NCBI GenBank assembly: GCA_019670725.1 | Contig: AP024629.1 | Span: 3,658,001-3,722,000, forward strand | Direction of reading: 5' to 3' | Source: Alphaproteobacteria bacterium SO-S41 | GTDB lineage: Bacteria; Pseudomonadota; Alphaproteobacteria; Micropepsales; Micropepsaceae | DNA length: 64,000 bases | Shown: in pieces, positions 1-64,000 of the stretch | Layout: each line of letters starts with the position of its first letter | How positions within the stretch are numbered: position 1 is the stretch's first letter | Program-made: the position numbers and the translations under genes | Notes under the pieces: generated by a model | Seen by the model: only the letters and a program-made list of their open reading frames with translations | What the model was told of the DNA's origin: nothing | The model's database searches: none

Positions 1-83
1 GGCTTGGCGCGTACTTCCTCGATGAGGGCGGCACGGGCGCCTGCGACGTCGCCCGCCTTAATCAGATCATCTGGCGACGGCAT
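1..83 (-). CDS. tagJ: TagJ/ImpE-family T6SS accessory protein (N-terminus only)
   Basis: Only the first 27 codons are present; the gene runs off the left edge. The start is the ATG at 83-81. The reading begins MPSPDDLIKAGDVAGARAAL and continues into an IEEVRAK-like helix. That matches the start of ImpE/TagJ proteins, which open with a short helix pair of the form 'LL-AGDL-GAL--L--EVR'. In the family TagJ binds the N-terminus of the sheath protein TssB and is associated with sheath disassembly. It lies 18 bp after the first hcp gene on the same strand, as in other loci with the tssA-B-C-hcp-tagJ order. The identification rests on a short stretch plus context. Confidence 0.72.
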   Translation of the reverse strand, partial: MPSPDDLIKAGDVAGARAALIEEVRAK

Positions 84-101
84 GGAGCCTCCGGTTGGCT
101 G

Positions 102-575
102 TCAGGTATTGGTCGAAATGTCGTGCTGGTATTTCACTTCGCCCTTCAGCGTGCCCAGCGCGGACTGTTCCTTGTAGGTCCATTCGATCTTCTGGAACGT
201 CAGGACAAGGGTTTCCACCGGCGTGATCGAGTCGGTATCGTTCGCCTTGGTGTTCAGCGAGCGGATGCGGACCTTCTTCATCTCGACGAAGAAATAGCCC
301 AATTGCTGGCCGCCCGCCTTGCGGACGGTGAGCTTGGCGGAATCGAACGTGAAGTTCCGCGCACATTTCTCGAGCAGGACGGGCGAGGCCTTGTCGAGCG
401 CCTTGATGATCGTCAGGTCGGTCAACTGAACCTGGCCGACGCGCTGGCGGGTCGCCGCGTCAAGCGGGTTGGCCATGCCGTACGACCAACCCTTGACCTC
501 GATGTGGTCGGGGAAGTCCTTATCCTCGGACTCCCCCCTGATGCCCTCGATCTTGAGCAGGAAATCACTCGCCAT
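102..575 (-). CDS. hcp: Hcp, T6SS inner-tube protein (copy 1)
   Basis: A 157-residue Hcp/TssD protein. Hexameric rings of Hcp stack to form the tube that is driven out of the cell by sheath contraction, and they also carry small effectors. The start MASDFLLKIEGIRGES is the usual first beta-strand of the family. The core 'DLTIIKALDKASPVLLEKC' and 'FEKIEWTY'-like C-terminal strand (here LTFQKIEWTY) are also typical, and the length is normal. It follows a second hcp gene by 36 bp and precedes tagJ. Unlike copy 2 it has no glycine-rich loops and carries a single cysteine near residue 92. It is the last or second-last gene of the tssA-B-C group visible here. Confidence 0.96.
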   Translation of the reverse strand: MASDFLLKIEGIRGESEDKDFPDHIEVKGWSYGMANPLDAATRQRVGQVQLTDLTIIKALDKASPVLLEKCARNFTFDSAKLTVRKAGGQQLGYFFVEMKKVRIRSLNTKANDTDSITPVETLVLTFQKIEWTYKEQSALGTLKGEVKYQHDISTNT

Positions 576-611
576 GGGCTGACCTGCGGCTCCGGATCGA
601 GATTACTAAAA

Positions 612-1088
612 TCAGGCGACGTTCTTCTTTACGTCCCAGGTCATCTTGACGGCGCCCTTCAGCGAACCATCGGGAGCCTGTTCCTTGTACTCGAACTTGA
701 TCTTCGCGTAGTTGAGCGAGACCTGTTCGGCCGGGAGGTCGTGGCCGCCGCCGCCCGACTGGAACGACGAGACGATCAGGTCTTCCAGCGTGATGACGTA
801 GAAGTCGTACTGTTCCTTGCCGGCCTTGCGGACAAAGAGCGTCGCCTTCTTGATATGCGTGCCGTCGGCGCAGCGCTGCGCGAGCGTGGTCGAGGCCTTG
901 CTGACGGTGGTCGTCACGTGCAGGTCCTGGAACGACGCCTTGCCGGTGCCGCCGCCGCCGCCCGAAGACGCCGAGCCGGGCTGGGTGATGCCCCACGAAA
1001 ACGACGAGACTTCGATCGTGCCAGCGTGCTTCGCGTCGATCGACTCGCCCTTAATACCGTCCAGCTCAAGCAGGTAATCGGATGCCAT
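612..1088 (-). CDS. hcp: Hcp, T6SS inner-tube protein (copy 2, Gly-rich loops)
   Basis: A 158-residue Hcp/TssD paralogue that starts MASDYLLELDGIKGES, very like copy 1, and ends in the same 'FEYKEQAPDGSLKG' hairpin region. It differs in having two glycine-rich loops: one at about residues 40-48 (SASSGGGGGTG) and one at about 111-118 (SFQSGGGGHD). It is the gene immediately after tssC, with a 68-bp gap. Its start is preceded at 8-nt spacing by a near-perfect Shine-Dalgarno sequence (GGAGGA at 1102-1097), consistent with the high output expected of a tube protein. Two Hcps in one operon may form mixed tubes or carry different cargo; that is inference. Confidence 0.96.
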   Translation of the reverse strand: MASDYLLELDGIKGESIDAKHAGTIEVSSFSWGITQPGSASSGGGGGTGKASFQDLHVTTTVSKASTTLAQRCADGTHIKKATLFVRKAGKEQYDFYVITLEDLIVSSFQSGGGGHDLPAEQVSLNYAKIKFEYKEQAPDGSLKGAVKMTWDVKKNVA

Positions 1089-1156
1089 TGCCTATGTCCT
1101 CCAAAATTGCTCCGCGATTCCCCGCGGCAGGCATGTGTTTTCCCAAGTCTTTGCGG

Positions 1157-2644
1157 CTATTCTTTGCCTTTAGGAAGGCGGGAAACCATCGAGATGCCGA
1201 TGTCCATGCCTTCCAGCTGGTAGTGCGGGACGAAGCGGAACTTGCCCTTGTAGTAGCCGGGGTTCTCTTCATCCGCGACGACTTCGATCGAGGCTTCGCG
1301 TAGCGGCTGCTGCGCCTTGGTCGCCTCGCTCGAACTCTCAGGCTGCTGATCCACATATTGCTGGACCCAGGAATTGAGGTCCCGCTCCAGCGACGCACTA
1401 TCGGCGTAACGGCCGATCCAGTCGCGGACCATGCATTTCAGGTAATGGGCGAAACGACAGCTCGCGAAGAGATAGGGCAGCCGCGCCGCCAGATTGGCGT
1501 TGGCGGTGGCGCCAGGATCTTCGTAGCGCTTGGGCTTCTGGGTCGACTGCGCACCGATGAAGGCCGCCGCATTGGTGTTCTTGCGGTGGATCAGCGGCAG
1601 GAGACCGGCAGCCGACAGCTCTGCCTCGCGGCGGTCGCTGATCGCGACTTCCGTGGGGCATTTCATATCGACCGAACCATCATCGGTCGGGAAAGTCGCG
1701 AAGGGCAGGTTCTCAACGAGGCCGCCGGACTGCACGCCGCGGATGCGCGAGCACCAGCCATAGTCCTTGAAGGAGCGGTTGATGTTGAGCGCCATCGCAT
1801 AGGCCGCGTTGTTCCACGCGTATTTCGTGGTGTCGCCGCTGCCCGAATCTTCCTCGAACGCGAACTCATCGACCGGCTCGCTCTTGGCGCCGTAGGGACG
1901 GCGCGAGAGGAAGCGCGGCATGGCGAGCGCGACGTATTTGGAATCTTCCGAGTCGCGATAGGCGCGCCATTCGGCGTAGTCGATCGTGTCGAACAACTTG
2001 CCGAGATCGCGCGGATTGACGATCTGCTGCCAGTTGTCCATGCCCATGAGCGAGGGACCGGCGGCCGCCAGGAACGGCGAGTGCGACGCGGCGGCGATCT
2101 TGGAGAGGCCGGCGAGAATGTCGACATCCGGCGGGGTGTGGTCGAAGAAATAGTCGCCCATCAGCGCGCCATAGGGCTGGCCGCCGAGCTGGCCGTATTC
2201 GGCCTCGTAGATCTTCTTGAAGAGCGGGCTCTGATCCCAGGCCTGGCCCTTGTACTGCTTGAACATCTTACCAAGCTCGTCCTTGGTGATGTTCATGACC
2301 TTGATCTTGAGGTCCTTGCCGGTCTCGGAATTGCCGACGAGATAGTCGAGACCGCGCCACGCGGATTCCAGCTTCTGGAATTCCTTGTTGTGGATGATCT
2401 GGTTGATCTGATCCGTCAGCTTGCGGTCGAGTTCGGCCTTGAGCTGGTCGATCGTGGCAAAGACGTCATTGCCGACGACCTTCGAATTCTCCAGCGCCTG
2501 CTGCGCCAGGGTGCGAACCGCCGCTTCGACACGCTCTTTCGCGCGGTCGGTCTTCGGCTTGAATTCCTTCTGCAGCAGCGAGGCGAACTCGTCACCGCTG
2601 AATGCGGTGGCTGCCTGGCCTTCTTCGCGTTGTGCTTCAGACAT
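1157..2644 (-). CDS. tssC: TssC, large subunit of the T6SS contractile sheath
   Basis: 495 residues, the normal length for TssC (VipB/ImpD). It interlocks with TssB to build the cytoplasmic sheath around the Hcp tube. Recognisable family landmarks are 'KLESAWRGLDYLV' (about 92-104), 'GDYFFDHTPPDVDIL' (about 163-177), the 'SRRPYG' segment and 'FRFVPHYQLEGMDIGISMVS' close to the C-terminus. The ATG at 2644 is preceded by AGGGGA. It starts 17 bp after tssB, so the two subunits are almost certainly co-transcribed, as in nearly all T6SS loci. The first residues are acidic and disordered-looking. Confidence 0.98.
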   Translation of the reverse strand: MSEAQREEGQAATAFSGDEFASLLQKEFKPKTDRAKERVEAAVRTLAQQALENSKVVGNDVFATIDQLKAELDRKLTDQINQIIHNKEFQKLESAWRGLDYLVGNSETGKDLKIKVMNITKDELGKMFKQYKGQAWDQSPLFKKIYEAEYGQLGGQPYGALMGDYFFDHTPPDVDILAGLSKIAAASHSPFLAAAGPSLMGMDNWQQIVNPRDLGKLFDTIDYAEWRAYRDSEDSKYVALAMPRFLSRRPYGAKSEPVDEFAFEEDSGSGDTTKYAWNNAAYAMALNINRSFKDYGWCSRIRGVQSGGLVENLPFATFPTDDGSVDMKCPTEVAISDRREAELSAAGLLPLIHRKNTNAAAFIGAQSTQKPKRYEDPGATANANLAARLPYLFASCRFAHYLKCMVRDWIGRYADSASLERDLNSWVQQYVDQQPESSSEATKAQQPLREASIEVVADEENPGYYKGKFRFVPHYQLEGMDIGISMVSRLPKGKE

Positions 2645-2661
2645 GAATGGGTCCCCTGGCC

Positions 2662-3171
2662 TTAGGCTTTGGGCTCGGCGTCGGGCTTGGGCGCCGACGT
2701 GAGCGATTTCAGGAGTTCAGGATCGTTGAGGACCTTCTCGAGCAGGCCCTGCGCGCCGTCCTTGCCGTCCATGTAGGTCATGAGGTCGGAGAGTTCATTG
2801 CGCGCGTCGAGCAGCTTCTTGAGCGCCGGCACCATTTCGGCGATGCGGCCGGGCGAGAAGTCCTTCATCGACTTGAAGGTCAGATCAACGCCGAGCTTGC
2901 CGTCGCCGGTCAACGTGTTGTCGACGACGAAGGCGGCGCGCGGCGCGATCGCCTTCATGCGGTCTTCGAAGTTGTCGATGTCGAATTCGAGGAAGTCGCG
3001 CTCCGCCAGTTCCTTCTTGGCGACTTCCGACTTGCCCGACAGATCCGACATGACGCCCGTGATGAACGGGAGCTCGATCTTCTCGCGCGAGCCGTAGGTT
3101 TCGACCTCGTATTCGATATGCACCCGGGGAGGGCGGTTGTCCTTAATGAAGCGCGCGCCGCTCTTGGCCAT
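2662..3171 (-). CDS. tssB: TssB, small subunit of the T6SS contractile sheath
   Basis: 169 residues from the ATG at 3171, the standard TssB (VipA/ImpB) size. A longer in-frame reading exists upstream, but the family begins at MAKSGARFIKDNRPPRVHIEYEV, and GGGAG lies about 8 nt before this ATG. Typical features are 'VHIEYEVETYGS', 'LPFITGVMSDLSG' (the TssC-interaction region) and 'RDFLEFDIDNFEDRM'. The C-terminal part has the 'LKKLLDARNELSDLMTYMDGK' helix shared by class members. The 147-bp gap before it, after tssA, contains a possible sigma-54 promoter, so tssB may head its own transcript. Confidence 0.97.
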   Translation of the reverse strand: MAKSGARFIKDNRPPRVHIEYEVETYGSREKIELPFITGVMSDLSGKSEVAKKELAERDFLEFDIDNFEDRMKAIAPRAAFVVDNTLTGDGKLGVDLTFKSMKDFSPGRIAEMVPALKKLLDARNELSDLMTYMDGKDGAQGLLEKVLNDPELLKSLTSAPKPDAEPKA

Positions 3172-3259
3172 CTGAAACTCCCTGATAGAGAACGGGCGGG
3201 CGGATCGCGCACCGCCCGGCCAGAATTCGGCGGACAGGATCGCGCGGCTTGACCAAAGC

Positions 3260-3275
3260 TGCAAGCGCCGCACCT
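3260..3275 (-). promoter_or_regulatory. Possible sigma-54 (-24/-12) promoter upstream of tssB
   Basis: Read on the minus strand from 3275 to 3260, the sequence is AGGTGCGGCGCTTGCA. It has the invariant GG, ten bases, then GC, and a full TTGCA -12 element. The -24 element matches TGGCACG only in part (GG, C and G). A start about 12 bases further on would leave a 5' leader of roughly 75-80 nt before tssB. Many T6SS loci are sigma-54 dependent. No bacterial enhancer-binding protein gene is visible in the window. GG-N10-GC occurs by chance in GC-rich DNA, so this is only a candidate. Confidence 0.4.
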
Positions 3276-3318
3276 GCGACAGAAACGCCGCCTAATGTGA
3301 ATTTACCAAGCCAAGCGC

Positions 3319-4377
3319 CTATTCGCTGGGCGTTTCCTCATAACCGGAGCTCTCACCGCTGCCGTCGCGGTTGTGGTCGAGCACGCGATTGGCCTCGTCG
3401 AGGCCCATCGGGGCCAGGTTTTGCATGATCTGAAGAAAATCCATGCCCGCCAGACGTTTCACCCGGTCGATGAGCAGCGGAACCGGGCTGGAGGGTTCGG
3501 TCGCCTTGAAGAAGGCCTGGACGGCCTCGAGCTGGGCGATCGCCTGCTGGCGGCTGCCGATGGGGCCGCTGAACGCGCGCACCGGGCCGCTGTCGTAGCC
3601 GCCGCCGGCGTCGTCCGCCGGGACGTCGGCCGCGGGCGCCGCCGCCGGGTCCTTCTTCTGAATGACCGCGTCCGCAAACTCCTTGATCCGCTTCAGCATT
3701 GCGTCGAGCGGCTGGAGATCGGGCTCCTGGCTGGACACCTGCGCCGCGAAGGCGGCCACCACGCGCGCCGAGGAGTCGAGCATGGAGCCCAGCAGGTCCG
3801 AAAACGTCCGCCACTCCTCGACATCGGTCGCATCGATCGCCCGCCGGATCGCCTCGGCCGTCTGCGCCAGGAGCTGCGGCGCCTTGATGGTCGCGTCGGC
3901 CGCGCCGGCGATGTCCTTGAAGGAGATGCGGCCCTTGCTCTTCAGGGGCGGCAGATAGAGGCGTTCGAGGTGTTTGACCGAACGGCCGATGATGGCGATC
4001 TGACGGCAGGCCTCGCGCCGCCCGCCGGCCGGGTCGGAGCCCTCGTCGAGCTGGGGATGGCAGGTCTCCCAGAAACGCTCGGTGATGCCTGCCATGACGT
4101 CGAGCAGACCCGCGCATCGCGGCAGATCGCCGCTGTAGAGGGAGAAGCAAAAGCCGTAGGAGGCGATCCAGAGGTCCTTCGCGCGCGCAAGCAGGGCGAC
4201 GGCTGTGTCCGCCGCCGGCCCGACCGCCGGGTCGTCGCCCGGCCGCTCCTTCTCCACGGCGCTTTCCAGTTCGCGGGAAATCCGCCGAAAATCGGGGTCG
4301 TAGCTGAGATCTGGGCCGGCCGGCTCCTCGTCCGAGACCGGTTGCAGCAGCGCCTCGACGTCCAGGCTCATGGTCAC
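3319..4377 (-). CDS. tssA: TssA, T6SS baseplate/sheath-capping protein (ImpA N-terminal family)
   Basis: 352 residues. The N-terminal part has the ImpA_N signature: an 'LLQPVSDEEPAGPDLSYDPDF' opening, 'DLWIASYGFCFSLYSGDLPRCAGLLDVMAG' and 'FWETCHPQLDEGSDP' at about 100-115. The C-terminus has the short 'SSPVPLLIDRVKRLAGMDFLQIM' domain found in small TssA proteins. TssA contacts the baseplate and helps start tail-tube polymerisation. The central linker (about 240-262) is rich in Ala and Asp. The start may be at 4377 (MTMSLD) or two codons later at 4371 (MSLD); both are ATG. It is transcribed away from vgrG across a 150-bp divergent region and precedes tssB. Confidence 0.95.
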   Translation of the reverse strand: MTMSLDVEALLQPVSDEEPAGPDLSYDPDFRRISRELESAVEKERPGDDPAVGPAADTAVALLARAKDLWIASYGFCFSLYSGDLPRCAGLLDVMAGITERFWETCHPQLDEGSDPAGGRREACRQIAIIGRSVKHLERLYLPPLKSKGRISFKDIAGAADATIKAPQLLAQTAEAIRRAIDATDVEEWRTFSDLLGSMLDSSARVVAAFAAQVSSQEPDLQPLDAMLKRIKEFADAVIQKKDPAAAPAADVPADDAGGGYDSGPVRAFSGPIGSRQQAIAQLEAVQAFFKATEPSSPVPLLIDRVKRLAGMDFLQIMQNLAPMGLDEANRVLDHNRDGSGESSGYEETPSE

Positions 4378-4458
4378 AGTCCTCCCCCGCCGCCCGAGAG
4401 GCCGCGCGCGGGGATTCGACCATGCGCGGACGGCGGCTTCAAGGGGAAGCCCGGAGCA

Positions 4459-4477
4459 TGGTGCATGTGAAGCGCCT
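4459..4477. promoter_or_regulatory. Overlapping back-to-back GG-N10-GC elements between tssA and vgrG
   Basis: In the 150-bp divergent gap, the plus strand reads TGGTGCATGTGAAGCG (4459-4474), with GG, ten bases, GC. The minus strand reads AGGCGCTTCACATGCA (4477-4462), again GG, ten bases, GC, ending TGCA. They could be overlapping sigma-54-type promoters for vgrG (leader about 45 nt) and tssA (leader about 75 nt). The match to the full consensus is only partial on both strands. The GC-rich background makes chance matches likely. Confidence 0.28.
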
Positions 4478-4527
4478 TTATGTTTCCATAGTCGAAGCGC
4501 CGTCTATGCGCGGGAGATCCTTTTTCA

Positions 4528-6459
4528 ATGTCGCAGACCCAAGACACCCGTTCCGCCCGGCTGACCACGCCCCTCGGCGGCGATGTCCTCGTCTTCCGTT
4601 CGATGACCGCCTATGAGCGGATCAGCCAGGCGTTCGAATTCCGCATCGTCGCCTTGACCGAAGAGGCGCTCGACAGACCGGCGGACCTGCTCGGCCAGGT
4701 GTGCGCCGTCGCCTATCACGGCAATGACGGGCCGATCCGCCATTTCCACGGCACCTGCGCGCAGGTCACCTTCGTCGGCACCGACACCGGCGGCGGCTTT
4801 CTCTATCAGCTCATCCTCCGGCCCGATTTCTGGTTCCTCTCGCGCAACCGCGACTACCGGGTGTTCCAGGACCTGTCCGTCGAGGAGATCATTTCCGAGG
4901 TGCTCAGCCGCAACGGCGTGACCAAGAAGGATCTCAATCTGGAGGCCGACTACCCCAAGCGCGAATACTGCGTGCAGTATGGGGAAAGCGACTTCGCCTT
5001 CCTGTCGCGCCTGATGGAGGAGGAAGGGATCTTCTACTTCTTCAAGCACGAGGCGAACGGCCACAAGCTGGTGATCGCGGACAGGTCATCGGTCCACGAC
5101 ACCGTGCCCGACTACGACACCGTGCCCTACTTTCCGCCGGGCAATACCGAGTCGCGGGAACGCGATCATCTCGACGAATGGTCGCTGCAGCATAATGTCG
5201 TGACCGCGAAGACCAAGTTCACCGGCTTCCATCTCGACGTCCCCACGCCGTTCGAGCACGTCGCGACCGGCGGCGGCGAGGGCGGCAGCGATAACGTCGA
5301 GATCCTCAACCACATCGACAATCATATTGCCGAGCATCCCAAGATGATGACGCTGTCGCAGCATCTCGCAGACGTCAGGCTGGATGCCGAGCGCGCGCTG
5401 CGCGTCGTCGCCACCGCGTCCGGCGATGCCATCGGCCTCGGAGCGGGCGCGAAGTTTACGCTGAGCGAGCATCCGATCGATGCCGACAATGCCGCGTATG
5501 TCATCGTCGAAGCGCGCCACCGGATTTCGAGCAATGCCTATCACTCAGGCGGCGGGGTGCATGGCGACGACCGGATCGACATCCTGGCGATCCCCGCCGC
5601 GACGACCTTCCGCAAGATGCAGGAGACCCCGCGGCCGCGCATTGTGGGCAGTCAGACTGCGCTGGTGACCGGGTCGGCCGGCGAGGAAATCGAGACCGAC
5701 AAATACGGCCGCGTCCGCGTGCTGTTCCATTGGGACACCCATGACCGCGGCCGCCGGCCGAGTTCGTGCTGGGTGCGCGTCGCGCAGATCATGGCGGGCA
5801 AGCAATGGGGCGCGGTGTTCACGCCGCGGATCGGGCAGGAGGTGCTGGTCGATTTCATCGGCGGCGATCCCGACCGGCCGATCATCACCGGCGTCGTCTA
5901 CAACGCCGAGCAGATGCCGCCCTATGAATTGCCCACGGAGAAGACCAAGTCGACGATGAAGACCGATTCATCGAAAGGCAGCGGCGGCTTCAACGAGCTT
6001 CGCTTCGAGGACAAGAAGGGCAAAGAAGAGCTCTACATGCATGCCCAGAAGGACATGAATATCATGGTCCTCAACAACCTCGACACGCAGGTGAAGAACG
6101 ACGAGACGCGGACGGTTTCGAACAACCGCACCACGGTGATCGACAAGGGTGACGAGAAGCTGACCCTCAAGATGGGTAATCGCGAAGAAGTCATCGAGAT
6201 GGGCAATGACAGCCTGAAGCTGAAGCTGGGCAACCAGACGACCAAGCTCGATCTCGGCAAGCAGGAAACCGAGGCGATGCAGTCGATCGAATTCAAGGTC
6301 GGCCAGAGCTCGATCAAGATCGACCAGACGGGCGTGACCATCAAGGGCATGATGATCAAGATCGACGGCACCATCTTCACCGAAGTGAAGGGCCTCATGA
6401 CGAAGGTCGAAGCCAGCGCGATCCTGATCGCGAAGGGCGGCCTCGTGATGATCAACTAG
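4528..6459 (+). CDS. vgrG: VgrG (TssI), T6SS spike protein
   Basis: 643 residues. Trimeric VgrG forms the spike at the tip of the Hcp tube and carries effectors. The N-terminal gp27-like region (to about residue 380) contains 'FRIVALTEEALDRPADLLGQ', 'YCVQYGESDFAFLSRLMEEEGIFYFF'. A gp5-type OB fold spans about 390-470 ('GRVRVLFHWDTHDRG', 'SCWVRVAQIMAGKQWGAVF', 'PRIGQEVLVDFIGGDPDRP'). A repetitive beta-helix needle follows to the C-terminus. There is no extra effector domain beyond the needle and no PAAR gene nearby. The ATG at 4528 has GGGAG about 12 nt upstream. It heads a plus-strand group of three genes. Confidence 0.98.
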   Translation: MSQTQDTRSARLTTPLGGDVLVFRSMTAYERISQAFEFRIVALTEEALDRPADLLGQVCAVAYHGNDGPIRHFHGTCAQVTFVGTDTGGGFLYQLILRPDFWFLSRNRDYRVFQDLSVEEIISEVLSRNGVTKKDLNLEADYPKREYCVQYGESDFAFLSRLMEEEGIFYFFKHEANGHKLVIADRSSVHDTVPDYDTVPYFPPGNTESRERDHLDEWSLQHNVVTAKTKFTGFHLDVPTPFEHVATGGGEGGSDNVEILNHIDNHIAEHPKMMTLSQHLADVRLDAERALRVVATASGDAIGLGAGAKFTLSEHPIDADNAAYVIVEARHRISSNAYHSGGGVHGDDRIDILAIPAATTFRKMQETPRPRIVGSQTALVTGSAGEEIETDKYGRVRVLFHWDTHDRGRRPSSCWVRVAQIMAGKQWGAVFTPRIGQEVLVDFIGGDPDRPIITGVVYNAEQMPPYELPTEKTKSTMKTDSSKGSGGFNELRFEDKKGKEELYMHAQKDMNIMVLNNLDTQVKNDETRTVSNNRTTVIDKGDEKLTLKMGNREEVIEMGNDSLKLKLGNQTTKLDLGKQETEAMQSIEFKVGQSSIKIDQTGVTIKGMMIKIDGTIFTEVKGLMTKVEASAILIAKGGLVMIN

Positions 6460-6469
6460 GGATATCGGG

Positions 6470-7042
6470 ATGTTGTGGGATGCCGTCAGTTGGTCGTTCG
6501 CCGACCAGATCGCCAGCCTGTTCGAGTTGAGCGAGCCAAGCGCCGCGCTGCTCGCCGGCGACACGACGCCGGAAGCGTTCTTCGCCACGCTGCGCAAGAC
6601 AGGGGCGCTGAACGATGCCGTGTCGTTTCTCGCGCTCGCGCTGCCGCGGCGCGCGGCGATCGCCTGGGGACGCGACTGCATCGCCCATACGGTGCGGCAG
6701 GCCAAGCTGAGCCGGGAGGATATCGTCGCCTCCGCCGCCGTCTCGGCCTGGCTGGACGATCCCAGCGACGAGCGCCGCTGGACCGCGCATGACGCCGCCG
6801 GCGCGGCCGGATTTGCCTCGCCCGAAGCGTTGCTCGCCATGGCGGTCTTCGTCTCGGGCGGGTCGATTAGCCCGCCGGGAACGCCGACCCCCGTGCCGGC
6901 GGCCCCGGAACTGACCGGACGCCTCGCCGGCGGCGCGGTCCTGCTGGCCGCCGTGCGCGTCCCGCCGCAACTGATCGCCGATGCCAAGTCGGCCTTTCTC
7001 GACCGGGGCGTGGAATACGCGACGGGCGCCGCCCAGCCTTGA
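6470..7042 (+). CDS. Uncharacterised T6SS-associated protein
   Basis: 190 residues, 10 bp after vgrG. I do not recognise a function. From memory it resembles a small uncharacterised family (possibly DUF6931) annotated beside T6SS genes, but I am not sure of that. It has no signal peptide or obvious membrane span. The N-terminal two thirds look helical ('SFLALALPRRAAIAWGRDCI', 'AKLSREDIVASAAVSAWLDDPSDERRW'). A short Pro-rich stretch follows (about 140-150), then a C-terminal segment with 'PPQLIADAKSAFLDRG'. The position between the spike gene and the FHA gene suggests a cytoplasmic accessory role such as spike loading or regulation; that is inference only. Confidence 0.8.
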   Translation: MLWDAVSWSFADQIASLFELSEPSAALLAGDTTPEAFFATLRKTGALNDAVSFLALALPRRAAIAWGRDCIAHTVRQAKLSREDIVASAAVSAWLDDPSDERRWTAHDAAGAAGFASPEALLAMAVFVSGGSISPPGTPTPVPAAPELTGRLAGGAVLLAAVRVPPQLIADAKSAFLDRGVEYATGAAQP

Positions 7043-7089
7043 GCGAAGGTGCTTGATCGCGGCCGTCCTGCAGACGATATGTTCCCACC

Positions 7090-8316
7090 ATGCGCCTGAC
7101 GCTCAAGATCGAAAACCAGGATGCGCTGTCCAACGGACAGCCGCTGATCCAAGTCCTCGACCGCAAGGGACTGCAGATCGGCCGTGCCGCCGATGTCGAC
7201 TGGCAACTGCCCGATCCGCAGAAGCTGATCTCCTCGGTGCATGCCGAAATCCGCTTTCGCGACGGCGTCTTCACGCTGCGCGACAAGAGCCGCAACGGGA
7301 CGTTCCTGAACGGCGGACGCGTGGACAGCGCCAATCGTGAGGCGCGCGTCAATGACGGTGACCGGATCGCGATCGGCCATTACGAGATTTCCGCGCGGAT
7401 CGCGGGCGACGATGCGTCGCTCGTGCCGATCGAGCGTGGCGGCGATGCCGACAATGACGGCGACGTGTGGGGCGCCGCCGACTGGGGCGGCGTCGGGGCC
7501 GCGCCGGAACCCGTGGCCGAAACGGAAAACCGCACGCCCATGAATCGCGGCGCGAGCGCGATGGATCACGCCTTTGCCGCCCCCGCGGCGGTCAGCCATG
7601 CGCCCGCCGCTTCGGCCTGGGATTCCTGGGACAGTCCCGCACCAGCCGCGGCGCCGGCCTCGGCCCCCGCGCCGGCTCGTACCGTACCGGCGGCCGCGCC
7701 GGTTGCGGCCCCCGCAGCGGCGCCCGCCCCTGCCCCGGCCAGCTTTGGGGCCGACGAGGCCTCGCGCGCCATCGCCGCCTTCCTGCGCGGCGCCTCGCTG
7801 CCGGCCGATGTCGCGCTGGATGCGCGGGCAATGGAGGAGGCCGGGCGCACATTCCGCGTGCTCGTACATGGGCTATTCGATCTGTTGAAGCGCCAGAGCG
7901 AAATGAAATCGGTGTTGGGTCTGGAGCGCACCGTCATCCGCCTCGCCGACAACAACACGCTGAAATTCTCGGCCAGCGGCGATGAAGCGCTGCAGCGGCT
8001 GATGACGCCGCGCGAAGGCGACCTGCCCGGCCCCGCCGCGGGCCTGCGCTCGTTCGACGATGTGCGCCGCCACGAAGAGCGGCTGCTGACCGCCATGAAC
8101 GAGGCGGTGAAGAGCATCGTCGAGCGGCTGTCGCCGCAGGAGATCAAGCGCCGCGAGACCGGCGGCGTGATGGGCAAGCTGATCCCGAATTCCAGCAAGG
8201 CCTCGTGGTGGGACGAGCTGGAGCGCGAGCACGCGCGGCTGCTGGAATCCGACAGCGCCAAGCTGGATGAGCTGATCGAGGACGAACTGCGCGAGGCGTT
8301 CGGCCGGCACCTCTAG
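7090..8316 (+). CDS. tagH: TagH, FHA-domain T6SS regulator (Fha)
   Basis: 408 residues in three parts. An N-terminal FHA domain (about 1-105) retains the phosphothreonine-binding residues G31-R32, S49-S50-x-H52 region and N69-G70-T71. A low-complexity Ala/Pro linker spans about 160-220. The C-terminal conserved T6SS FHA-associated domain (about 222-408) includes 'FRVLVHGLFDLLKRQSEMKSVLGLERTVI' and 'DNNTLKFS'. In Pseudomonas and Agrobacterium, FHA proteins of this type bind phosphorylated partners and promote T6SS assembly. Here the likely partners are the kinase convergent with it and TssL. The gene is third after vgrG and converges with ppkA, with 18 bp between stops. Confidence 0.94.
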   Translation: MRLTLKIENQDALSNGQPLIQVLDRKGLQIGRAADVDWQLPDPQKLISSVHAEIRFRDGVFTLRDKSRNGTFLNGGRVDSANREARVNDGDRIAIGHYEISARIAGDDASLVPIERGGDADNDGDVWGAADWGGVGAAPEPVAETENRTPMNRGASAMDHAFAAPAAVSHAPAASAWDSWDSPAPAAAPASAPAPARTVPAAAPVAAPAAAPAPAPASFGADEASRAIAAFLRGASLPADVALDARAMEEAGRTFRVLVHGLFDLLKRQSEMKSVLGLERTVIRLADNNTLKFSASGDEALQRLMTPREGDLPGPAAGLRSFDDVRRHEERLLTAMNEAVKSIVERLSPQEIKRRETGGVMGKLIPNSSKASWWDELEREHARLLESDSAKLDELIEDELREAFGRHL

Positions 8317-8334
8317 GCGCCGGCCTGCCGCCGT

Positions 8335-11300
8335 TCAGGGGGGGGCCTGGATATACTCCGCCGCATCGACCCGCAATTTGGTTGCGCCCGCCGCGGTTCC
8401 GACCGCCGCGATCCACGCCTTGAGACCGGTAACGCCGCTGAAGCCGAATGCGTCCGCGGGCAGCGGGTCGCTGGTCATCACCGTCACCAGAAGCTGCGAG
8501 CCGGAGTCCGCCGCCTTGGAATAGGGCGGCAATAACAGGCGATAGCGTCCGCCGCCGTCATCGAGCACTACGCCCTGCCCGATCCGCTGCGCCAGCTTCG
8601 CGGCATCGGTCAGCTCGATCAGCGAACGGACCTGGCCGCCGGCGTCGATCAGCAGGACGTAGAAATGCGGGAAGGCAGGGTCGAGCGTGAGCGCGGCTTC
8701 AGACGTCCGGTCTGGCTTGCCGGTTGGTTTGGGCTTGGCGACGCTTTGCGCCGCGCCGGCGACGAACCAGGGATCGAGGCCGTTGAGCGCCGCGCAGTGA
8801 CGGGCGGCGATCGCTTCGCCCTTCAGCACGAAAGGGAAACCGGCCTCGGCCGCGGAGGCGTCGGCCGCTTCCTGGACCGCGTCGGTCTTGCCCCAGATGC
8901 CGTTGACGGCGGCCTCCTTCGGCGCACCGGCGGGGCCACTGAGCGAGATGAAGCTGCAATCGACGGCGGTGAAGCGGTCGCGGATCGCCTGGCTGATCGC
9001 GCCGCCGCCGGAGGGTGGCGGAGGCGGCGGGGATGGGGCCGCAGCGGGCACGCCGAGGCGCTCGACGACGTCGAACGAGACCGCATCCTTGGGCAGCGCC
9101 GCGATGGCGCCGAGCCAGGCGTCGAGCGGCATCTGCTTCTCGGCAGCGGCTGACGCCGGGAGCGGCGAGGCAGCGGAGACGGTGAGGAGAAGCGAGGCAT
9201 CCACATTGGCGGTGTCGCTGGGCGGCCGCAGCTTCACCTTGAAGGTGCCGCCGGGCGCGTCCTCGACAATCCCCGACGCCTTGGCGCGGGCGATCGCCTC
9301 GGGCGAAGAGAGATCGGCGAGCGTTGCGACGAGGCCGCTGCGATCGGCTTCCAGCAGGTAGACCGCACCGGCGCCGGGACGCGGCGCGACGACGACGGTG
9401 GTGGTGCGGTCGGGCGCAGCCGGCGGCACGGGCGGCGCGAGAACCGGTGCGCCGAGTTCAGCGGCGGTCTTCCGGATCGTATTCAGCGCCGGGCAAAGCG
9501 CGCCGTCGATGATGTCGCCGGACACGGTGATCGCCGCGCCCGTTTCCGCCGCGGCCTCGGAGACCGCGGCCTGGACGGCGCCGGCGTCCTGCCACACCCC
9601 GTTGACGCCGAACGAGAAGGGCGGACCGCCCTCGGCCGCATCGAGCCGCACGAGATTGCAGCTGACCGCATCGAGCTTGGCGCGGATCGCGGTTTCAATC
9701 TTGGCGAGAAGCTGCGCGGGCGTTTCGCCGGTGGGCGGCGGAGGCGGTGGCGGCGGTGGTGGCGTATCGACGAAGGGTGCGACGCCGTCACGCGGCATCA
9801 GGTCGACGGCGACGCGGTCGCTGCCGGATGAGACGGTTGCCACCCAGTCCTTCAATGCCATCGGCCGCGGCACGGCGCTGAGCGGTACGGCGCTGGTGAC
9901 GGCGATCAGCAGGGTCTGGTCCGTGTTGGCATCGGGACCGGTGGGCGTCAGGCGGATTTCATAATCGCCGTTCGCCAGCGTCGTCAGGCCGGCAATCGCC
10001 GCACGCGAGGCGGGCGTGCTGAGATCAAGCACCTGAACGATCTGTCCGGCGGCATTGGCCTCCAGCAGATAGAAGGTCCACGCGCCGTGTCCGGCCTTGG
10101 CCTGCAGCACGACGGAGCGATCGGCGCCACCGGCGAGGTTCGGCCGCGTCAGGCGGGAGATGTCGGGCTGGCGGGCCAGCGGCTTCACCTGATCGACCAC
10201 CGTGCAAAGCGGCGCATCGAAGGTTTCGCCCTTGAGCGAGGCGGTCGAGCCGGTCGTCTTCGCGATCTCGTCGGTCACGCGGCGCACCGCCGCCTCGTCG
10301 CGCCAGATGCCGTCGACCGCGACCTTGAACGCCGTGCCGTCATCCGCGCCGTCGACACGCGCCACGGTGCAGGCCGTCGCGGCGATGCCGGAACGATAGG
10401 CGCGGACCGTCTCGGCGAGTTGCTCGGGACGCGATTTCTCGACCGGCGGGGTGACTGGCGGTTCGGTGGGGCCTGACGGACCCGATGGACCGGCGGGCGG
10501 TTGCGGCGGGGTCGAACCCGGTCCCGGGGTGGGCGTGACGCCGTCTTTCGGTTTGCCGAAAATATCGTCCTCAAAATACATGAGGCCGCCAGCCGCACCG
10601 CCGCCGATCAGCAGCGCGAGCAGAACCGAGACGAGGCCACCGCCACCGCGGCGCTTCGCCTTTTCCTTCACCGGTGCGCGTTCCTCGCGCTTGATGCCGG
10701 ACTTCACCGCCGGCTTGGCGGTTTCCTTGAGCGGGAGCGTCGGGTTCGCGACCACTGGCCCGCGCTCGGCGGCATCGAGCAGCGCAATGACCTCGCGCAT
10801 CGATTGCGGCCGGTCCGGCGGGTGCGGTTCGAGCATCCGCTGCAGGGTGGAAACCAGCGATACGGGAACGTCGGGCAGTTCGGGAATGCCGCGCCGCGCT
10901 TCCTGCGCCGCGCCGACGGTGCGGCCGAGCGGGATCGACTTGCCGCGCGAGGCCGCCGCGAGGACCAGAGCGAGGCTGTAGATATCGGTGAAGGGACCGA
11001 TACGTGCGCCGCGCACGAATTGTTCCGGCGCGGCGTAGCTGAGCTTGCCGACGAATTGCGCGTCCGGCATGTCCTCCATGTCGCCGATCTTGGCGATACC
11101 GAAATCGATCAGCGTCGCCTTGTCGAGCTGGCTCTGCGGCAGCAGGACATTGTCGGGCGAGACGTCGCGGTGGACGAGGCCTTCGTCATGCGCGGACTGC
11201 AGCCCCGCGGCGAGGCGGCGGCCGAGCGCGAAGAGCTCCGGCTCGGTCAGCTTGCGGCGGGCATAGAAGTCGCCGAGCGTTTCGCCGTCGATGAATTCCA

Positions 11301-11841
11301 GAACGAGATAGAACGGGCCGGTGTCGCCGATGCGGCCATAGGTGCGATAGGGCACGACGGCATCATGGCGCACGCGCATCAGCGCGTTGGCCTCGTCGAG
11401 CAACATCTTGCCGAAGCGCTCGTCGGCGCCGGGCTCGGGCAGGATGGTCTTGATCGCGACGCGTTCGGCGGCGTTGTGGACGTTGACGCCGGTATAGATC
11501 GCGCCGAGGCCGCCGCGGGCGATGAGATTGCCGACGCGGTAATTGCCCAGCACCGTATTCGGCGCGAGATCGCCGGGCGGCGGCGGCGCGGGCGGTGGGC
11601 TCGCGACCTCATCCCAGACGGCTGTACTGGGCGGGGGCGTCGCGCCGGCGGGCGGCGGCGGGAACGGGGCGTTGATGATCTGGGTGCGTTCGTCGTCCGG
11701 CACCTGGATGATGCGGGTGCGCTCGTCCTCTTCCGGCCATGCGGCGGCGGGATCATTCGGCTGAGGCCGCGACGCGCCATTGGGCACGATCAGGGTCGTG
11801 TCTTCCGGTTCGTCATCGGTGTTGTCGGGACCGCCGCTCAC
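8335..11841 (-). CDS. ppkA: PpkA-type T6SS Ser/Thr kinase with triplicated periplasmic domain
   Basis: 1168 residues from a GTG start at 11841, 13 bp after pppA; a GAGGGG lies about 10 nt upstream. The N-terminus (1-95) is acidic and Pro-rich with repeated DERT-x-II motifs (T42, T53). The kinase domain is at about 100-358, with the glycine loop at about 109, K131 in VAIK, HRD at 224-226, N231 and DFG at 246-248. The catalytic-loop lysine is replaced by Ser (HRDVSPDN). A Lys/Arg-rich juxtamembrane stretch and one membrane span (about 403-422) follow. The periplasmic region holds three tandem units (about 472-690, 707-930, 947-1164), each with a cysteine pair (491/546, 728/783, 962/1016), joined by poly-Pro linkers. 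Confidence 0.93.
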   Translation of the reverse strand: MSGGPDNTDDEPEDTTLIVPNGASRPQPNDPAAAWPEEDERTRIIQVPDDERTQIINAPFPPPPAGATPPPSTAVWDEVASPPPAPPPPGDLAPNTVLGNYRVGNLIARGGLGAIYTGVNVHNAAERVAIKTILPEPGADERFGKMLLDEANALMRVRHDAVVPYRTYGRIGDTGPFYLVLEFIDGETLGDFYARRKLTEPELFALGRRLAAGLQSAHDEGLVHRDVSPDNVLLPQSQLDKATLIDFGIAKIGDMEDMPDAQFVGKLSYAAPEQFVRGARIGPFTDIYSLALVLAAASRGKSIPLGRTVGAAQEARRGIPELPDVPVSLVSTLQRMLEPHPPDRPQSMREVIALLDAAERGPVVANPTLPLKETAKPAVKSGIKREERAPVKEKAKRRGGGGLVSVLLALLIGGGAAGGLMYFEDDIFGKPKDGVTPTPGPGSTPPQPPAGPSGPSGPTEPPVTPPVEKSRPEQLAETVRAYRSGIAATACTVARVDGADDGTAFKVAVDGIWRDEAAVRRVTDEIAKTTGSTASLKGETFDAPLCTVVDQVKPLARQPDISRLTRPNLAGGADRSVVLQAKAGHGAWTFYLLEANAAGQIVQVLDLSTPASRAAIAGLTTLANGDYEIRLTPTGPDANTDQTLLIAVTSAVPLSAVPRPMALKDWVATVSSGSDRVAVDLMPRDGVAPFVDTPPPPPPPPPPTGETPAQLLAKIETAIRAKLDAVSCNLVRLDAAEGGPPFSFGVNGVWQDAGAVQAAVSEAAAETGAAITVSGDIIDGALCPALNTIRKTAAELGAPVLAPPVPPAAPDRTTTVVVAPRPGAGAVYLLEADRSGLVATLADLSSPEAIARAKASGIVEDAPGGTFKVKLRPPSDTANVDASLLLTVSAASPLPASAAAEKQMPLDAWLGAIAALPKDAVSFDVVERLGVPAAAPSPPPPPPSGGGAISQAIRDRFTAVDCSFISLSGPAGAPKEAAVNGIWGKTDAVQEAADASAAEAGFPFVLKGEAIAARHCAALNGLDPWFVAGAAQSVAKPKPTGKPDRTSEAALTLDPAFPHFYVLLIDAGGQVRSLIELTDAAKLAQRIGQGVVLDDGGGRYRLLLPPYSKAADSGSQLLVTVMTSDPLPADAFGFSGVTGLKAWIAAVGTAAGATKLRVDAAEYIQAPP

Positions 11842-11854
11842 GCCTTCATGCCCC

Positions 11855-12616
11855 TCAGGCCAGAGTCTTTTCGTCGTCGTCGAGTTCGACCGCGGTCACC
11901 TCGTCGCAGATGACCGTGATGATGCTGACATTGTCGGGCGCGCCGCGTTCGAGGCACAGCTCGACGAGCCGCGCACAGGCGCGCAGGCCGCCGAAGTCGC
12001 GCAGCGTATCGCGAATGTCCTCATCGGTGGCGCAGGCCGTGAGGCCGTCGCTGCAGATCAGGATGATGTCGTCGGGCGCGAGATCGATGCTCTTCAGTTC
12101 CAGGCGGACGCGCGGATCGACGCCGACGGCGCGGGTGAGGACGTGGCCCATCGGGTGATGTTTCGCCTGCTCCAACGTGATCTGGCTGGTGTCGAGCAGA
12201 TAGCGGACCTGGGTGTGGTCGCGCGTCAGCTGCTGCAGGCCGCCGTCGCGGAAGAGATAGACGCGGCTGTCGCCGATCCAGAAGCAGACCGCGTGCGTGC
12301 CGTTGGCGTAGAGCGCGGCGACGGTCGTGCCGATGGTCGCGCCTTCGACGCTGGCGCGCTGATAGACCATCGAATTGGCGGCGATGATGGCGTGGTGAAC
12401 CTGCGAGACGTCCTCGTCATACTCGCCGCTGATCATGATGCCGGCGAGATTGCGGGTGACCGCGTCGCTGGCGAAGCGGCCGTGCTGATGACCGCCCATG
12501 CCGTCAGCCACCACCCAGAGATGGCCGGAGGGATGAACCGCGAGCGAGTCCTCGTTCTCGCGCCGCCGCAAGCCCGGATGGGTTTCATGCGAGGTGCGGA
12601 ACTTCAAATTCCTCAT
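11855..12616 (-). CDS. pppA: PppA, PP2C-family phosphatase of the T6SS
   Basis: 253 residues with the PP2C metal-dependent phosphatase motifs in order: 'RRRENEDSL' (about 18-25), 'VVADGMGGHQHG' (about 35-46), 'WIGDSRVYLF' (about 111-120), 'ICSDGLT' (about 185-191) and 'GAPDNVSIITV' near the C-terminus. In other T6SSs PppA dephosphorylates the substrates of PpkA and shuts assembly down. It has no membrane segment, so it acts in the cytoplasm. The gene lies between tagF and ppkA with gaps of 15 and 13 bp, so kinase and phosphatase are very likely made from one message. Confidence 0.96.
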   Translation of the reverse strand: MRNLKFRTSHETHPGLRRRENEDSLAVHPSGHLWVVADGMGGHQHGRFASDAVTRNLAGIMISGEYDEDVSQVHHAIIAANSMVYQRASVEGATIGTTVAALYANGTHAVCFWIGDSRVYLFRDGGLQQLTRDHTQVRYLLDTSQITLEQAKHHPMGHVLTRAVGVDPRVRLELKSIDLAPDDIILICSDGLTACATDEDIRDTLRDFGGLRACARLVELCLERGAPDNVSIITVICDEVTAVELDDDEKTLA

Positions 12617-12631
12617 ATCCGCCTCTCGCCG

Positions 12632-13441
12632 TCAGGCCGCGTCTGCGGGCGCATCGAGCGATGCGGCCGGCGTGGGGGTGATGTCATGATTACTCTCGTC
12701 ATTCTGCGGCGCCACGGGTTCGGCCGACGGCTGGGCACCGTCGGCTTCGAGCACTGCTTCGGCGTCTTCATAGGGATGCGGATCGGCGAAGGTCTCGGCG
12801 ACGGGGGCACGGCGGAACAATTGCGCCAGTGTCTCGCCCGAGAGCGCGCCTTCGAGCTTGAGCTGCGTCGTGTCGCCCGCCACCCACCAGAGCGACTGGG
12901 CGCCCCAAGGGGCCGATTCCATATGGCGCAGCATGTCGCCGGCGAAAATGGCGATCGGGTCGCCCTTGGCGGCCGCATCGGCACCGAACGCGCGGGCCGC
13001 AATATCGGCGAGACCGCCAAGCACGGTATCGACGCTGAGCGCGTCCAGCAGCGCGCTGCGGGCGAGCGCCTCGGCTTCGTCGAGCGCGGCAGCGGTCGCT
13101 TCGGGGCGCGCGAGCAGCGCGAGGGTCGGCGCGGCGAAACCGGCGAGCAGCGGGAACTGCCGCCCCACCGCATCGACGGAAGGAATGAAGACGCCGGTCA
13201 GCCAGTCGCGGCCGAGCGCGCCGGGGGTCGCGAGGAAGCGCCACACGGGTGTTTCGACATAGACGTCGTCCCACTGCATGTCCCAATGCGCGGACGCGGC
13301 GGCGATCGCCTCCGCAACCGCACAATCGCCCGCCTCGACGGTTTCGTCGTCGAGGCCGCGGCTGATGAAATCGCCATGCGCCGGCATCTTGCCGAAGAGC
13401 CAGGGCGCGGCGGGAACTTCGCCTACAAAGCCGGCGGACAT
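12632..13441 (-). CDS. tagF: TagF, T6SS post-translational regulator
   Basis: 269 residues from the ATG at 13441. An in-frame extension upstream would read through tssM sequence and lacks family similarity. The family signature 'FGKMPAHGDFISRG' is at about residues 16-29. Typical segments follow: 'YVETPVWRF', 'PGALGRDWLTGVFIPSVDAVGRQFPL' and a late 'SLWWVAGD'. TagF proteins repress T6SS activity independently of phosphorylation in Pseudomonas; in some alphaproteobacteria TagF is fused to PppA. Here TagF and PppA are separate adjacent genes. The start overlaps the tssM stop by 19 bp. The last 50 residues are acidic and poorly conserved. Confidence 0.94.
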   Translation of the reverse strand: MSAGFVGEVPAAPWLFGKMPAHGDFISRGLDDETVEAGDCAVAEAIAAASAHWDMQWDDVYVETPVWRFLATPGALGRDWLTGVFIPSVDAVGRQFPLLAGFAAPTLALLARPEATAAALDEAEALARSALLDALSVDTVLGGLADIAARAFGADAAAKGDPIAIFAGDMLRHMESAPWGAQSLWWVAGDTTQLKLEGALSGETLAQLFRRAPVAETFADPHPYEDAEAVLEADGAQPSAEPVAPQNDESNHDITPTPAASLDAPADAA

Positions 13442-16400
13442 TTCAACTTCCAAAGCTTGGTCTTGTCGAACGGATCGCCCGACGCGGGCGCGCCCGGCAC
13501 GGTGATGTTGATGGTGACGGCGAGATCGTCCTCGCCGAACGTGTAGTTGCGGGTCTTCGCGGTGCAGGGCTGGCACTTGCCCTGGTCGAGCAGGCGGAAG
13601 ATGCCCCACGGACCCGGCGTCTGAAGCGTGAAGGGCGGGATGGCCGTATCCTTGGGCGTGATCGTCAACAGCGCGCCGTCGGTGCCGACCATCGAGGGCG
13701 TCCAGTCGAAGTCGCCATAGGCGGCCTTGGTGGAGAGGTCCGCCGTCTGGAGCGAGCCGAGATTGAGCCGCACCGAACCGACGCCCGGCCCGACCGAGAC
13801 GGTCACGACATGGAAGGGAAAGCCGAGCGCGCCCTGCGAGAAGCGCGAGAGATAGGTCGCCTTCCAGATATTGTCGGCCAGTTGCAGCGCCGCGACGTTC
13901 GAGGCCGACATGGTCTGCGCGACGGGATCGCCGGGCTTCGGCCGCCAGGTCTTGCCGGTGCGGTCGATATATGGCGCGAGCTGGTTATCGAGGAACAGGT
14001 TGATCGTGCCGGCCGGACCGAATGCGCCCTGATATTGCAGCACCGTGATGTCAGGCGCGTCGAGCTTGGCGAAGGGATAGAGCTTCAGCGCGGCGCGGCA
14101 GGCGGGCACGACATTGTCGGCATAGGCCTTGGTGATCGCGCTGCGCGACTGCGACGTCGCGGTGTCGCCAGCGGAATCGGTGAGGCTGCCGCCGATATTG
14201 GCGGCATCGCCCGGCATGGACTGCACGGCGGCCTTCAGCTCGGCAACCGCCTGCGCGAGGGCGTCGCCGCCCCCTCCGCCACCACCTCCGCCTCCGCCTC
14301 CGCCGCCCCCACCACCGCCACCACCGCCGTCCTGCATGGCGTTGCGGACTTTCTCGAGCGCGGCTTCGAGGCGCTGGATTTCACCGGGGGCGTCGCCGAC
14401 GCCATTGACGTAGAGCGCGAGCTCGCCGAAGCGCTGGGTGATGATAACGCCGGCCTGGCCGGCCGCGGCGGCCTGCTGGTCGGCGGGGACGAGGCTCGTC
14501 TCCTTCACGACCGCGCCGAGGAAGGTGGTGATAGGCTGGGGCTTGCGCGTCAGTTCGACGGCCTGGGTGACGCCTTTCAGTTCCAGCGGCGAGACCGCGC
14601 CGAGGACCTGAATCCACTTGTCGATATAGGCGTTGGAATAGGTCGTCGCGAGTGCCCGCTTCAGCACCGGCGCCTGCACTTCCACCGCCGCCTGCTTGCC
14701 GGCTTCGCCGAGTACCCATTGCTCGTCCTGGATACGCGCGAGGACGTCGTTGCTGAACTTGACGTAGATCGTCTCGTAGCCCTGCTTGGTATAGAGGAAG
14801 GGCACGGTGACGGCGCCGAGGTCGTTGGAGAACGCCTTCTGCTGCACGGCGAGCATCTGATCGCGCAGCACCCATTCCGGCTGGCCGGCGCCTTCGGCTT
14901 CCATCGCGGTGAGCGCGCGATCCTCAAGCGAGCGGCCGGCGAGCGTTTCCTGCGCCGACTTGATGAGGTCCCAATCGACCGCGGGGTCCTTCTCGTCGGA
15001 ACCCGGCGTGCGGGACTGAATTTTCGCGACGGCGTCGAGATAGTCGGACGGGCTTTCCATCAGCGCGTCGAGATGGGCGGTGAGACGCTCGCGCAGGTCC
15101 TTGTTTTCATCGCCGGGGAAATCGGCGGTGGTCCACTGACGGATGAACCAGGCGCGCACGCCTGCGGGATCGCGCAGGCCCGAGGCGGTGACGCCGTCGG
15201 GCGTGCCGCCGACCTGGAGATAGACGCGCAGCGCTTCGTAGAGTTTGCGCCAGTCGCCTTCCTGCTCCGCCGCGACACCCGACTCGGCGCGCAGGATGAG
15301 GCGCGGCAGCAGCATGTGCTCCAGCCCTTGGCGATAGGCGGCGACCGCGGCGACGTTCAGCGCCTTCACCTGGCCGAGACCGAGATCGCCGAGCCCGAAG
15401 CCGCTCTGCGCCGCGCTGTCGGCATAGCCGCCGGGCAGCGCGCGCAACTGGTCGAGCAGTGGGACGATGTCGCCCATCTTGCTGTCGTCGGCCTTCACCT
15501 TGACGAGATCGACGCCCGACTTGGCGCGTGTCTCGACATAGGGATCGACCGCGGCGGAGAGACGGTTCTGCGTATCGGTATTGCGCTGATAGGCGAGGAA
15601 CCAGAGCGCGACCATGCCGGCGGTCAGAGCGCCGAAGAGAATCAGGCCGAAAAAGAGGAAGGTCCGCCGCCGCGCGCGCACACCGGGATCGGCGGTGACG
15701 AGGCCGGCCTCGGGGAACATCACGTCCTGCAGCAGGCGCTGGAGGAAATAGGCACGGCCGCCGGCCGCGCCCTTGCCGCGCCGCGCGGGGGCGACGCGGG
15801 CGGGCGCCATCACGCCGAGCAGGCGGTCGATGGCGGCGCCGGTCTGCGTACCGCTGGTGAGATAGAAGCCGCGAAAGACAGGCGTGGGCTCCAGCGGCCG
15901 GTTCTCGAACATCTCGCCGAAGAAGGTTGCGAGGCGCACGCGCGCCTCGGCAAGCTGGGTGGGGAAGCCCAGCACCTTGGAGCGGCGCTGCGAATCCGCC
16001 TCGCCCTGAAGGCGGCCCGGCGTGCGCTCGGTCAGCGCCTTCACCGCGAGGTCGAACTCCTCCAGCAGCGGCTCGACCTGCAGAGCCTTGGCGCCTTCCC
16101 ATTTCCACGTCGCGCCCAGCACTTCGCGGCGGCCGTCGGCGGAGAGATCGTCGAAGAACTCGACAAAACCGGGCACCTGGTCGGCCTTGGTTAGCCAGAC
16201 ATAGACGGGCAGCCGGACGCCCAATTCCTTGTGCAGTTCATTGAGGCGGCGGCGGACGATGCCGGCATGGCGCTTCAACTCGTCCGCCGTCGCATTCATC
16301 AAAAGGTCAAAGCCGAAGGCGACCATGACGCCGTTCAGCGGCTGGGCCGGGCGGTTCTTGCGCAGCAGCGCAAGGAAGGAGAACCAGCCCTTGCGGTCCT

Positions 16401-16968
16401 TCTCGGCGTCGGAATCCTGCGTCGTGTAGCGGCCAGCGGTGTCGACGAGGATGGCGTCGTCGGTGAACCACCAGTCGCAATTACGCGTGCCGCCGACGCC
16501 GGCCAGCGCCTGCGCGTTGCCGTCGTCGGAGACGAGGAATTTGAGGCCGGAATTGACGAGCGCCGTCGTCTTGCCGGTGCCCGGCGGGCCGATGATCATG
16601 TACCAGGGGCGCGAGTAGAGATAGTCGCCCTTCTTCGACTTCGCGCCCATGCGGCGCAGTGTGCCGAGCGCTTCGTTGAGGCGCTTGGCGAGAACCTGTG
16701 CTTCCTTCGGGCCTTCGTCGGAACTCGCGAGACCTTCCTGCAGCGCCTTGCTGGCGCGCCGCGCGCGCAGCCAGGAGAAGAGCATGATGAGCAGGAAGAT
16801 GAGGACGACACCGCCGATCAGCGCGAGGCGGACCCATTCATCCTGCAACGGCGCATAGCCTGACATTTCCAGCAGCGGGCCGGCATACCAGATGAGGACG
16901 CCGATCAGGACGACGGCCGACGCACCGATGGCGAAGCGTCCGAGCAGGCTTGTGAGCAACGACTGCAT
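13423..16968 (-). CDS. tssM: TssM (IcmF), inner-membrane T6SS core protein
   Basis: 1181 residues, the usual size. Two membrane spans are at about 12-30 and 46-66, followed by a cytoplasmic NTPase-like domain with Walker A GPPGTGKT (127-134), 'ILVDTAGRY' (about 173-181) and 'TKAD' (260-263). A third span is at about 436-460, then the large periplasmic domain. With TssL it forms the envelope-spanning complex; in Agrobacterium the Walker A is functional. No TssJ lipoprotein gene is visible. Residues 881-901 are 21 consecutive glycines in the periplasmic part, which is highly unusual for this family. It overlaps tagF by 19 bp and follows tssL by 7 bp. Confidence 0.97.
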   Translation of the reverse strand: MQSLLTSLLGRFAIGASAVVLIGVLIWYAGPLLEMSGYAPLQDEWVRLALIGGVVLIFLLIMLFSWLRARRASKALQEGLASSDEGPKEAQVLAKRLNEALGTLRRMGAKSKKGDYLYSRPWYMIIGPPGTGKTTALVNSGLKFLVSDDGNAQALAGVGGTRNCDWWFTDDAILVDTAGRYTTQDSDAEKDRKGWFSFLALLRKNRPAQPLNGVMVAFGFDLLMNATADELKRHAGIVRRRLNELHKELGVRLPVYVWLTKADQVPGFVEFFDDLSADGRREVLGATWKWEGAKALQVEPLLEEFDLAVKALTERTPGRLQGEADSQRRSKVLGFPTQLAEARVRLATFFGEMFENRPLEPTPVFRGFYLTSGTQTGAAIDRLLGVMAPARVAPARRGKGAAGGRAYFLQRLLQDVMFPEAGLVTADPGVRARRRTFLFFGLILFGALTAGMVALWFLAYQRNTDTQNRLSAAVDPYVETRAKSGVDLVKVKADDSKMGDIVPLLDQLRALPGGYADSAAQSGFGLGDLGLGQVKALNVAAVAAYRQGLEHMLLPRLILRAESGVAAEQEGDWRKLYEALRVYLQVGGTPDGVTASGLRDPAGVRAWFIRQWTTADFPGDENKDLRERLTAHLDALMESPSDYLDAVAKIQSRTPGSDEKDPAVDWDLIKSAQETLAGRSLEDRALTAMEAEGAGQPEWVLRDQMLAVQQKAFSNDLGAVTVPFLYTKQGYETIYVKFSNDVLARIQDEQWVLGEAGKQAAVEVQAPVLKRALATTYSNAYIDKWIQVLGAVSPLELKGVTQAVELTRKPQPITTFLGAVVKETSLVPADQQAAAAGQAGVIITQRFGELALYVNGVGDAPGEIQRLEAALEKVRNAMQDGGGGGGGGGGGGGGGGGGGGGDALAQAVAELKAAVQSMPGDAANIGGSLTDSAGDTATSQSRSAITKAYADNVVPACRAALKLYPFAKLDAPDITVLQYQGAFGPAGTINLFLDNQLAPYIDRTGKTWRPKPGDPVAQTMSASNVAALQLADNIWKATYLSRFSQGALGFPFHVVTVSVGPGVGSVRLNLGSLQTADLSTKAAYGDFDWTPSMVGTDGALLTITPKDTAIPPFTLQTPGPWGIFRLLDQGKCQPCTAKTRNYTFGEDDLAVTINITVPGAPASGDPFDKTKLWKLKCPPAL
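14266..14328 (-). repeat. Poly-glycine codon tract within tssM
   Basis: Sixty-three bases encode 21 consecutive Gly residues (881-901 of TssM), flanked by Asp on both sides. All four Gly codons occur, with runs of GGC/GGT and GGC/GGA alternation on the coding strand. The tract is therefore not a pure trinucleotide repeat, but it is close to one and could vary in length by slippage. It lies in the periplasmic half of the protein. Confidence 0.97.
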
Positions 16969-16975
16969 GACCGCC

Positions 16976-18409
16976 CTATTCGCCTTCGCGCAGCGGCACG
17001 AAAATTTCGATGCGCCGGTTCAGCGCCTTGGACGCCTTGTCGGTCTTGGTCGTCACCGGCTCGCGATCGCCGCGGCCTTCGGTGACGATGCGAGTGGGAT
17101 CCTTGAGATGCGAGCTGAGTTCCTTCGCCGCCGAGACGGCCCGCGCTTCCGAGAGCGCCTGGTTGTCGGGGAACTTGATTGTCTTGGAGAGCTTGTCGGT
17201 GTCGGTGTGGCCGACGACCGTGATCTTGCAGACTTCCGGGTCCAGCGCCGCGGCAATGGCGCCGACGAATTTCAGATAGTCGGGATCGAGCTGGTCGGAG
17301 CCCGACTGGAAGAGGCCGCCGATCCGCGTGGTGATGCGGATGCGGGCATCCATGCCCTCGACGACGACGTCGCCGGCGGCGATCTCGGCCTGGAGCTTGG
17401 TGCGGATGCGATCGAGACGGGTGGAAGTGATTTCCGGCGGCTTGGTCACCGGCGGCGGCGTGCTGCGCTCGATGACGACGCCGGCCGCGGGGTCGTGCAG
17501 ATCGAGCAGGCGCGCGCTGACGGCGTCGGTGCGGTCGGCGAGCGTGAAGAGGAAGAAGGCAAAGGCGCCGAGCAGGATGCAGGCGCAGAGCGCCGCGAAG
17601 GCGAGAAGCGGCGCGGTGAGGCCGATGCGGCGGATCGGGGCTGAGATGCCCTTCCAGTGCGGCGCGATCGGCTCGCCCGTCTTGGGGATGGCGCGCGCGA
17701 GCTCAGCATGCATCGCGGCCATGCGGTCGGAGAGACCGCGGTCCTGACGCCCGGTGAGACGGTATTTGCCGAGGAAGCCCGCGGCGACGCAGGCGTGGAA
17801 GAGCTCCAGCAGTTCGTCCTTGCCGGACGGACGGCGGAGCAGTTCATCCACGGTCGCCCAGAAGCGGTCGCCGCCGATATTCTCGTTGAAGATATGGACG
17901 ACCATCGAGCGGCGCGCCCATTCGAACCCCTGCGTCTGCGGGATGTTCTGCATGACATCATCGACGGTCGCGGCGATCGCGTAGGTCGCGTGATCGACGG
18001 TCTCGTTGTCGTAGCCGATGTCGATGATCGTATCCTTGTAGGCGGCGATCGCCTCGACCATCTCGGCATGGAATTGCGGCGCGGTAACCGGCATCTGGCC
18101 GGTGCGCATGCCCGCGAGGCGCACGAGAATGCGCGAGGCGAGCCAGACCAGCGGATTGCGCACGCTGAGCGGCGGTAGCTGGGTCTCGGGTTCGATATCC
18201 GGCGCCAGTCCCTTCGGCATCTGCGCGGCGAGCGGCGGCGGGGCGGCGGCGTGAACCGCATCGTCCTCGACCGCCCCGGCCTGGGGCAGCGGTTGCTCCG
18301 CCGCGGCCGGCGGCTGCTGCGGCAGAGCCTGCGCGCGCCTGATCTGCGACAGGGGCGACTGCCGGACGACGATCGTGCGCTCGCGGTCCTTGCCGCCGTT
18401 GTCGCTCAT
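16976..18409 (-). CDS. tssL: TssL (DotU) with C-terminal OmpA-like domain
   Basis: 477 residues from the ATG at 18409, which overlaps the tssK stop as ATGA. A longer upstream reading is rejected because the family context and coupling fit this start. The order is: a disordered N-terminus with R11-T12-I-V-V, a Pro-rich stretch, a DotU domain (about 82-250, 'NPLVWLASRILVRLAGMR', 'NIGGDRFWATVDELL', 'GFLGKYRLTG'), one membrane span (about 265-288) and a periplasmic OmpA-like peptidoglycan-binding domain (about 345-475, 'VVGHTDTDKL', 'EARAVSAAKEL'). In Agrobacterium PpkA phosphorylates an N-terminal Thr of TssL, which is then bound by Fha. T12 here is the obvious equivalent candidate. Confidence 0.97.
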   Translation of the reverse strand: MSDNGGKDRERTIVVRQSPLSQIRRAQALPQQPPAAAEQPLPQAGAVEDDAVHAAAPPPLAAQMPKGLAPDIEPETQLPPLSVRNPLVWLASRILVRLAGMRTGQMPVTAPQFHAEMVEAIAAYKDTIIDIGYDNETVDHATYAIAATVDDVMQNIPQTQGFEWARRSMVVHIFNENIGGDRFWATVDELLRRPSGKDELLELFHACVAAGFLGKYRLTGRQDRGLSDRMAAMHAELARAIPKTGEPIAPHWKGISAPIRRIGLTAPLLAFAALCACILLGAFAFFLFTLADRTDAVSARLLDLHDPAAGVVIERSTPPPVTKPPEITSTRLDRIRTKLQAEIAAGDVVVEGMDARIRITTRIGGLFQSGSDQLDPDYLKFVGAIAAALDPEVCKITVVGHTDTDKLSKTIKFPDNQALSEARAVSAAKELSSHLKDPTRIVTEGRGDREPVTTKTDKASKALNRRIEIFVPLREGE

Positions 18410-19749
18410 GGACCGCTCCGCTTGACCGCCCAGGCCTCCAGCTTCAGCTCGGGCCAGTCGCCTGCGACGGCGAAGCCCATGGCCGGCGCGGTGGAGGCGA
18501 TATCGCGCCATTCCGGTCCGCTCTGGTCGAACTGGAAATAGGTCAGCTCGTGGAAGGCCGGCATTTGCGGCGGCAGCGTCGTGACATGCCGGATCGCGAT
18601 GCCGCCGACCGCGGCGCGGACCAGTTCGCGCATCTGGGTGACCGAGCCGATCTTGATCTGCGCCGGAAAGCGGTCGGCGATCTCCTTGGGCGGACGGCGC
18701 GCCGATACGGCGAGGAAGATGGTCGCGGTGCGGAAGAGATTGCGGTCGCGGATCGGGCAGATATAGGCGCCGGGCTGCGGCATCTCGAGATCGAGCTGCA
18801 CGGCGGCCTGCGAGAACTGGATCGAGAAGGCGGCGATCAGGAAGTCGATGACCGGCGCGAAGCAGCGGCGGAGATCGAGGTGATCGTAGTCGGGAAAGAC
18901 GGGCGGACGGCGGGCGGTCGTCGAGAAGGTGGACATCTCGCCCGCGACCTGCAGCAGCATCGCATAGAGCGTCTCGGGGTGATGGCCCGCGCAGGTGCGC
19001 ATATGCTTGAAGAGCGGCGTCCAGCGGTTCAGCGCCTGGAGCATCAGGAAGCTGGTCAGCGTTTCGGTGCCGGCCTCGATCTTGGCGACGGCACGCTTGG
19101 CCAGTTCGTCGGCGCGGGCCGCAGCGCGGCCGCCGATATCGTCGACGATCCCCGACAGCGCGGTATGCGCCTCCAGCGTCAGGCTGGAGGGGATGTAGGT
19201 GCGGTCGAGCACGACGAGCTGGTCGCGGCGCTCCAGGATGCGGGCGAGGCTGACCAGGACGCGGCCGTCGGTCTGCTCCTTAGAGAGGCCGAGGCGCAGA
19301 TTGGGTTGGCCGGTCTCGATCGCTTCGGCATTGCGGCTTTCCGAGAAGGCGTCGATCGCCTCCTGTTCTGCGACCGAATAGCGCACGGCGCCGGTAACGG
19401 TCGCGGCGCGGACATATTCCAGAGCGCCCGGCTGGCGGGGCGGCAGGGTCAGATAGACGACGGCGCTGCGGGCATCGCCGGGGATATCGATGGGCGGCGG
19501 CAGGTCGGCGTCGGCGGGGGCGTTGATGACTGTTCCGTCCGGCATCACGGCGCTGACCGCCAGCAGGCCGAACTTGCCGACCGCGAGCAGATCCTCGTTG
19601 ATCACCAGCTCGGTAATGCCCCAGGCATGCGGCCGGAGCGGCATGGTGCGGCGCTCCAGGACGCTTTCAAGATAGCGCTCCTGCTGCTGGAAATGCTGCG
19701 GGCGGAGAAACATCCCCTCCGACCATGCGACTCGCCGCGAAGACGTCAT
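18406..19749 (-). CDS. tssK: TssK, T6SS baseplate-to-membrane adaptor
   Basis: 447 residues from the ATG at 19749. The start MTSSRRVAWSEGMFLRPQHF is the standard TssK opening ('W-EGMFL-PQHFQ'); the longer in-frame reading lacks homology. TssK trimers link the baseplate to the TssL/TssM membrane complex. Family features include 'HAWGITELVINEDLLAVGKFGLLAVSAVMPDGT', 'LLQVAGEMSTFS' near 270 and 'YICPIRDRNLFRTATIFLAV' near 340. It is the first gene of the tssK-L-M-tagF-pppA-ppkA group. The 207-bp gap upstream separates it from the divergent polysaccharide cluster and must hold promoters for both. Confidence 0.97.
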   Translation of the reverse strand: MTSSRRVAWSEGMFLRPQHFQQQERYLESVLERRTMPLRPHAWGITELVINEDLLAVGKFGLLAVSAVMPDGTVINAPADADLPPPIDIPGDARSAVVYLTLPPRQPGALEYVRAATVTGAVRYSVAEQEAIDAFSESRNAEAIETGQPNLRLGLSKEQTDGRVLVSLARILERRDQLVVLDRTYIPSSLTLEAHTALSGIVDDIGGRAAARADELAKRAVAKIEAGTETLTSFLMLQALNRWTPLFKHMRTCAGHHPETLYAMLLQVAGEMSTFSTTARRPPVFPDYDHLDLRRCFAPVIDFLIAAFSIQFSQAAVQLDLEMPQPGAYICPIRDRNLFRTATIFLAVSARRPPKEIADRFPAQIKIGSVTQMRELVRAAVGGIAIRHVTTLPPQMPAFHELTYFQFDQSGPEWRDIASTAPAMGFAVAGDWPELKLEAWAVKRSGP

Positions 19750-19956
19750 ACTCGATCGTCCGCCCCAATCCTGCCGCCAGCCGGCACCCGCACGCAGACT
19801 ACGCCAAGCCCGCGCCATGGCAAACCAAAGGGACGTGCCGCGCATGGGACGTTTTGGCTCAGGTCAGTCCCCAGCGGCGCGCAGTTGACCCGGAGCCCCG
19901 GGCGCGGCATCTGGGCGCCATGGACCGGAACTCGCCTACAGGATTGGCGGCGGCGC

Positions 19957-21318
19957 ATGGCTAACGGCAAGCTCGTGGGCCTCGGCGCATCGCGCAGTAC
20001 GGTGCCGGCTCAGGCCTCGCTCACCCAGCGTGTGCTGGCGCAGAAGCCCCTGCCCCCGTCCGTCAAGGAACGCTTCCTGACGTTCGACTGGGCGCGCTTC
20101 ATGCGCAACAGCTTCCTGCTCTGCGTCGCCGTGCCGGTTGCGTTGACGGCGATCTACAATTTCTTCATCGCCAGCGAGACATATATCGCGCAGGCCCAGT
20201 TCGCCGTCCGCGGCGCCACGGACCGGCCGCTGATGGAAAGCTATCTGGCGGCGGGCAATCTGGAAGCGTTGCCCTCGCCCTCCGCCGACCGCAGCGCACC
20301 TGCGGAAAAGGGCAAGAAGAAGCCCTCCGCGCGGGCGCCCGAGGGCATGGCGGCCAGCGGGCGGGCGTCGCAGATCGCGACGCTGGCGCTCGGCGCGATC
20401 AGCGGCAGCGGCGTCTCTACCGATCCCTTCGTCATCGCCGATTTCATCCAGAGCGCCGACATCGTGCGCAGTCTCGACGATGACGGCTGGCTGCGGCAGC
20501 GCTTTGCCGGCGGCGACCCGGACTGGCTGCAGAGTCTCCCCGCCAATGCCTCGATCGAGCGGCTGACGCGCTACTGGGCGTCGGCGGTCAACGCCTCGAT
20601 CGACATCAACACCAATCTCCTCACGCTCCAGGTGACGGCCTTTACGCCGGAGGACGCGCTGGCGATCGCCGACCGCGTCGTCGGGCAGAGCGAGGCGCTG
20701 ATCAACCGCATGGCCGAACGGGCACGGCGCGACCGGCTGACGAGCGCCGAAGCCGAGGTCACCAGGCAAGAGGAACGCTATCGCGCGGCCGAAGCGGCGA
20801 TGCGCGACCTGCGGGGGCAGGACGCCATCATCGATCCCAAGCAGCAGGCCGAATCGTCGTTCAAGCTGCTGCTCGAATTGATCTCGGCGCGCATCGCGCT
20901 CGATGTGCAGCTGCGGATGATCGCGCCCTCGCTCGATCCAGACGCGCCGCAGGTCCGCAGCCTGCGCAAGCAGATCGCGGCGCTGGACGAAGAGATCGCC
21001 AAGGCGAAGGCGGCGCTGACGGACACCAGCGGCAGCACCGATGCCGCCGCGAATTACCTGGCGGCCTTCGAGCGGACGGAAACGGAACGCCGGCTGTCCG
21101 AACTGCTCTACGGCGCGGCGCTCGACTCGCTGGAGCGCACGCGCCTGGAAGCGGAACGGCAGGCATCGTATCTGGCGGTCTTCGCCCCGCCACGCCTGCC
21201 CGCCCACGCCGCCGGCCCGGCCGCCATCGCCTCCATTGCCACAGTTTTCCTGGCAGCGCTTTTGCTGTGGTCGGTTCTCGCCGTCACGATCGCGGCTTCG
21301 CGCGACCATCTGAGCTGA
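19957..21318 (+). CDS. KpsE-like polysaccharide co-polymerase/export protein (copy 1)
   Basis: 453 residues from the ATG at 19957. A very long in-frame reading upstream runs antisense through tssK and is an artefact. It has the Wzz/KpsE layout: a cytoplasmic N-tail, a membrane span (about 51-70, 'SFLLCVAVPVALTAIYNFF'), a periplasmic domain with 'LTLQVTAFTPEDALAIADRVV', a coiled coil (about 260-370, 'QVRSLRKQIAALDEEIAKAKAAL') and a C-terminal span (about 424-447). KpsE/BexC/CtrB proteins link the inner-membrane ABC exporter to the outer-membrane channel. A Lys/Pro-rich insert (about 108-130) is not present in the other two copies. It heads the plus-strand polysaccharide operon. Confidence 0.88.
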   Translation: MANGKLVGLGASRSTVPAQASLTQRVLAQKPLPPSVKERFLTFDWARFMRNSFLLCVAVPVALTAIYNFFIASETYIAQAQFAVRGATDRPLMESYLAAGNLEALPSPSADRSAPAEKGKKKPSARAPEGMAASGRASQIATLALGAISGSGVSTDPFVIADFIQSADIVRSLDDDGWLRQRFAGGDPDWLQSLPANASIERLTRYWASAVNASIDINTNLLTLQVTAFTPEDALAIADRVVGQSEALINRMAERARRDRLTSAEAEVTRQEERYRAAEAAMRDLRGQDAIIDPKQQAESSFKLLLELISARIALDVQLRMIAPSLDPDAPQVRSLRKQIAALDEEIAKAKAALTDTSGSTDAAANYLAAFERTETERRLSELLYGAALDSLERTRLEAERQASYLAVFAPPRLPAHAAGPAAIASIATVFLAALLLWSVLAVTIAASRDHLS

Positions 21319-21323
21319 CGGCC

Positions 21324-22292
21324 ATGCAGTTCAACATCGACCAGGACCGGGGCGATCTCATCGCGGGCTGGGTCCTCCCCGACAATCCGTCGCTGGAGCC
21401 GCGCATCATCGCGCGCGCCGGCGGCCGCGAAGCCATCGTGCCGCCCAGCGTGATGCTCTCCAATCTGGTGGACGAGGGGCTGCACGATACCGGACGGTGC
21501 GGGTTCGAGGTCAGCGCGGCCGCCCTGCCGGGCCTTGCCGAAGCGCGCGACGTGAGGCTCTACGACGAGGATAGCGGGCTGCTGCTCTATGCCCGGCGCG
21601 GGCCTCACGCCTATGCGGAGGCCCGGCTCTTCGTCTTCGACAGCCGCGGGGCGGACACCTCGCTCGTCGCGCCGCGCTTCGCCGAGGCCTTCCACATGGC
21701 CTATGTGGAGGCCGACCAGGTCCCGGTAGAGACCTGCAAGGCCTGCATCGAGCTGCGGTTCACGACCTCGCTCTATGTCGGCGGCCCCGTCCAGTTCAAA
21801 GCCGTGGAGCCGTTCCTGCAGGGCAGAGGGTTCCGGCTGACCGCCCTGCTCGCCGATCCCGCCGAACTGCTGTTCGCGACCCTCATGCCGCCGGAAGCGG
21901 CGGCCGAGCCGGATGCGCCGCGCCGCCTTGCCGCCGTCCTGAACCGTCTGAACGAGCGCCAGCGCGCGATGTTGAGCGATCCGCTGGCCCGCCGCCTGAC
22001 TTTGCTCCGCCACGACGACATGCTGGAGCGCGACGCGGTCGCCCTGGCGCTGGATGCGCTTTCCGAGTTCGACGCCGTCGGCGTCGAGGCCGCCTTGCCG
22101 GAGTTCATGGCGCTGACCGCGGCGGTCTGCGAGGCCGACGAACGGCTGTTCGCCGTCGCGCCCTATCGGCCGCCGCTGGAACTGTCGGCGCTGTTGCGGC
22201 GCGAGCCCGGCGTGCAGGCGCTGATCGGGCAGGATATCGAAATCTACGACGCCGTCGCGGACGCCATCCTAGCCGCACGCATGACGGGTTGA
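21324..22292 (+). CDS. Uncharacterised protein of the polysaccharide cluster
   Basis: 322 residues from the ATG at 21324, 5 bp after the first KpsE-like gene; a 19-codon extension into that gene is unlikely. I do not recognise a function. The N-terminal 90 residues look like the small beta-sandwich seen in some polysaccharide-biosynthesis proteins: 'GDLIAGWVLPDNPSLEPRI', then 'LHDTGRCGFEVSAAALPGL'. The middle has 'LFVFDSRGADTSLVAPRFAEAFHM' and 'ELRFTTSLYVGGPVQF'. The C-terminal half is helical. There is no signal peptide or membrane span. The tight spacing with export and GT genes implies a role in making, modifying or trafficking the polymer; nothing more specific can be said. Confidence 0.8.
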   Translation: MQFNIDQDRGDLIAGWVLPDNPSLEPRIIARAGGREAIVPPSVMLSNLVDEGLHDTGRCGFEVSAAALPGLAEARDVRLYDEDSGLLLYARRGPHAYAEARLFVFDSRGADTSLVAPRFAEAFHMAYVEADQVPVETCKACIELRFTTSLYVGGPVQFKAVEPFLQGRGFRLTALLADPAELLFATLMPPEAAAEPDAPRRLAAVLNRLNERQRAMLSDPLARRLTLLRHDDMLERDAVALALDALSEFDAVGVEAALPEFMALTAAVCEADERLFAVAPYRPPLELSALLRREPGVQALIGQDIEIYDAVADAILAARMTG

Positions 22293-22299
22293 GGCCGGG

Positions 22300-23565
22300 A
22301 TGGCCGGCCCGGGCGTCACTGCCGTCGACATATCCCGCCTGCTGACCGGCCTTCGCCTCGCCCGGCCGAGCGGCATCGAGCGCATGGAGCTGGGCTATGC
22401 CGCCTTGCTCGGCGCCGAGGGGGGCGGCGTCGCGCTGACCCCGCTGGGCCCGCGCGCCGTCACGGCGGCGACGCGCCGGCGCATCGTGGCCGCCGCCCGA
22501 ACCCACTGGCACGAGGGACCGGGCGCGCTTGCCCCCGCCGCCGTTGCAGACGAAGTCGCCGCCGTCACGACCTTTGTCGAGACGGGGCGCCGTCCGGCGC
22601 CGCATGCCGTGCGCCGGCCGTCCTTGCCGCTATCGCTGATCCCGGGCCTGCTGGGCGCCGCGCTGCGGACGCCGCAGGCGGCCGTGCCGCGCGGGGCCGC
22701 CTATCTGCACGCCAGCTTCTTCCGCCTGGAGCGGCCGCCTTATTTCGACTGGCTGGAACGCCGCCGCGATGTCCGCGCGGTGTTCATGCTCTACGATCTC
22801 CTGCCGATCCAGCAGCCGCAGTATTTTCGCGAGGGCGAGGCCGCGCTGCATGCCCGCCGCATCGCGACCGCCGCGCGACATGCACGGCTGATCGTCGTCC
22901 CCGCCGCGACGATTGCGGACGATCTCAAGGCCCATTTGCGGCGCGCCGGCCTGACGCAACCGCCGATCGAAGTCCTTGGACTGCCGGTCGAAGACGTCTT
23001 CCATCGCGCGCCGCCAGCCGAGGCCGAGCGCGGCAGGCCGTTCTTCCTGTGCTGCGGCACGATCGAGCCGCGGAAGAATCACCGCCTCCTGCTCGATGCC
23101 TGGCGCCTGCTCGCCGCCGAACGCGGCGCGGAGGCGCCGCGCCTGGTGATCGCGGGGCGGCGGGGCTGGCGCAATGAGGATGTGTTCGCGGAGCTCGACG
23201 ATCCCGGAGCGCTCGGTCGTCTGGTGCTTGAGGCGCCCGATCTGTCGAGCGCTGCGCTGGCCCTGCTGATGCGACGCGCGCGGGCCGTCCTGTCGCCGTC
23301 GTTCGCGGAGGGCTATGGCTTGCCGGTCGCCGAAGCGCTGGCATCGGGGGTGCCGGTGCTCGCCGCCGACACGCCGATCTATCGCGAACTCTGGGGCGGC
23401 CAGGCGACGCTGCTCGCGCCGGACGACACCGCCGGATGGGCGGCCGCTATTGCCGCGCGCTGCCGCCAGCCTGAGACGACGGCACAATTGAACGCCAAGC
23501 CCGCCCATGCGATGACATGGGCTCAGCATATCGACGGGATCGAGGGTTTGCTTGCCGCAGCGTAA
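22300..23565 (+). CDS. GT4-family glycosyltransferase
   Basis: 421 residues, 7 bp after the previous gene. It has a GT-B fold of family GT4. The C-terminal nucleotide-sugar domain shows 'FLCCGTIEPRKNHRLLLDAWRLL' (about 248-270) and 'SPSFAEGYGLPVAEALASGVPVLAAD' (about 331-355) with the E-x7-E pair. The N-terminal domain starts 'VTAVDISRLLTGLRLARPSGIERME', which resembles GT4 enzymes of capsule and O-antigen loci. The enzyme should transfer a sugar from an NDP-sugar donor to the growing polymer at the cytoplasmic face. The donor and linkage cannot be read from the sequence. Confidence 0.9.
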   Translation: MAGPGVTAVDISRLLTGLRLARPSGIERMELGYAALLGAEGGGVALTPLGPRAVTAATRRRIVAAARTHWHEGPGALAPAAVADEVAAVTTFVETGRRPAPHAVRRPSLPLSLIPGLLGAALRTPQAAVPRGAAYLHASFFRLERPPYFDWLERRRDVRAVFMLYDLLPIQQPQYFREGEAALHARRIATAARHARLIVVPAATIADDLKAHLRRAGLTQPPIEVLGLPVEDVFHRAPPAEAERGRPFFLCCGTIEPRKNHRLLLDAWRLLAAERGAEAPRLVIAGRRGWRNEDVFAELDDPGALGRLVLEAPDLSSAALALLMRRARAVLSPSFAEGYGLPVAEALASGVPVLAADTPIYRELWGGQATLLAPDDTAGWAAAIAARCRQPETTAQLNAKPAHAMTWAQHIDGIEGLLAAA

Positions 23566-23598
23566 GACCCTCAGCAAACGGCTACCGGACGCGCCGCG

Positions 23599-24801
23599 AT
23601 GAACCATGTGCAAGACCTGATGCGGCCGGCCGGCGGCGGGCCGCTGGAGGCGCGCCACCCGGACAGCGTGCTGCCGCCCGCACCGCTCGACGGGTGGGTG
23701 CGGTTTCGCCGCATCCTTGCCGGCACGTTCGCGGTGTTCGTCGCGCTGCCCACGGCGATCCTCTTCCTCTACCTGGCGCTTATCGCCTCGCCGCAATACG
23801 AGGCGTCCTCACAATTCGTGCTGCGCGGCGACGTCACCCGAACCGGGGTCGGGGGCGGCGGCGTGGGCGGTGCAGCCTCGGCTGTCGCCGCGATCAACTT
23901 GACGCAGGAAGGCAGCATCCTCGCCCAGTTCATCCCCGACCGGGCGCTGATCGACCGGCTGCACGACAGGCTGGACCTGACCGCGATCTATGGCCGGGAC
24001 GATATCGACTGGCTGTCGCGGCTGGAATCCGGCGCCGATGCCGATGACATCGCATCGTACTGGCATGACAAGACGACAGTCAGCGTCGATCCGCTGTCGG
24101 GCGTCGTCACCCTGGCCGTGCGCGCCTTCACGCCCGACGAGGCGCTGGCGCTGAACGAGGCGGTGACGCACGAAAGCGAACTCGCGCTCAACAGCCTGCT
24201 GGACGGCTCGCGCAGGGACGCGCTGAGGATCGCCGAGCAGGATCGCGAGCGCGCCGCCGAAGCCCTGGAAGCGGCGCGGCGCGAGGTCGAAACCTTCCGC
24301 CGGGATTCCGGGTTGATCAACCCGGCCGAAACCGGCGCGCAGACGATCGACCTGATCTTCGAGCTGCGCAGCCAGCGCGCCGCCCTGTCGGCGCAATTGC
24401 AGGCGGCATTGACCTCGCTGTCGCCGACGGCGCCGCAGATCCGGTCGCTGCGCTCGCGCCTCGCGGCGCTTGACGAGCAGATCGCGGCGCTCGAGGCGGA
24501 GATGACCAAAAGCGCGAACGCGGAAAACCTGCCCGCGCTTATTTCCGCGTATGATGCGCTGGAACTCAAGCGCGGCTTTGCCGAACGCTCTTTCGCGCGC
24601 AGCGAACTCACCCTGCTGCGGACGCAGGCCGAGGTGGAGCGCTGGCATCTCTATCTCACCGTCTACAGTCCGGCGACGCTCGCGACCGAAACCGTCGCGC
24701 CGCAGCCTTTCTGGAAGACCGCCAAGTTCTTCCTCGTCGCACTCATGATCTGGAGCATCATTGCGTTGTTCGCGGCCGGCACGATGGAACATCGCCAGTG
24801 A
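23599..24801 (+). CDS. KpsE-like polysaccharide co-polymerase/export protein (copy 2)
   Basis: 400 residues, the shortest of three paralogues. The layout is a 38-residue cytoplasmic tail, a membrane span (about 39-62), a periplasmic domain including 'VVTLAVRAFTPDEALALNEAVTHESE', a long coiled coil (about 205-300, 'PQIRSLRSRLAALDEQIAALEAEMTK') and a C-terminal span (about 373-392, 'FFLVALMIWSIIALFAAG'). A Gly-rich loop (about 81-92) follows the first beta-strand. It shares with copies 1 and 3 the 'AFTPEDALAI/L' and 'APQ(I/V/L)(R/K)-LR' motifs, so the three arose by duplication. It sits between two GT4 genes. Confidence 0.88.
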   Translation: MNHVQDLMRPAGGGPLEARHPDSVLPPAPLDGWVRFRRILAGTFAVFVALPTAILFLYLALIASPQYEASSQFVLRGDVTRTGVGGGGVGGAASAVAAINLTQEGSILAQFIPDRALIDRLHDRLDLTAIYGRDDIDWLSRLESGADADDIASYWHDKTTVSVDPLSGVVTLAVRAFTPDEALALNEAVTHESELALNSLLDGSRRDALRIAEQDRERAAEALEAARREVETFRRDSGLINPAETGAQTIDLIFELRSQRAALSAQLQAALTSLSPTAPQIRSLRSRLAALDEQIAALEAEMTKSANAENLPALISAYDALELKRGFAERSFARSELTLLRTQAEVERWHLYLTVYSPATLATETVAPQPFWKTAKFFLVALMIWSIIALFAAGTMEHRQ

Positions 24802-24811
24802 CGGCTGACCG

Positions 24812-26164
24812 GTGAGCGCCGCTGCGCCCGCGACCGGCTGGCGCGCGCTGCCCCGCAAGGCCGTGACGGCGATGCGGCTGGCGTGGCGCGCCCTGCGCCG
24901 GACCCGCGCCCTGCCCGGCTTCCTGCGCACGAGCTATCATTCCAGCTTCGTGCCCGTCTGGAGCGAGGCACGCCAGACCTGGCACGCCGGCTTTTTCGCC
25001 GGCCGCCTGCTGCGGGCGATCGGCCAAGGCGCGGCGAGCCTTCTGTGGCGCAAGCCCGTCGTCTACAGCGTGCCGGTACCGCGCGCCGAAGGACGCATTC
25101 CCCGGCCGCGCATCCTGCACGCTATTCCCAATGTCTTTGTCGGCGGCTCGACGCAGCTGATCTACGATCTCTGCGCCGCCTTGGGCGAGCGCTACGAGAT
25201 GCGCATCCTGACCTCGGCTTTGCCCGCCAGCGGCGCGCATCAAGGTGTGCCGATCGCCGTCGTGCCGCATCCTGCGACGCCGGAGCGCATTGCGGCGGCG
25301 ATCGCTGCGTTCGCGCCGCAGCTCGTCCACCTCCATTATTGGGGCGAGGTCGACCGTCCCTGGTACGAAGCGGTGCTGGCGGCGGCGAAAGCGATCGGCG
25401 CTCGGATCGTCCTCAACGTGAACACGCCGGTCGCGCCGCTGCTCGATCCGGCCATCGCGGAAACCGTGTTCGTTTCCGACTATGTGCTGAAGACGTTCGG
25501 CGCCGCTGTCGCGCAGGCGCGGATCATTCATCCCGGCATCGACCTTGCCCGCTTCGCCGCGCCGGACAGTTTCGACCGCCATGCCGCCGACTCGATCGGC
25601 ATGGTCTATCGGCTGGAGCCCGACAAGCTGCAGCCCGAGGCGATCGATGTTCTGATCGATGCCTGCCGCGCCCGGCCGCGCACGCGCGCAGTGGTGGTGG
25701 GCAGCGGCTCGCTGTTCGCCGGCTTCGTCGCGCGCGCCAAGGCGGCCGGCGTGCGCGGGCAGTTCTTCTTCACCGGCGCGGTGCCGTATGAAAGCCTGCC
25801 GTCCTACTACCGGCTCTTCTCCATCTTCATCGCGCCGGTCTGGAAGGAAAGCTTCGGCCAGGTCGCGCCGTTTGCAATGAACATGGGCCAGGCGGTCGCG
25901 GGCAACCGCATCGGCGCGCTTTCCGAAATCCTCGGCTCGGCGGAGACGCTGGGCGAAACGCCGACGGAGACTTCCGCGCTGATCGTCCGCCTACTGAACG
26001 ATCCCGCGCGCGTCGCGGCGCTCGGCACGCGCAATCGCGAGATCGCGGCACGCGCGTTCGGCGTTGACGCCATGACGGCCGCCTATGGCGAGGTCTATGA
26101 CGGCGTTCTCGGCGCCGATGCAGACGTGATGACCGGGTTCCCGCCGGCCGAGGTCTACGCCTGA
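24812..26164 (+). CDS. GT4-family glycosyltransferase
   Basis: 450 residues from a GTG start at 24812, 10 bp after the preceding gene. The first 90 residues are a basic, helical extension ('MRLAWRALRRTRALPGFLRTSY') before the GT-B core begins at 'RILHAIPNVFVGGSTQLIYDLCAAL' (about 97-121). That is the usual Gly-rich donor/acceptor loop of GT4. The C-terminal domain shows 'GMVYRLEPDKLQPEAIDVLIDAC', 'FTGAVPYESLPSYYRLFSIFIAPVWKESFGQVAPFAMNMG'-type sequence and a final 'ALGTRNREIAARAF' helix. The basic extension may bind the membrane. The sugar donor is unknown. It belongs to the same operon as its neighbours. Confidence 0.88.
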   Translation: MSAAAPATGWRALPRKAVTAMRLAWRALRRTRALPGFLRTSYHSSFVPVWSEARQTWHAGFFAGRLLRAIGQGAASLLWRKPVVYSVPVPRAEGRIPRPRILHAIPNVFVGGSTQLIYDLCAALGERYEMRILTSALPASGAHQGVPIAVVPHPATPERIAAAIAAFAPQLVHLHYWGEVDRPWYEAVLAAAKAIGARIVLNVNTPVAPLLDPAIAETVFVSDYVLKTFGAAVAQARIIHPGIDLARFAAPDSFDRHAADSIGMVYRLEPDKLQPEAIDVLIDACRARPRTRAVVVGSGSLFAGFVARAKAAGVRGQFFFTGAVPYESLPSYYRLFSIFIAPVWKESFGQVAPFAMNMGQAVAGNRIGALSEILGSAETLGETPTETSALIVRLLNDPARVAALGTRNREIAARAFGVDAMTAAYGEVYDGVLGADADVMTGFPPAEVYA

Positions 26165-26174
26165 TGATCCGCCG

Positions 26175-27497
26175 ATGAAGATCGCGGCCGTGATCCATCA
26201 ATTCCCGCCGGACTTCGAAACAGGCACGGAGGTGCTCTGTCTCGCCACCATGCAGGCGCTCGCCGCGCGCGGGCATGACGTGCTGGTGTTCGCCGCCGAT
26301 CCACACCGTGCCGCCGGCGAGGCCCCGCGCAATGAACGCGTGGGCGGCATTGCGGTCATTCGTATTCCCACCCGCCTGCCCCGCCGGCTGACGCTCGCAC
26401 GCCGCCTTGTCGACGAGTTCTCGAATCCTGCCGCCCAAGCGCTTCTGCTGCGCGAGGTGACCGCCTTCGGGCCCGACGTCATCCACGGCTATCAGGCACT
26501 GCAGTTCGGGCTCGCGGCGCTGCCGCGCCTCGCCGGGATCGCCCCGCTGGTGCTGACGGCGACCGATTTCCATCTCGCCTGCCCGTCGGTGACCGGCGCG
26601 TTCGAGGACGGCAGCGCCTGTCCGGGATCGCAGGCAGACGGGCAGAGCTGCCTGATGCACGTCGAGGCACGCGAGGCGGCGCGGATTGCCGCGGCTGCGG
26701 GCTGGCGCGGACTGGCGCTGAAACTTCGCGCGGGACTCGCGCGCGCGATACCGGGACTCGACGGCCCAGGCCGGCGGCGGACTGCAATGCAGGCGCGACA
26801 GGCTGCGTCGCGCGCCGCGCTGCAGGCCGCTTCGGCGATCCTCGCCGGCAGTGCGCGCATCCGCGAGATGCTGGTCGGCGCCGGCGCGCCGCCGGATACG
26901 ACCGAGCTTTTCGCCCATGCCGCGCCGCCCGTCGCGGTTCCCGAACGGCCGATCGGCGAGACCTTGCGCGTCGCCTTCTTCGGCACGCTGTCGCCGCACA
27001 AGGGGCCGCATGTCCTGCTCGACGCCATTCCGCTGCTGGCGGCCGAGACGCGGCTTTCGTTCACGATCTGCGGACCGCCCGGCCCTGATGCGGCCTATGC
27101 GCAAGAGATCATTGCGCGCTGCACAGCGCTGGCGCGGACGACCTATCGCCCCGCCGTCGCGAATGCCGCCTTCGGCGCTCTCATGGGCGAAGCCGACATT
27201 GTCGCCCTCCCCTCGCTCTGGGAGGAGAACCGGCCTCTCACATTGCTGACCGCGCTGGAAGCCGGCCGTTACGCGGTGACGTCGGACAGCGCGGGCCTGG
27301 CCGGCGAACTGCAAGGCGGCGGTGAGACCTTCCCCGCCGGCGATGCCGGCGCGCTCGCTGCCATCCTGCGGCGGCTCGCCGCCGATCCCCGCCCCGTCCA
27401 CGCCGTGCGGCGCAACCCCGTCCGGCAGCCGGCCTTCGCGCCCTATATCGAGGCGCTGGAGCGCCGCCTCGCCACGGCGGCGGAGGCGCGGCGATGA
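26175..27497 (+). CDS. GT4-family glycosyltransferase with Cys-containing insert
   Basis: 440 residues. The N-terminus reads MKIAAVIHQFPPDFETGTEV, the GT4 start. A cysteine-bearing loop follows 'LTATDFHLACPS' and 'DGSACPGSQADGQSCLMH' (about 130-160), equivalent to the Cys-rich loop of many GT4 enzymes ('C-RG-L---G--C-GP--C--C'). The C-terminal domain has 'VAFFGTLSPHKGPHVLLDAIPLL' (about 257-279) and 'ALPSLWEENRPLTLLTALEAG'. It is closely related in layout to the next gene, with which it overlaps by 4 bp (ATGA). The two look like tandem duplicates that have diverged. Confidence 0.88.
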   Translation: MKIAAVIHQFPPDFETGTEVLCLATMQALAARGHDVLVFAADPHRAAGEAPRNERVGGIAVIRIPTRLPRRLTLARRLVDEFSNPAAQALLLREVTAFGPDVIHGYQALQFGLAALPRLAGIAPLVLTATDFHLACPSVTGAFEDGSACPGSQADGQSCLMHVEAREAARIAAAAGWRGLALKLRAGLARAIPGLDGPGRRRTAMQARQAASRAALQAASAILAGSARIREMLVGAGAPPDTTELFAHAAPPVAVPERPIGETLRVAFFGTLSPHKGPHVLLDAIPLLAAETRLSFTICGPPGPDAAYAQEIIARCTALARTTYRPAVANAAFGALMGEADIVALPSLWEENRPLTLLTALEAGRYAVTSDSAGLAGELQGGGETFPAGDAGALAAILRRLAADPRPVHAVRRNPVRQPAFAPYIEALERRLATAAEARR

Positions 27498-28840
27498 AGA
27501 TCGCGCTCTTCGTGCACTGCTTCTTCCCGGCGCATTATTTCGGGACCGAGGCCTATACGCTGAACCTCGCAAGGGAACTGCAGGCGCTCGGCCATGCGCC
27601 GACCGTCGTCAGCGCGACCTTCCAGGGGGAGACGCGCCAGAAGCGCCTGGTCGAGTCCTATGACTGGCAAGGCATTCCCGTTCTCTCGATCGATAAGAAT
27701 GCGGTGCCTCACAGGGACATTGCGGGCACCTATGACCAGCCCATCATGCGCTGGGTGCACGAGCGGATCTTGCGGCAGCTGCAGCCGGACGCCGTGCATG
27801 TCTGCCATCTCATCAACCACACGCGTGCCTTGCTCGATGCAACGGCGGCGCTGGGCATTCCGACCTTCGCGACGCTGACCGATTTCTACGGCTTCTGTCT
27901 CACCAACCGGCTGGAGGCGGCGCATGGCGGATTATGCGCCGGACCGAATCGCACGCGCTCCAACTGCATCGCCTGCCATCTGAAGGCCGCCGCGGGGCAG
28001 CCGGGTTCGGGCCTGCTGTCGCGCGCGCTTGGGTCACCGGCGCTGCGCCCGCTTGCCGCGCCCGCGCTGGCGCTCGCAGGGCGCATCCGGCCGGCCTTTC
28101 AGGCGGGATCGCTGCGGCCGGCCGACATCATCCGGCGTCCGGACGTGCTGCGCGAGGCGCTGGCGGGCTACAAAGAGGCGATCGCGCCCAGCACCTTCCT
28201 GCGCGATGCCTATGCCGCGAACGGCTTCCCCGCACCGCTGCGGCTCAGCCATTTCGGCATCGACATCGACCGCAGCGCCAAGCCGCCCCCTCCCGCGCCG
28301 GAGACGCTGCGCCTCGGCTATATCGGGCAGCTCGCCGCTCATAAGGGCGTGGATATCCTGCTGAGCGCGCTGAAGGCGGCGGCGCGGCCCAATCTGTCGC
28401 TGAAAATCTGGGGCGACGAGGGGCAGGACGCGGCCTATGCAGGGCGGCTTCGCACGCTGGCAGCCGGCCAGCCGGTGCAGTTCGAGGGCACCTTCATGCC
28501 CGAGCGGCTCGCGGGGATTTTTGCCGATCTCGACCTGCTGGTCATTCCCTCGACCTGGTACGAGAACAGCCCGTTGATCCTGCTGCAGGCGCTCGCGACC
28601 CATACGCCGGTCGTGGTTTCCGATGTCGCGGGCCTCACGGAGTTCATCGTTCCCGAGGTCTCCGGCTTCGCGGTGCCGCGCGGCAACACCGCGGCGCTGA
28701 CCGCTTTGCTCGCCCGGCTCGCGGACCGCCCGGACGCGGTGCACGACATGTCCCCGCTGACACATTACGCGCGCACCGTGCGCGACATGGCGGCGGATGT
28801 CGTCGCGATGTATGCAGGCCACGGCCTGCCAAGCCCTTAA
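27494..28840 (+). CDS. GT4-family glycosyltransferase, tandem paralogue
   Basis: 448 residues; the ATG overlaps the stop of the previous GT4 gene (ATGA), so translation is probably coupled. The start MKIALFVHCFFPAHYFGTEA parallels its neighbour's. The Cys loop is 'DFYGFCLTN', 'GGLCAGPNRTRSNCIACH' (about 134-160), with four cysteines. The C-terminal part shows 'LRLGYIGQLAAHKGVDILLSALKAA' (about 270-295) and 'LVIPSTWYENSPLILLQALATHTPVVVSDVAGL' in outline, with the conserved E. It is the last GT gene before a 156-bp gap and the third KpsE-like gene. The sugar donor is unknown. Confidence 0.89.
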   Translation: MKIALFVHCFFPAHYFGTEAYTLNLARELQALGHAPTVVSATFQGETRQKRLVESYDWQGIPVLSIDKNAVPHRDIAGTYDQPIMRWVHERILRQLQPDAVHVCHLINHTRALLDATAALGIPTFATLTDFYGFCLTNRLEAAHGGLCAGPNRTRSNCIACHLKAAAGQPGSGLLSRALGSPALRPLAAPALALAGRIRPAFQAGSLRPADIIRRPDVLREALAGYKEAIAPSTFLRDAYAANGFPAPLRLSHFGIDIDRSAKPPPPAPETLRLGYIGQLAAHKGVDILLSALKAAARPNLSLKIWGDEGQDAAYAGRLRTLAAGQPVQFEGTFMPERLAGIFADLDLLVIPSTWYENSPLILLQALATHTPVVVSDVAGLTEFIVPEVSGFAVPRGNTAALTALLARLADRPDAVHDMSPLTHYARTVRDMAADVVAMYAGHGLPSP

Positions 28841-28996
28841 ACGCCCGCGGAAATGCCCCAATTCGGCCACGGCGCGCCGCGAGACAGGGCCATCCGCAAG
28901 CTTGGCGCGGGCGACGACAATCTGTATCTTCCCGCAGGTGCGAAGCCCGACCCGGTACGGCGGTTCTGAGCGCAGTTCAAAGGTCGACAACGCGAG

Positions 28997-30277
28997 ATGG
29001 CATCCATCGAAGGCGATACCGGCGACCGGCCGCAGACCCGCGACGTCGCGCTGCGCCGGGGCACCGCCGCCTCGGCCCTGCTGCGCCGCGCCGCGCAGCT
29101 GGCGCGGGAAGACACGCTGCCGGTCTCGGCGCTGCCCGCGATCCTGCGTCCGCGCGGGACGATTTCGGACGGCAGCGGCGGCTGGTACAGCATCGCGATC
29201 CGCGTCAGCTTCGTCGCCGTCTTCCTTGTGCCGGCGATCCTCGCGAGCATCTATTACGGCTTCATCGCCTCCGGTCAGTATTCGACCGAAGTCCGCTTCG
29301 CCGTGCGGGCGGGGGAGCGCTCGTCGCTGGAGCAGATCGCCTCGATGGGCGCGCTCGGCAACCTCGCCGCCGTGTCGCAGGCGCAGGATACGCTCGTCAT
29401 CACGAACTACATCCAGAGCCGCGGGCTCGTCGAGCAGCTCGACGCCGAGCTCAATCTCAGGGCGATGTATTCGCGCGACAACATCGATTTCCTGTCGTCT
29501 GTCGATCCCGAAGCCTCGATCGAAAAGCTGGTCCGTTACTGGCGCCACCATGTGCGGGTCGCGATCGAGAATACGTCCGGCCTGGTGACGATCACCGTCT
29601 ATGCCTTCACTCCCGAAGACGCGCTGGCGATCACCCAGGCGATTACCAAGCACAGTGAAGATCTGGTCAACCAGATGTCCGTGCGCTCGTCGGGCGACCT
29701 GTTGAAAGACACCGAAAGCGAACTGGAACGCGCCGAAGCGCGGCTGAAGGAAACCCGCGGCAGGCTGCAGGCGCTGCGCAATTCGGAAGGCACGCTCGAT
29801 CCCAATGCCTCCGCCGAGGGACTTGGCGATTTGCTGAAGGCGCTGCGCCAGGAGCGGATCGCGGCCGCCAGCCAGCTTGCGACGATGAGCGCCGGCCTTT
29901 CGCCCAGTGCGCCGCAGCTGAAGCCCCTGCGCGCGCGCATCGAAGCGCTGGATGCGCAGATCGCGCAGCTCGAAAGCGAGATGACGGGCGACGAGACCAA
30001 GGACCTGTCGTCCGCGATGACGAATTTCGACGCGCTCGAACTCGACAACCAGGTGGCCGAACGTCGCTATGCCGCGGCGATGTCGGCGCTGGAAGCGGCG
30101 CGGCTTTCGGCCGAGCGGCGGCGCACCTATGTCACGACCTTCGTCGAGCCCGCGCTGCCCGAAGAGCCAAGCGCCCCGCCGCGCTTCTGGTACATCCTGG
30201 CGGGCATCTTCACACCCTTCTTCGCCTGGGCCGGGTTGGCGGGCGCGGCCAGTTTCGTGCGCACCAAACTGCTATGA
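28997..30277 (+). CDS. KpsE-like polysaccharide co-polymerase/export protein (copy 3)
   Basis: 426 residues. A 60-residue cytoplasmic tail precedes a membrane span (about 66-90, 'IRVSFVAVFLVPAILASIYYGFI'). The periplasmic domain has 'SGLVTITVYAFTPEDALAITQAI', a coiled coil (about 225-335, 'PQLKPLRARIEALDAQIAQLESEMTG') and a C-terminal span (about 397-417). Of the three copies this one is nearest the KpsT-like gene (10 bp) and is the most typical KpsE/BexC/CtrB protein. It should join the ABC exporter to the outer-membrane channel. The 156-bp gap upstream allows a separate promoter, but I see no clear one. Confidence 0.91.
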   Translation: MASIEGDTGDRPQTRDVALRRGTAASALLRRAAQLAREDTLPVSALPAILRPRGTISDGSGGWYSIAIRVSFVAVFLVPAILASIYYGFIASGQYSTEVRFAVRAGERSSLEQIASMGALGNLAAVSQAQDTLVITNYIQSRGLVEQLDAELNLRAMYSRDNIDFLSSVDPEASIEKLVRYWRHHVRVAIENTSGLVTITVYAFTPEDALAITQAITKHSEDLVNQMSVRSSGDLLKDTESELERAEARLKETRGRLQALRNSEGTLDPNASAEGLGDLLKALRQERIAAASQLATMSAGLSPSAPQLKPLRARIEALDAQIAQLESEMTGDETKDLSSAMTNFDALELDNQVAERRYAAAMSALEAARLSAERRRTYVTTFVEPALPEEPSAPPRFWYILAGIFTPFFAWAGLAGAASFVRTKLL

Positions 30278-30287
30278 TCGCCGCCAC

Positions 30288-30938
30288 ATGATCAGGCTGA
30301 TCGACGTCACCAAGACGTATCGCTCCAACCAGGTGCGCAAGACCGTGCTGGACAACGTGTCGGCGGTGTTCGACACGCGGCATGCCTATGGCATTCTGGG
30401 CCTCAACGGCGCCGGCAAGTCGACCCTGCTGCGCCTCGTCGCGGGAACCGAGATGCCCAATCGCGGGCGGATCTATCGCGGCGCCTCGATCTCGTGGCCG
30501 CTGGCGTTCGGCGGAGGTTTCCATCCGGGAATGACGGGCCGCGAGAACCTGAATTTCGTCGCCAACATCTATGGCGTCAGCGGGCGCTACGTGACCGGCT
30601 TCGTCGCCGATTTCGCCGAACTCGGCGCCTATATCGACGCGCCGGTGCAGTCCTATTCCGCGGGCATGCAGGCCCGCCTCGCCTTCGCCATGTCGATGGC
30701 GATCGAGTTCGACTTCTACCTGATCGACGAGGTCACCGCGGTCGGCGACGAGCGCTTTGCCGCGCGCTGCACCCAGGCCCTGCTTGAGCGCCGCTCGCGC
30801 AGCGGTTTGATGATCGTGTCGCACGGCATCGGGGCCATCAAGGCGCTGTGCGACCGGGCCGCGATCCTGAAGGACGGCAAGCTGATCCTGTTCGACGATG
30901 TCGATACGGCGATCGAGGTCTATCGCAAGACCTATTGA
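30288..30938 (+). CDS. kpsT: KpsT-like ATPase of a polysaccharide ABC exporter
   Basis: 216 residues from the ATG at 30288 (KpsT is usually about 219). Motifs in order are Walker A GLNGAGKST (about 38-46), a 'PLAFGGGFHPGMTGRENLNFVANIYG' segment typical of capsule ATPases, the signature 'YSAGMQARLAFAMSMA' (about 123-138), Walker B 'FYLIDEVTAVGD' (about 143-154) and the H-loop 'IVSHG' (about 175). It should energise export of a lipid-linked polysaccharide. A KpsM permease partner is required by the family but is not encoded in this window. It converges with the GT2 gene, with 3 bp between stops. Confidence 0.93.
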   Translation: MIRLIDVTKTYRSNQVRKTVLDNVSAVFDTRHAYGILGLNGAGKSTLLRLVAGTEMPNRGRIYRGASISWPLAFGGGFHPGMTGRENLNFVANIYGVSGRYVTGFVADFAELGAYIDAPVQSYSAGMQARLAFAMSMAIEFDFYLIDEVTAVGDERFAARCTQALLERRSRSGLMIVSHGIGAIKALCDRAAILKDGKLILFDDVDTAIEVYRKTY

Positions 30939-30941
30939 CGC

Positions 30942-32801
30942 TCAGGCGAGCCGCGGCGTTTCGGACGCCAGCGAGAAGGCCGGGTGGAAATAGGGATCGT
31001 TGGCGATGGCGTCGCGCCACCGCTTGAGGAAGCGCTGCCGCTGGTCGGCATGACGTTGGCCGCTCGCAAGGCTCGGCCGTCCGCGCGTCGCGGATTCGAA
31101 ATGGACCAGCTCCACGTCGGGACGCCAGACCGTCGCATGGCCGAGCGCGTCAAGGCGCAGGCAAAGGTCGATATCATTGAACTCGACGGCAAAGGACGCT
31201 TCGTCGAAGCCGCCGACCTCCGCGAATAAGGACCGCCGGACCGCGAGGCATGCGCCGGTCACTGCCGCGACACGGTGCGGCATCGCCAATGCGCGGCGAT
31301 AGCCGGTCTCGCCGCGCTTGGCGCCGCGATAGAAATGCCCCGCCGCGCCGTGCAGACCCAGCACGATGCCGGCATGCTGGATCCCGCCGGCGGGATAGAA
31401 GAGCTTGGCGCCGACCGCGCCATTGCCCGGCTGCATCGCCGTATCGGCCAATTTCTCAAGCCAGCCGGGATCGATGGCTTCGACATCGTTGTTCAGGAAG
31501 ACCAGCAGTTCCGACTTTCCGCGTGCCGCCGCGGTGTTGCAGATCGCGGCGAAATTGAAGGCCCCGGGAACCGGCACGACAGACACCCGAGGATCGGCGG
31601 CGATGCTGTCCAGATAGCGCCGGGCGACCGGATCAACGGTGTCGTTGTCGGCGACGATCACATTGAGGCGCGGATAGTTCGTCTTCTTCAGCAGGCTTTC
31701 CATGCAGCGCATCAGCATGTCGGGCCGGTCGCGCGTCGGCACCACGACATCGACCGACGGCAAATCTGACGACGGCGCCGGCAGGTGGGCCAGTGGGCTT
31801 GAGCGCTCGCCTTCCGGACGCGCCCGATAGATGAGGACGCGCGCGAGATGATGGACGCGGCCGCCGCCGGGCGGTGCGGCGCTGCGGCGCGCGGCGCGGC
31901 CTTCAAGCGCCGGCGGCTGCGGCCAGCGGAACAGCGGCCGCCGCGAGCGGGCGACGATGCCCGGCTCGTCCTCGTCAAAGGTCAGTGCCGCGATATCCGG
32001 CTCGCGCTGGAAGGTCGAGATCAGGGCGGCGACCGCCTCGGGCGCGACACGGTCGCCGGCTTCGAGTGCGACGGTGGCCAGGGAAACACTGCCGGATGCC
32101 GCCGCCGATGCGACGATCGCGACGCGCGGTTCCGCGGCCAATGCAGAGTCCCGCTTCAACGTCTCCGTCTCGCGCTCCCCGGCCGCCACGAGGAGGAGTT
32201 CCCAGCGCGGGCAGCTCTGGCGCTGCAGGCTGATCAGCGTCTCGCGCCAGCCGCGATGACCGGCATCCACGCCGGTGAAGCGGATGGGCGCGGCCGTCGC
32301 CATATCGTCGGACAGGCGATCAAGGCCGGCCGGTTCCGGCTCGCGGCGGCGGGCCCGGCGCCACAGATCGTAGGATTCGAGAGGCTCGTCATGCAGCGCG
32401 ACGGCGAGCTTGCGCCGGCTCCCTTCGCGCCGTCCGGCGGCATGCTGCACCAACCCGACGAGACCCGCGCGCGGCGAGCGAGCGGCCCGGGCGGCGAGCG
32501 AGGTCATGGCGAGCACGCGGATCGGCTCCACGCGGAACCGGTCCTGCGTCACGCCGGGGCCGGGATCGATCGCGACCTCGGCGCCCGCCGGGAAGCGGCC
32601 GCGCCAGATCGCCCGGCCGCAGACCGGCGCGGGCAGGATGACGTATTCTTCCGCGCCGGCGAGGGTGAAGCGCAGGGTCGGTCGCACGGGATCGGCGAGG
32701 AAACTGGCGGCATAGGTGAGCTCGACCCAGCGCCCCGCGAACCGCCGGTCGCGATCGACCGGCAGCCAGACGGGTTCGCGCGGAGGCCGCGCGCCGGTCA
32801 T
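30942..32801 (-). CDS. GT2-family glycosyltransferase with degenerate extra N-terminal GT2 domain
   Basis: 619 residues. The C-terminal GT2 domain (about 348-600) is intact: 'DVVVPTRDRPDMLMRCMESLL', 'VIVADNDTVDP', 'LVFLNNDVEAIDPGWL' (the D-x-D-like motif), 'AVTGACLAVRRSLFAEVGGFDE' and 'EFNDIDLCLRL'. An N-terminal beta domain occupies about 10-100. Between them (about 173-285) is a shrunken copy of a second GT2 domain ('WRETLISLQRQSCPRWELLLVA', 'LEAGDRVAPEAVAALISTFQREPDIAAL') with no acidic metal motif. Double-GT2 proteins of this design are common in O-antigen and capsule loci; here one domain appears dead. It follows the Wza-like gene by 10 bp. Confidence 0.9.
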   Translation of the reverse strand: MTGARPPREPVWLPVDRDRRFAGRWVELTYAASFLADPVRPTLRFTLAGAEEYVILPAPVCGRAIWRGRFPAGAEVAIDPGPGVTQDRFRVEPIRVLAMTSLAARAARSPRAGLVGLVQHAAGRREGSRRKLAVALHDEPLESYDLWRRARRREPEPAGLDRLSDDMATAAPIRFTGVDAGHRGWRETLISLQRQSCPRWELLLVAAGERETETLKRDSALAAEPRVAIVASAAASGSVSLATVALEAGDRVAPEAVAALISTFQREPDIAALTFDEDEPGIVARSRRPLFRWPQPPALEGRAARRSAAPPGGGRVHHLARVLIYRARPEGERSSPLAHLPAPSSDLPSVDVVVPTRDRPDMLMRCMESLLKKTNYPRLNVIVADNDTVDPVARRYLDSIAADPRVSVVPVPGAFNFAAICNTAAARGKSELLVFLNNDVEAIDPGWLEKLADTAMQPGNGAVGAKLFYPAGGIQHAGIVLGLHGAAGHFYRGAKRGETGYRRALAMPHRVAAVTGACLAVRRSLFAEVGGFDEASFAVEFNDIDLCLRLDALGHATVWRPDVELVHFESATRGRPSLASGQRHADQRQRFLKRWRDAIANDPYFHPAFSLASETPRLA

Positions 32802-32811
32802 GCGAAAACGC

Positions 32812-33996
32812 CTAGTCCTTGGTGGTGCTGTAAACCGCCGCGCCGCTGAGCAGGGGCGAGGTCAGCGTGCCAAACAGGCTGAACACCTTTTGCAGCTCGT
32901 TCAGCGGTGCGTTCGACACATAGATCACGTCGGCGTCCTGCACCGCAAAGCGCTGGGCGCTGAAATAGCCCTTGGGATCATTGAGATCGAGACGATAGAC
33001 GACGGGCACCAGGCCGCTCTGCTCGGCGAGCGGGTTGCGCGGGTCCAGCGTGCGGGCGATTTCGGCAGGTTCGTAGCGGAAGACGAAGACGCCTTCGGCA
33101 TCCGAACGCGCATCGATGAGGCCCCGGCTCTTGCCCAGGGCCTGGGCGAGCGTCAGCTTGGCGGCCTCGAACGGCACTTCGTTGTTGTCGCCGGCGGCGC
33201 CGAGCACGACGAACTTGCGGGTCTCGCGCGACACCGTGATCAGATCGCCGGGGCGGGCATAGATGTTCTCGTTGGGATCCTCGAGCAGGGCGCGGAGCGG
33301 CACCGCGGCAGTGCGGCCGTTGCGGGTCAGCTGGATCGTGGTGTCGTGCACCGGCGTTTTGATGCCGCCGGCCGAGGCGATGACGTCGAGCAGGCGGTCG
33401 CCGCGCAGGCTGAGCGGGATGCGCGCGCCGCCGGTGACTTCGCCCATCACCGAGACCGTGCCGCTGACATTGTTAGTCAGCGAGACGAGAACCTGAGGCT
33501 CCATCGCCTTGCCGGCGAGGCGGCCGCGGATGGCCGCTTCGGCGCCTTCGGGCGTCAGGCCCGCGACATGAACGCGGCCGGCGAAGGGCACGGAGATGCC
33601 GCCGTCGCGGCCGACGGTCTGGGGCGGGATGGTGGCCGTGTTGGCGCCGGTCTGGGCGGCGCCGGCGGCAGCTTCAGCGCCGGGAACCGAAACAGTGCTG
33701 GAGAAGAGGCCGCCGGGGCCGACTTCCCAGATCGTGACGGCGACCATGTCGCCCACGCCGATGCGCAGGTCGGGCGCCGGGGAATTGTCGCCGAAGCGGT
33801 CGTAAAGGCCGGCATCGCGGCGGGTCGAGAGTTCGTCGAGGGTGCGGGCGTCGATATCGACCACCATATAGGCGGCGACATCGTCATCCACGGCGTTGTC
33901 GCGCACTTCCGAGACGCTGGGACCCGACGAAGGCAGCGTGCCGCATCCCGCCAGGAGGAGGGGAAGACAGGCCGCGGCGACAAGCTTGAAATTCAT
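32812..33996 (-). CDS. Wza/KpsD-like outer-membrane polysaccharide export lipoprotein
   Basis: 394 residues. It has a lipoprotein signal peptide with lipobox L-A-G-C (Cys18). The poly-export domain starts at about 75 ('LRIGVGDMVAVTIWEVGPGGLF', 'VGRDGGISVPFAGRVHVAGLTPEGAEAAI'). SLBB-type repeats follow ('VSVMGEVTGGARIPLSLRGDRLLDVIASAGG', then 'FVVLGAAGDNNEVPFEAAKLTLAQAL'). It ends 'QDADVIYVSNAPLNELQKVFSLFG' with no long C-terminal extension, so it is Wza-sized rather than full KpsD. It should form the outer-membrane channel fed by the KpsE-like proteins. It is divergent from the serine hydrolase gene and co-directional with the GT2 gene. Confidence 0.94.
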   Translation of the reverse strand: MNFKLVAAACLPLLLAGCGTLPSSGPSVSEVRDNAVDDDVAAYMVVDIDARTLDELSTRRDAGLYDRFGDNSPAPDLRIGVGDMVAVTIWEVGPGGLFSSTVSVPGAEAAAGAAQTGANTATIPPQTVGRDGGISVPFAGRVHVAGLTPEGAEAAIRGRLAGKAMEPQVLVSLTNNVSGTVSVMGEVTGGARIPLSLRGDRLLDVIASAGGIKTPVHDTTIQLTRNGRTAAVPLRALLEDPNENIYARPGDLITVSRETRKFVVLGAAGDNNEVPFEAAKLTLAQALGKSRGLIDARSDAEGVFVFRYEPAEIARTLDPRNPLAEQSGLVPVVYRLDLNDPKGYFSAQRFAVQDADVIYVSNAPLNELQKVFSLFGTLTSPLLSGAAVYSTTKD

Positions 33997-34212
33997 CTGA
34001 ACCCGCTCTTGTGAATCGGCGATACCCCAAAGGCCGTTATCTGAACGAGCGTGCCCGGCCCGTCCGGCCCTTCAACCCTCCCGTCTTAGTGCACTGGCGC
34101 GGGCCAGAAAAGGCCGAACTCGCCGCGACCGAGGGCCGCGGCGGGAAGGCTTGCGGCCGTCGCCATGCTATAGCAGCGATAACAAGATCACATTGCGCGA
34201 GGAGCAGCCCCG

Positions 34213-35430
34213 ATGACGCATGCCAAAGGTTCCGGCCTCAACCCCGCCCGCCTCGCCCGGATCGACCGGTTCCTGAAGGAGAAATATCTCGAACCCGGCC
34301 GCCTGCCCGGCGCCTTCACAATCGTCCAGCGGCGGGGCGAAGTGGCCCATTGGAGCGCGATCGGGATGGCCGACGTCGAACGCGGCACGCCCCTCGCCGA
34401 CGACACGATCTTCCGCATCTATTCGATGTCGAAACCGGTCACCTCGGTCGCCTTCATGATGCTGGTCGAGGAGGGCAAGGTCGCGCTCGACACCCCCGTC
34501 CACCATGTCATCCCCGAATGGCGCGACCTCGGCGTCTATGCCGGCGGGTTCATGGAGACCTACCAGACGACCCGCACCAAGCGGCCGATGATGATGGTCG
34601 ACCTGCTCCGCCATACCTCCGGCCTCACCTATGGCTTCCAGCAGCGCACCAATGTCGATGCGGGCTATCGCAAGCTGAAGATCGGCGAGATCGAAAAGAG
34701 CGGCACGCTCGATTCGATGGTCGCCGATCTCGCCAAGCTGCCGCTGGAGTTCTCGCCGGGCGATGCATTCAACTATTCGGTCTCGACGGACATTCTGGGC
34801 TACCTCGTCGGCAAAATCTCCGGCGTGCCGTTCGAGACGTTCCTGAAGCAGCGCCTGCTCGAGCCGCTTGGGATGATCGACACCGATTTCCACGTGCCGC
34901 CGGAGAAGCAGGCGCGCCTCGCGGCGAACTACCAGCCCGTGAAGGGCGGCCGCATGAAGCTGCTGGACGACCCCAAGACGAGCAGCTTCCTCACCCCGCC
35001 CAGCTTCATCTCGGGCGGCGGCGGGCTCGTCTCGACGGCGGCGGACTATCTGAAATTCGCGACCATGCTGGTCCAGGGCGGCACCGCCAACGGCACGCGC
35101 TTCCTCAGCCCCAAGACGCTGGCGCTGATGGCCTCGAACCACCTGCCCGGCGGCAAGACGCTGCAGGACATCTCCACCTCGATGTTCTCGGAGGTCAGCT
35201 ATGCCGGGGTCGGCTTCGGGCTCGGCTTCTCGGTGACGACCGACGTCGCCCAGACGATGATTCCCGGCACCAATGGCGACTTCGCGTGGGGGGGCGCCGC
35301 CTCGACCTATTTCTGGGTCGATCCGAAGGAAGACCTGGTCTGCATCTTCCTGACCCAGCTCCTGCCCTCCAGCACCTATCCAGTGCGGCGCGAGCTGCGG
35401 ACGCTGGTCTATTCCGCCTTCGAGGATTGA
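34213..35430 (+). CDS. Beta-lactamase-family serine hydrolase
   Basis: 405 residues, no signal peptide. The class C beta-lactamase/esterase fold is shown by S71-M-S-K74 (SxxK nucleophile motif in 'FRIYSMSKPVTSVAF'), 'DLLRHTSGLTYGF' (about 130-142), the Tyr motif in 'PGDAFNYSVSTDILGYLV' (about 180-197) and a late 'GFGLGFSVTTD' plus 'GDFAWGGAASTYFWVDP'. Proteins of this type (EstB, LLP-like) are mostly esterases acting on small esters rather than true beta-lactamases. A GAGGAGC lies upstream of the ATG. A glyoxalase gene follows 3 bp after it, and a perfect terminator closes this two-gene unit. Confidence 0.93.
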   Translation: MTHAKGSGLNPARLARIDRFLKEKYLEPGRLPGAFTIVQRRGEVAHWSAIGMADVERGTPLADDTIFRIYSMSKPVTSVAFMMLVEEGKVALDTPVHHVIPEWRDLGVYAGGFMETYQTTRTKRPMMMVDLLRHTSGLTYGFQQRTNVDAGYRKLKIGEIEKSGTLDSMVADLAKLPLEFSPGDAFNYSVSTDILGYLVGKISGVPFETFLKQRLLEPLGMIDTDFHVPPEKQARLAANYQPVKGGRMKLLDDPKTSSFLTPPSFISGGGGLVSTAADYLKFATMLVQGGTANGTRFLSPKTLALMASNHLPGGKTLQDISTSMFSEVSYAGVGFGLGFSVTTDVAQTMIPGTNGDFAWGGAASTYFWVDPKEDLVCIFLTQLLPSSTYPVRRELRTLVYSAFED

Positions 35431-35433
35431 GCC

Positions 35434-35853
35434 GTGAAATATCTCCACACCATGATCCGCATCAGCGACGTCGAGGCGTCGCTCGATTTCTTCGTGAACA
35501 AGCTCGGCCTCGTCGAGCGCCGCCGCAATGAGAGCCAGGCGGGGCGTTTCACGCTGATCTTCCTGTCGGCGCCGGAAACGCCGGAGGCCGAGATCGAGCT
35601 GACCTATAACTGGGACCCGGAGGCCTATGGCGGCGGGCGCAATTTCGGGCATCTCGCCTTCGGCGTCGACGACATCTACGCGGCCTGCCAGCGGCTGATG
35701 GACGGCGGCGTCACGATCAACCGCCCGCCGCGCGACGGGCGCATGGCCTTCGTGCGTTCGCCCGACAACATCTCCGTCGAGCTGCTGCAGAAAGGCCCCG
35801 CCCTCGCCCCCGCCGAGCCGTGGGCCTCCATGGCGAATACCGGGGTCTGGTGA
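35434..35853 (+). CDS. gloA: Glyoxalase I-like (lactoylglutathione lyase) VOC protein
   Basis: 139 residues from a GTG start at 35434, 3 bp after the serine hydrolase stop. It closely follows GloA: '[23 protein letters not shown]' (first metal ligand at H5), '[34 protein letters not shown]' (Glu and His ligands at about 53 and 69) and a final '[11 protein letters not shown]' with the last Glu. All four metal-ligand positions look present. The family converts the methylglyoxal-glutathione hemithioacetal to lactoylglutathione. The 14-residue C-terminal tail is longer than in E. coli GloA. It is probably co-transcribed with the hydrolase. Confidence 0.88.
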
Positions 35854-35950
35854 GATTGACCCAGGTCAAGGCGCGCCGGCCGGGTGTTCGCTAGACGAGA
35901 TCATCGCAATTTGCGACAGGGGCCACTCACCTTCCCGGCTCCGACGACTT

Positions 35951-35977
35951 GGCCGAGGGTTCGCCCTCGGCCCTTTT
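35951..35977 (+). terminator. Rho-independent terminator after the gloA-like gene
   Basis: A perfect 9-bp stem, GGCCGAGGG (35951-35959) with CCCTCGGCC (35964-35972), has a TTCG tetraloop and is followed by CTTTT. It is about 100 bp downstream of the gloA stop and ends the hydrolase-gloA transcript. Confidence 0.9.
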
Positions 35978-36072
35978 CGTGTTGCGCCAGCGGGGCGCGT
36001 TGCGCGTCCGCGCCAAACCGGAGAAGGTCCCTCGCCTAAGGCGGACCAGCCGCCGGGCGGGGAACGACAAGC

Positions 36073-36873
36073 ATGGCCAAGGCTCATTCGACCGAGCGTG
36101 ACGCGCTCAACGATTTTGCGTCACGCGAGATCGCGCTCGAAAGCAAGACCAAGCGCGTCTTCGTCTCTGGGACCGGCCCGGCCGTTATCGTGATGGCCGA
36201 GATGCCCGGCATCTCGCCGGAGGTCGCGCGTTTCGCCCGCTGGGTGCGGGATGCGGGGTTCACTGTCTATATGCCCGTCCTCTTCGGCGACCCCGGCGCG
36301 CCGCTGACCTCCACGCTCAAGATCATCGGCACGATCGTCAAAGGCTGCATCAGCCGCGAATTCCACGCCTTCCGCGCGAACTCCTCAGGCCCCATCGCCG
36401 TGTGGTTGCGGGCGCTGGCCCGGCTTGCGCTCTCAGAAGCGGGTGGCAAGGGCGTGGGGGCGATCGGCATGTGCTTCACGGGTAATTTCGCGCTGTCGAT
36501 GATGCTGGAGCCGGCCATGCTCGCGCCCGTCCTGTCGCAGCCCTCGCTGCCCATCGGCAAGGCCGGCGGCATGCACATCGCGCCCGAGGAGCTGGCGGCG
36601 GTGAAGAAGCGGATGGATGAGGAGGACCTGACCGTCCTCGCCTATCGCTTCGACGGCGACAGCCTGTGCAAGGCCGCGCGCTTCGAGGCCTACCAGGCGG
36701 CGCTGGGCGACCGCTTCGTGCCGACCGTGATCGACGACAAGGACGCCAATCCCGGCGCCCGCATGAAGAACCCGCACAGCGTCGTCACCCACCATCTCAT
36801 CAACGAGACGGGGCAGCCGACGAAAAAGGCGGTGGACGACATTCTCGCCTTCTTCGACCGCCGCCTGCACTGA
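36073..36873 (+). CDS. Dienelactone hydrolase family protein
   Basis: 266 residues, alpha/beta hydrolase of the DLH family. After a 25-residue N-terminal extension the fold begins at 'VFVSGTGPAVIVMAEMPGIS' (about 29-48). The nucleophile elbow is 'GAIGMCFTGNFAL' (Cys at about 137), the Cys-type nucleophile of this family. A late His lies in 'MKNPHSVVTHH' (about 237-245). Members hydrolyse dienelactones or other small lactones and esters; the real substrate is unknown. It stands alone, 200 bp after the gloA stop and 101 bp before an acyl-CoA ligase gene on the same strand. Confidence 0.88.
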   Translation: MAKAHSTERDALNDFASREIALESKTKRVFVSGTGPAVIVMAEMPGISPEVARFARWVRDAGFTVYMPVLFGDPGAPLTSTLKIIGTIVKGCISREFHAFRANSSGPIAVWLRALARLALSEAGGKGVGAIGMCFTGNFALSMMLEPAMLAPVLSQPSLPIGKAGGMHIAPEELAAVKKRMDEEDLTVLAYRFDGDSLCKAARFEAYQAALGDRFVPTVIDDKDANPGARMKNPHSVVTHHLINETGQPTKKAVDDILAFFDRRLH

Positions 36874-36974
36874 GGGACCCCTTTTTACGGCGCGCCGTAG
36901 CCGCTATATGTCAATTGAACTTACAAAAATAAGCCACGCAAAGCGGGCGCTACAGCACCTGGGACGGAACGAAC

Positions 36975-38675
36975 ATGCATTACGCGGAACTGAACAAGGC
37001 CTGGGCTGAACTCACCCAGCCCGGCGCGCCTTTTGAAATCACCACGGTCGAGGTCGCCGGCGTGCCGGTACGCGCCTTTCTGAACGCCCCGCCGACCATT
37101 CGGGAGCTGTGGCTCTCGACCGCCGCCTTCGCGGACCGCGAATACCTCATCTACGAAGACGAGCGCATGACCTATGGCGAGGCACATCGCCAGGTTGCCT
37201 CGATCGCCAACTGGCTGATCGCCAACGGCGTCGTCCCCGGCGAGCGGATCGCCATCGCCATGCGCAACTACCCCGAATGGCTGCTGATCTACTGGGCCGC
37301 CACCTCGATCGGGATCGCGGTGGTCGGCGTCAATGCTTGGTGGACCGCGGCCGAGATGGCCTATGGCTTCGCGGATTCGAACCCCAAGATCGTCTTCGCG
37401 GACGGCGAGCGCGTCGCGCGCTTCCTGGAACAGCCCGGCGTGCTCGGCGATGCGCGCCTGGTCGCGACGCGGATCGACACCGTGCCGCTGGGCGCCGTGG
37501 CGTGGTCCGAGGTCATCGCGACGGGCGGCGCGCTGCCGGAGATCGCCGTCGATCCCGATGCCGATGCCTGCATCTTCTACACGTCCGGCACGACGGGCTT
37601 CCCGAAGGGCGCACAGCTGACCCATCGCGGCTGCATCAACAATCTGATGAACATGTCGTTCGCCGGCCAGGCGCAGGGACTGGCGACGCAGCGCGCCACC
37701 GGGCTCATCGTCGATCCCGCCGCGCCGGTACCGATTCCCCATACCCTGCTCACCACGCCGCTCTTCCATGTCACCGCCAATAATTGCGGCGCCTATGCGA
37801 CGACGGCGGGCGGCGGCAAGCTGGTGCTGATGTACAAGTGGGAGCCGGGTCTCGCGCTTCGCCTCATCGCCGCTGAGAAGATCAGCAGCATGAGCGGCGT
37901 GCCCGTGATGGCGCGCGAGATCGTCAACCATCCCGACTTCGCCGATCACGACACGTCGAGCCTCCTGACGCTCGCCGGCGGCGGCGCGCAGGTACCGCCC
38001 GACCTGGTCGCCAAGATCGACAAGACGGTCGCGACGGCGCGTCCCGGCACCGGCTATGGCATGACCGAGACCTGCGGCATCATCACCTCGATCTCCGGCG
38101 ATTTCTTCGTCGACAAGCCCGACAGCTGCGGCCGCGCCATGCCGACCTTCGAGACCAAGGTCATCGACGACGAGGGCAACACGCTGCCGGACGGCCAGCC
38201 CGGCGAACTCGTCGTGCGCGGCGCTTCGGTCATCAAGGGTTATCTCAACCGGCCCGACGCCACCGCCGACACGATCCGCGACGGCTGGCTGCGCACCGGC
38301 GACGTCGCCCGGCTCGACGAGGAGGGCTTCATTTTCATCGTCGATCGCAAGAAGGACATGGTCCTGCGCGGCGGCGAGAACGTCTACTGCGCCGAGGTCG
38401 AAGGCACGATCTACCGCCATGCGGCGATCGCGGAATGCTGTGTCTTCGGCGTGCCCGACGACCGGCTGGGCGAAGAGGTCGGCGTTGCCGTCGTCCTGCG
38501 CGCCGGTCAGGAGCTGTCCGCTGAAGCGTTGCGCGCGCATTGCGCGACGCTCGCTGCCAAGCACAAGGTGCCGCGTTATATCTGGATGCTGCACGAGGCG
38601 CTGCCGCGCAATGCGAGCGGCAAGTTCCTCAAGCGCGATCTGCGCGAACGCCTGAAGCTCGAGGACGCCGCCTGA
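36975..38675 (+). CDS. Acyl-CoA synthetase / AMP-dependent CoA ligase
   Basis: 566 residues. The ANL-superfamily motifs are clear: the P-loop 'CIFYTSGTTGFPKGAQLTHRG' region (about 196-216), 'GTGYGMTETCG' (about 358-368), 'GWLRTGDVARLDEEGFIFIVDRKKDMVLRGGENVY' in outline (about 437-471) and the catalytic Lys in 'NASGKFLKRDLRE' at the C-terminus. It activates a carboxylic acid to its acyl-AMP and then its CoA ester. Chain length or aromatic specificity cannot be told. The upstream 100 bp are AT-rich for this genome and include the palindrome TCAATTGA at about 36908, a possible regulator site. It converges with the next gene. Confidence 0.95.
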   Translation: MHYAELNKAWAELTQPGAPFEITTVEVAGVPVRAFLNAPPTIRELWLSTAAFADREYLIYEDERMTYGEAHRQVASIANWLIANGVVPGERIAIAMRNYPEWLLIYWAATSIGIAVVGVNAWWTAAEMAYGFADSNPKIVFADGERVARFLEQPGVLGDARLVATRIDTVPLGAVAWSEVIATGGALPEIAVDPDADACIFYTSGTTGFPKGAQLTHRGCINNLMNMSFAGQAQGLATQRATGLIVDPAAPVPIPHTLLTTPLFHVTANNCGAYATTAGGGKLVLMYKWEPGLALRLIAAEKISSMSGVPVMAREIVNHPDFADHDTSSLLTLAGGGAQVPPDLVAKIDKTVATARPGTGYGMTETCGIITSISGDFFVDKPDSCGRAMPTFETKVIDDEGNTLPDGQPGELVVRGASVIKGYLNRPDATADTIRDGWLRTGDVARLDEEGFIFIVDRKKDMVLRGGENVYCAEVEGTIYRHAAIAECCVFGVPDDRLGEEVGVAVVLRAGQELSAEALRAHCATLAAKHKVPRYIWMLHEALPRNASGKFLKRDLRERLKLEDAA

Positions 38676-39011
38676 TCAGTAGTCGGCGGCGTGCCGCACG
38701 GGGGCAGCGCGCACCAGCGCCATGACGGCGCGCTGCTTCGCGTCCTTCATGACGATGCGGTCGTCGCCTTCGCGATGCCAGTAGCGCACCTTGGCGATGT
38801 TGCGGCCGCATGATCTGGGGCCGGCGACGAAACTGACCGTCGTCGCGGTGATGTCGTCTGCCGCCTCGCCGCTAAGGACGACGCGGCAGCGCGTGCCTTC
38901 CAGTTTCCATTCGCCGGCGAGACCCGCCGGGTCGGTGGACGGTTCGACGGCAAAAGCGGGCGCTGCGCTCAAGGCGCACAACAGGGAAGCAGCCAACAAG
39001 GCGTTACGCAT
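38676..39011 (-). CDS. Small secreted protein, possibly AprI/Inh-like
   Basis: 111 residues from the ATG at 39011; a longer upstream reading lacks sense. A clean signal peptide (MRNALLAASLLCALSAAPAF, cleaved after AFA) is followed by about 88 residues. The mature part 'LAGEWKLEGTRCRVVLSGEA' and 'ISCGRN'-type second Cys (here RSCGRN), then 'VRYWHREGDDRIVMKDA', recalls the small beta-barrel of AprI/Inh protease inhibitors: W, a Cys pair, a second W, then 'GD-(I/L)V--D'. That match is tentative. The stop directly abuts the acyl-CoA ligase stop on the other strand. It is exported to the periplasm or beyond. Confidence 0.75.
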   Translation of the reverse strand: MRNALLAASLLCALSAAPAFAVEPSTDPAGLAGEWKLEGTRCRVVLSGEAADDITATTVSFVAGPRSCGRNIAKVRYWHREGDDRIVMKDAKQRAVMALVRAAPVRHAADY

Positions 39012-39162
39012 CCGGGACCTCCGGGGCTTCAGGGAGCCGACCGTGATATGCGAAACGCGTCGTAGACGATTTGGTTGCGCGCTCGCTGCACCACGTCCAT
39101 TTGCTGCAATTAGCTTGACGCAACACGGGCTGGTTGTGAAGCTCGTCACGAAAGCAGGCTTA

Positions 39163-39282
39163 ATGAGCCCTCCCCGCCGAAATCCCGCCCGCTACCTGTC
39201 GCCCGCCGGGCGCGCATGGCTGTTTAGCGCCTTGATTGTGGTTTTCGCGGCGATCGCCGCCGTGGTCGCCTCTCAGGTCTAG
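39163..39282 (+). CDS. Possible 39-residue single-span membrane protein
   Basis: A short reading frame, ATG at 39163, with a basic start (SPPRRNPARYLSPAGRAW) and one strong hydrophobic stretch (about 20-37, LFSALIVVFAAIAAVVAS). A weak AGCAGG lies 4-9 nt upstream. A perfect 12-bp hairpin begins at the last base of its stop codon, which is what one would expect at the end of a transcript. A longer in-frame reading starts at 38791 but runs antisense through the secreted-protein gene. Small basic single-span proteins like this are frequently missed by gene callers. I cannot assign a role. Confidence 0.42.
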   Translation: MSPPRRNPARYLSPAGRAWLFSALIVVFAAIAAVVASQV

Positions 39283-39312
39283 CCGGGCTGCGCTCTTTTG
39301 GCGCAGCCCGGC
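39282..39312 (+). terminator. Perfect 12-bp hairpin after the 39-residue ORF
   Basis: GCCGGGCTGCGC (39282-39293), a 7-nt loop TCTTTTG, then GCGCAGCCCGGC (39301-39312). The stem is perfect but no T-run follows on either strand, so it may act as a Rho-independent terminator only weakly, or as a transcript-end stabiliser. Confidence 0.6.
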
Positions 39313-39414
39313 CAGAGCGAGGTAGCGCACAGGGATGTGCCCAGTAGACGCGCGCGCCGCGAGGTGACTAGCGTGACTGGCAATACCACGATCACGCCCA
39401 ACGATGAGGACGCC

Positions 39415-39804
39415 ATGCCAGCCAGTCTTGCCCCCTACGCGCTCGCCGCGCTGCGCATCATCGCCGCGCTCCTGTTCATGGAGCATGGGCTGATGAAGCT
39501 GTTCCACTTTCCGGCCGCGCAACCGGGGGCGCCCGATCCGCTTCCCGTCTTGCTTCTGGCGGCGGCGGCGATCGAGATCGTGGGCGGCGCGCTGCTGACC
39601 CTTGGTCTGTTCACGCGCCTTGTCGCCTTCATCTGCGCCGGACAGATGGCGGCGGCCTATTTCATGGCCCACGCCGCCCAAGGCTTCTGGCCCGCGTTGA
39701 ACGGCGGCGATGCCGCCATCCTGTTCTGCTTCATCTTCCTCTATATCAGCGCAGCCGGCGCCGGGGCCTTCAGCCTCGACGCCGCCTTGCGGAAACCGCG
39801 CTAA
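39415..39804 (+). CDS. DoxX family membrane protein
   Basis: 129 residues from the ATG at 39415, which has GATGAGGA just upstream; a reading starting 39 codons earlier is less likely. Four membrane spans are visible: about 5-23, 49-68 (LLLAAAAIEIVGGALLTLGL), 72-92 and 101-122 (AAILFCFIFLYISAAGAGAF). The DoxX hallmarks are 'AALLFMEHGLMKLFHF' at the first span and 'IEIVGGALLTLGLFTR'. DoxX-type proteins are linked to redox or thiol stress in mycobacteria but mostly remain uncharacterised. It converges with the acyl-CoA dehydrogenase gene, with 9 bp between stops. Confidence 0.92.
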   Translation: MPASLAPYALAALRIIAALLFMEHGLMKLFHFPAAQPGAPDPLPVLLLAAAAIEIVGGALLTLGLFTRLVAFICAGQMAAAYFMAHAAQGFWPALNGGDAAILFCFIFLYISAAGAGAFSLDAALRKPR

Positions 39805-39813
39805 CCGACCGCC

Positions 39814-41097
39814 TTAGTGGCGGCTGAGCTCTGCGCGGCCGACCACCATGTGGTGCACTTCATCGGGACCGTCGGCGAAGCGCAGATGGCGCATGTTGGT
39901 GTACATCTTCGCCAGCGGCGTCCATTCCGAGATGCCGGTGGCGCCGTGGATCTGGATCGCCTGATCGATGATGGTGCAGACCCGTTCCGGCACCATGGCC
40001 TTCACCATGGAGACCCACACGCGGGCTTCCTTGTTGCCGAGCACGTCCATCGCGCGGGCGGCCTTCAGCACCATCAGGCGCATCGCCTCGATATCGATGC
40101 GGGCGCGGGCGACGAGTTCCAGGTTCTTGCCGAGCTGGATCAGCGGCTTGCCGAAGGCGACGCGCGTGGTGGCGCGCTTCACCATCAGGTCGAGCGCCTT
40201 CTCCGCCTGACCGATCGAGCGCATGCAGTGATGGATGCGGCCGGGCCCCAAGCGGACCTGGCTGATCTCGAAGCCGCGGCCTTCGCCGAGCAGCATGTTT
40301 TCCTTCGGCACGCGAACGTCCTTGAAGCGCATGTGCATGTGGCCCTGCGGCGCGTGGTCTTCGCCGAAGACATGCATGGGGCCGACGATCTCGACGCCGG
40401 GCGTGTCCATGGGGACGAGGATCTGCGACTGCTGGAACTGCGGCGGCGCGTTCGGGCTGGTCTTGACCATGACGATCATGATCTTGCAGCGCGGATCGCC
40501 GGCGCCCGAGATGTAATATTTCTCGCCGTTGATGACGTATTCGTCGCCGACGAGCTCGGCGCGGGTCGCGACGTTCTTGGCGTCGGACGAGGCGACGCCC
40601 GGCTCGGTCATCACATAGGCGGAGCGGATTTCGCCATTGAGCAGCGGCTTCAGCCACTTCTCCTTCTGCTCATGCGTGCCGACGCGTTCCAGCACTTCCA
40701 TATTGCCGGTGTCGGGCGCCGAGCAGTTGAGCGATTCCGAAGCGAGCGGCGACTTGCCGAGTTCGACGGCGATATAGGCGTAGTCGAGATTAGTGAGGCC
40801 GCGGCCGATCTCGCTATCCGGCAGGAAGAAGTTCCAGAGCCCCGACTGCTTAGCCTTGTTCTTCGCGCCCTCGAGCAGCTCGAGCTGCTTGGGGTGCCAG
40901 CTCCAGCGATCCTTTTTCTGCTGTTCTTCGCCGAGCTTGTAGAACTCCTCGACGATCGGCTCGACGTTGTCGGCGATGTGCTTCTTCACGGCGTCGAAGA
41001 GCGGCTGCGACTCTTTCGACATGGCGAGCTGGTTCAGCTGGGCTTCCTGCTCGGGCGTGACTTCGGGGGGCACGGTGTATTTGGCGGCCTGGCTCAT
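39814..41097 (-). CDS. Acyl-CoA dehydrogenase, ACAD10/11-like (copy 1)
   Basis: 427 residues from the ATG at 41097, preceded by GGAGGA at ideal spacing; upstream in-frame sequence is antisense to the next gene. The FAD-binding acyl-CoA dehydrogenase landmarks are 'AYVMTEPGVASSDAKNVATRAEL' (about 154-176), 'YVINGEKYYISGAGDPRCKIMIVM', 'RVAFGKPLIQLG' (about 322-333) and the C-terminal 'IHGATGISEWTPLAKMY' plus 'DGPDEVHHMVVGRAEL'. The long insert 'QSQILVPMDTPGVEIVGPMHVFGEDHAPQGHMHM' in outline is typical of ACAD10/11-like enzymes. It is clearly paralogous to the gene at 48214-49539. It catalyses alpha,beta-dehydrogenation of an unknown acyl-CoA. Confidence 0.94.
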   Translation of the reverse strand: MSQAAKYTVPPEVTPEQEAQLNQLAMSKESQPLFDAVKKHIADNVEPIVEEFYKLGEEQQKKDRWSWHPKQLELLEGAKNKAKQSGLWNFFLPDSEIGRGLTNLDYAYIAVELGKSPLASESLNCSAPDTGNMEVLERVGTHEQKEKWLKPLLNGEIRSAYVMTEPGVASSDAKNVATRAELVGDEYVINGEKYYISGAGDPRCKIMIVMVKTSPNAPPQFQQSQILVPMDTPGVEIVGPMHVFGEDHAPQGHMHMRFKDVRVPKENMLLGEGRGFEISQVRLGPGRIHHCMRSIGQAEKALDLMVKRATTRVAFGKPLIQLGKNLELVARARIDIEAMRLMVLKAARAMDVLGNKEARVWVSMVKAMVPERVCTIIDQAIQIHGATGISEWTPLAKMYTNMRHLRFADGPDEVHHMVVGRAELSRH

Positions 41098-41253
41098 GGG
41101 GTTCCTCCGGTGCGATTTTTCTGGCGGCGCATTCACATCACAGCGGGCATGGCCGATCAACCGATGGGGCGTTGACGGGCGCGGAAGGCGCGCCTTTGCA
41201 AGTCGGGGCGTTTGTTGCCATGACGTTGGCCGGATCCTCACTCCAATCATACG

Positions 41254-42273
41254 ATGGCGCTCATGATTTCGCGGGAAATGCGGCTGATATCGCGGCCGGT
41301 GGGCATGCCCGTGGAGGGCAATTTCGCGCTCGCCGAGGTCGATCTGGGGACCCTCGCGCCCGGCGCGGTGCGCGTCCGCAACCGCTTCATCTCGACCGAT
41401 CCCTATATGCGCGGGCGCATGCTCGACGGTCCCGCCTACGCGTCGCCCTTCCCTCTCGGCGCCGCGATCCCTGGCCGGGCCATCGGTACCGTCGTCGACT
41501 CCACCGCGCCCGGCTTCCGCCCCGGCGACATCGTCCGCTCCATGACGGGCTGGCGCGAAGCCTTCGACGCCAAGCCGCAGGAGCTGGAGCTGATCGACAC
41601 GCTCGGCATCTCGCCGCATCACTTCATCGGCGTCGCGGGCGTGCCGGGGCTCAGCGCCTATGCCGGGCTGACGCGCATCGCCAAGGTCCAGGCGGGCGAC
41701 ATCGTGTTCGTTTCGGCCGCCAGCGGCGCGGTGGGCGCGGTCGCCTGCCAGGTCGCGAAACTGCGCGGCGCGAAAGTGGTCGGGTCGGCCGGCGGGTCCG
41801 AGAAGACCGCCTATCTCCGCGAGATCGGCGTCGACGAGGTCATTGACTACAAGGCGGTACCCAACCTCGGCGCGGCGCTCGCGGCGGCAGCGCCGGACGG
41901 CATCGACGTCTATTTCGATAATGTCGGGGGCGATCACCTCCAGGCCGCGCTCGCCAATGCACGGCCGTTCGCCCGGTTCGCGATCTGCGGAATGATCAGC
42001 GGCTACAACACGACCGGCCCGGTTCCCGGTCCGGCCAATTTCGCGCAGGTCGTGGGCAAGAGCATAAGGATCGAGGGCTTCCTCACCGCCAATCACATGG
42101 ACCTGATGCCGCAATTCGCGGCGGATATGGCGGGCTGGCTGAAGACCGGCGCGGTCAAGTCGCGCGACACGTTCCATGACGGGATCGAGACGGCGCCGAC
42201 CGCCTTCATCAGCCTGTTCACCGGCGCCAATTTCGGCAAGCCGATCGTCAGGATCGCCGAGCTTTCCAACTGA
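41254..42273 (+). CDS. CurA/YncB-like NADP-dependent oxidoreductase
   Basis: 339 residues, medium-chain reductase without zinc ligands. It shows 'ISTDPYMRGRML' (about 46-57), 'GVPGLSAYAGLTRIAKVQAGDIVFVSAASGAVGAVACQVAKL' in outline (about 129-170, the nucleotide-binding Rossmann turn), 'VIDYKAVPNL', 'DGIDVYFDNVGGDHLQAAL' and 'AICGMISGYN'. This pattern is that of the CurA, YncB and leukotriene B4 dehydrogenase group, which reduce the double bond of enones. There is no good Shine-Dalgarno; the ATG three codons later (41263) is an alternative start. It is divergent from acyl-CoA dehydrogenase copy 1 and is followed by a MarR gene 55 bp later. Confidence 0.92.
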   Translation: MALMISREMRLISRPVGMPVEGNFALAEVDLGTLAPGAVRVRNRFISTDPYMRGRMLDGPAYASPFPLGAAIPGRAIGTVVDSTAPGFRPGDIVRSMTGWREAFDAKPQELELIDTLGISPHHFIGVAGVPGLSAYAGLTRIAKVQAGDIVFVSAASGAVGAVACQVAKLRGAKVVGSAGGSEKTAYLREIGVDEVIDYKAVPNLGAALAAAAPDGIDVYFDNVGGDHLQAALANARPFARFAICGMISGYNTTGPVPGPANFAQVVGKSIRIEGFLTANHMDLMPQFAADMAGWLKTGAVKSRDTFHDGIETAPTAFISLFTGANFGKPIVRIAELSN

Positions 42274-42328
42274 AGCAGAGAATCGCACGGGAGTTGGGAA
42301 CCGGTTTGAATTCCTGTATGGGTGCGGG

Positions 42329-42850
42329 ATGAAGCAGCCCCTTGTCATGGTCAACCTCCTCAGCGGCGTCTACTGGTTCGACGACGCCTTGCAGGACGCG
42401 CTGCGACGGCATGGCTGGGATATCGTGACGCGCGCCCAGTCGCTGCTCTTCGCCAATCTCGCGACGGGCGAGGAAAGCCCGAGCCGCCTTGCCAAGAATC
42501 TGGGCGTGACGCGGCAGGCGATCAGCCAGTTACTGGCCGAGGTCGAGGCGCGCGGCCTGGTCGTCATCGACACCGACCCCGCCGATCGCCGCGCGCGCAT
42601 CGTGCGGTTCAGCGAAAAGTCCCTGCCGCTGCGCGACGCGGCGCGCAGCGTGCTGGCAAAGCTTGAAGCCGAATTGGAAAAGCGCCTCGGCCGCAAGGTC
42701 TTCGCCGCCTTGCAGGCCGGGCTTCAGTCGGAATGGGGCGCGCTGCCGGAAGTGGAGCCGGACCCCGTGCCGAAGCGGACGGCGAAACGCCCGGTGCAAC
42801 GGCCGAAAGCGCTCGACCACGAAAAGACGGGCCGGCGAGCCGGCCCGTAA
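42329..42850 (+). CDS. MarR-family transcriptional regulator
   Basis: 173 residues from the ATG at 42329. The winged helix-turn-helix is at about 45-100: 'SRLAKNLGVTRQAISQLLAEVEARGLVVI' then the wing 'TDPADRRARIVRFSEK'. A C-terminal dimerisation helix and a 30-residue basic tail follow. The D-x-R-(A)-R wing signature is characteristic of MarR. The likely target is the upstream CurA-like gene or the nearby TonB receptor gene; a 7-bp-arm palindrome upstream of the latter is a candidate operator. It converges with the TonB receptor, 24 bp apart, and the terminator hairpin lies within its last codons. Confidence 0.9.
   Translation: MKQPLVMVNLLSGVYWFDDALQDALRRHGWDIVTRAQSLLFANLATGEESPSRLAKNLGVTRQAISQLLAEVEARGLVVIDTDPADRRARIVRFSEKSLPLRDAARSVLAKLEAELEKRLGRKVFAALQAGLQSEWGALPEVEPDPVPKRTAKRPVQRPKALDHEKTGRRAGP
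42822..42848 (-). terminator. Terminator hairpin for the TonB receptor gene (minus strand)
   Basis: ACGGGCCGGC (42827-42836) and GCCGGCCCGT (42839-42848) pair perfectly over 10 bp around a GA loop. Read on the minus strand, it is followed by CTTTTC (42826-42821). It therefore terminates the TonB receptor transcript, although the stem lies inside the 3' end of the marR-type gene. Confidence 0.8.
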
Positions 42851-42874
42851 GTTTGGGGATAGTCGTGGGCCGGC

Positions 42875-45166
42875 TTAAAATTTCAGCCCGGCTTGCAGCA
42901 TGACGTTCCGCCCGCCGTAAATACCGTAGACGCGGACGCTGCCGGGGAAGCCGGGGAAGAGATAGGCCTGCCCGCCCTTCCAGACGTCGGTCAGGTTTTC
43001 ACCGACGATGGCCAGCGACCACTTGCCGTCGAGATCGCCGATGCCGAGGCGGAGATTGACCATCGTCTCGCCGGGCTGGCGGCCCGTGCGCTCGTCGTAC
43101 TGGTTGTTGTCGAACCAGTAGCCGGAAAACATGTTGAGCGAGCCAGACGCCTGCAGCTCCAGCGTATCGCTGATCGCGCCGGCATAGTCGAAGCCGAGCG
43201 TGCCGCTCCATTCCGAGACGTTGTTGAGCTGCAAGCCCTTGCCGTTGAAAAGCTGGCCGTTCTGGAACGGCTGGCCGTTGACGCAGCCCGCCGCCGCAGC
43301 CGCCGCGGTGCAGGAGGCGCCGGGATAATCGTCGAAATAGGCATCGTTGTAGGCGCCCGAGAAGCTGAGGCGCAGGCCCTCGACCCACTCGTCGAGATTG
43401 GCGGTCGCCGAGACCTCCACGCCCTGCGATATCGCGGTCGCAGCGTTGGTCGCGCGCAGCACCGGCAGGCCATTCTGGTCGGTGATGTACTGGCTGACCT
43501 GGAAGTCATCCATGGTCATGTAGTAGGCGCTGGCGTTCAGCGTCATGAAGCCGCCGAGCTCGCTCTTGATCCCGATCTCGTAGCTGGTCGTGATCTCCTG
43601 CTTGAGACGGAAATCCGTCGGCGTGGTCGAGCGCGCCGACTGGAACGTGCCGGGCTTCGAGCCCTGGCCGTAGCTCGCATAGACCATCACCTCGGGCGTC
43701 ACCTGGTACTGCAGAGTCAGCGACGGGTCGAAATGATCGTCGGTCAGCGAGCCTTCATATTTGAAGGGCGCGGCCGTGTAGACACCGGCGCTGAGGAAGT
43801 CGCGGATGTTCTCAAGGTAGCCGGACTTGTGGACGCTGGTGTAGCGGCCGCCAATCACCAGATCGAGCGCATCGGAGACATGCCAGGTGCCGGTGCCGAA
43901 GATCGAGAACGAATAGGCGGTCATCTGGTAGTCGGTACGCGTGCCCGCGCGCGACAGGATGCCGCCGACCGCCGTCTTCAGATCGGTGATGACGGGGTTC
44001 TGGTAGGAAAGTTCCGACCAGTCGCCGTAAAGGCCAACCACCCATTCGAAGGTCTGGCCGACCGGCGATTGCAGACGGAACTCCTGCGAGACCTGTTTGA
44101 AATCCTCGTAATAGGTCGTGCTCAACGTTTCATAGGGTGCCGCGTGCCGCCCGGTCGTCGCCATCACCGACTGATAGCCGGTGAAGCCGGAGAGCGACAC
44201 GAAGGTCAGGCCCTCCGCGTCGATGGTCAGCAGGTTCGAGAAATCATATTGCTCGTGCTGGTCGCCATTGCCGAGCCGCAACACGGTGCCGTCGGGCTTG
44301 GCGACGGTGAGGATCGGCGCAGCATAGCCGCCGCCATCGACGATCTGGTCGCGCGCCTGCTCATAGCTCAGCGTCAGCGGCACGCCCGCGAAGATGTGGC
44401 CGGTGCTGTCCTGGTGGATGTATTCGAACTTGGTCACCATATCGACGCTCTCGCTGGGCTCGAAATGCAGCGTGATGCGTCCCTGTATGGTCTCTGAGTC
44501 CGGCTCCTCGCCGCCGGTCGCGAAGTTCTCCAGCGGGCCTTTGACGTCCTTGTATTTCAGCGCGATGCGCGCGCTCAGCTGTTCGCTGACGGGGCCTGAG
44601 ACGTAGCCGAAGATGTCGACGCCATCCTTGTCGAACAGGTAGTTGGCGGTCAGCCCCGCTTCGAAGTCGTCGGTCGGGTTGTTGCTGACGATATTGACCG
44701 CACCGGCCGACGAGTTCTTGCCGATCAGCGCGCCCTGCGGCCCGCGCAGGATTTCGATGCGCAGCACGTCGAAGAAGGGCGCCTGGTTCTGGCGCGCTTT
44801 GGCCATAAAGATGCCGTCGCGATAGAGTGCGACCGACTGTTCGTAATGCGGCACAACATCTGAACCGATGCCGCGGATGCGCAGCAGATTGCCGCCGTTC
44901 GACGTGTTGACGATCAGTGCGGGCACCTTGGACGACAGCGTCAGAAGGTCCGACGTACCGCTCTGCTCCAGGCTTTTCTGATCCACCACCTGAATGGAAA
45001 TCGGCACGTCCTGGACGTTGCGGGCGCGCTTCGTCGCGGTGACGATCACTTCCTCGCCGCCGTCCACTCCGGCGGCGCCTGCCGGTTCGGCGGCGAGTGA
45101 GAGGGGCGTCAGCGGCCCCATTCCAATCAAGAACGTGCCGAGCAATAGCCGCGAGCGCAGCGACAT
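42875..45166 (-). CDS. TonB-dependent outer-membrane receptor
   Basis: 763 residues from the ATG at 45166, with GGGGAGA about 9 nt upstream; a further in-frame extension reaches into the operator region and is unlikely. The signal peptide covers about 1-26. A TonB-box-like 'EEVIVTATKRARNVQDVPISIQVVD' follows. The plug domain includes 'LLRIRGIGSDVV' and 'RIEILRGPQGALIGKNSSAGAVNIVSN'. The 22-strand barrel ends in 'GRNVMLQAGLKF' with terminal Phe. The Fe-pirate/OMC-type plug is common in sphingomonad-like catabolic gene clusters. The substrate is unknown; its divergence from a flavin monooxygenase suggests an organic compound rather than iron. Confidence 0.95.
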   Translation of the reverse strand: MSLRSRLLLGTFLIGMGPLTPLSLAAEPAGAAGVDGGEEVIVTATKRARNVQDVPISIQVVDQKSLEQSGTSDLLTLSSKVPALIVNTSNGGNLLRIRGIGSDVVPHYEQSVALYRDGIFMAKARQNQAPFFDVLRIEILRGPQGALIGKNSSAGAVNIVSNNPTDDFEAGLTANYLFDKDGVDIFGYVSGPVSEQLSARIALKYKDVKGPLENFATGGEEPDSETIQGRITLHFEPSESVDMVTKFEYIHQDSTGHIFAGVPLTLSYEQARDQIVDGGGYAAPILTVAKPDGTVLRLGNGDQHEQYDFSNLLTIDAEGLTFVSLSGFTGYQSVMATTGRHAAPYETLSTTYYEDFKQVSQEFRLQSPVGQTFEWVVGLYGDWSELSYQNPVITDLKTAVGGILSRAGTRTDYQMTAYSFSIFGTGTWHVSDALDLVIGGRYTSVHKSGYLENIRDFLSAGVYTAAPFKYEGSLTDDHFDPSLTLQYQVTPEVMVYASYGQGSKPGTFQSARSTTPTDFRLKQEITTSYEIGIKSELGGFMTLNASAYYMTMDDFQVSQYITDQNGLPVLRATNAATAISQGVEVSATANLDEWVEGLRLSFSGAYNDAYFDDYPGASCTAAAAAAGCVNGQPFQNGQLFNGKGLQLNNVSEWSGTLGFDYAGAISDTLELQASGSLNMFSGYWFDNNQYDERTGRQPGETMVNLRLGIGDLDGKWSLAIVGENLTDVWKGGQAYLFPGFPGSVRVYGIYGGRNVMLQAGLKF

Positions 45167-45228
45167 GGCGTATCTCCCCTGGTCGTTTCCGGCCTCTCGA
45201 TTAGAGGCTCTGATCGTATAGGTAAGCT

Positions 45229-45255
45229 TCTTGACAAAATTATATATAGTCAAGA
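45229..45255. promoter_or_regulatory. Palindromic operator candidate between TonB receptor and monooxygenase genes
   Basis: TCTTGAC (45229-45235) and GTCAAGA (45249-45255) are perfect 7-bp inverted arms around a 13-bp AT-only spacer, AAAATTATATATA. The spacer contains TATAAT on the minus strand (45244-45239). The site is the most AT-rich spot in the gap and lies 63 bp before the receptor start and about 150 bp before the monooxygenase start. Size and symmetry suit a dimeric regulator such as the adjacent MarR or a TetR protein. Confidence 0.6.
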
Positions 45256-45404
45256 GAGTTTATCATTATCGCGGCGCCGAATTCTCAAAACGCCAATGAT
45301 GCCACGAGATATCCATGCCAAATCCAGCTCTGCATGGGGTCGAGCTTCGATTTTGCAGTGCAGCGCGAGCGTTGATCCGATTCACTCTGTTCACGAGGTT
45401 TATG

Positions 45405-46646
45405 ATGTCCGCTCCCGCCCAGCTTGCCGATCGCCGCATTCCCGCGGGCGATGATTTCCTCGCTTCCGAGGAGCTAAGGGCGCTGACGCCTGCCGAACTC
45501 ATCCGCCGCACGACGGCGCTGAAGCCGCTGATCGCGGCGCATGCGCGGGAATGCGAGATGCTGCGGCGTCCCGTGGACGCGGTCTGGAGCGCGCTCCGCA
45601 AGACCGGCATCTTCTATCACTTCGTGCCGAAGCTTTACGGCGGGCTGGAGTTCGACGTCGACAGCTTCATCGACGCCATGCTGCCGATCGGCGAGGCCTG
45701 CGCCTCGACCGGCTGGGTCGCCGCATTCTGCGTCGAGCACAACTGGATGCTCTCGCAATTTCCCAAAGCCTTGCAGGACGAAACCTTCGGCGGCGAATTT
45801 CCCTACATCATCGCCCCCGGCGCGACGATGCCGCCGGGCACGGCAAAACCGGTCGAAGGCGGATACCGCCTGACGGGACGCTGGAAATGGGGCACGGGCG
45901 TCATGCATGCCGACTGGGTGCTGGTGACCGGTATGGTCGCGGGCGAGACGCCGCCGCGCGTGCTGTTCTTCGCCATTCCCGCCGGGGAGATCGAGGTGCC
46001 GGACGTCTGGCATGTCGATGGCATGGCAGGCACGGGGAGCAACGATATCGTGGCCCGTGACGTCTTTATCCCCGAACATCGCGTCATGGACATGGGCGAC
46101 ATGCGCGCCGGCAAGGCCTATGGCGCGCGGCTTTACGACAACCCGATCTACCGGATGCCGATGCTGCCCTTCCTCGCTGTCACGGCGGCCATCCCGGCCG
46201 TCGGTGCGGCGCGCAGCGCCGTCGCCGCCTTCCGCGAGCGGCTGTCGGTCCGCAACATGCACGGCACCGACCAGAAGCAGGCCGACAAGCCTGCAGCGCA
46301 GATGCGCCTCGCCAAGGCGGATATCCTGACCAAGAATGCCGAAATGCTGGTGCGACATGCCGCGCGGGCGAATGTCGCGCTCGGGGCGTGCGACAAGCCT
46401 GCTGAAGTCTCCGAGCGGATCGAACTGCGCCTCTTTGTCGCCGAGGCGATGGCGCAGTGCCGCGAGGCGATTTCAACACTGTGCGAAGCGAGTGGCGCAG
46501 GGGCGCATTTTCTGGACAACCCCATCCAGCGCGCCCTGCGCGACGTGAATGTCATGTCGAGTCACGTCGTCTACGATCTCGACAGCGCGCGCGAACAGCA
46601 CGGCCGCGCCCTGATCGGTCTGCCGCCTAACTCGCCGGTCGTCTAG
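45405..46646 (+). CDS. Flavin-dependent monooxygenase, HsaA/HpaB C2-like (acyl-CoA dehydrogenase fold)
   Basis: 413 residues from the ATG at 45405 (an ATG one codon earlier is possible); GAGG at 45395-45398 supports this start. The fold is that of acyl-CoA dehydrogenases, but key features match the two-component hydroxylases HsaA and HpaB-C2: 'VPKLYGGLEFDVDSFIDAMLPIGEACASTGWVAAF' in outline (about 74-108), 'GYRLTGRWKWGTGVMHADWVLVT' (about 149-171), 'VWHVDGMAGTGSNDIVARDVFIP' and a late 'SGAGAHFLDNPIQRALRDVN'. Such enzymes use reduced flavin from a partner reductase to hydroxylate phenols or steroid intermediates. No reductase gene is adjacent. It is divergent from the TonB receptor. Confidence 0.9.
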   Translation: MSAPAQLADRRIPAGDDFLASEELRALTPAELIRRTTALKPLIAAHARECEMLRRPVDAVWSALRKTGIFYHFVPKLYGGLEFDVDSFIDAMLPIGEACASTGWVAAFCVEHNWMLSQFPKALQDETFGGEFPYIIAPGATMPPGTAKPVEGGYRLTGRWKWGTGVMHADWVLVTGMVAGETPPRVLFFAIPAGEIEVPDVWHVDGMAGTGSNDIVARDVFIPEHRVMDMGDMRAGKAYGARLYDNPIYRMPMLPFLAVTAAIPAVGAARSAVAAFRERLSVRNMHGTDQKQADKPAAQMRLAKADILTKNAEMLVRHAARANVALGACDKPAEVSERIELRLFVAEAMAQCREAISTLCEASGAGAHFLDNPIQRALRDVNVMSSHVVYDLDSAREQHGRALIGLPPNSPVV

Positions 46647-46828
46647 CGCCGGACGCGGGTCCGGCTTGACGCGCGGATCAGCGTGGCAACCCTCTGTTTC
46701 GCCCATGCATCCAAGGCCTCGAAGCTGAAAGCCGGGTCTTCGGTTTTGAGCGCGTCAGCCACCGCCTTGACGGTAGGGAACGAGCCGGTCTGGGCGAGCA
46801 GGAAGGCGCGTGCGAGCGATTGGGTCAT
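46643..46828 (-). CDS. Small hypothetical protein (61 residues)
   Basis: An ATG at 46828 opens a 61-residue reading, 'TQSLARAFLLAQTGSFPTVK', 'ADALKTEDPAFSFEALDAW', then a basic tail. Composition is protein-like, with an amphipathic helical pattern and a plausible small helical domain. The stop overlaps that of the monooxygenase gene by 3 bp (convergent). A longer in-frame reading up to 46987 crosses the ClpP-like start region and looks unnatural. There is no good Shine-Dalgarno sequence. I do not recognise a family. It may be real but could be chance. Confidence 0.5.
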   Translation of the reverse strand: MTQSLARAFLLAQTGSFPTVKAVADALKTEDPAFSFEALDAWAKQRVATLIRASSRTRVRR

Positions 46829-46929
46829 GGCGAAAGAACGCCGCCTTGCGCGAGTCGTTCCGAGACCCGCTGGGGAACCGCGCGTGCCGTGCGGCGTTGT
46901 GGGGCATTCGCTATTCAAAGAGGCTCGCT

Positions 46930-47511
46930 GTGTCCCAAGCCACGGTCCCTGAACGATTAGACGCGTCACGCTTTCGCGCCCCCGCAATCCTCCTGTCGGG
47001 CACGGTGGATTACGAGATGTATCGCGACTTCCGCGCGCAACTCGATCGCGCGCCTCAGAACGGCCTGGTCGTAGTCGAGCTCTCGACCTTGGGCGGAGAC
47101 CCGGAAGTCGCGCGCATGATGGGCGAAGACATCCGCTTTCACAGTGACCTTGAGACCGGCCGCCGCTTCGTCTTCCTCGGCAAGGCCGCGATCTATTCGG
47201 CCGGCACGACGTTCATGAGCTTCTTCGCGCCGTTCAATCGCTATCTGACGCGTGGGACCCGCCTCATGATCCACGAGCGCAAGCTCTCGAAGAAGCTGGT
47301 GATCGATGGACCGCTGACGACCTGCGTCGCGACCGTGCGGGCGACGCTGAACGAGATCGAAAGTTCCATCCAGATTCAGAACGAAGGCTTCGAAAACCTG
47401 ATCCGCGGCTCGTCCATCACGATGGACGAGCTTCTCGAGAGGGCGCCGTCGAACTGGTACCTGGAGGCCAATGAGGCCCTCGCCGCCGGGCTCGTCGCCG
47501 GGATTCTGTAA
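46930..47511 (+). CDS. ClpP-fold serine protease-like protein
   Basis: 193 residues from a GTG start at 46930 with AAAGAGG 7 nt upstream; an ATG 40 codons earlier gives an unconvincing arginine-rich extension. The ClpP/crotonase fold is suggested by 'APAILLSGTVDYEMYRDFRAQL', 'GLVVVELSTLGGDPEVARMMGEDI' (the N-S-x-GG-like segment), 'VFLGKAAIYSAGTTFMSFF' (candidate nucleophile Ser at about 97) and 'GTRLMIHERKL' (catalytic His position). Such proteins are usually annotated as ATP-dependent Clp protease proteolytic subunit-like. The region between contains no ATPase partner. It converges with the DUF4405 gene, 3 bp apart. Confidence 0.85.
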   Translation: MSQATVPERLDASRFRAPAILLSGTVDYEMYRDFRAQLDRAPQNGLVVVELSTLGGDPEVARMMGEDIRFHSDLETGRRFVFLGKAAIYSAGTTFMSFFAPFNRYLTRGTRLMIHERKLSKKLVIDGPLTTCVATVRATLNEIESSIQIQNEGFENLIRGSSITMDELLERAPSNWYLEANEALAAGLVAGIL

Positions 47512-47514
47512 TGC

Positions 47515-48039
47515 TTAGCGTGGCTGCGGCGCTGGCACGGCGGGCATCAGGGCCACAAGCAACTCGTTTGCGGGAATGCCGGCGGTGGCGGCGATCTTGA
47601 CTAGAGTCTCGTCGGCCGAGGCGACGGTGTAGCCGCGCTGCTTGATGTCGGCGACCAGCGCGTCCGGCGTCGTCTTCAATACCGGCGCCAGATCGGCGAG
47701 GCGGGCTTCGGTCATCAGCTGCGCGCTGCGCCCGCCGGGATTCATCCGGCCGCCGCCCCCGCCGCCCTGCATCGCCATCACCGCGAACGGCGCCGCGATG
47801 AGGACACTGAGAAGGATCGGGATCAGCAGCGTGCCGCGGCGGGCGTAGACGACGAGCGGTCGCCAGTTCTTCCATAGATGGATCGCGAACGGCGCCAGCA
47901 GCACCATGCTCAGCCATTCATGCATGCCGTGAAACAGGGCCGAGCCCCAGTGGAAGAATAGGGCGATGCCGGAAATCGCCGAAACCGCGAACAGGCCGAC
48001 CGTCAGCGGCGTCCCGTACCTGTTCAAAAACCGCCGCAT
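47515..48039 (-). CDS. DUF4405-family membrane protein
   Basis: 174 residues. Three membrane spans are evident: about 11-30 (PLTVGLFAVSAISGIALFFH), 40-56 and 72-90. The 'GIALFFHWGSALFHGMHEWLSMVLLAPFAIHLWKNW' region in outline, with paired His residues, is the DUF4405 signature. The His pairs look like b-type heme ligands of cytochrome-b561-like domains. A Gly-rich loop (QGGGGGGRMNPGG, about 91-103) leads to a soluble 70-residue C-terminal domain ending 'VALMPAVPAPQPR', unusual for the family. Function is unknown. It is divergent from acyl-CoA dehydrogenase copy 2. Confidence 0.85.
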   Translation of the reverse strand: MRRFLNRYGTPLTVGLFAVSAISGIALFFHWGSALFHGMHEWLSMVLLAPFAIHLWKNWRPLVVYARRGTLLIPILLSVLIAAPFAVMAMQGGGGGGRMNPGGRSAQLMTEARLADLAPVLKTTPDALVADIKQRGYTVASADETLVKIAATAGIPANELLVALMPAVPAPQPR

Positions 48040-48213
48040 CGCTCGCCCCTGCCTGAGAAAGGGCCACTATGGGCACGCCGGGCGCGCTTCACAATCGGCC
48101 CCGGGGACCCGCCCGATCGCCCTTCCGAAAGCCCGACACAATGTCCCCGCAGCCTGTTGGACGCCGGGAGGCCAGGCGATAGTCTCCCGGACATAAGACA
48201 GATGGGAGAGAAC

Positions 48214-49539
48214 ATGAGCACGCCGAATACCAAGGGTCGATCGACCTTCAAGATGAGTCCGCGGGACGAGCTGAGCGACCTCAGAATGTCCGAGAAAGCG
48301 ATTCCGCTGTTCAACAAGGTGTCCGATTTCATCGAGAATGTCGTGACGCCCATGAGCCACGAGTTCGAGCGCCTCGGCAAAGGCCGCCCGGACATCTGGC
48401 AATACGCGCCCGGCCAGCTGGAAGTGCTGGAAGCCGCCAAGGACAAGGCGAAAGCCGAGGGCCTGTGGAACTTCTTCCTGCCCGATGCCGAAACCGGCGA
48501 GGGCCTTTCCAATCTCGACTACGCCTATATCGCCGTCGAACTCGGCAAGAACCGCATGGCGTCGGAAACGATGAACTGCTCCGCCCCCGACACGGGCAAT
48601 ATGGAAGTGCTGGAGCGTGTCGGCACGCCCGCGCAGAAGGAAAAGTGGCTGAAGCCGTTGCTCGAAGGCAAGATCCGCTCGGCCTTCTGCATGACCGAAC
48701 TGAACACCGCCTCGTCGGACGCGCGCGGCGTCAACACCCGCGCGGTGCTGCACGGCGACGAGTACGTCATCAACGGCGAGAAGCACTACATCTCCGGCGC
48801 CGGTGATCCGCGCTGCAAGATCATGATCACCATGGTGCAGACCGACCCCAACGCCCCTGGCCACCTGCAGCAGTCGCAGATCCTGGTGCCGATGGACACG
48901 CCCGGCCTTGAAATCGTCGGCGGCCAGGAAGTGTTCGGCGACCCCGACGCGCCGCACGGCCACATGCACCTGCGCTTCAACAATGCGCGGGTTCCCAAGG
49001 AGAATATGCTGCTGGGCGAAGGCCGCGGCTTCGAGATCAGCCAGCTGCGCCTCGGACCGGGCCGCATCCATCACTGCATGCGCGCCATCGGTTCGGCCGA
49101 GAAGGCGCTCGACCTGCTGGTGACGCGCGGCATGACGCGCAGCGCGTTCGGCAAGCCGCTGGTGCAGCTTGGCGGCAACCTTGCGATCATCGCCAAGGCG
49201 CGCATCGACATCGAAGCCATGCGGCTGATGGTGCTGAAGGCGGCGCGCGCGATGGACGTGCTCGGCAATCGCGAAGCCCGCGTCTGGATCCACATGGTGA
49301 AGGCCATGGTCCCGGTCCGCGTCTGCGAGATCATCGACGCGGCGATCCAGATGCACGGCGCGCTCGGCGTCTCGCAGCACACCCCGCTGGCCCGCATGTA
49401 CGCCTCGATGCGCACGCTGCGGATCGCCGACGGCCCGGACGAAGTCCACCAGATGGTGGTCGGCCGCAACGAGCTGCAGCAGCACCGCGACACCAACGAG
49501 GACGACCGCGGCGCCTCGGCGGCCGTGTTCCGGAACTAG
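48214..49539 (+). CDS. Acyl-CoA dehydrogenase, ACAD10/11-like (copy 2)
   Basis: 441 residues from the ATG at 48214, with GGGAGAG immediately upstream. It is obviously paralogous to the 39814-41097 gene: both have 'KAEGLWNFFLPD' or similar, 'NLDYAYIAVELGK', 'NCSAPDTGNMEVLERVGT', 'LVPMDTPG-EIVG' and 'DGPDEVH-MVVGR'. Here the conserved FAD/substrate-side segments are 'SAFCMTELNTASSDARGVNTRAVL', 'SAFGKPLVQLGGNLAIIA' and 'MHGALGVSQHTPLARMY'. The N-terminus (about 1-20) and the C-terminal tail (HRDTNEDDRGASAAVFRN) are its own. It precedes a terminator and the tRNA-Phe gene. Confidence 0.94.
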   Translation: MSTPNTKGRSTFKMSPRDELSDLRMSEKAIPLFNKVSDFIENVVTPMSHEFERLGKGRPDIWQYAPGQLEVLEAAKDKAKAEGLWNFFLPDAETGEGLSNLDYAYIAVELGKNRMASETMNCSAPDTGNMEVLERVGTPAQKEKWLKPLLEGKIRSAFCMTELNTASSDARGVNTRAVLHGDEYVINGEKHYISGAGDPRCKIMITMVQTDPNAPGHLQQSQILVPMDTPGLEIVGGQEVFGDPDAPHGHMHLRFNNARVPKENMLLGEGRGFEISQLRLGPGRIHHCMRAIGSAEKALDLLVTRGMTRSAFGKPLVQLGGNLAIIAKARIDIEAMRLMVLKAARAMDVLGNREARVWIHMVKAMVPVRVCEIIDAAIQMHGALGVSQHTPLARMYASMRTLRIADGPDEVHQMVVGRNELQQHRDTNEDDRGASAAVFRN

Positions 49540-49557
49540 CCGACCTAAAGAGGTTCA

Positions 49558-49593
49558 GAGAGCCGCGTCGCGATGGCGCGGCTCTCGCCGTTT
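49558..49593 (+). terminator. Terminator-like hairpin after acyl-CoA dehydrogenase copy 2
   Basis: GAGAGCCGCG (49558-49567) and CGCGGCTCTC (49577-49586) form a perfect 10-bp stem with a 9-nt loop, followed by GCCGTTTCTG. The T-run is short, so the strength is uncertain. It lies 18 bp past the stop. Confidence 0.72.
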
Positions 49594-49608
49594 CTGCTGC
49601 CGGAAAGA

Positions 49609-49684
49609 TGGTGCCTGGGGACGGAATCGAACCGCCGACACACGGATTTTCAATCCGTTGCTCTACCAACTGAGCTACCCAGGC
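49609..49684 (-). tRNA. tRNA-Phe (anticodon GAA)
   Basis: 76 nt on the minus strand. The acceptor stem GCCTGGG pairs with CCCAGGC, followed by discriminator A and an encoded CCA (49611-49609). The D-arm has 'GCTCAGTTGGTAGAGC'. The anticodon arm is ACGGA-TTGAAAA-TCCGT, giving anticodon GAA, and the T-arm has 'GGTTCGATTCC'. All four arms pair. It has its own promoter upstream. In other alphaproteobacteria tRNA-Phe commonly follows yacG; here about 6.4 kb separates them. Confidence 0.97.
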
Positions 49685-49724
49685 GCCGGGTCAGCGCCCG
49701 CAGGCGCGACAGTTGGAGGGCGGG

Positions 49725-49753
49725 CTTATAGGGGGGCGGGATAGACCTGTCCA
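49725..49753 (-). promoter_or_regulatory. Sigma-70-type promoter of tRNA-Phe
   Basis: On the minus strand there is a -35 TGGACA (49753-49748, 5 of 6 to consensus), a 17-bp spacer and a -10 TATAAG (49730-49725, 5 of 6). A start near 49718 would give a leader of about 34 nt. The bases after the -10 (CCCGCCCTCC) are GC-rich, as at stringently controlled tRNA promoters. Confidence 0.8.
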
Positions 49754-52213
<2,460 letters not shown>

Positions 52214-52340
52214 GGCCCTCAGCGCGGCGGGCGACGATCCGCCGCATTCCCCACGCGTCTGCGTCGGTGATTGTCGCAATGCGGGGCCTGTTCGGACTGA
52301 TCTCCGATCGGGGCCGTGTTGCGCTTTCCCGGGAGATGCC

Positions 52341-54845
52341 GTGTTCGACCCTCTTGAAAAGCTCTTGGACGCCGGAAGGCGCGGAATTGCCGCCGTGGCA
52401 TTCGCTACGCTGGCGTTCCTCGCTGCCCCCACCGCGGTTGCCCAAAACGTCGATCCGGCCTGCCTGACGCAGAACAATCGCGTCTTCAACGACCCCGGCC
52501 CGAACGTCGCCGAAACGGCCAGCGCGCCCGCTGGTTTTTTCTCCACCGGCGACAGCGCCGTGGTGTTCACACGCGGGTCGCGTCCGGCCGACTCGCTGAC
52601 CCTAGTGTCCCTGCGCTGCGCCATCTCCGCCGTCGTGGGGAGCAGCCACCTCATCGACCTGACGGCCGCGGGCAACGTCGCGCTGACGGTCAACACGGTG
52701 CAGGTCGCGCCGTTGTCCTCCGGCGCTGCGCCCGACCGCGCGGCAATCCGGATTTCGGCGGGCGGTGACGTCGCGCTGAATGTCGGCGCGGCGGTGGGAC
52801 CGCCGAACGGTATCACCGCGACGTCCGCCGCTCCGGTCATCGACGTCACCGCCGGCGGCGTTTTGAGCTTTGCCGTTACCGGCGAAGTGCGCAGCCAATC
52901 GGCGCAGACTTGCATCACCATCCCCCGCGGCCGGTTTTGCAACGGCGTCAACGGCCAGGCGATGGTCGCCCGCGCTACCGGCTTCGCAACCATCGACATC
53001 GCGGCGACCGGATCGCTGCGCAGCGCCGCGATCGCCCTTACGTTGACTTCGGCCGGCGGCCTCATCACCAATCGCGGCCGGGTCGACGGTATCGCGCTGG
53101 CAGGCGGCAATTTCACCCTCCGCAATTTCGGAACCATCGGCGGCGCGATCACCACCGGAGCCGGTGACGATCTCATCATCATCGAAGCCGGCGCCAGCGT
53201 GACAGGCGGCATTACCACCGCCGCAGGCCAGGACCGCCTGCTGATTCGCGGCAGTGCGGCGATACCGGGGGCCTCTGTCGTTGCGGGGCAGACCGGTAAT
53301 CGAGGCTTGCTCGATGGGATCGAGGCGATCGATGTCGAGTCCGGCGGACGACTCAGCATCGGACGCGGCGGCATCGACTTCATCGTTGGGGTATCCCCCA
53401 CCTTCTCCCAGATCGCGCTTGATGGACGCCTGTCGCTCACTGCCGGCTCCACGCTGGAAATGAATGTCGGCTTCTTCGCCGGCGGCTGTCCTGGTTGCCG
53501 AACGACGGGCGACGTCATCACGACGGCCAGCACGATTCAGGTCGAGGGCGCTGCGCTCGTCCTGCACGCACCCTGGTCGATCACCGGCCTCTACAGCCGC
53601 CAGCTGCTGCTGTCCGCGGCTGGCGGCATCACTGGACGCTTCGTCAGCGTCACGCTGGACACTGCCTTTCTGACCCCGCTGCTGGAATACAGCCCGACCC
53701 GCGTCGATGTCGTCGTCGTGCGCAACGATGTCAGCTTCGCAAGTCTCGCGGCTAGCCCCAACCAGCGCGCTGTAGCGTTGGCGGCGGAGACCGCGGGGCC
53801 GAGCACCGCGCTCTATCGCGCGCTGCTCATCCAGTCCGCGGCGAATGTGCAAACCGCGTATGACCTGCTCTCCGGCGAGGCCTATGCGACCGCTTCGACC
53901 GCCGGCATCGAGCAGGGCGAAGCGCGGCGCAGTGCGATCGCGCGGCGGCTGGAGCAATGGGAGGGCAAAGGCTTCCTGATCTGGGGCGAATCCGACGGCG
54001 ACGATTTCGATCTTGGCGGCCTCCCCGGCACCGCCGATGCCGCGATCGAGCAGGACAGCATCACCATCGGCCAGGGCTTCGCCGGGCCGGATTGGCGCGC
54101 CGGCCTCGCCGAGACCTATGCCGAGTTCGGCGAACGCCTGCCTGGCCGCCAGACCTCCGGCGACGGCCGTCTATGGGCCGTGACGGCCTTCGCCTCCGCC
54201 ACCGTGGACGGCCTCACGCTCGACGCGATGGCGAGCTACGGGGAGCGGCGCACTCTGCTCTCCCGCGCCTTGTCCATCGGCCCGGCTTTGGCGGGGACCT
54301 TCATCGACTATCGCGGCCTTATCGGCGCCAATCCCGATTTCGTCGATGCGCCGAACGGCCGGCTGACGCTCGAGCAATGGGATGTGTTCCTGGAAGCGGC
54401 CTATGCGGTCGATCTCGACGACGCCGTGCTCGAACCGTTCGTATCCGCCACTTACGTGCATCAATCCGGCGAGGCGATCACCGAACAGGGCGGCGGCGCG
54501 GCCTTGACCGTGGCGCCTGCCGAACGCGAGGTGGTTTTTACGCGCGCCGGGCTGCGCGTCCGCGGCGCCTGGCTGATCGCGACCGACACGATGTTCAGCA
54601 CCGGCATCTCGGCAGGCTACCGCCATGCCTCGGGCGATCTTCGCGCCCTTGTCCGCAACACCTTCGTTGCAGGCGGCAGTACGTTCACGGCTGAAGGCAT
54701 TCAACTGGCAGAAGATGTCGCCGAAATCGGCATCGACCTGCTCTTGTCACTGCCCGGCGGCGGCGTATCGTTCAGCTACCAGGCGACGCATGCCGACCGG
54801 CTCGATGTTGAAAGCATCAGGGTGGGCGGGCGACTGACCTTCTGA
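52341..54845 (+). CDS. Autotransporter (type V secretion) with cysteine-bearing passenger
   Basis: 834 residues from a GTG start at 52341, with GGGAG about 8 nt upstream. A signal peptide (cleavage after about residue 34, AVA) is followed by a passenger of about 430 residues. It is rich in short beta-strand repeats ('AAGNVALTVNTVQV', 'AGGDVALNVGAAVG', 'GGLITNRGRVDGIAL', 'NFGTIGGAITTGAGDD'), as in beta-helix adhesins. The C-terminal 290 residues are an autotransporter barrel ('LEQWEGKGFLIWGE', final 'RVGGRLTF' type ending in Phe). The passenger has six cysteines (41, 93, 191, 200, 383, 386), uncommon for autotransporters. Function is probably surface adhesion; the substrate is unknown. Confidence 0.9.
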   Translation: MFDPLEKLLDAGRRGIAAVAFATLAFLAAPTAVAQNVDPACLTQNNRVFNDPGPNVAETASAPAGFFSTGDSAVVFTRGSRPADSLTLVSLRCAISAVVGSSHLIDLTAAGNVALTVNTVQVAPLSSGAAPDRAAIRISAGGDVALNVGAAVGPPNGITATSAAPVIDVTAGGVLSFAVTGEVRSQSAQTCITIPRGRFCNGVNGQAMVARATGFATIDIAATGSLRSAAIALTLTSAGGLITNRGRVDGIALAGGNFTLRNFGTIGGAITTGAGDDLIIIEAGASVTGGITTAAGQDRLLIRGSAAIPGASVVAGQTGNRGLLDGIEAIDVESGGRLSIGRGGIDFIVGVSPTFSQIALDGRLSLTAGSTLEMNVGFFAGGCPGCRTTGDVITTASTIQVEGAALVLHAPWSITGLYSRQLLLSAAGGITGRFVSVTLDTAFLTPLLEYSPTRVDVVVVRNDVSFASLAASPNQRAVALAAETAGPSTALYRALLIQSAANVQTAYDLLSGEAYATASTAGIEQGEARRSAIARRLEQWEGKGFLIWGESDGDDFDLGGLPGTADAAIEQDSITIGQGFAGPDWRAGLAETYAEFGERLPGRQTSGDGRLWAVTAFASATVDGLTLDAMASYGERRTLLSRALSIGPALAGTFIDYRGLIGANPDFVDAPNGRLTLEQWDVFLEAAYAVDLDDAVLEPFVSATYVHQSGEAITEQGGGAALTVAPAEREVVFTRAGLRVRGAWLIATDTMFSTGISAGYRHASGDLRALVRNTFVAGGSTFTAEGIQLAEDVAEIGIDLLLSLPGGGVSFSYQATHADRLDVESIRVGGRLTF

Positions 54846-54864
54846 TCACCTGCGGAGGGGTGCC

Positions 54865-55248
54865 ATGTACAGCCACGTCACACTTGGCACCAACGACATG
54901 GCGCGCGCCGAAGCGTTCTACGACGCCGTGATGGCCGTGCTCGGCCACCCCACCATGTTCAAGTTCCCGGGCACTCTCGCCTACGGCACGCCGACCGGGC
55001 CCAAACTCTTCATCCTCCACCCGTTCGACAAACAGGACGCCCGCCCCGGCAACGGCGTCCACGCCGCGTTCAAGGTGGATACGCGCGCCCAGGTCGACGC
55101 CTTCCACGCCGCCGCGCTCGCGCATGGCGGCGCGGATGAAGGCGCGCCCGGCCTCCGCCCGCACTACCACCCGAACTATTACGGCGCCTATGTGCGCGAT
55201 CCCGACGGCAACAAGATCCAGGCCGTCTGCCACAGCGCGAAGGGCTGA
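54865..55248 (+). CDS. VOC (glyoxalase/bleomycin-resistance fold) protein
   Basis: 127 residues, a single VOC unit. 'MYSHVTLGTNDMARAEAFYDAVMAVLG' gives the first metal-ligand position (His4), 'NGVHAAFKVDTRAQVDAFHAAALAHGG' the second half, and 'YYGAYVRDPDGNKIQAVCH' the C-terminal strand. The usual late Glu ligand is Gln here (KIQAVCH), so metal binding may be altered. It is 19 bp after the autotransporter stop and 6 bp before an enoyl-CoA hydratase gene, so the three may share a transcript. The substrate is unknown. Confidence 0.9.
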   Translation: MYSHVTLGTNDMARAEAFYDAVMAVLGHPTMFKFPGTLAYGTPTGPKLFILHPFDKQDARPGNGVHAAFKVDTRAQVDAFHAAALAHGGADEGAPGLRPHYHPNYYGAYVRDPDGNKIQAVCHSAKG

Positions 55249-55254
55249 TCCGAC

Positions 55255-56046
55255 ATGACCGCTCATCACATCGTCTACACCGTCGATGACGACGGCATCG
55301 CCACGCTCGCCATCGAGCGCGCCGAGAAGCGCAATGCGATGACCTGGGCGATGCTGGGCGCATTCAATGCGCGCATCGCCGACGCGAGCGCCGACGACAA
55401 GGTCCGCGTCCTCATCGTCACCGGCGCCGACAATGCGTTCTGCGCCGGCACCGATCTTGCCGATCTCAATGCGACGCCGGAGAGCGAGCGCGGCAGCCGG
55501 GCCGGCACGCGTGAGGGCCAGAACATCTGGTGGAACCTCGTCCGCTGCCCGAAGCCCGTGATCGGCGCGATCGACGGCTCGGCCGTCGGCATGGGCGCGG
55601 AGATTTCCAGCCAGTGCGACGTGCGCCTCGTCAGCACCCGCGCCCGCTTCGCCTGGAACTTCTCACATCGCGGCCTGGTGCCGGATACCGGCGCGGGCTC
55701 GTGGCTGCTGCCGCGCCTCATCGGCCCATCGCGTGCGCTGCGCCTGCTCTATAGCGGCGCCTTCCTCGATGCGGCGGAAGCGGTGCGCATCGGTTATGCC
55801 GATCAGGTTGTTGCGCCGGGCGCGCTGCGCGAGGCGGCGCTGGCGGAAGCGCGGAGCTATCTGAAGTCGTCACCCTTCTCGATCCGACACATCAAGGAAC
55901 TGGTCTGGGCGGGTCTGGAGCGCGACGTCGCCGCGCATATGGGCGAGCATCGCAAGGCGCTGCAGGCCTGCTTCGCCTCCGAAGACCACAAGGAAGGCGT
56001 TGCCTCGTTCCTGGAACGCCGCCCCGCGAAGTTCACGGGGCGGTGA
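55255..56046 (+). CDS. Enoyl-CoA hydratase/isomerase family protein
   Basis: 263 residues of the crotonase fold. 'GIATLAIERAEKRNAMTWAML' starts the domain, 'NAFCAGTDLADLN' (about 62-74) gives the first oxyanion loop, 'GAIDGSAVGMGAEISSQCDVRLVSTRARF' in outline the second, and 'SHRGLVPDTGAGSWLLPRLIG' (about 139-159) the substrate side. The first catalytic Glu position is occupied in 'GMGAEISS'. The position of the second Glu of true hydratases reads Asp (VPDTG), so isomerase, hydrolase or other crotonase activity is also possible. It converges with yacG, 14 bp between stops. Confidence 0.9.
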   Translation: MTAHHIVYTVDDDGIATLAIERAEKRNAMTWAMLGAFNARIADASADDKVRVLIVTGADNAFCAGTDLADLNATPESERGSRAGTREGQNIWWNLVRCPKPVIGAIDGSAVGMGAEISSQCDVRLVSTRARFAWNFSHRGLVPDTGAGSWLLPRLIGPSRALRLLYSGAFLDAAEAVRIGYADQVVAPGALREAALAEARSYLKSSPFSIRHIKELVWAGLERDVAAHMGEHRKALQACFASEDHKEGVASFLERRPAKFTGR

Positions 56047-56060
56047 CGCAGAGCTGAGGT

Positions 56061-56249
56061 TCAGATCGCGCTTTCGTCAGGTGCGCTCTCAGCCTCGTCG
56101 TCCTCGCCGAGCGGCTTGCCCGGCACGACATAGCTGCCCTTCAGCCAACGGTTCAGGTCGACGTCGGCGCAGCGGGCCGAGCAGAAGGGTTTGAACTTGT
56201 CCGTCTGCGGCTTTCCGCAGATGGCGCAGGCGCGCGCGGCGACGGTCAT
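56061..56249 (-). CDS. yacG: YacG zinc-binding DNA gyrase inhibitor
   Basis: 62 residues. The four zinc ligands are C-A-I-C (about 8-11) and C-S-A-R-C (about 23-27), after '[22 protein letters not shown]'. '[14 protein letters not shown]' follows, the YacG signature. The family inhibits DNA gyrase in E. coli and is usually downstream of the RNase E/G gene in alphaproteobacteria. Its ATG overlaps the rng stop by 4 bp (ATGA). It ends with an acidic tail. Confidence 0.95.
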
Positions 56250-57772
56250 TGTGCGGCGGGGACCGACGCCATGCGCGGAGCTTCCACCGCGACGTCGAAG
56301 CGGTCGCGCGGCCAGGTGTCGCGCGCCTCGATGCGGAAGCGGCCGCCGATGCGGGCGCGCAGGCGCTGCAGCACGACGGGCTGTTCACTGATCCAGCGCG
56401 CGACCTCGCCAGAGGCGATGCAGTTGATGGTGCGGCCGGGATTGGCGCGTGCTTCGCTTTCGATGCGGCGCAGGAAATCGTTGGCGACGGTGGCGACCGT
56501 CTTGACCCGACCGCCACAGAGCACGCCCCGCGCGGGTTCGGTCAGGAACTTGACGATCGGATCGCGCACGCGCTTGCGCGTCATCTCGACCAGGCCGAAT
56601 TCCGACATGGGCGAGATCTGCGTCGGCACGCGGTCGCGGCCGAGACCCATCGCCAGCGTCTGCAGCACGCCCGCGATATTCTCGGCGCTGCCGAGATGGA
56701 TGAAGTCGATCACGACGAGCCCGCCAATCGCGCGCAGGCGCAGCTGGCGGCCGATCTCGGCGGCGGCGTCCTGGTTGATGCGGAAGCTGGTTTCCTCCAA
56801 CCCCGACGAGGCCGTGAAGCTGCCCGAGTTCACGTCGATGGCGGTCAGCGCCTCGGTCGTCTCGATGGTGATCCAGCCGCCACAGGAGAGCGGCACGCGC
56901 GGATTGAGCAGCGCCTCGATTTCTTCCTCGATGCCGGCGCGTTCGAAAAGATCGCCGCCGTCGTCGAACATCAGCTTCGGCAGAACTTCGGGCATCGCCT
57001 CGGCGGCATAGGTGCGGGCTTCCTCGAAGGCCGTGACGTCGTCGATGATGACCCGGTCCGTCTCGACGCCCACGCAATCGCGCAAGCTCCGCGCGACGGG
57101 ATCGAGATCGCAATAGACGGTGGAGGGCACGCGCGCGCCCTTCTTCTTCGCCTCGATCTCGGCCCAGCTGATCGCGAGACGCTCGGCGTCCTCGCGCAGT
57201 TCCGCTTCGCCCGCGCCAATCGCCACGGTGCGCACGATATAGCCGGCGCCGGCCATGCAACCGGGCTGGCCGTCGAAGCCGCCAACGAGCTGTGACAGAC
57301 GCTCGCGTTCGCCCTCGTCCTCGATGCGGCGCGACATGGCGACGCCCTTCTGGTTCGGCACCAGGATCAGCAGACGGCCGGGAATGGTGACATTGGCGGA
57401 GAGCCGCGCGCCCTTGTCGCCGATCGGGTCCTTGATGATCTGGACGAGGATCGCCTCGCCTTCGCGGACGCAGTTGGTGATGGGCGGCAGGCCCTCGCCG
57501 AAGCCGGGCAGGTCGGCCAGGCAGCGCGCTTCCTTGGCGCCGAGGAAGCCCGCGCGATCGAGGCCGATATCGACGAACGCCGCCTGCATGGCGGGGAGCA
57601 CACGCTGGACGCGGCCGAGCACGATATTGCTCAGCACGCTGTGCCCGGCACGGCCTTCGCCGTCCGGCAGGCCGGCGGTGCGCTCGATATAGAGCTCCTC
57701 AAGCCGGCCATCCGCGAGGACGGCCACCCGGGTTTCCCCGGGGCCTACATTGATCAGAACGTCGTTCGCCAT
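56246..57772 (-). CDS. rng: Ribonuclease E/G family protein
   Basis: 508 residues from the ATG at 57772; an in-frame TTG five codons earlier is less likely. An S1-like domain opens with '[23 protein letters not shown]' and '[35 protein letters not shown]' in outline. The DNase I-like catalytic part keeps both metal Asp residues, in '[10 protein letters not shown]' and '[10 protein letters not shown]'. The family's Zn-link CPxC motif is missing: the equivalent segment reads '[15 protein letters not shown]' with a single Cys. The length fits RNase G rather than RNase E; there is no long C-terminal scaffold. It overlaps yacG. Confidence 0.93.
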
Positions 57773-57803
57773 GCGAAACGGACTCAAATGCTGTGGTTTA
57801 CCC

Positions 57804-58409
57804 TTACGTCATACTTGCAGGTGCGGCCGAGAAACCCAAGCCCGTAATCAGGGCAACGGTTTCGGCGACAGGCAAGCCAACGATGGCGCCGTAAGAACCG
57901 TTGATCGCGGGAATGAAGGTCGCGGCAAGGCCCTGGATGGCATAGCCGCCCGCCTTGCCGACGCCTTCGCCGCTCGCGGCATAGGCGTCAATCTCGGCCC
58001 GCGTCAGGCGTTTCACGGTCACGCGCGTCGATACAACCCTGAGGCGCGGTTTTCCGCCAAAACGCTGGGCTGCGACGGCGGTGTGGACGAGATGACGCCG
58101 CCCGCTCAGCAGACCGAGACAGGCCTTCACTTCGGTCGGATTGTCGGCCTTGGGCAGGATACGGCGGCCGCAGGCCACGACCGTATCGGCGGCCAGCACG
58201 ACGCAATCCCCGTCCATCCGGGCGGCCACGGCGGCGAGTTTGGCAAGGGCGATGCGTTCCGCGTAGAGGCGCGGCAATTCGTCCTTGAGGGGGGTCTCGT
58301 CGAGATCGGCGGGGACGATGTCGGCGGGCGTGATGCCCGCCATCGCCAGCAGCGCGACGCGCCGGGGGCTTGCGCTGGCCAGGACCAGGCGGTCCGTGCC
58401 CGTGCTCAC
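57804..58409 (-). CDS. maf: Maf-like nucleotide pyrophosphatase
   Basis: 201 residues from a GTG start at 58409 that overlaps the infA stop (GTGA). '[19 protein letters not shown]' (about 8-26) is the Maf phosphate loop with S-x-S-P-R-R. '[27 protein letters not shown]' (about 68-94) carries the D-T motif, and '[32 protein letters not shown]' in outline is the C-terminal signature. Maf proteins hydrolyse canonical or modified nucleoside triphosphates such as dTTP, UTP or m7GTP. It sits in the conserved infA-maf-rng block, 31 bp before rng. Confidence 0.95.
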
Positions 58410-58624
58410 TTGAAGCGGAAGATGATCCGCCCTTTGGTCAGATCGTAGGGGGTCATCGCGACCAGCACCTTGTCGCCCGCGAGCACGCGGATGCGATTCT
58501 TGCGCATCTTGCCCGCCGTGTGGGCGATCAGGATGTGGTCGTTCTCCAGCTTCACGCGGAACGTCGCGTTGGGCAGGAGTTCCAGGACGGTGCCCGGAAA
58601 CTCGAGCAGTTCTTCTTTAGCCAT
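58406..58624 (-). CDS. infA: Translation initiation factor IF-1
   Basis: 72 residues from the ATG at 58624, exactly the family length; a start two codons earlier is not needed. The S1-like OB fold reads '[20 protein letters not shown]' and continues '[46 protein letters not shown]' in outline. It is almost identical to other alphaproteobacterial IF-1 proteins. It binds the 30S A site during initiation. A GGTGA is the only Shine-Dalgarno-like sequence upstream. In other alphaproteobacteria the phosphatase gene lies directly upstream; here a 3-kb insertion intervenes. Confidence 0.98.
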
Positions 58625-58738
58625 TATCACCGAAGCCAGTTTCTTGACCCGCAGCAGCGCAGCGGGCGGCGGGACATGACAGGAAATCGGCCTCGGATCA
58701 AGGCTGGGCGGGTGCCGGACACGCCGACCGGCGCCGGA

Positions 58739-59539
58739 TCAGGGGTGTTGTGCGGTGGCGATCAGCGCGGTGGAGGGAATGGGGAAGGTATCGCCGGTCC
58801 GTCCCACCTCCGCGCGCGCCCGCATTTCCTCCACCAATGCATCGCGCTGTTCGGGCGTCAGCCCATCGAGCGATGGAATCAGGGCGAACAGGCGCTCGGC
58901 GTTGTCGAAGGCGCTCATGTTGAGGTGGAAGTCGTGCGTGACGGGCGTGATCGTCACGTCCGCAAAGCCGGCGTCTTGCATCGCGGCAGTGAGGCGGCCG
59001 GGATCGCAGAGCACGGCGAGACCGCTGAACGGCATCGTCATCGGCGTTTCGGGGAAAAGCGCGGACCGGACCTGCGAGATGAACAGGCTGGTCGCCGCGC
59101 CGTGCGGGTCCGCCCAGGTCGCGACCGCGGCCCAGCCGCCGGGCCGCGTCACGCGCGCCATCTCGGCCAGACCCGCACCCCAGTCGGGGAACAGGTTCAC
59201 ACCGAAGATCGAGACCGCGACATCGAACGCCGCATCCGGCAAATCAAGCGCCTGGCCGTTCATCTGCCGCGCGATGACCCGAGATACGCCCTGCGACAGC
59301 ACGCGCTGGACCATGCCTTGCGAGAAATCGATCGCCATCACCTCGGCGCCCCGCGCCGCGGCGGCAAAGGTCGCGGCCCCCGTGCCGCAGGCGACATCGA
59401 GCACCCGCGTGCTGGAATCGACCGTCAGCAATGCCAGCGCGGCCTCAGCGAAATAGCCCGTGAAGGGCTGCGACTGCGCTTCGTAGTTCGCGACGGACGC
59501 GTCCCAGAAAGCGGGATCGTTGGGATCAGGGGCCGGCAT
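58739..59539 (-). CDS. SAM-dependent methyltransferase (class I)
   Basis: 266 residues from the ATG at 59539, with GGAGAG 6 nt upstream; a TTG eight codons earlier is less likely. Motif I is 'VLDVACGTGAATFAAAARGAEVMAIDFS' in outline (about 46-73), then 'LDLPDAAFDVAVSIFGVNLFPDW' and 'MARVTRPGGWAAVATW'. This is the UbiE/COQ5-like subgroup. The acceptor is unknown. It is divergent from an Rrf2-family regulator, and the 122-bp gap between them contains a 6-bp-arm inverted repeat, so the regulator may control it. Confidence 0.92.
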   Translation of the reverse strand: MPAPDPNDPAFWDASVANYEAQSQPFTGYFAEAALALLTVDSSTRVLDVACGTGAATFAAAARGAEVMAIDFSQGMVQRVLSQGVSRVIARQMNGQALDLPDAAFDVAVSIFGVNLFPDWGAGLAEMARVTRPGGWAAVATWADPHGAATSLFISQVRSALFPETPMTMPFSGLAVLCDPGRLTAAMQDAGFADVTITPVTHDFHLNMSAFDNAERLFALIPSLDGLTPEQRDALVEEMRARAEVGRTGDTFPIPSTALIATAQHP

Positions 59540-59581
59540 CGGACTCTCCGTTTCAGCCGGCAATGCGTGCCGGTTCGCAAA

Positions 59582-59607
59582 ACATCATTTCATGTAACTT
59601 TTGATGT
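59582..59607. promoter_or_regulatory. Inverted repeat in the methyltransferase/Rrf2 divergent gap
   Basis: ACATCA (59582-59587) and TGATGT (59602-59607) flank a 14-bp AT-rich spacer that itself contains an overlapping near-palindrome ACATCATTTCATGT (59582-59595). The patch is much more AT-rich than its surroundings. It is a reasonable operator for the Rrf2 protein. Confidence 0.5.
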
Positions 59608-59661
59608 GTCGAGTCATTCGGATCGCTTGCAAAGCGCGGTGCGGCTTCCGAAACTGCCGTC

Positions 59662-60108
59662 ATGAGACAAGACAGCCGCCTTTCGCGCATGCTGCACGTG
59701 CTGCTCCACATGGCGCGTTTCGGACGGCCCGCGACCTCAGAGGCCATCGCGCAGATGCTGCAGACCAATCCCGTCGTCGTGCGCCGCACGATGGCCGGGT
59801 TGCGCGATGCGGGTTATGTGCGCTCCGAAAAGGGCCATGGCGGCGGTTGGACGATCGCCTGCGACCTGAAGGATGTTTCGCTGCTCGACATCCACCGCGC
59901 GGTGGGTTCACCGACGCTGTTCGCGATCGGCCATGACAGCGACAATCCCGCCTGCGCCGTCGAACGCGCCGTCAACGGCGCGCTGGACAAGACGCTGCGG
60001 GAAGCGGAGGCGCTGCTGAATGCACGGCTGGCGTCCGTGACGCTCGCCGATCTCGCGAAGGCGTTCGACGCCAACGCGAAGACGAAGGGCCATCCGGCGC
60101 TCGCCTAG
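59662..60108 (+). CDS. Rrf2-family transcriptional regulator
   Basis: 148 residues, ATG at 59662. The N-terminal winged helix shows 'SRLSRMLHVLLHMARFGRPATSEAIAQMLQTNPVVVRRTMAGLRDAGYVRSEKGHGGGWTI' in outline (about 5-65), with the Rrf2 'G-GGG' wing. There is one cysteine (about 98, 'DNPACAVE') rather than the three of IscR/NsrR, so an Fe-S cluster is unlikely; a YwnA/CymR-like role or thiol sensing is possible. It is divergent from the methyltransferase gene and converges with the Nudix gene, 5 bp apart. Confidence 0.93.
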   Translation: MRQDSRLSRMLHVLLHMARFGRPATSEAIAQMLQTNPVVVRRTMAGLRDAGYVRSEKGHGGGWTIACDLKDVSLLDIHRAVGSPTLFAIGHDSDNPACAVERAVNGALDKTLREAEALLNARLASVTLADLAKAFDANAKTKGHPALA

Positions 60109-60113
60109 CGGTA

Positions 60114-60743
60114 TTATTCGTAGTCCGTCGCCAGACCCGCATTCGCCGCGTGGTCGAACATGCGCTCGATCTGCCGGCGGAGGACGCGGCCTTCGGAGAG
60201 GTCCGTCGGCAGCGCGTCGCGGGCGAACCAGCCGACCTCCGAGGTTTCGAGGCTGGTCGCTGCTTCGCCGCCGGTGATGTCGCAGATGAAGAAGAACTTG
60301 GCCGCGGAGAAGGCCTTGCCGGGATGGCCCTGGCGCGAACGGTCCCACACGGCCGCAAGCTTGCGCACGCGGGTTTCATAGCCGCTCTCTTCCCGCATCT
60401 CCTTCACGACATTCTCGGCGGGGGTGAGGTTCACGTCGGCCCAGCCCCCGGGCAAAGTCCAGCGGCCCTCGTCCAGCACCTCGCGGACCATGAGGATGCG
60501 CCCCGCCTCGTCGAACGCCCCGCCGCGCACGTCGATCTTCGGCGTCGCGTAACCAACTTCGCCCGTGAACAGATGCGCGATCCATGCGGCGGGCGTGCCG
60601 GTATGGGCCTCCATCATACGCGCGGCGAGCGCACGCAGCTGCTCGTAGCGCTCTCGATCATAGGGGTCGGTGGTGAAGGTGAGCCCCGTCTGCGCGATCG
60701 CCTGCAATTCGCGGCTCCAGGTCAGCCAGTCCGGTTCACTCAT
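60114..60743 (-). CDS. Nudix hydrolase with N-terminal helical domain
   Basis: 209 residues; the ATG at 60743 has GGAGGA at 7-nt spacing. The N-terminal 60 residues ('WSRELQAIAQTGLTFTTDPYDRERYEQLRALAARMM' in outline) are the domain found on ADP-ribose/NDP-X Nudix enzymes. The Nudix box (100-122) is degenerate: G100-x5-L106-x7-K114-E-M-R-E118-E119-S-G121-Y, so the first Glu is Leu and the Arg is Lys. The metal-binding Glu pair remains. The substrate is probably a nucleoside diphosphate linked to another group. It converges with the Rrf2 gene. Confidence 0.93.
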   Translation of the reverse strand: MSEPDWLTWSRELQAIAQTGLTFTTDPYDRERYEQLRALAARMMEAHTGTPAAWIAHLFTGEVGYATPKIDVRGGAFDEAGRILMVREVLDEGRWTLPGGWADVNLTPAENVVKEMREESGYETRVRKLAAVWDRSRQGHPGKAFSAAKFFFICDITGGEAATSLETSEVGWFARDALPTDLSEGRVLRRQIERMFDHAANAGLATDYE

Positions 60744-60799
60744 GGAATCCTCCGACGAGAATCCTGCCCGTATCGGAGTCTCAGAGATACTTTAGTTGA

Positions 60800-60837
60800 A
60801 ACTTGACAATCTGCGTTGATGCCCCAATACTCAAGTT
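60800..60837. promoter_or_regulatory. Inverted repeat just upstream of the ArsR-family gene
   Basis: AACTTGA (60800-60806) and TCAAGTT (60831-60837) are perfect 7-bp inverted arms with a 24-bp spacer. The right arm ends 1 bp before the ATG. This placement suits autorepression by the ArsR-type protein. Confidence 0.55.
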
Positions 60838-60838
60838 C

Positions 60839-61174
60839 ATGCTTAACTATTCAGATATCGGCGAAAGCCTCCGCGCCATCGCCGATCCGACGAGGGGGAT
60901 GATCGTCGATCAGCTCTGCCGCGGTCCGGCCACGGTGAGCGAACTCGCCGCCCCCTTCGCGCTGACCTTCGCGGCCGTCGTCCAGCACATCCAGGTGCTG
61001 GAGCACGCCGGCATCGTGGTCAGCCAGAAGGTCGGACGCGTCCGCACCTGCCGGCTGGAACCCAAGGGCCTCGCGCCGCTCGCCAAGTGGATCGAGCAGC
61101 GCCGCACGATGGTCGAGCGCCAGCTCGACCGGCTCGCCGCCTATCTCAACGAAGAGGATGCAAAGGACACATGA
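60839..61174 (+). CDS. ArsR-family transcriptional regulator
   Basis: 111 residues from the ATG at 60839; a TTG twelve codons earlier is unlikely. The winged helix-turn-helix is 'SLRAIADPTRGMIVDQLCRGPATVSELAAPFALTFAAVVQHIQVLEHAGIVVSQKVGRVRTCRL' in outline (about 7-70), matching the SdpR/ArsR subgroup. There is one Cys (about 26) in the recognition region and no CxC metal site, so metal sensing is doubtful. Its stop overlaps the start of the next gene (ATGA). ArsR-SRPBCC pairs of this kind are very common, with the regulator controlling both genes. Confidence 0.93.
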   Translation: MLNYSDIGESLRAIADPTRGMIVDQLCRGPATVSELAAPFALTFAAVVQHIQVLEHAGIVVSQKVGRVRTCRLEPKGLAPLAKWIEQRRTMVERQLDRLAAYLNEEDAKDT

Positions 61175-61623
61175 TCGAACTCGCCCATCACACCTTCACT
61201 GTCGAGCGCGTGTATCCGCAATCGCCCGCCAAAGTGTTTCGCGCGCATGCCGACACGGCCGCCAAGCGGCGCTGGTTCGCGGAAAGCACAGGCTTCATCA
61301 TCGACAGCTACAGCCTCGACTTCAAGGTCGGCGGCTGGGAACGCACGCGCTTTCGCTACGGCGAAGACGGCCCGCCGATGACGAATGACTGCGTCTATCA
61401 CGAGATCGCCGCGAATGAGCGCATGGTCTTCTCATATGCGATGACGATCGGCGGCGCGCCGCTTTCGGTCTCGCTATCGACGACCGAACTCCATGCCGAG
61501 GGCAAGGGCACGCGGCTCGTCTTCACCGAGCAGATCGTCCACTACGGCGAGCAGGACATCGAAGGCCGCAAGGACGGCACGCGGCAGTTGTTCGAGCGGC
61601 TAGCCGCCGAACTCAACCGCTGA
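61171..61623 (+). CDS. SRPBCC (AHSA1-like) protein
   Basis: 150 residues from the ATG at 61171, coupled to the ArsR gene by a 4-bp overlap; a longer in-frame reading from 61087 lies inside that gene. The AHSA1/START-like fold is suggested by 'FTVERVYPQSPAKVFRAHADTAAKRRWFAES' in outline, 'SYSLDFKVGGWERTRFRYGEDG' and '[34 protein letters not shown]' in outline. Such proteins bind small hydrophobic ligands in a central cavity. The ligand is unknown. Its end overlaps the phosphatase gene on the other strand by 11 bp. Confidence 0.92.
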   Translation: MIELAHHTFTVERVYPQSPAKVFRAHADTAAKRRWFAESTGFIIDSYSLDFKVGGWERTRFRYGEDGPPMTNDCVYHEIAANERMVFSYAMTIGGAPLSVSLSTTELHAEGKGTRLVFTEQIVHYGEQDIEGRKDGTRQLFERLAAELNR

Positions 61624-62053
61624 AGCGCGCCTTGATCTTCTTCAGCAAGGCATCGCGCACGCCGCGATAGGCGTCCAGCCGCTGGTCGCGCGAGCCTTCA
61701 TGCGCGGTCGGGTCCATGGTCGGCCAGTATTCCGCATCGACCGCCATCACGCGGGTGAATTCCAGCGCCTTGTGATGGGCCTCGGGCGAGAGCGAGACGA
61801 TGAGATCGAAGGACGAGTCGTCGAGCTGGTCGAAGGTCTTGGGCTTGTAGGTGTGGATGTCGATGCCGATCTCGCCGAGCACTTCGACCGCCAGCGGGTC
61901 CAGCTCGCCCGCCTTCAACCCTGCGGAATCCACGAAGGCATGCTTGCCGTAGAGGTGGCGCATGATCGCTGCCGCCATCGGCGAACGGACGGCGTTAAAG
62001 GTGCAGGCGAAGAGCATGGCATCCGGCAGGTCTTCGCCGTTCGGCCCCTTCAT
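61613..62053 (-). CDS. Low-molecular-weight protein tyrosine phosphatase-like protein
   Basis: 146 residues from the ATG at 62053. The P-loop is C-T-F-N-A-V-R-S-P (about 17-25), fitting C-x5-R-S. '[36 protein letters not shown]' in outline follows, and the acid residue lies in '[10 protein letters not shown]' (about 113-122). This is the arsenate-reductase/LMW-phosphatase family member conserved in the alphaproteobacterial hisD-infA block. It overlaps the UPF0262 gene (ATGA). Its own substrate is unknown. Confidence 0.93.
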
Positions 62054-62538
62054 GACCGGCCGGATTCGTCCCGCGCATGCAGCGCGCAGATGAGCGTAAA
62101 GAGCCGCCGCGCCGTATCGAAGTCGAGTTCGATCTTGTCTTTGAGCCGTTCCAGCAGCACTTCGCTGCCTTCGTTGTGCAGACCCCGCCGCCCCATGTCG
62201 ATCGCCTCGATCTGCGAGGGCGCCGCGGTCTTGATCGCAGAATAGTAGCTTTCGCAGATGAAGAAATAATCCTTCACGATGCGGCGGAACGGCGTCAGCG
62301 ACAGGACGAGCCGGCCATGCGGTTCGCGCGCTTCGGTCAGCACATCGAACACCAGCCGCCCGTCTTCCAGCGCGAGGCGCAGCACATAGGGCCCGCCCGG
62401 CGAGCCCTTGGGCTTGAAGGAGTTGGCCTCCAGCAGGTCGAAGATCGCGACGCGGCGCTCGTGGTCGACATCCGGCCCGCGCGACTGGATCGACGCCTCG
62501 TCCAGCTCGATATCGGCGAGGCGAAAATTGTCGCTCAT
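62050..62538 (-). CDS. UPF0262 family protein
   Basis: 162 residues from the ATG at 62538, overlapping the hisD stop by 4 bp. The reading '[36 protein letters not shown]' in outline, '[23 protein letters not shown]' and '[38 protein letters not shown]'-like end are those of UPF0262, an alphaproteobacterial family of unknown function found between hisD and the phosphatase gene. There is no signal or membrane span. Its conserved place suggests a housekeeping role. Confidence 0.94.
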
Positions 62539-63827
62539 CGGTTGAGCCGGATCGCGACGCTGCGCGCATGCGCCGGCAGGCCTTCGGACCCCGCCAGCGT
62601 CACCGCCGCCGGGCCGATCTCGCTCAAAGCCTCCGCCGAGCATTGCACCAACGTCGTCCGCTTCATAAAGTCGAGCACGCCGAGCCCGCTGGCGAACCGC
62701 GCGGTGCGCGAGGTCGGCAAGACGTGGTTCGGCCCAGCGACATAGTCGCCGATCGCTTCGGGCGTATGACGGCCGAGGAAGATTGCACCGGCATGGCGTA
62801 CGCGCGCGGCTAGCGCTTCGGGATCGGCGACGGCGAGTTCCAGATGTTCCGGCGCGATGGCGTCGACCAGCGCCGGCGCTTCGTCGAGCGAGCGTACGAG
62901 GATGACCGCGCCGTTGGCGTCCCAGCTCGCCCGCGCGGTGCCTTCACGCAACGAGCCCGTGAGTTCGCTCTCGATCGCCCGCAGCACCGCACGCGCGAAG
63001 GCGGCATCATCGGTGATGAGGATCGCCTGCGCGCTCGCGTCGTGCTCGGCCTGGCTGAGGAGGTCGGCGGCGATCCAGGCGGGATCGTTGTCGCCATCCG
63101 CGACGACCAGGATTTCCGACGGCCCCGCGATCATGTCGATGCCGACCTGGCCGAAGACGCGGCGCTTGGCGGCAGCGACATAGGCATTGCCGGGGCCGGT
63201 GATCTTGTCGACGGGGCGGATCGTTTGCGTCCCATAGGCGAGCGCCGCCACCGCCTGCGCCCCGCCGATGCGGTAGATCTCGGAGACGCCCGCCAGTTTC
63301 GCCGCCGCGAAGACCAGCGGGTTCAGCGCGCCGTCCGGCGTCGGCACGACCATGGCGATGCGCTGCACGCCCGCCACCACGGCCGGGATGGCGTTCATCA
63401 GCACGCTCGAGGGATACGACGCCGTGCCGCCGGGGACGTAGATCCCTGCCGCGTCCACCGCCGTCCACCGCACGCCGAGGCGCACGCCGGCTGCGTCGGT
63501 ATAGTCGATCGCCCCCGGCAACTGCTTTTCATGGAAACTGCGGATGCGCTCCGCCGCGATACCGAGCGCCGCCAGTGCCTCCGCCGAGGCGCCAGACGCC
63601 GCCGCATCGATCTCTGCCGCGCTCATGCGCAGCGTCTCCGAGGTCAACGTCAGCCGGTCCCAGCGCGCCGTGTACTCCAGCACCGCCGCATCGCCGCGCG
63701 CCCGGACATCCGCGATGATCGCGGCCACGGCGGCATCGACATCCTCTTCCGCCTCGCGGGCGAGGTGGAGCAGATGCTCGAATTCCGCGGCAAAACCGGG
63801 ATCGCTGGTCGCAAGACGGAGAGCCAT
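62535..63827 (-). CDS. hisD: Histidinol dehydrogenase
   Basis: 430 residues from the ATG at 63827; a longer reading to 63863 lacks similarity. HisD catalyses the last two oxidations of histidine synthesis with NAD and zinc. Landmarks are '[23 protein letters not shown]' (about 116-138), '[36 protein letters not shown]' in outline, '[15 protein letters not shown]' (about 228-242), '[12 protein letters not shown]' (about 250-261, zinc ligands), 'EHLEL' and '[20 protein letters not shown]'. It starts the co-directional series hisD-UPF0262-phosphatase, joined by ATGA overlaps. hisG is not upstream in the visible sequence. Confidence 0.97.
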
Positions 63828-63889
63828 GGCGCCAGATGTGCCGGAGGCGCGGCGGCGGATCAATGGTCAAGGCGCGCGGAACCATTGCT

Positions 63890-63999
63890 CCATAAACAGG
63901 TTATATGGGCTAGATATGATCTATTTATGGATCGTCACTTTACATAGCATCCTAGTTGATCTATAAACGTCCCAAGAATGCACAATATGATCTATTTAT
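63890..63999. repeat. AT-rich repeats upstream of hisD
   Basis: A perfect 15-bp direct repeat, ATATGATCTATTTAT, occurs at 63914-63928 and 63985-63999. A third GATCTAT is at 63959-63965. CCATAAACAG (63890-63899) and CTATTTATGG (63921-63930) form a 10-bp inverted repeat with one mismatch. The stretch from about 63880 is strikingly AT-rich next to the GC-rich genes and continues past the window edge. It may be the hisD promoter/operator region or the edge of foreign DNA. Confidence 0.75.
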
Positions 64000-64000
64000 A

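Follow-up and report, generated by a model that had tools for sequence, protein, structure and literature searches.

For a few bacteria only, the periplasmic activators of type VI secretion system (T6SS) kinases are known (TagQRST, RtkS, and TssW). In the window analyzed here, the whole 64,000-nucleotide stretch of DNA from Alphaproteobacteria bacterium SO-S41, a putative T6SS kinase carries a long tail with regularly spaced cysteine pairs. What is this tail made of, is its architecture particular to this kinase, and what may it do for secretion?

The kinase and its T6SS neighborhood

The gene ppkA (8335..11841, - strand) encodes a T6SS Hanks-type Ser/Thr kinase of 1168 aa (Pkinase PF00069, 96 bits), with the translated ORF running from a GTG start at 11841 to a stop at 8335. 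It lies at the end of a run in the order tssK-tssL-tssM-tagF-pppA-ppkA, which includes tssK (18406..19845, -; TIGR03353, 404 bits), tssL with an OmpA domain (16976..18511, -; PF09850 and PF00691), tssM (13423..16968, -; TIGR03348, 798 bits), tagF (12632..13441, -; PF09867, 102 bits; putative start at the ATG preceding SAGFVGEVP), and the PP2C phosphatase gene pppA (11855..12616, -; PF13672, 61.6 bits), the end of which is 13 bases from the downstream ppkA. The opposed tagH/fha (7090..8316, +; TIGR03354, 249 bits) is convergent with ppkA, and vgrG/tssI (4528..6459, +; TIGR03361, 552 bits) and tssC (1157..2644, -; TIGR03355, 655 bits) lie beyond. By its gene content, this locus is assigned to the PpkA/PppA/TagH threonine-phosphorylation pathway of the T6SS. 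The PF00069 match, the catalytic motifs, and the linkage to pppA, tagF, tagH, and tss genes bear out the PpkA-like T6SS kinase proposed in the first-pass annotation.

The kinase domain occupies residues 101-346 (10804..11541, -), with VAIK at 128, HRD at 224, DFG at 246, and APE at 271. Kyte-Doolittle hydropathy gives one strong hydrophobic segment, a predicted transmembrane helix at about residues 403-421 (10579..10635, -; maximum 2.12), followed by a Pro-rich linker at residues 422-475 (10417..10578, -; 29% Pro). Because the kinase would be cytoplasmic and there is one transmembrane helix, the C-terminal tail with its repeats is expected to be periplasmic. The N-terminal tail (residues 13-57; 11671..11805, -) contains three acidic-T-x-x-[I/V] sites (EDTTLIV, DERTRII, and DERTQII), and this pattern has eight overlapping matches there, a count reached by none of 2000 shuffles. 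In Agrobacterium, PpkA phosphorylates TssL at Thr14, which then binds Fha (PMC3953482). The N-terminal sites of PpkA and the DRERTIVV site at the N-terminus of TssL look like candidate phospho-Thr docking sites for the FHA domain of TagH. Several further T6SS kinases have comparable acidic-T sites in their N-terminal tails.

Several other features were observed in this genome. TssM (13423-16968, -) has a long glycine run in its C-terminal half, and a polysaccharide export/glycosyltransferase cluster (KpsE-like plus several glycosyltransferases; 18550-32801 of the window) adjoins the T6SS genes. The genome also has two more kinases fused behind TIR domains (L002, 979-3927 +; L003, 1-3153 -), with catalytic domains 42-46% identical; one has a RodZ_C match and the other a weak MORN match.

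Three copies of a two-part module

The predicted periplasmic half of PpkA consists of three homologous units of about 220 aa that can be aligned over their whole length. For pairwise alignment, the units were cut at residues 463-692 (U1), 708-935 (U2), and 947-1168 (U3), and 500 shuffles were run per pair. The local alignment scores were 287 for U1-U2 (z 36), 269 for U2-U3 (z 30), and 162 for U1-U3 (z 23), compared to shuffle averages of 36-42 over all pairs. HMM X placed its three domains at residues 476-689 (U1; 9775..10416, -; domain 1, 274 bits), 713-933 (U2; 9043..9705, -; domain 2, 283 bits), and 948-1168 (U3; 8338..9000, -; domain 3, 319 bits). Proline runs form the linkers, with Pro10 between U1 and U2 (residues 694-703; 9733..9762, -) and Pro6 between U2 and U3 (residues 938-943; 9013..9030, -). 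The identity between units is 25-32% for protein and 46-51% for DNA. An assembly duplicate as the source of the tripling is ruled out by this DNA identity and the single-contig genome; the three units thus represent a genuine, old repeat rather than a product of recent or assembly duplication.

PpkA has exactly six cysteines, with one pair in each unit (491/546 in U1, 728/783 in U2, and 962/1016 in U3) and none elsewhere in the protein. U1 and U2 retain both cysteines, the tryptophan, and the conserved glycines. The tryptophan core reads VDGIW, VNGVW, and VNGIW in U1, U2, and U3; the second strand reads FYLLEA, VYLLEA, and FYVLLI; and a later strand reads LLIAVTS, LLLTVSA, and LLVTVMT. The first-pass annotation had described three copies of one unit, with these cysteine positions and proline-rich joins, and all of this agrees with our results. 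Its strand and core motifs are also present, although their wording was slightly loose.

For the fold, AlphaFold2 models based on an input alignment of four sequences had mean pLDDT values of 81.7 for U3 and 80.9 for U2. Both models have the same order of elements, namely, α-β-β-α-β-α followed by a β-rich half that includes a late helix; in the U3 model, the first half comprises H5-13, E17-25, E30-37, H40-54, and E58-64, and the order in U2 is identical. The alternative that the three segments are unrelated folds does not hold for these two of the three units, which share a predicted fold. The first halves match the αββαβ topology of the BON domain (PMC7806268). No window unit reaches the Pfam gathering cut-off for BON (PF04972) or DUF4384 (PF14326), and the search of Pfam/NCBIfam gave nothing above cut-off by which the units could be named. 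We therefore use the terms “BON-like” and “DUF4384-like,” which are based on profile comparison and predicted topology. In these terms, the U2 and U3 models predict, for these two units, a BON-like αββαβα half joined to a DUF4384-like β-sandwich half.

Comparisons with known structures gave few leads. The resemblance of the second half to an Ig-like β-sandwich is weak and under the reliable level of the tool (VIA Z ≤7.3, rmsd 3.5 over 116 residues). The Foldseek/VIA searches with the unit models were dominated by antibody-like and ribosomal chains, none with E <0.001. The first half of U2 matched the C-terminal domains of MamM/MamB (Z 7.3), but the αββαβ arrangement is common, so this match was discarded and no function was taken from it. 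In the PDB, the matches of the window profile (a titin fragment, E 0.009; a phage baseplate protein, E 1.4) were judged to be chance. With the profile of the relatives, we found 4qo6/4qq0 (“Adenylate cyclase-like protein”; E 1.8e-4 for the whole chain, with single stretches weak) and OsmY (E 0.75), which are suggestive and point to BON only.

Single modules in congeners and other Alphaproteobacteria

Among the four other genomes of the genus, three have the unit, once each and in the same gene place. The single unit comes after 155 aa of Pro-rich linker in G003 (L007/L015) and after 179 aa in G004 (L009), compared to 55 aa before the first unit of the window kinase. In G002 (L008), one unit was found in a sequence that is cut at the contig start, so further upstream units are possible. 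In G001 (L025, about 8554-10522), pppA lies directly next to tagH, and no ppkA separates them. In the phylogenetic tree, U3 groups with the single units of the congeners (support 100/100; 98/96 with outgroups) and U1 groups with U2, both on long branches. Moreover, U3 is 65% identical to the G003 unit and only 25-32% identical to U1/U2. These patterns indicate that U3 is the orthologue of the congeners' single unit, with U1 and U2 as divergent additional copies. The duplications may be older than the genus, with losses elsewhere, or a later duplication may have been followed by rapid divergence of U1 and U2.

Among the genomes and kinases examined, the tripling was seen only in this genome. 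When the window-type profile was run against 385 genomes of the class, three copies were present in the window genome only, with one borderline match elsewhere; with a profile of the wider module family, none of 289 genomes had more than one match. A plasmid search with the window tail found no match.

That the unit is a special sensor of the window kinase, as the first-pass annotation would have it, is not supported, since many alphaproteobacterial genera have T6SS kinases with a single unit at that position. These wider relatives came to light among kinases encoded next to pppA or tagH in further T6SS loci. One Cys-pair unit each, with cysteines 52-60 residues apart, is present in about 15 additional T6SS-type kinases. 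Those in annotated T6SS loci are from Azospirillum oryzae, A. lipoferum, A. ramasamyi, Qingshengfaniella, Mesorhizobium, Rhodovulum, Thioclava, Paracoccus, Sphingomonas, and Tritonibacter; all have exactly one cysteine pair in the tail, and their loci show a tssM/tagF/pppA/ppkA or tagH-ppkA layout. Several of these kinases (A. oryzae WP_149199234.1, A. lipoferum WP_014249741.1, Rhodovulum WP_080618242.1, and Mesorhizobium WP_024504490.1) share the kinase-transmembrane-linker-module order and the T6SS neighborhood of the window kinase, but have one module instead of three. The module family also includes members from G390, G109, G189, G288, and G243, plus one from G335 that is fused to an apparent protease. 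The T6SS kinases of G316, G091, and G410 and one Rhizobium kinase have no periplasmic cysteine. The G005 kinase (L031) was rejected as a member, with a profile match that is not significant and a different cysteine pattern.

For some of these relatives, the Pfam names apply directly. The DUF4384 cut-off is passed by the modules of L072, L086, L087, and L093, and the same-position modules in L072, L087, and Azospirillum score 31-47 bits. The BON cut-off is passed by L095, and the G243 T6SS kinase scores 33 bits against the 27-bit cut-off. The comparison of the window/congener set with the wider family by hhalign gave a probability of 95% (E 3.7e-8) in an alignment of 197 columns that pairs both cysteines. 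The real score was 58.4, while 299 of 300 column-shuffled controls scored ≤19.3 and one shuffle scored an anomalous 135.8 over 43 columns, which was treated as an artefact. With the caveat of this one shuffle, the result argues for homology between the window units and the wider family over both halves. In HMMER, a foreign-unit HMM matched U1 at 24.4 bits and the window HMM matched L093 at 27.6 bits; U2 and U3 alone were much weaker, so the link to the wider family rests on the set. The tails from Sphingomonas, Mesorhizobium, and rhodobacterial kinases have weaker profile scores to the window units than the Azospirillum-type modules. In a joint alignment of the 15 kinases and the three window units, the two cysteines are the only fully conserved columns; because the sequences were trimmed at a fixed distance before the first cysteine, only the second cysteine column is a free test. 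The Cys-pair module is ordinary for alphaproteobacterial PpkA, and only its tripling is unusual.

Two relatives have other arrangements. The Qingshengfaniella T6SS kinase (L105, 1543-3633 +) seems by eye to have two more Cys-less BON-like stretches before its Cys-pair domain, which may be another route to multiple copies of part of the module. In L093 (1453-3504 -), the Cys-pair and DUF4384 module is fused to what its motifs suggest is a papain-like protease.

Possible roles of the triplicated tail

The reading that we consider fairly probable is that the window PpkA has a standard periplasmic input or tether module in triplicate. In PpkA, a single transmembrane helix would connect the cytoplasmic kinase to a periplasmic tail of three modules. 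In each module, a BON-like αββαβα domain, probably stapled by one structural disulfide, would precede a DUF4384-like β-sandwich. Most likely, the kinase receives its envelope-side input, or is tethered, through this tail. The tail would bind a partner on the periplasmic side, such as an outer-membrane or peptidoglycan-associated protein or the periplasmic parts of TssM/TssL, and this binding would set the place and time of kinase clustering, autophosphorylation, and TagH/TssL phosphorylation, which PppA would reverse. U1 and U2, the extra and faster-diverging modules, occupy the position of the congeners' Pro-rich linker and so probably alter reach and/or avidity for the partner, while U3 would keep the ancestral role. 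A bolder version, which we put forward tentatively and with less confidence, is that the module serves as the periplasmic input domain in T6SS kinases throughout the Alphaproteobacteria and that its tripling here makes a multivalent, avidity-tuned trigger of secretion.

Other readings differ in what the modules, or the extra copies, would do. U1 and U2 could be spacers that replace the Pro-rich linker of the congeners across the periplasm, leaving the binding to the terminal U3. The closeness of U3 to the G003 unit, the long branches of U1/U2, and the shorter linker in the window kinase all fit such spacers, but both cysteines, the tryptophan, and the conserved glycines are kept in U1/U2, U2 is predicted by AlphaFold2 to fold as well as U3, and linkers of only 20-31 aa occur in Sphingomonas, Paracoccus, and Thioclava, which makes this rather doubtful. 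The extra copies could also be functionally neutral, the tripling being a neutral or transient duplication without functional effect. We regard this as unlikely: the congeners with sequence lack the tripling and the copies have strongly diverged, which speaks for such an event, yet the open frame, both cysteines, and the core residues are kept in all three copies at only about 30% identity, which implies long maintenance.

Two further candidate functions concern sensing. The BON-like halves might make direct contact with anionic phospholipid and so detect a disturbed or curved membrane, given that BON2 of DolP binds PG/cardiolipin (PMC7806268) and that a BON profile scores above its cut-off in the G243 T6SS kinase. 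However, BON1 of DolP showed no lipid interaction and BON domains are not considered general lipid binders by the same authors, and DolP binds lipid through a tryptophan in helix 1 of BON2 (PMC7806268), whereas the first helices of the window units have no tryptophan; lipid sensing thus seems very unlikely. More improbable again is a redox-switch or small-ligand-sensing function of each unit through its cysteine pair, although the pair is invariant across the units and their relatives. The units have no CxxC motif and no match to a known ligand-binding family, and the cysteine spacing varies among relatives. Invariant paired cysteines in an oxidising compartment, with no other cysteine in the protein, are the usual sign of a structural disulfide. 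Since the pair is the only invariant feature of the alignment and the kinase has no other cysteine, structural disulfides are likelier than redox switches, and the ligand- or redox-sensing role first suggested for the module, for which we found no ligand-binding or redox evidence, is the less fitting one.

The window kinase has parallels in better-studied kinases. In tandem-repeat form, the PASTA-repeat kinases (PknB/Stk1) also combine a kinase with a repeated extracytoplasmic tail. Their repeat is unrelated to the window units by Pfam/NCBIfam, and only the kinase part matches. Among T6SS kinases, P. aeruginosa PpkA/TagQRST and Serratia PpkA/RtkS likewise have a periplasmic input tail and act via Fha phosphorylation. 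TagR of P. aeruginosa and RtkS of Serratia act on the periplasmic part of PpkA, and the periplasmic domains of these two PpkA proteins differ from each other (PMC6082577); TssW of Acidovorax also acts on the periplasmic part of PpkA (PMC12607579). These T6SS cases are the precedents for a periplasmic PpkA tail that serves as input, and the input or tether reading of the window tail is drawn by analogy with them.

In the literature searched (mostly without subscription journals), we found no description of the Cys-pair module in T6SS kinases; DUF4384 occurred alongside “kinase” only in work on caspase homologues, and the texts with a BON domain, type VI secretion, and a kinase mentioned the BON domain once each. 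The tripled form is thus a variant of a widespread and apparently undescribed architecture. An unnamed module with two invariant cysteines, common to many alphaproteobacterial T6SS kinases, provides a defined domain that is testable as an input, and the triplicated PpkA tail provides a natural experiment on module copy number. The same two-part module is also found beside T6SS genes in proteins of the DUF4384 (PF14326) type that have a preceding Cys-pair BON-like domain, such as Leisingera WP_260033787.1, which differ in having a single module, no Pfam kinase match, and nearby ExbB/ExbD and caspase-family genes. The Leisingera gene (L100, 5104-6684 +) is part of an island that also holds ExbB/ExbD, caspase-family, and OmpA genes and adjoins tssA-tssB-tssC.
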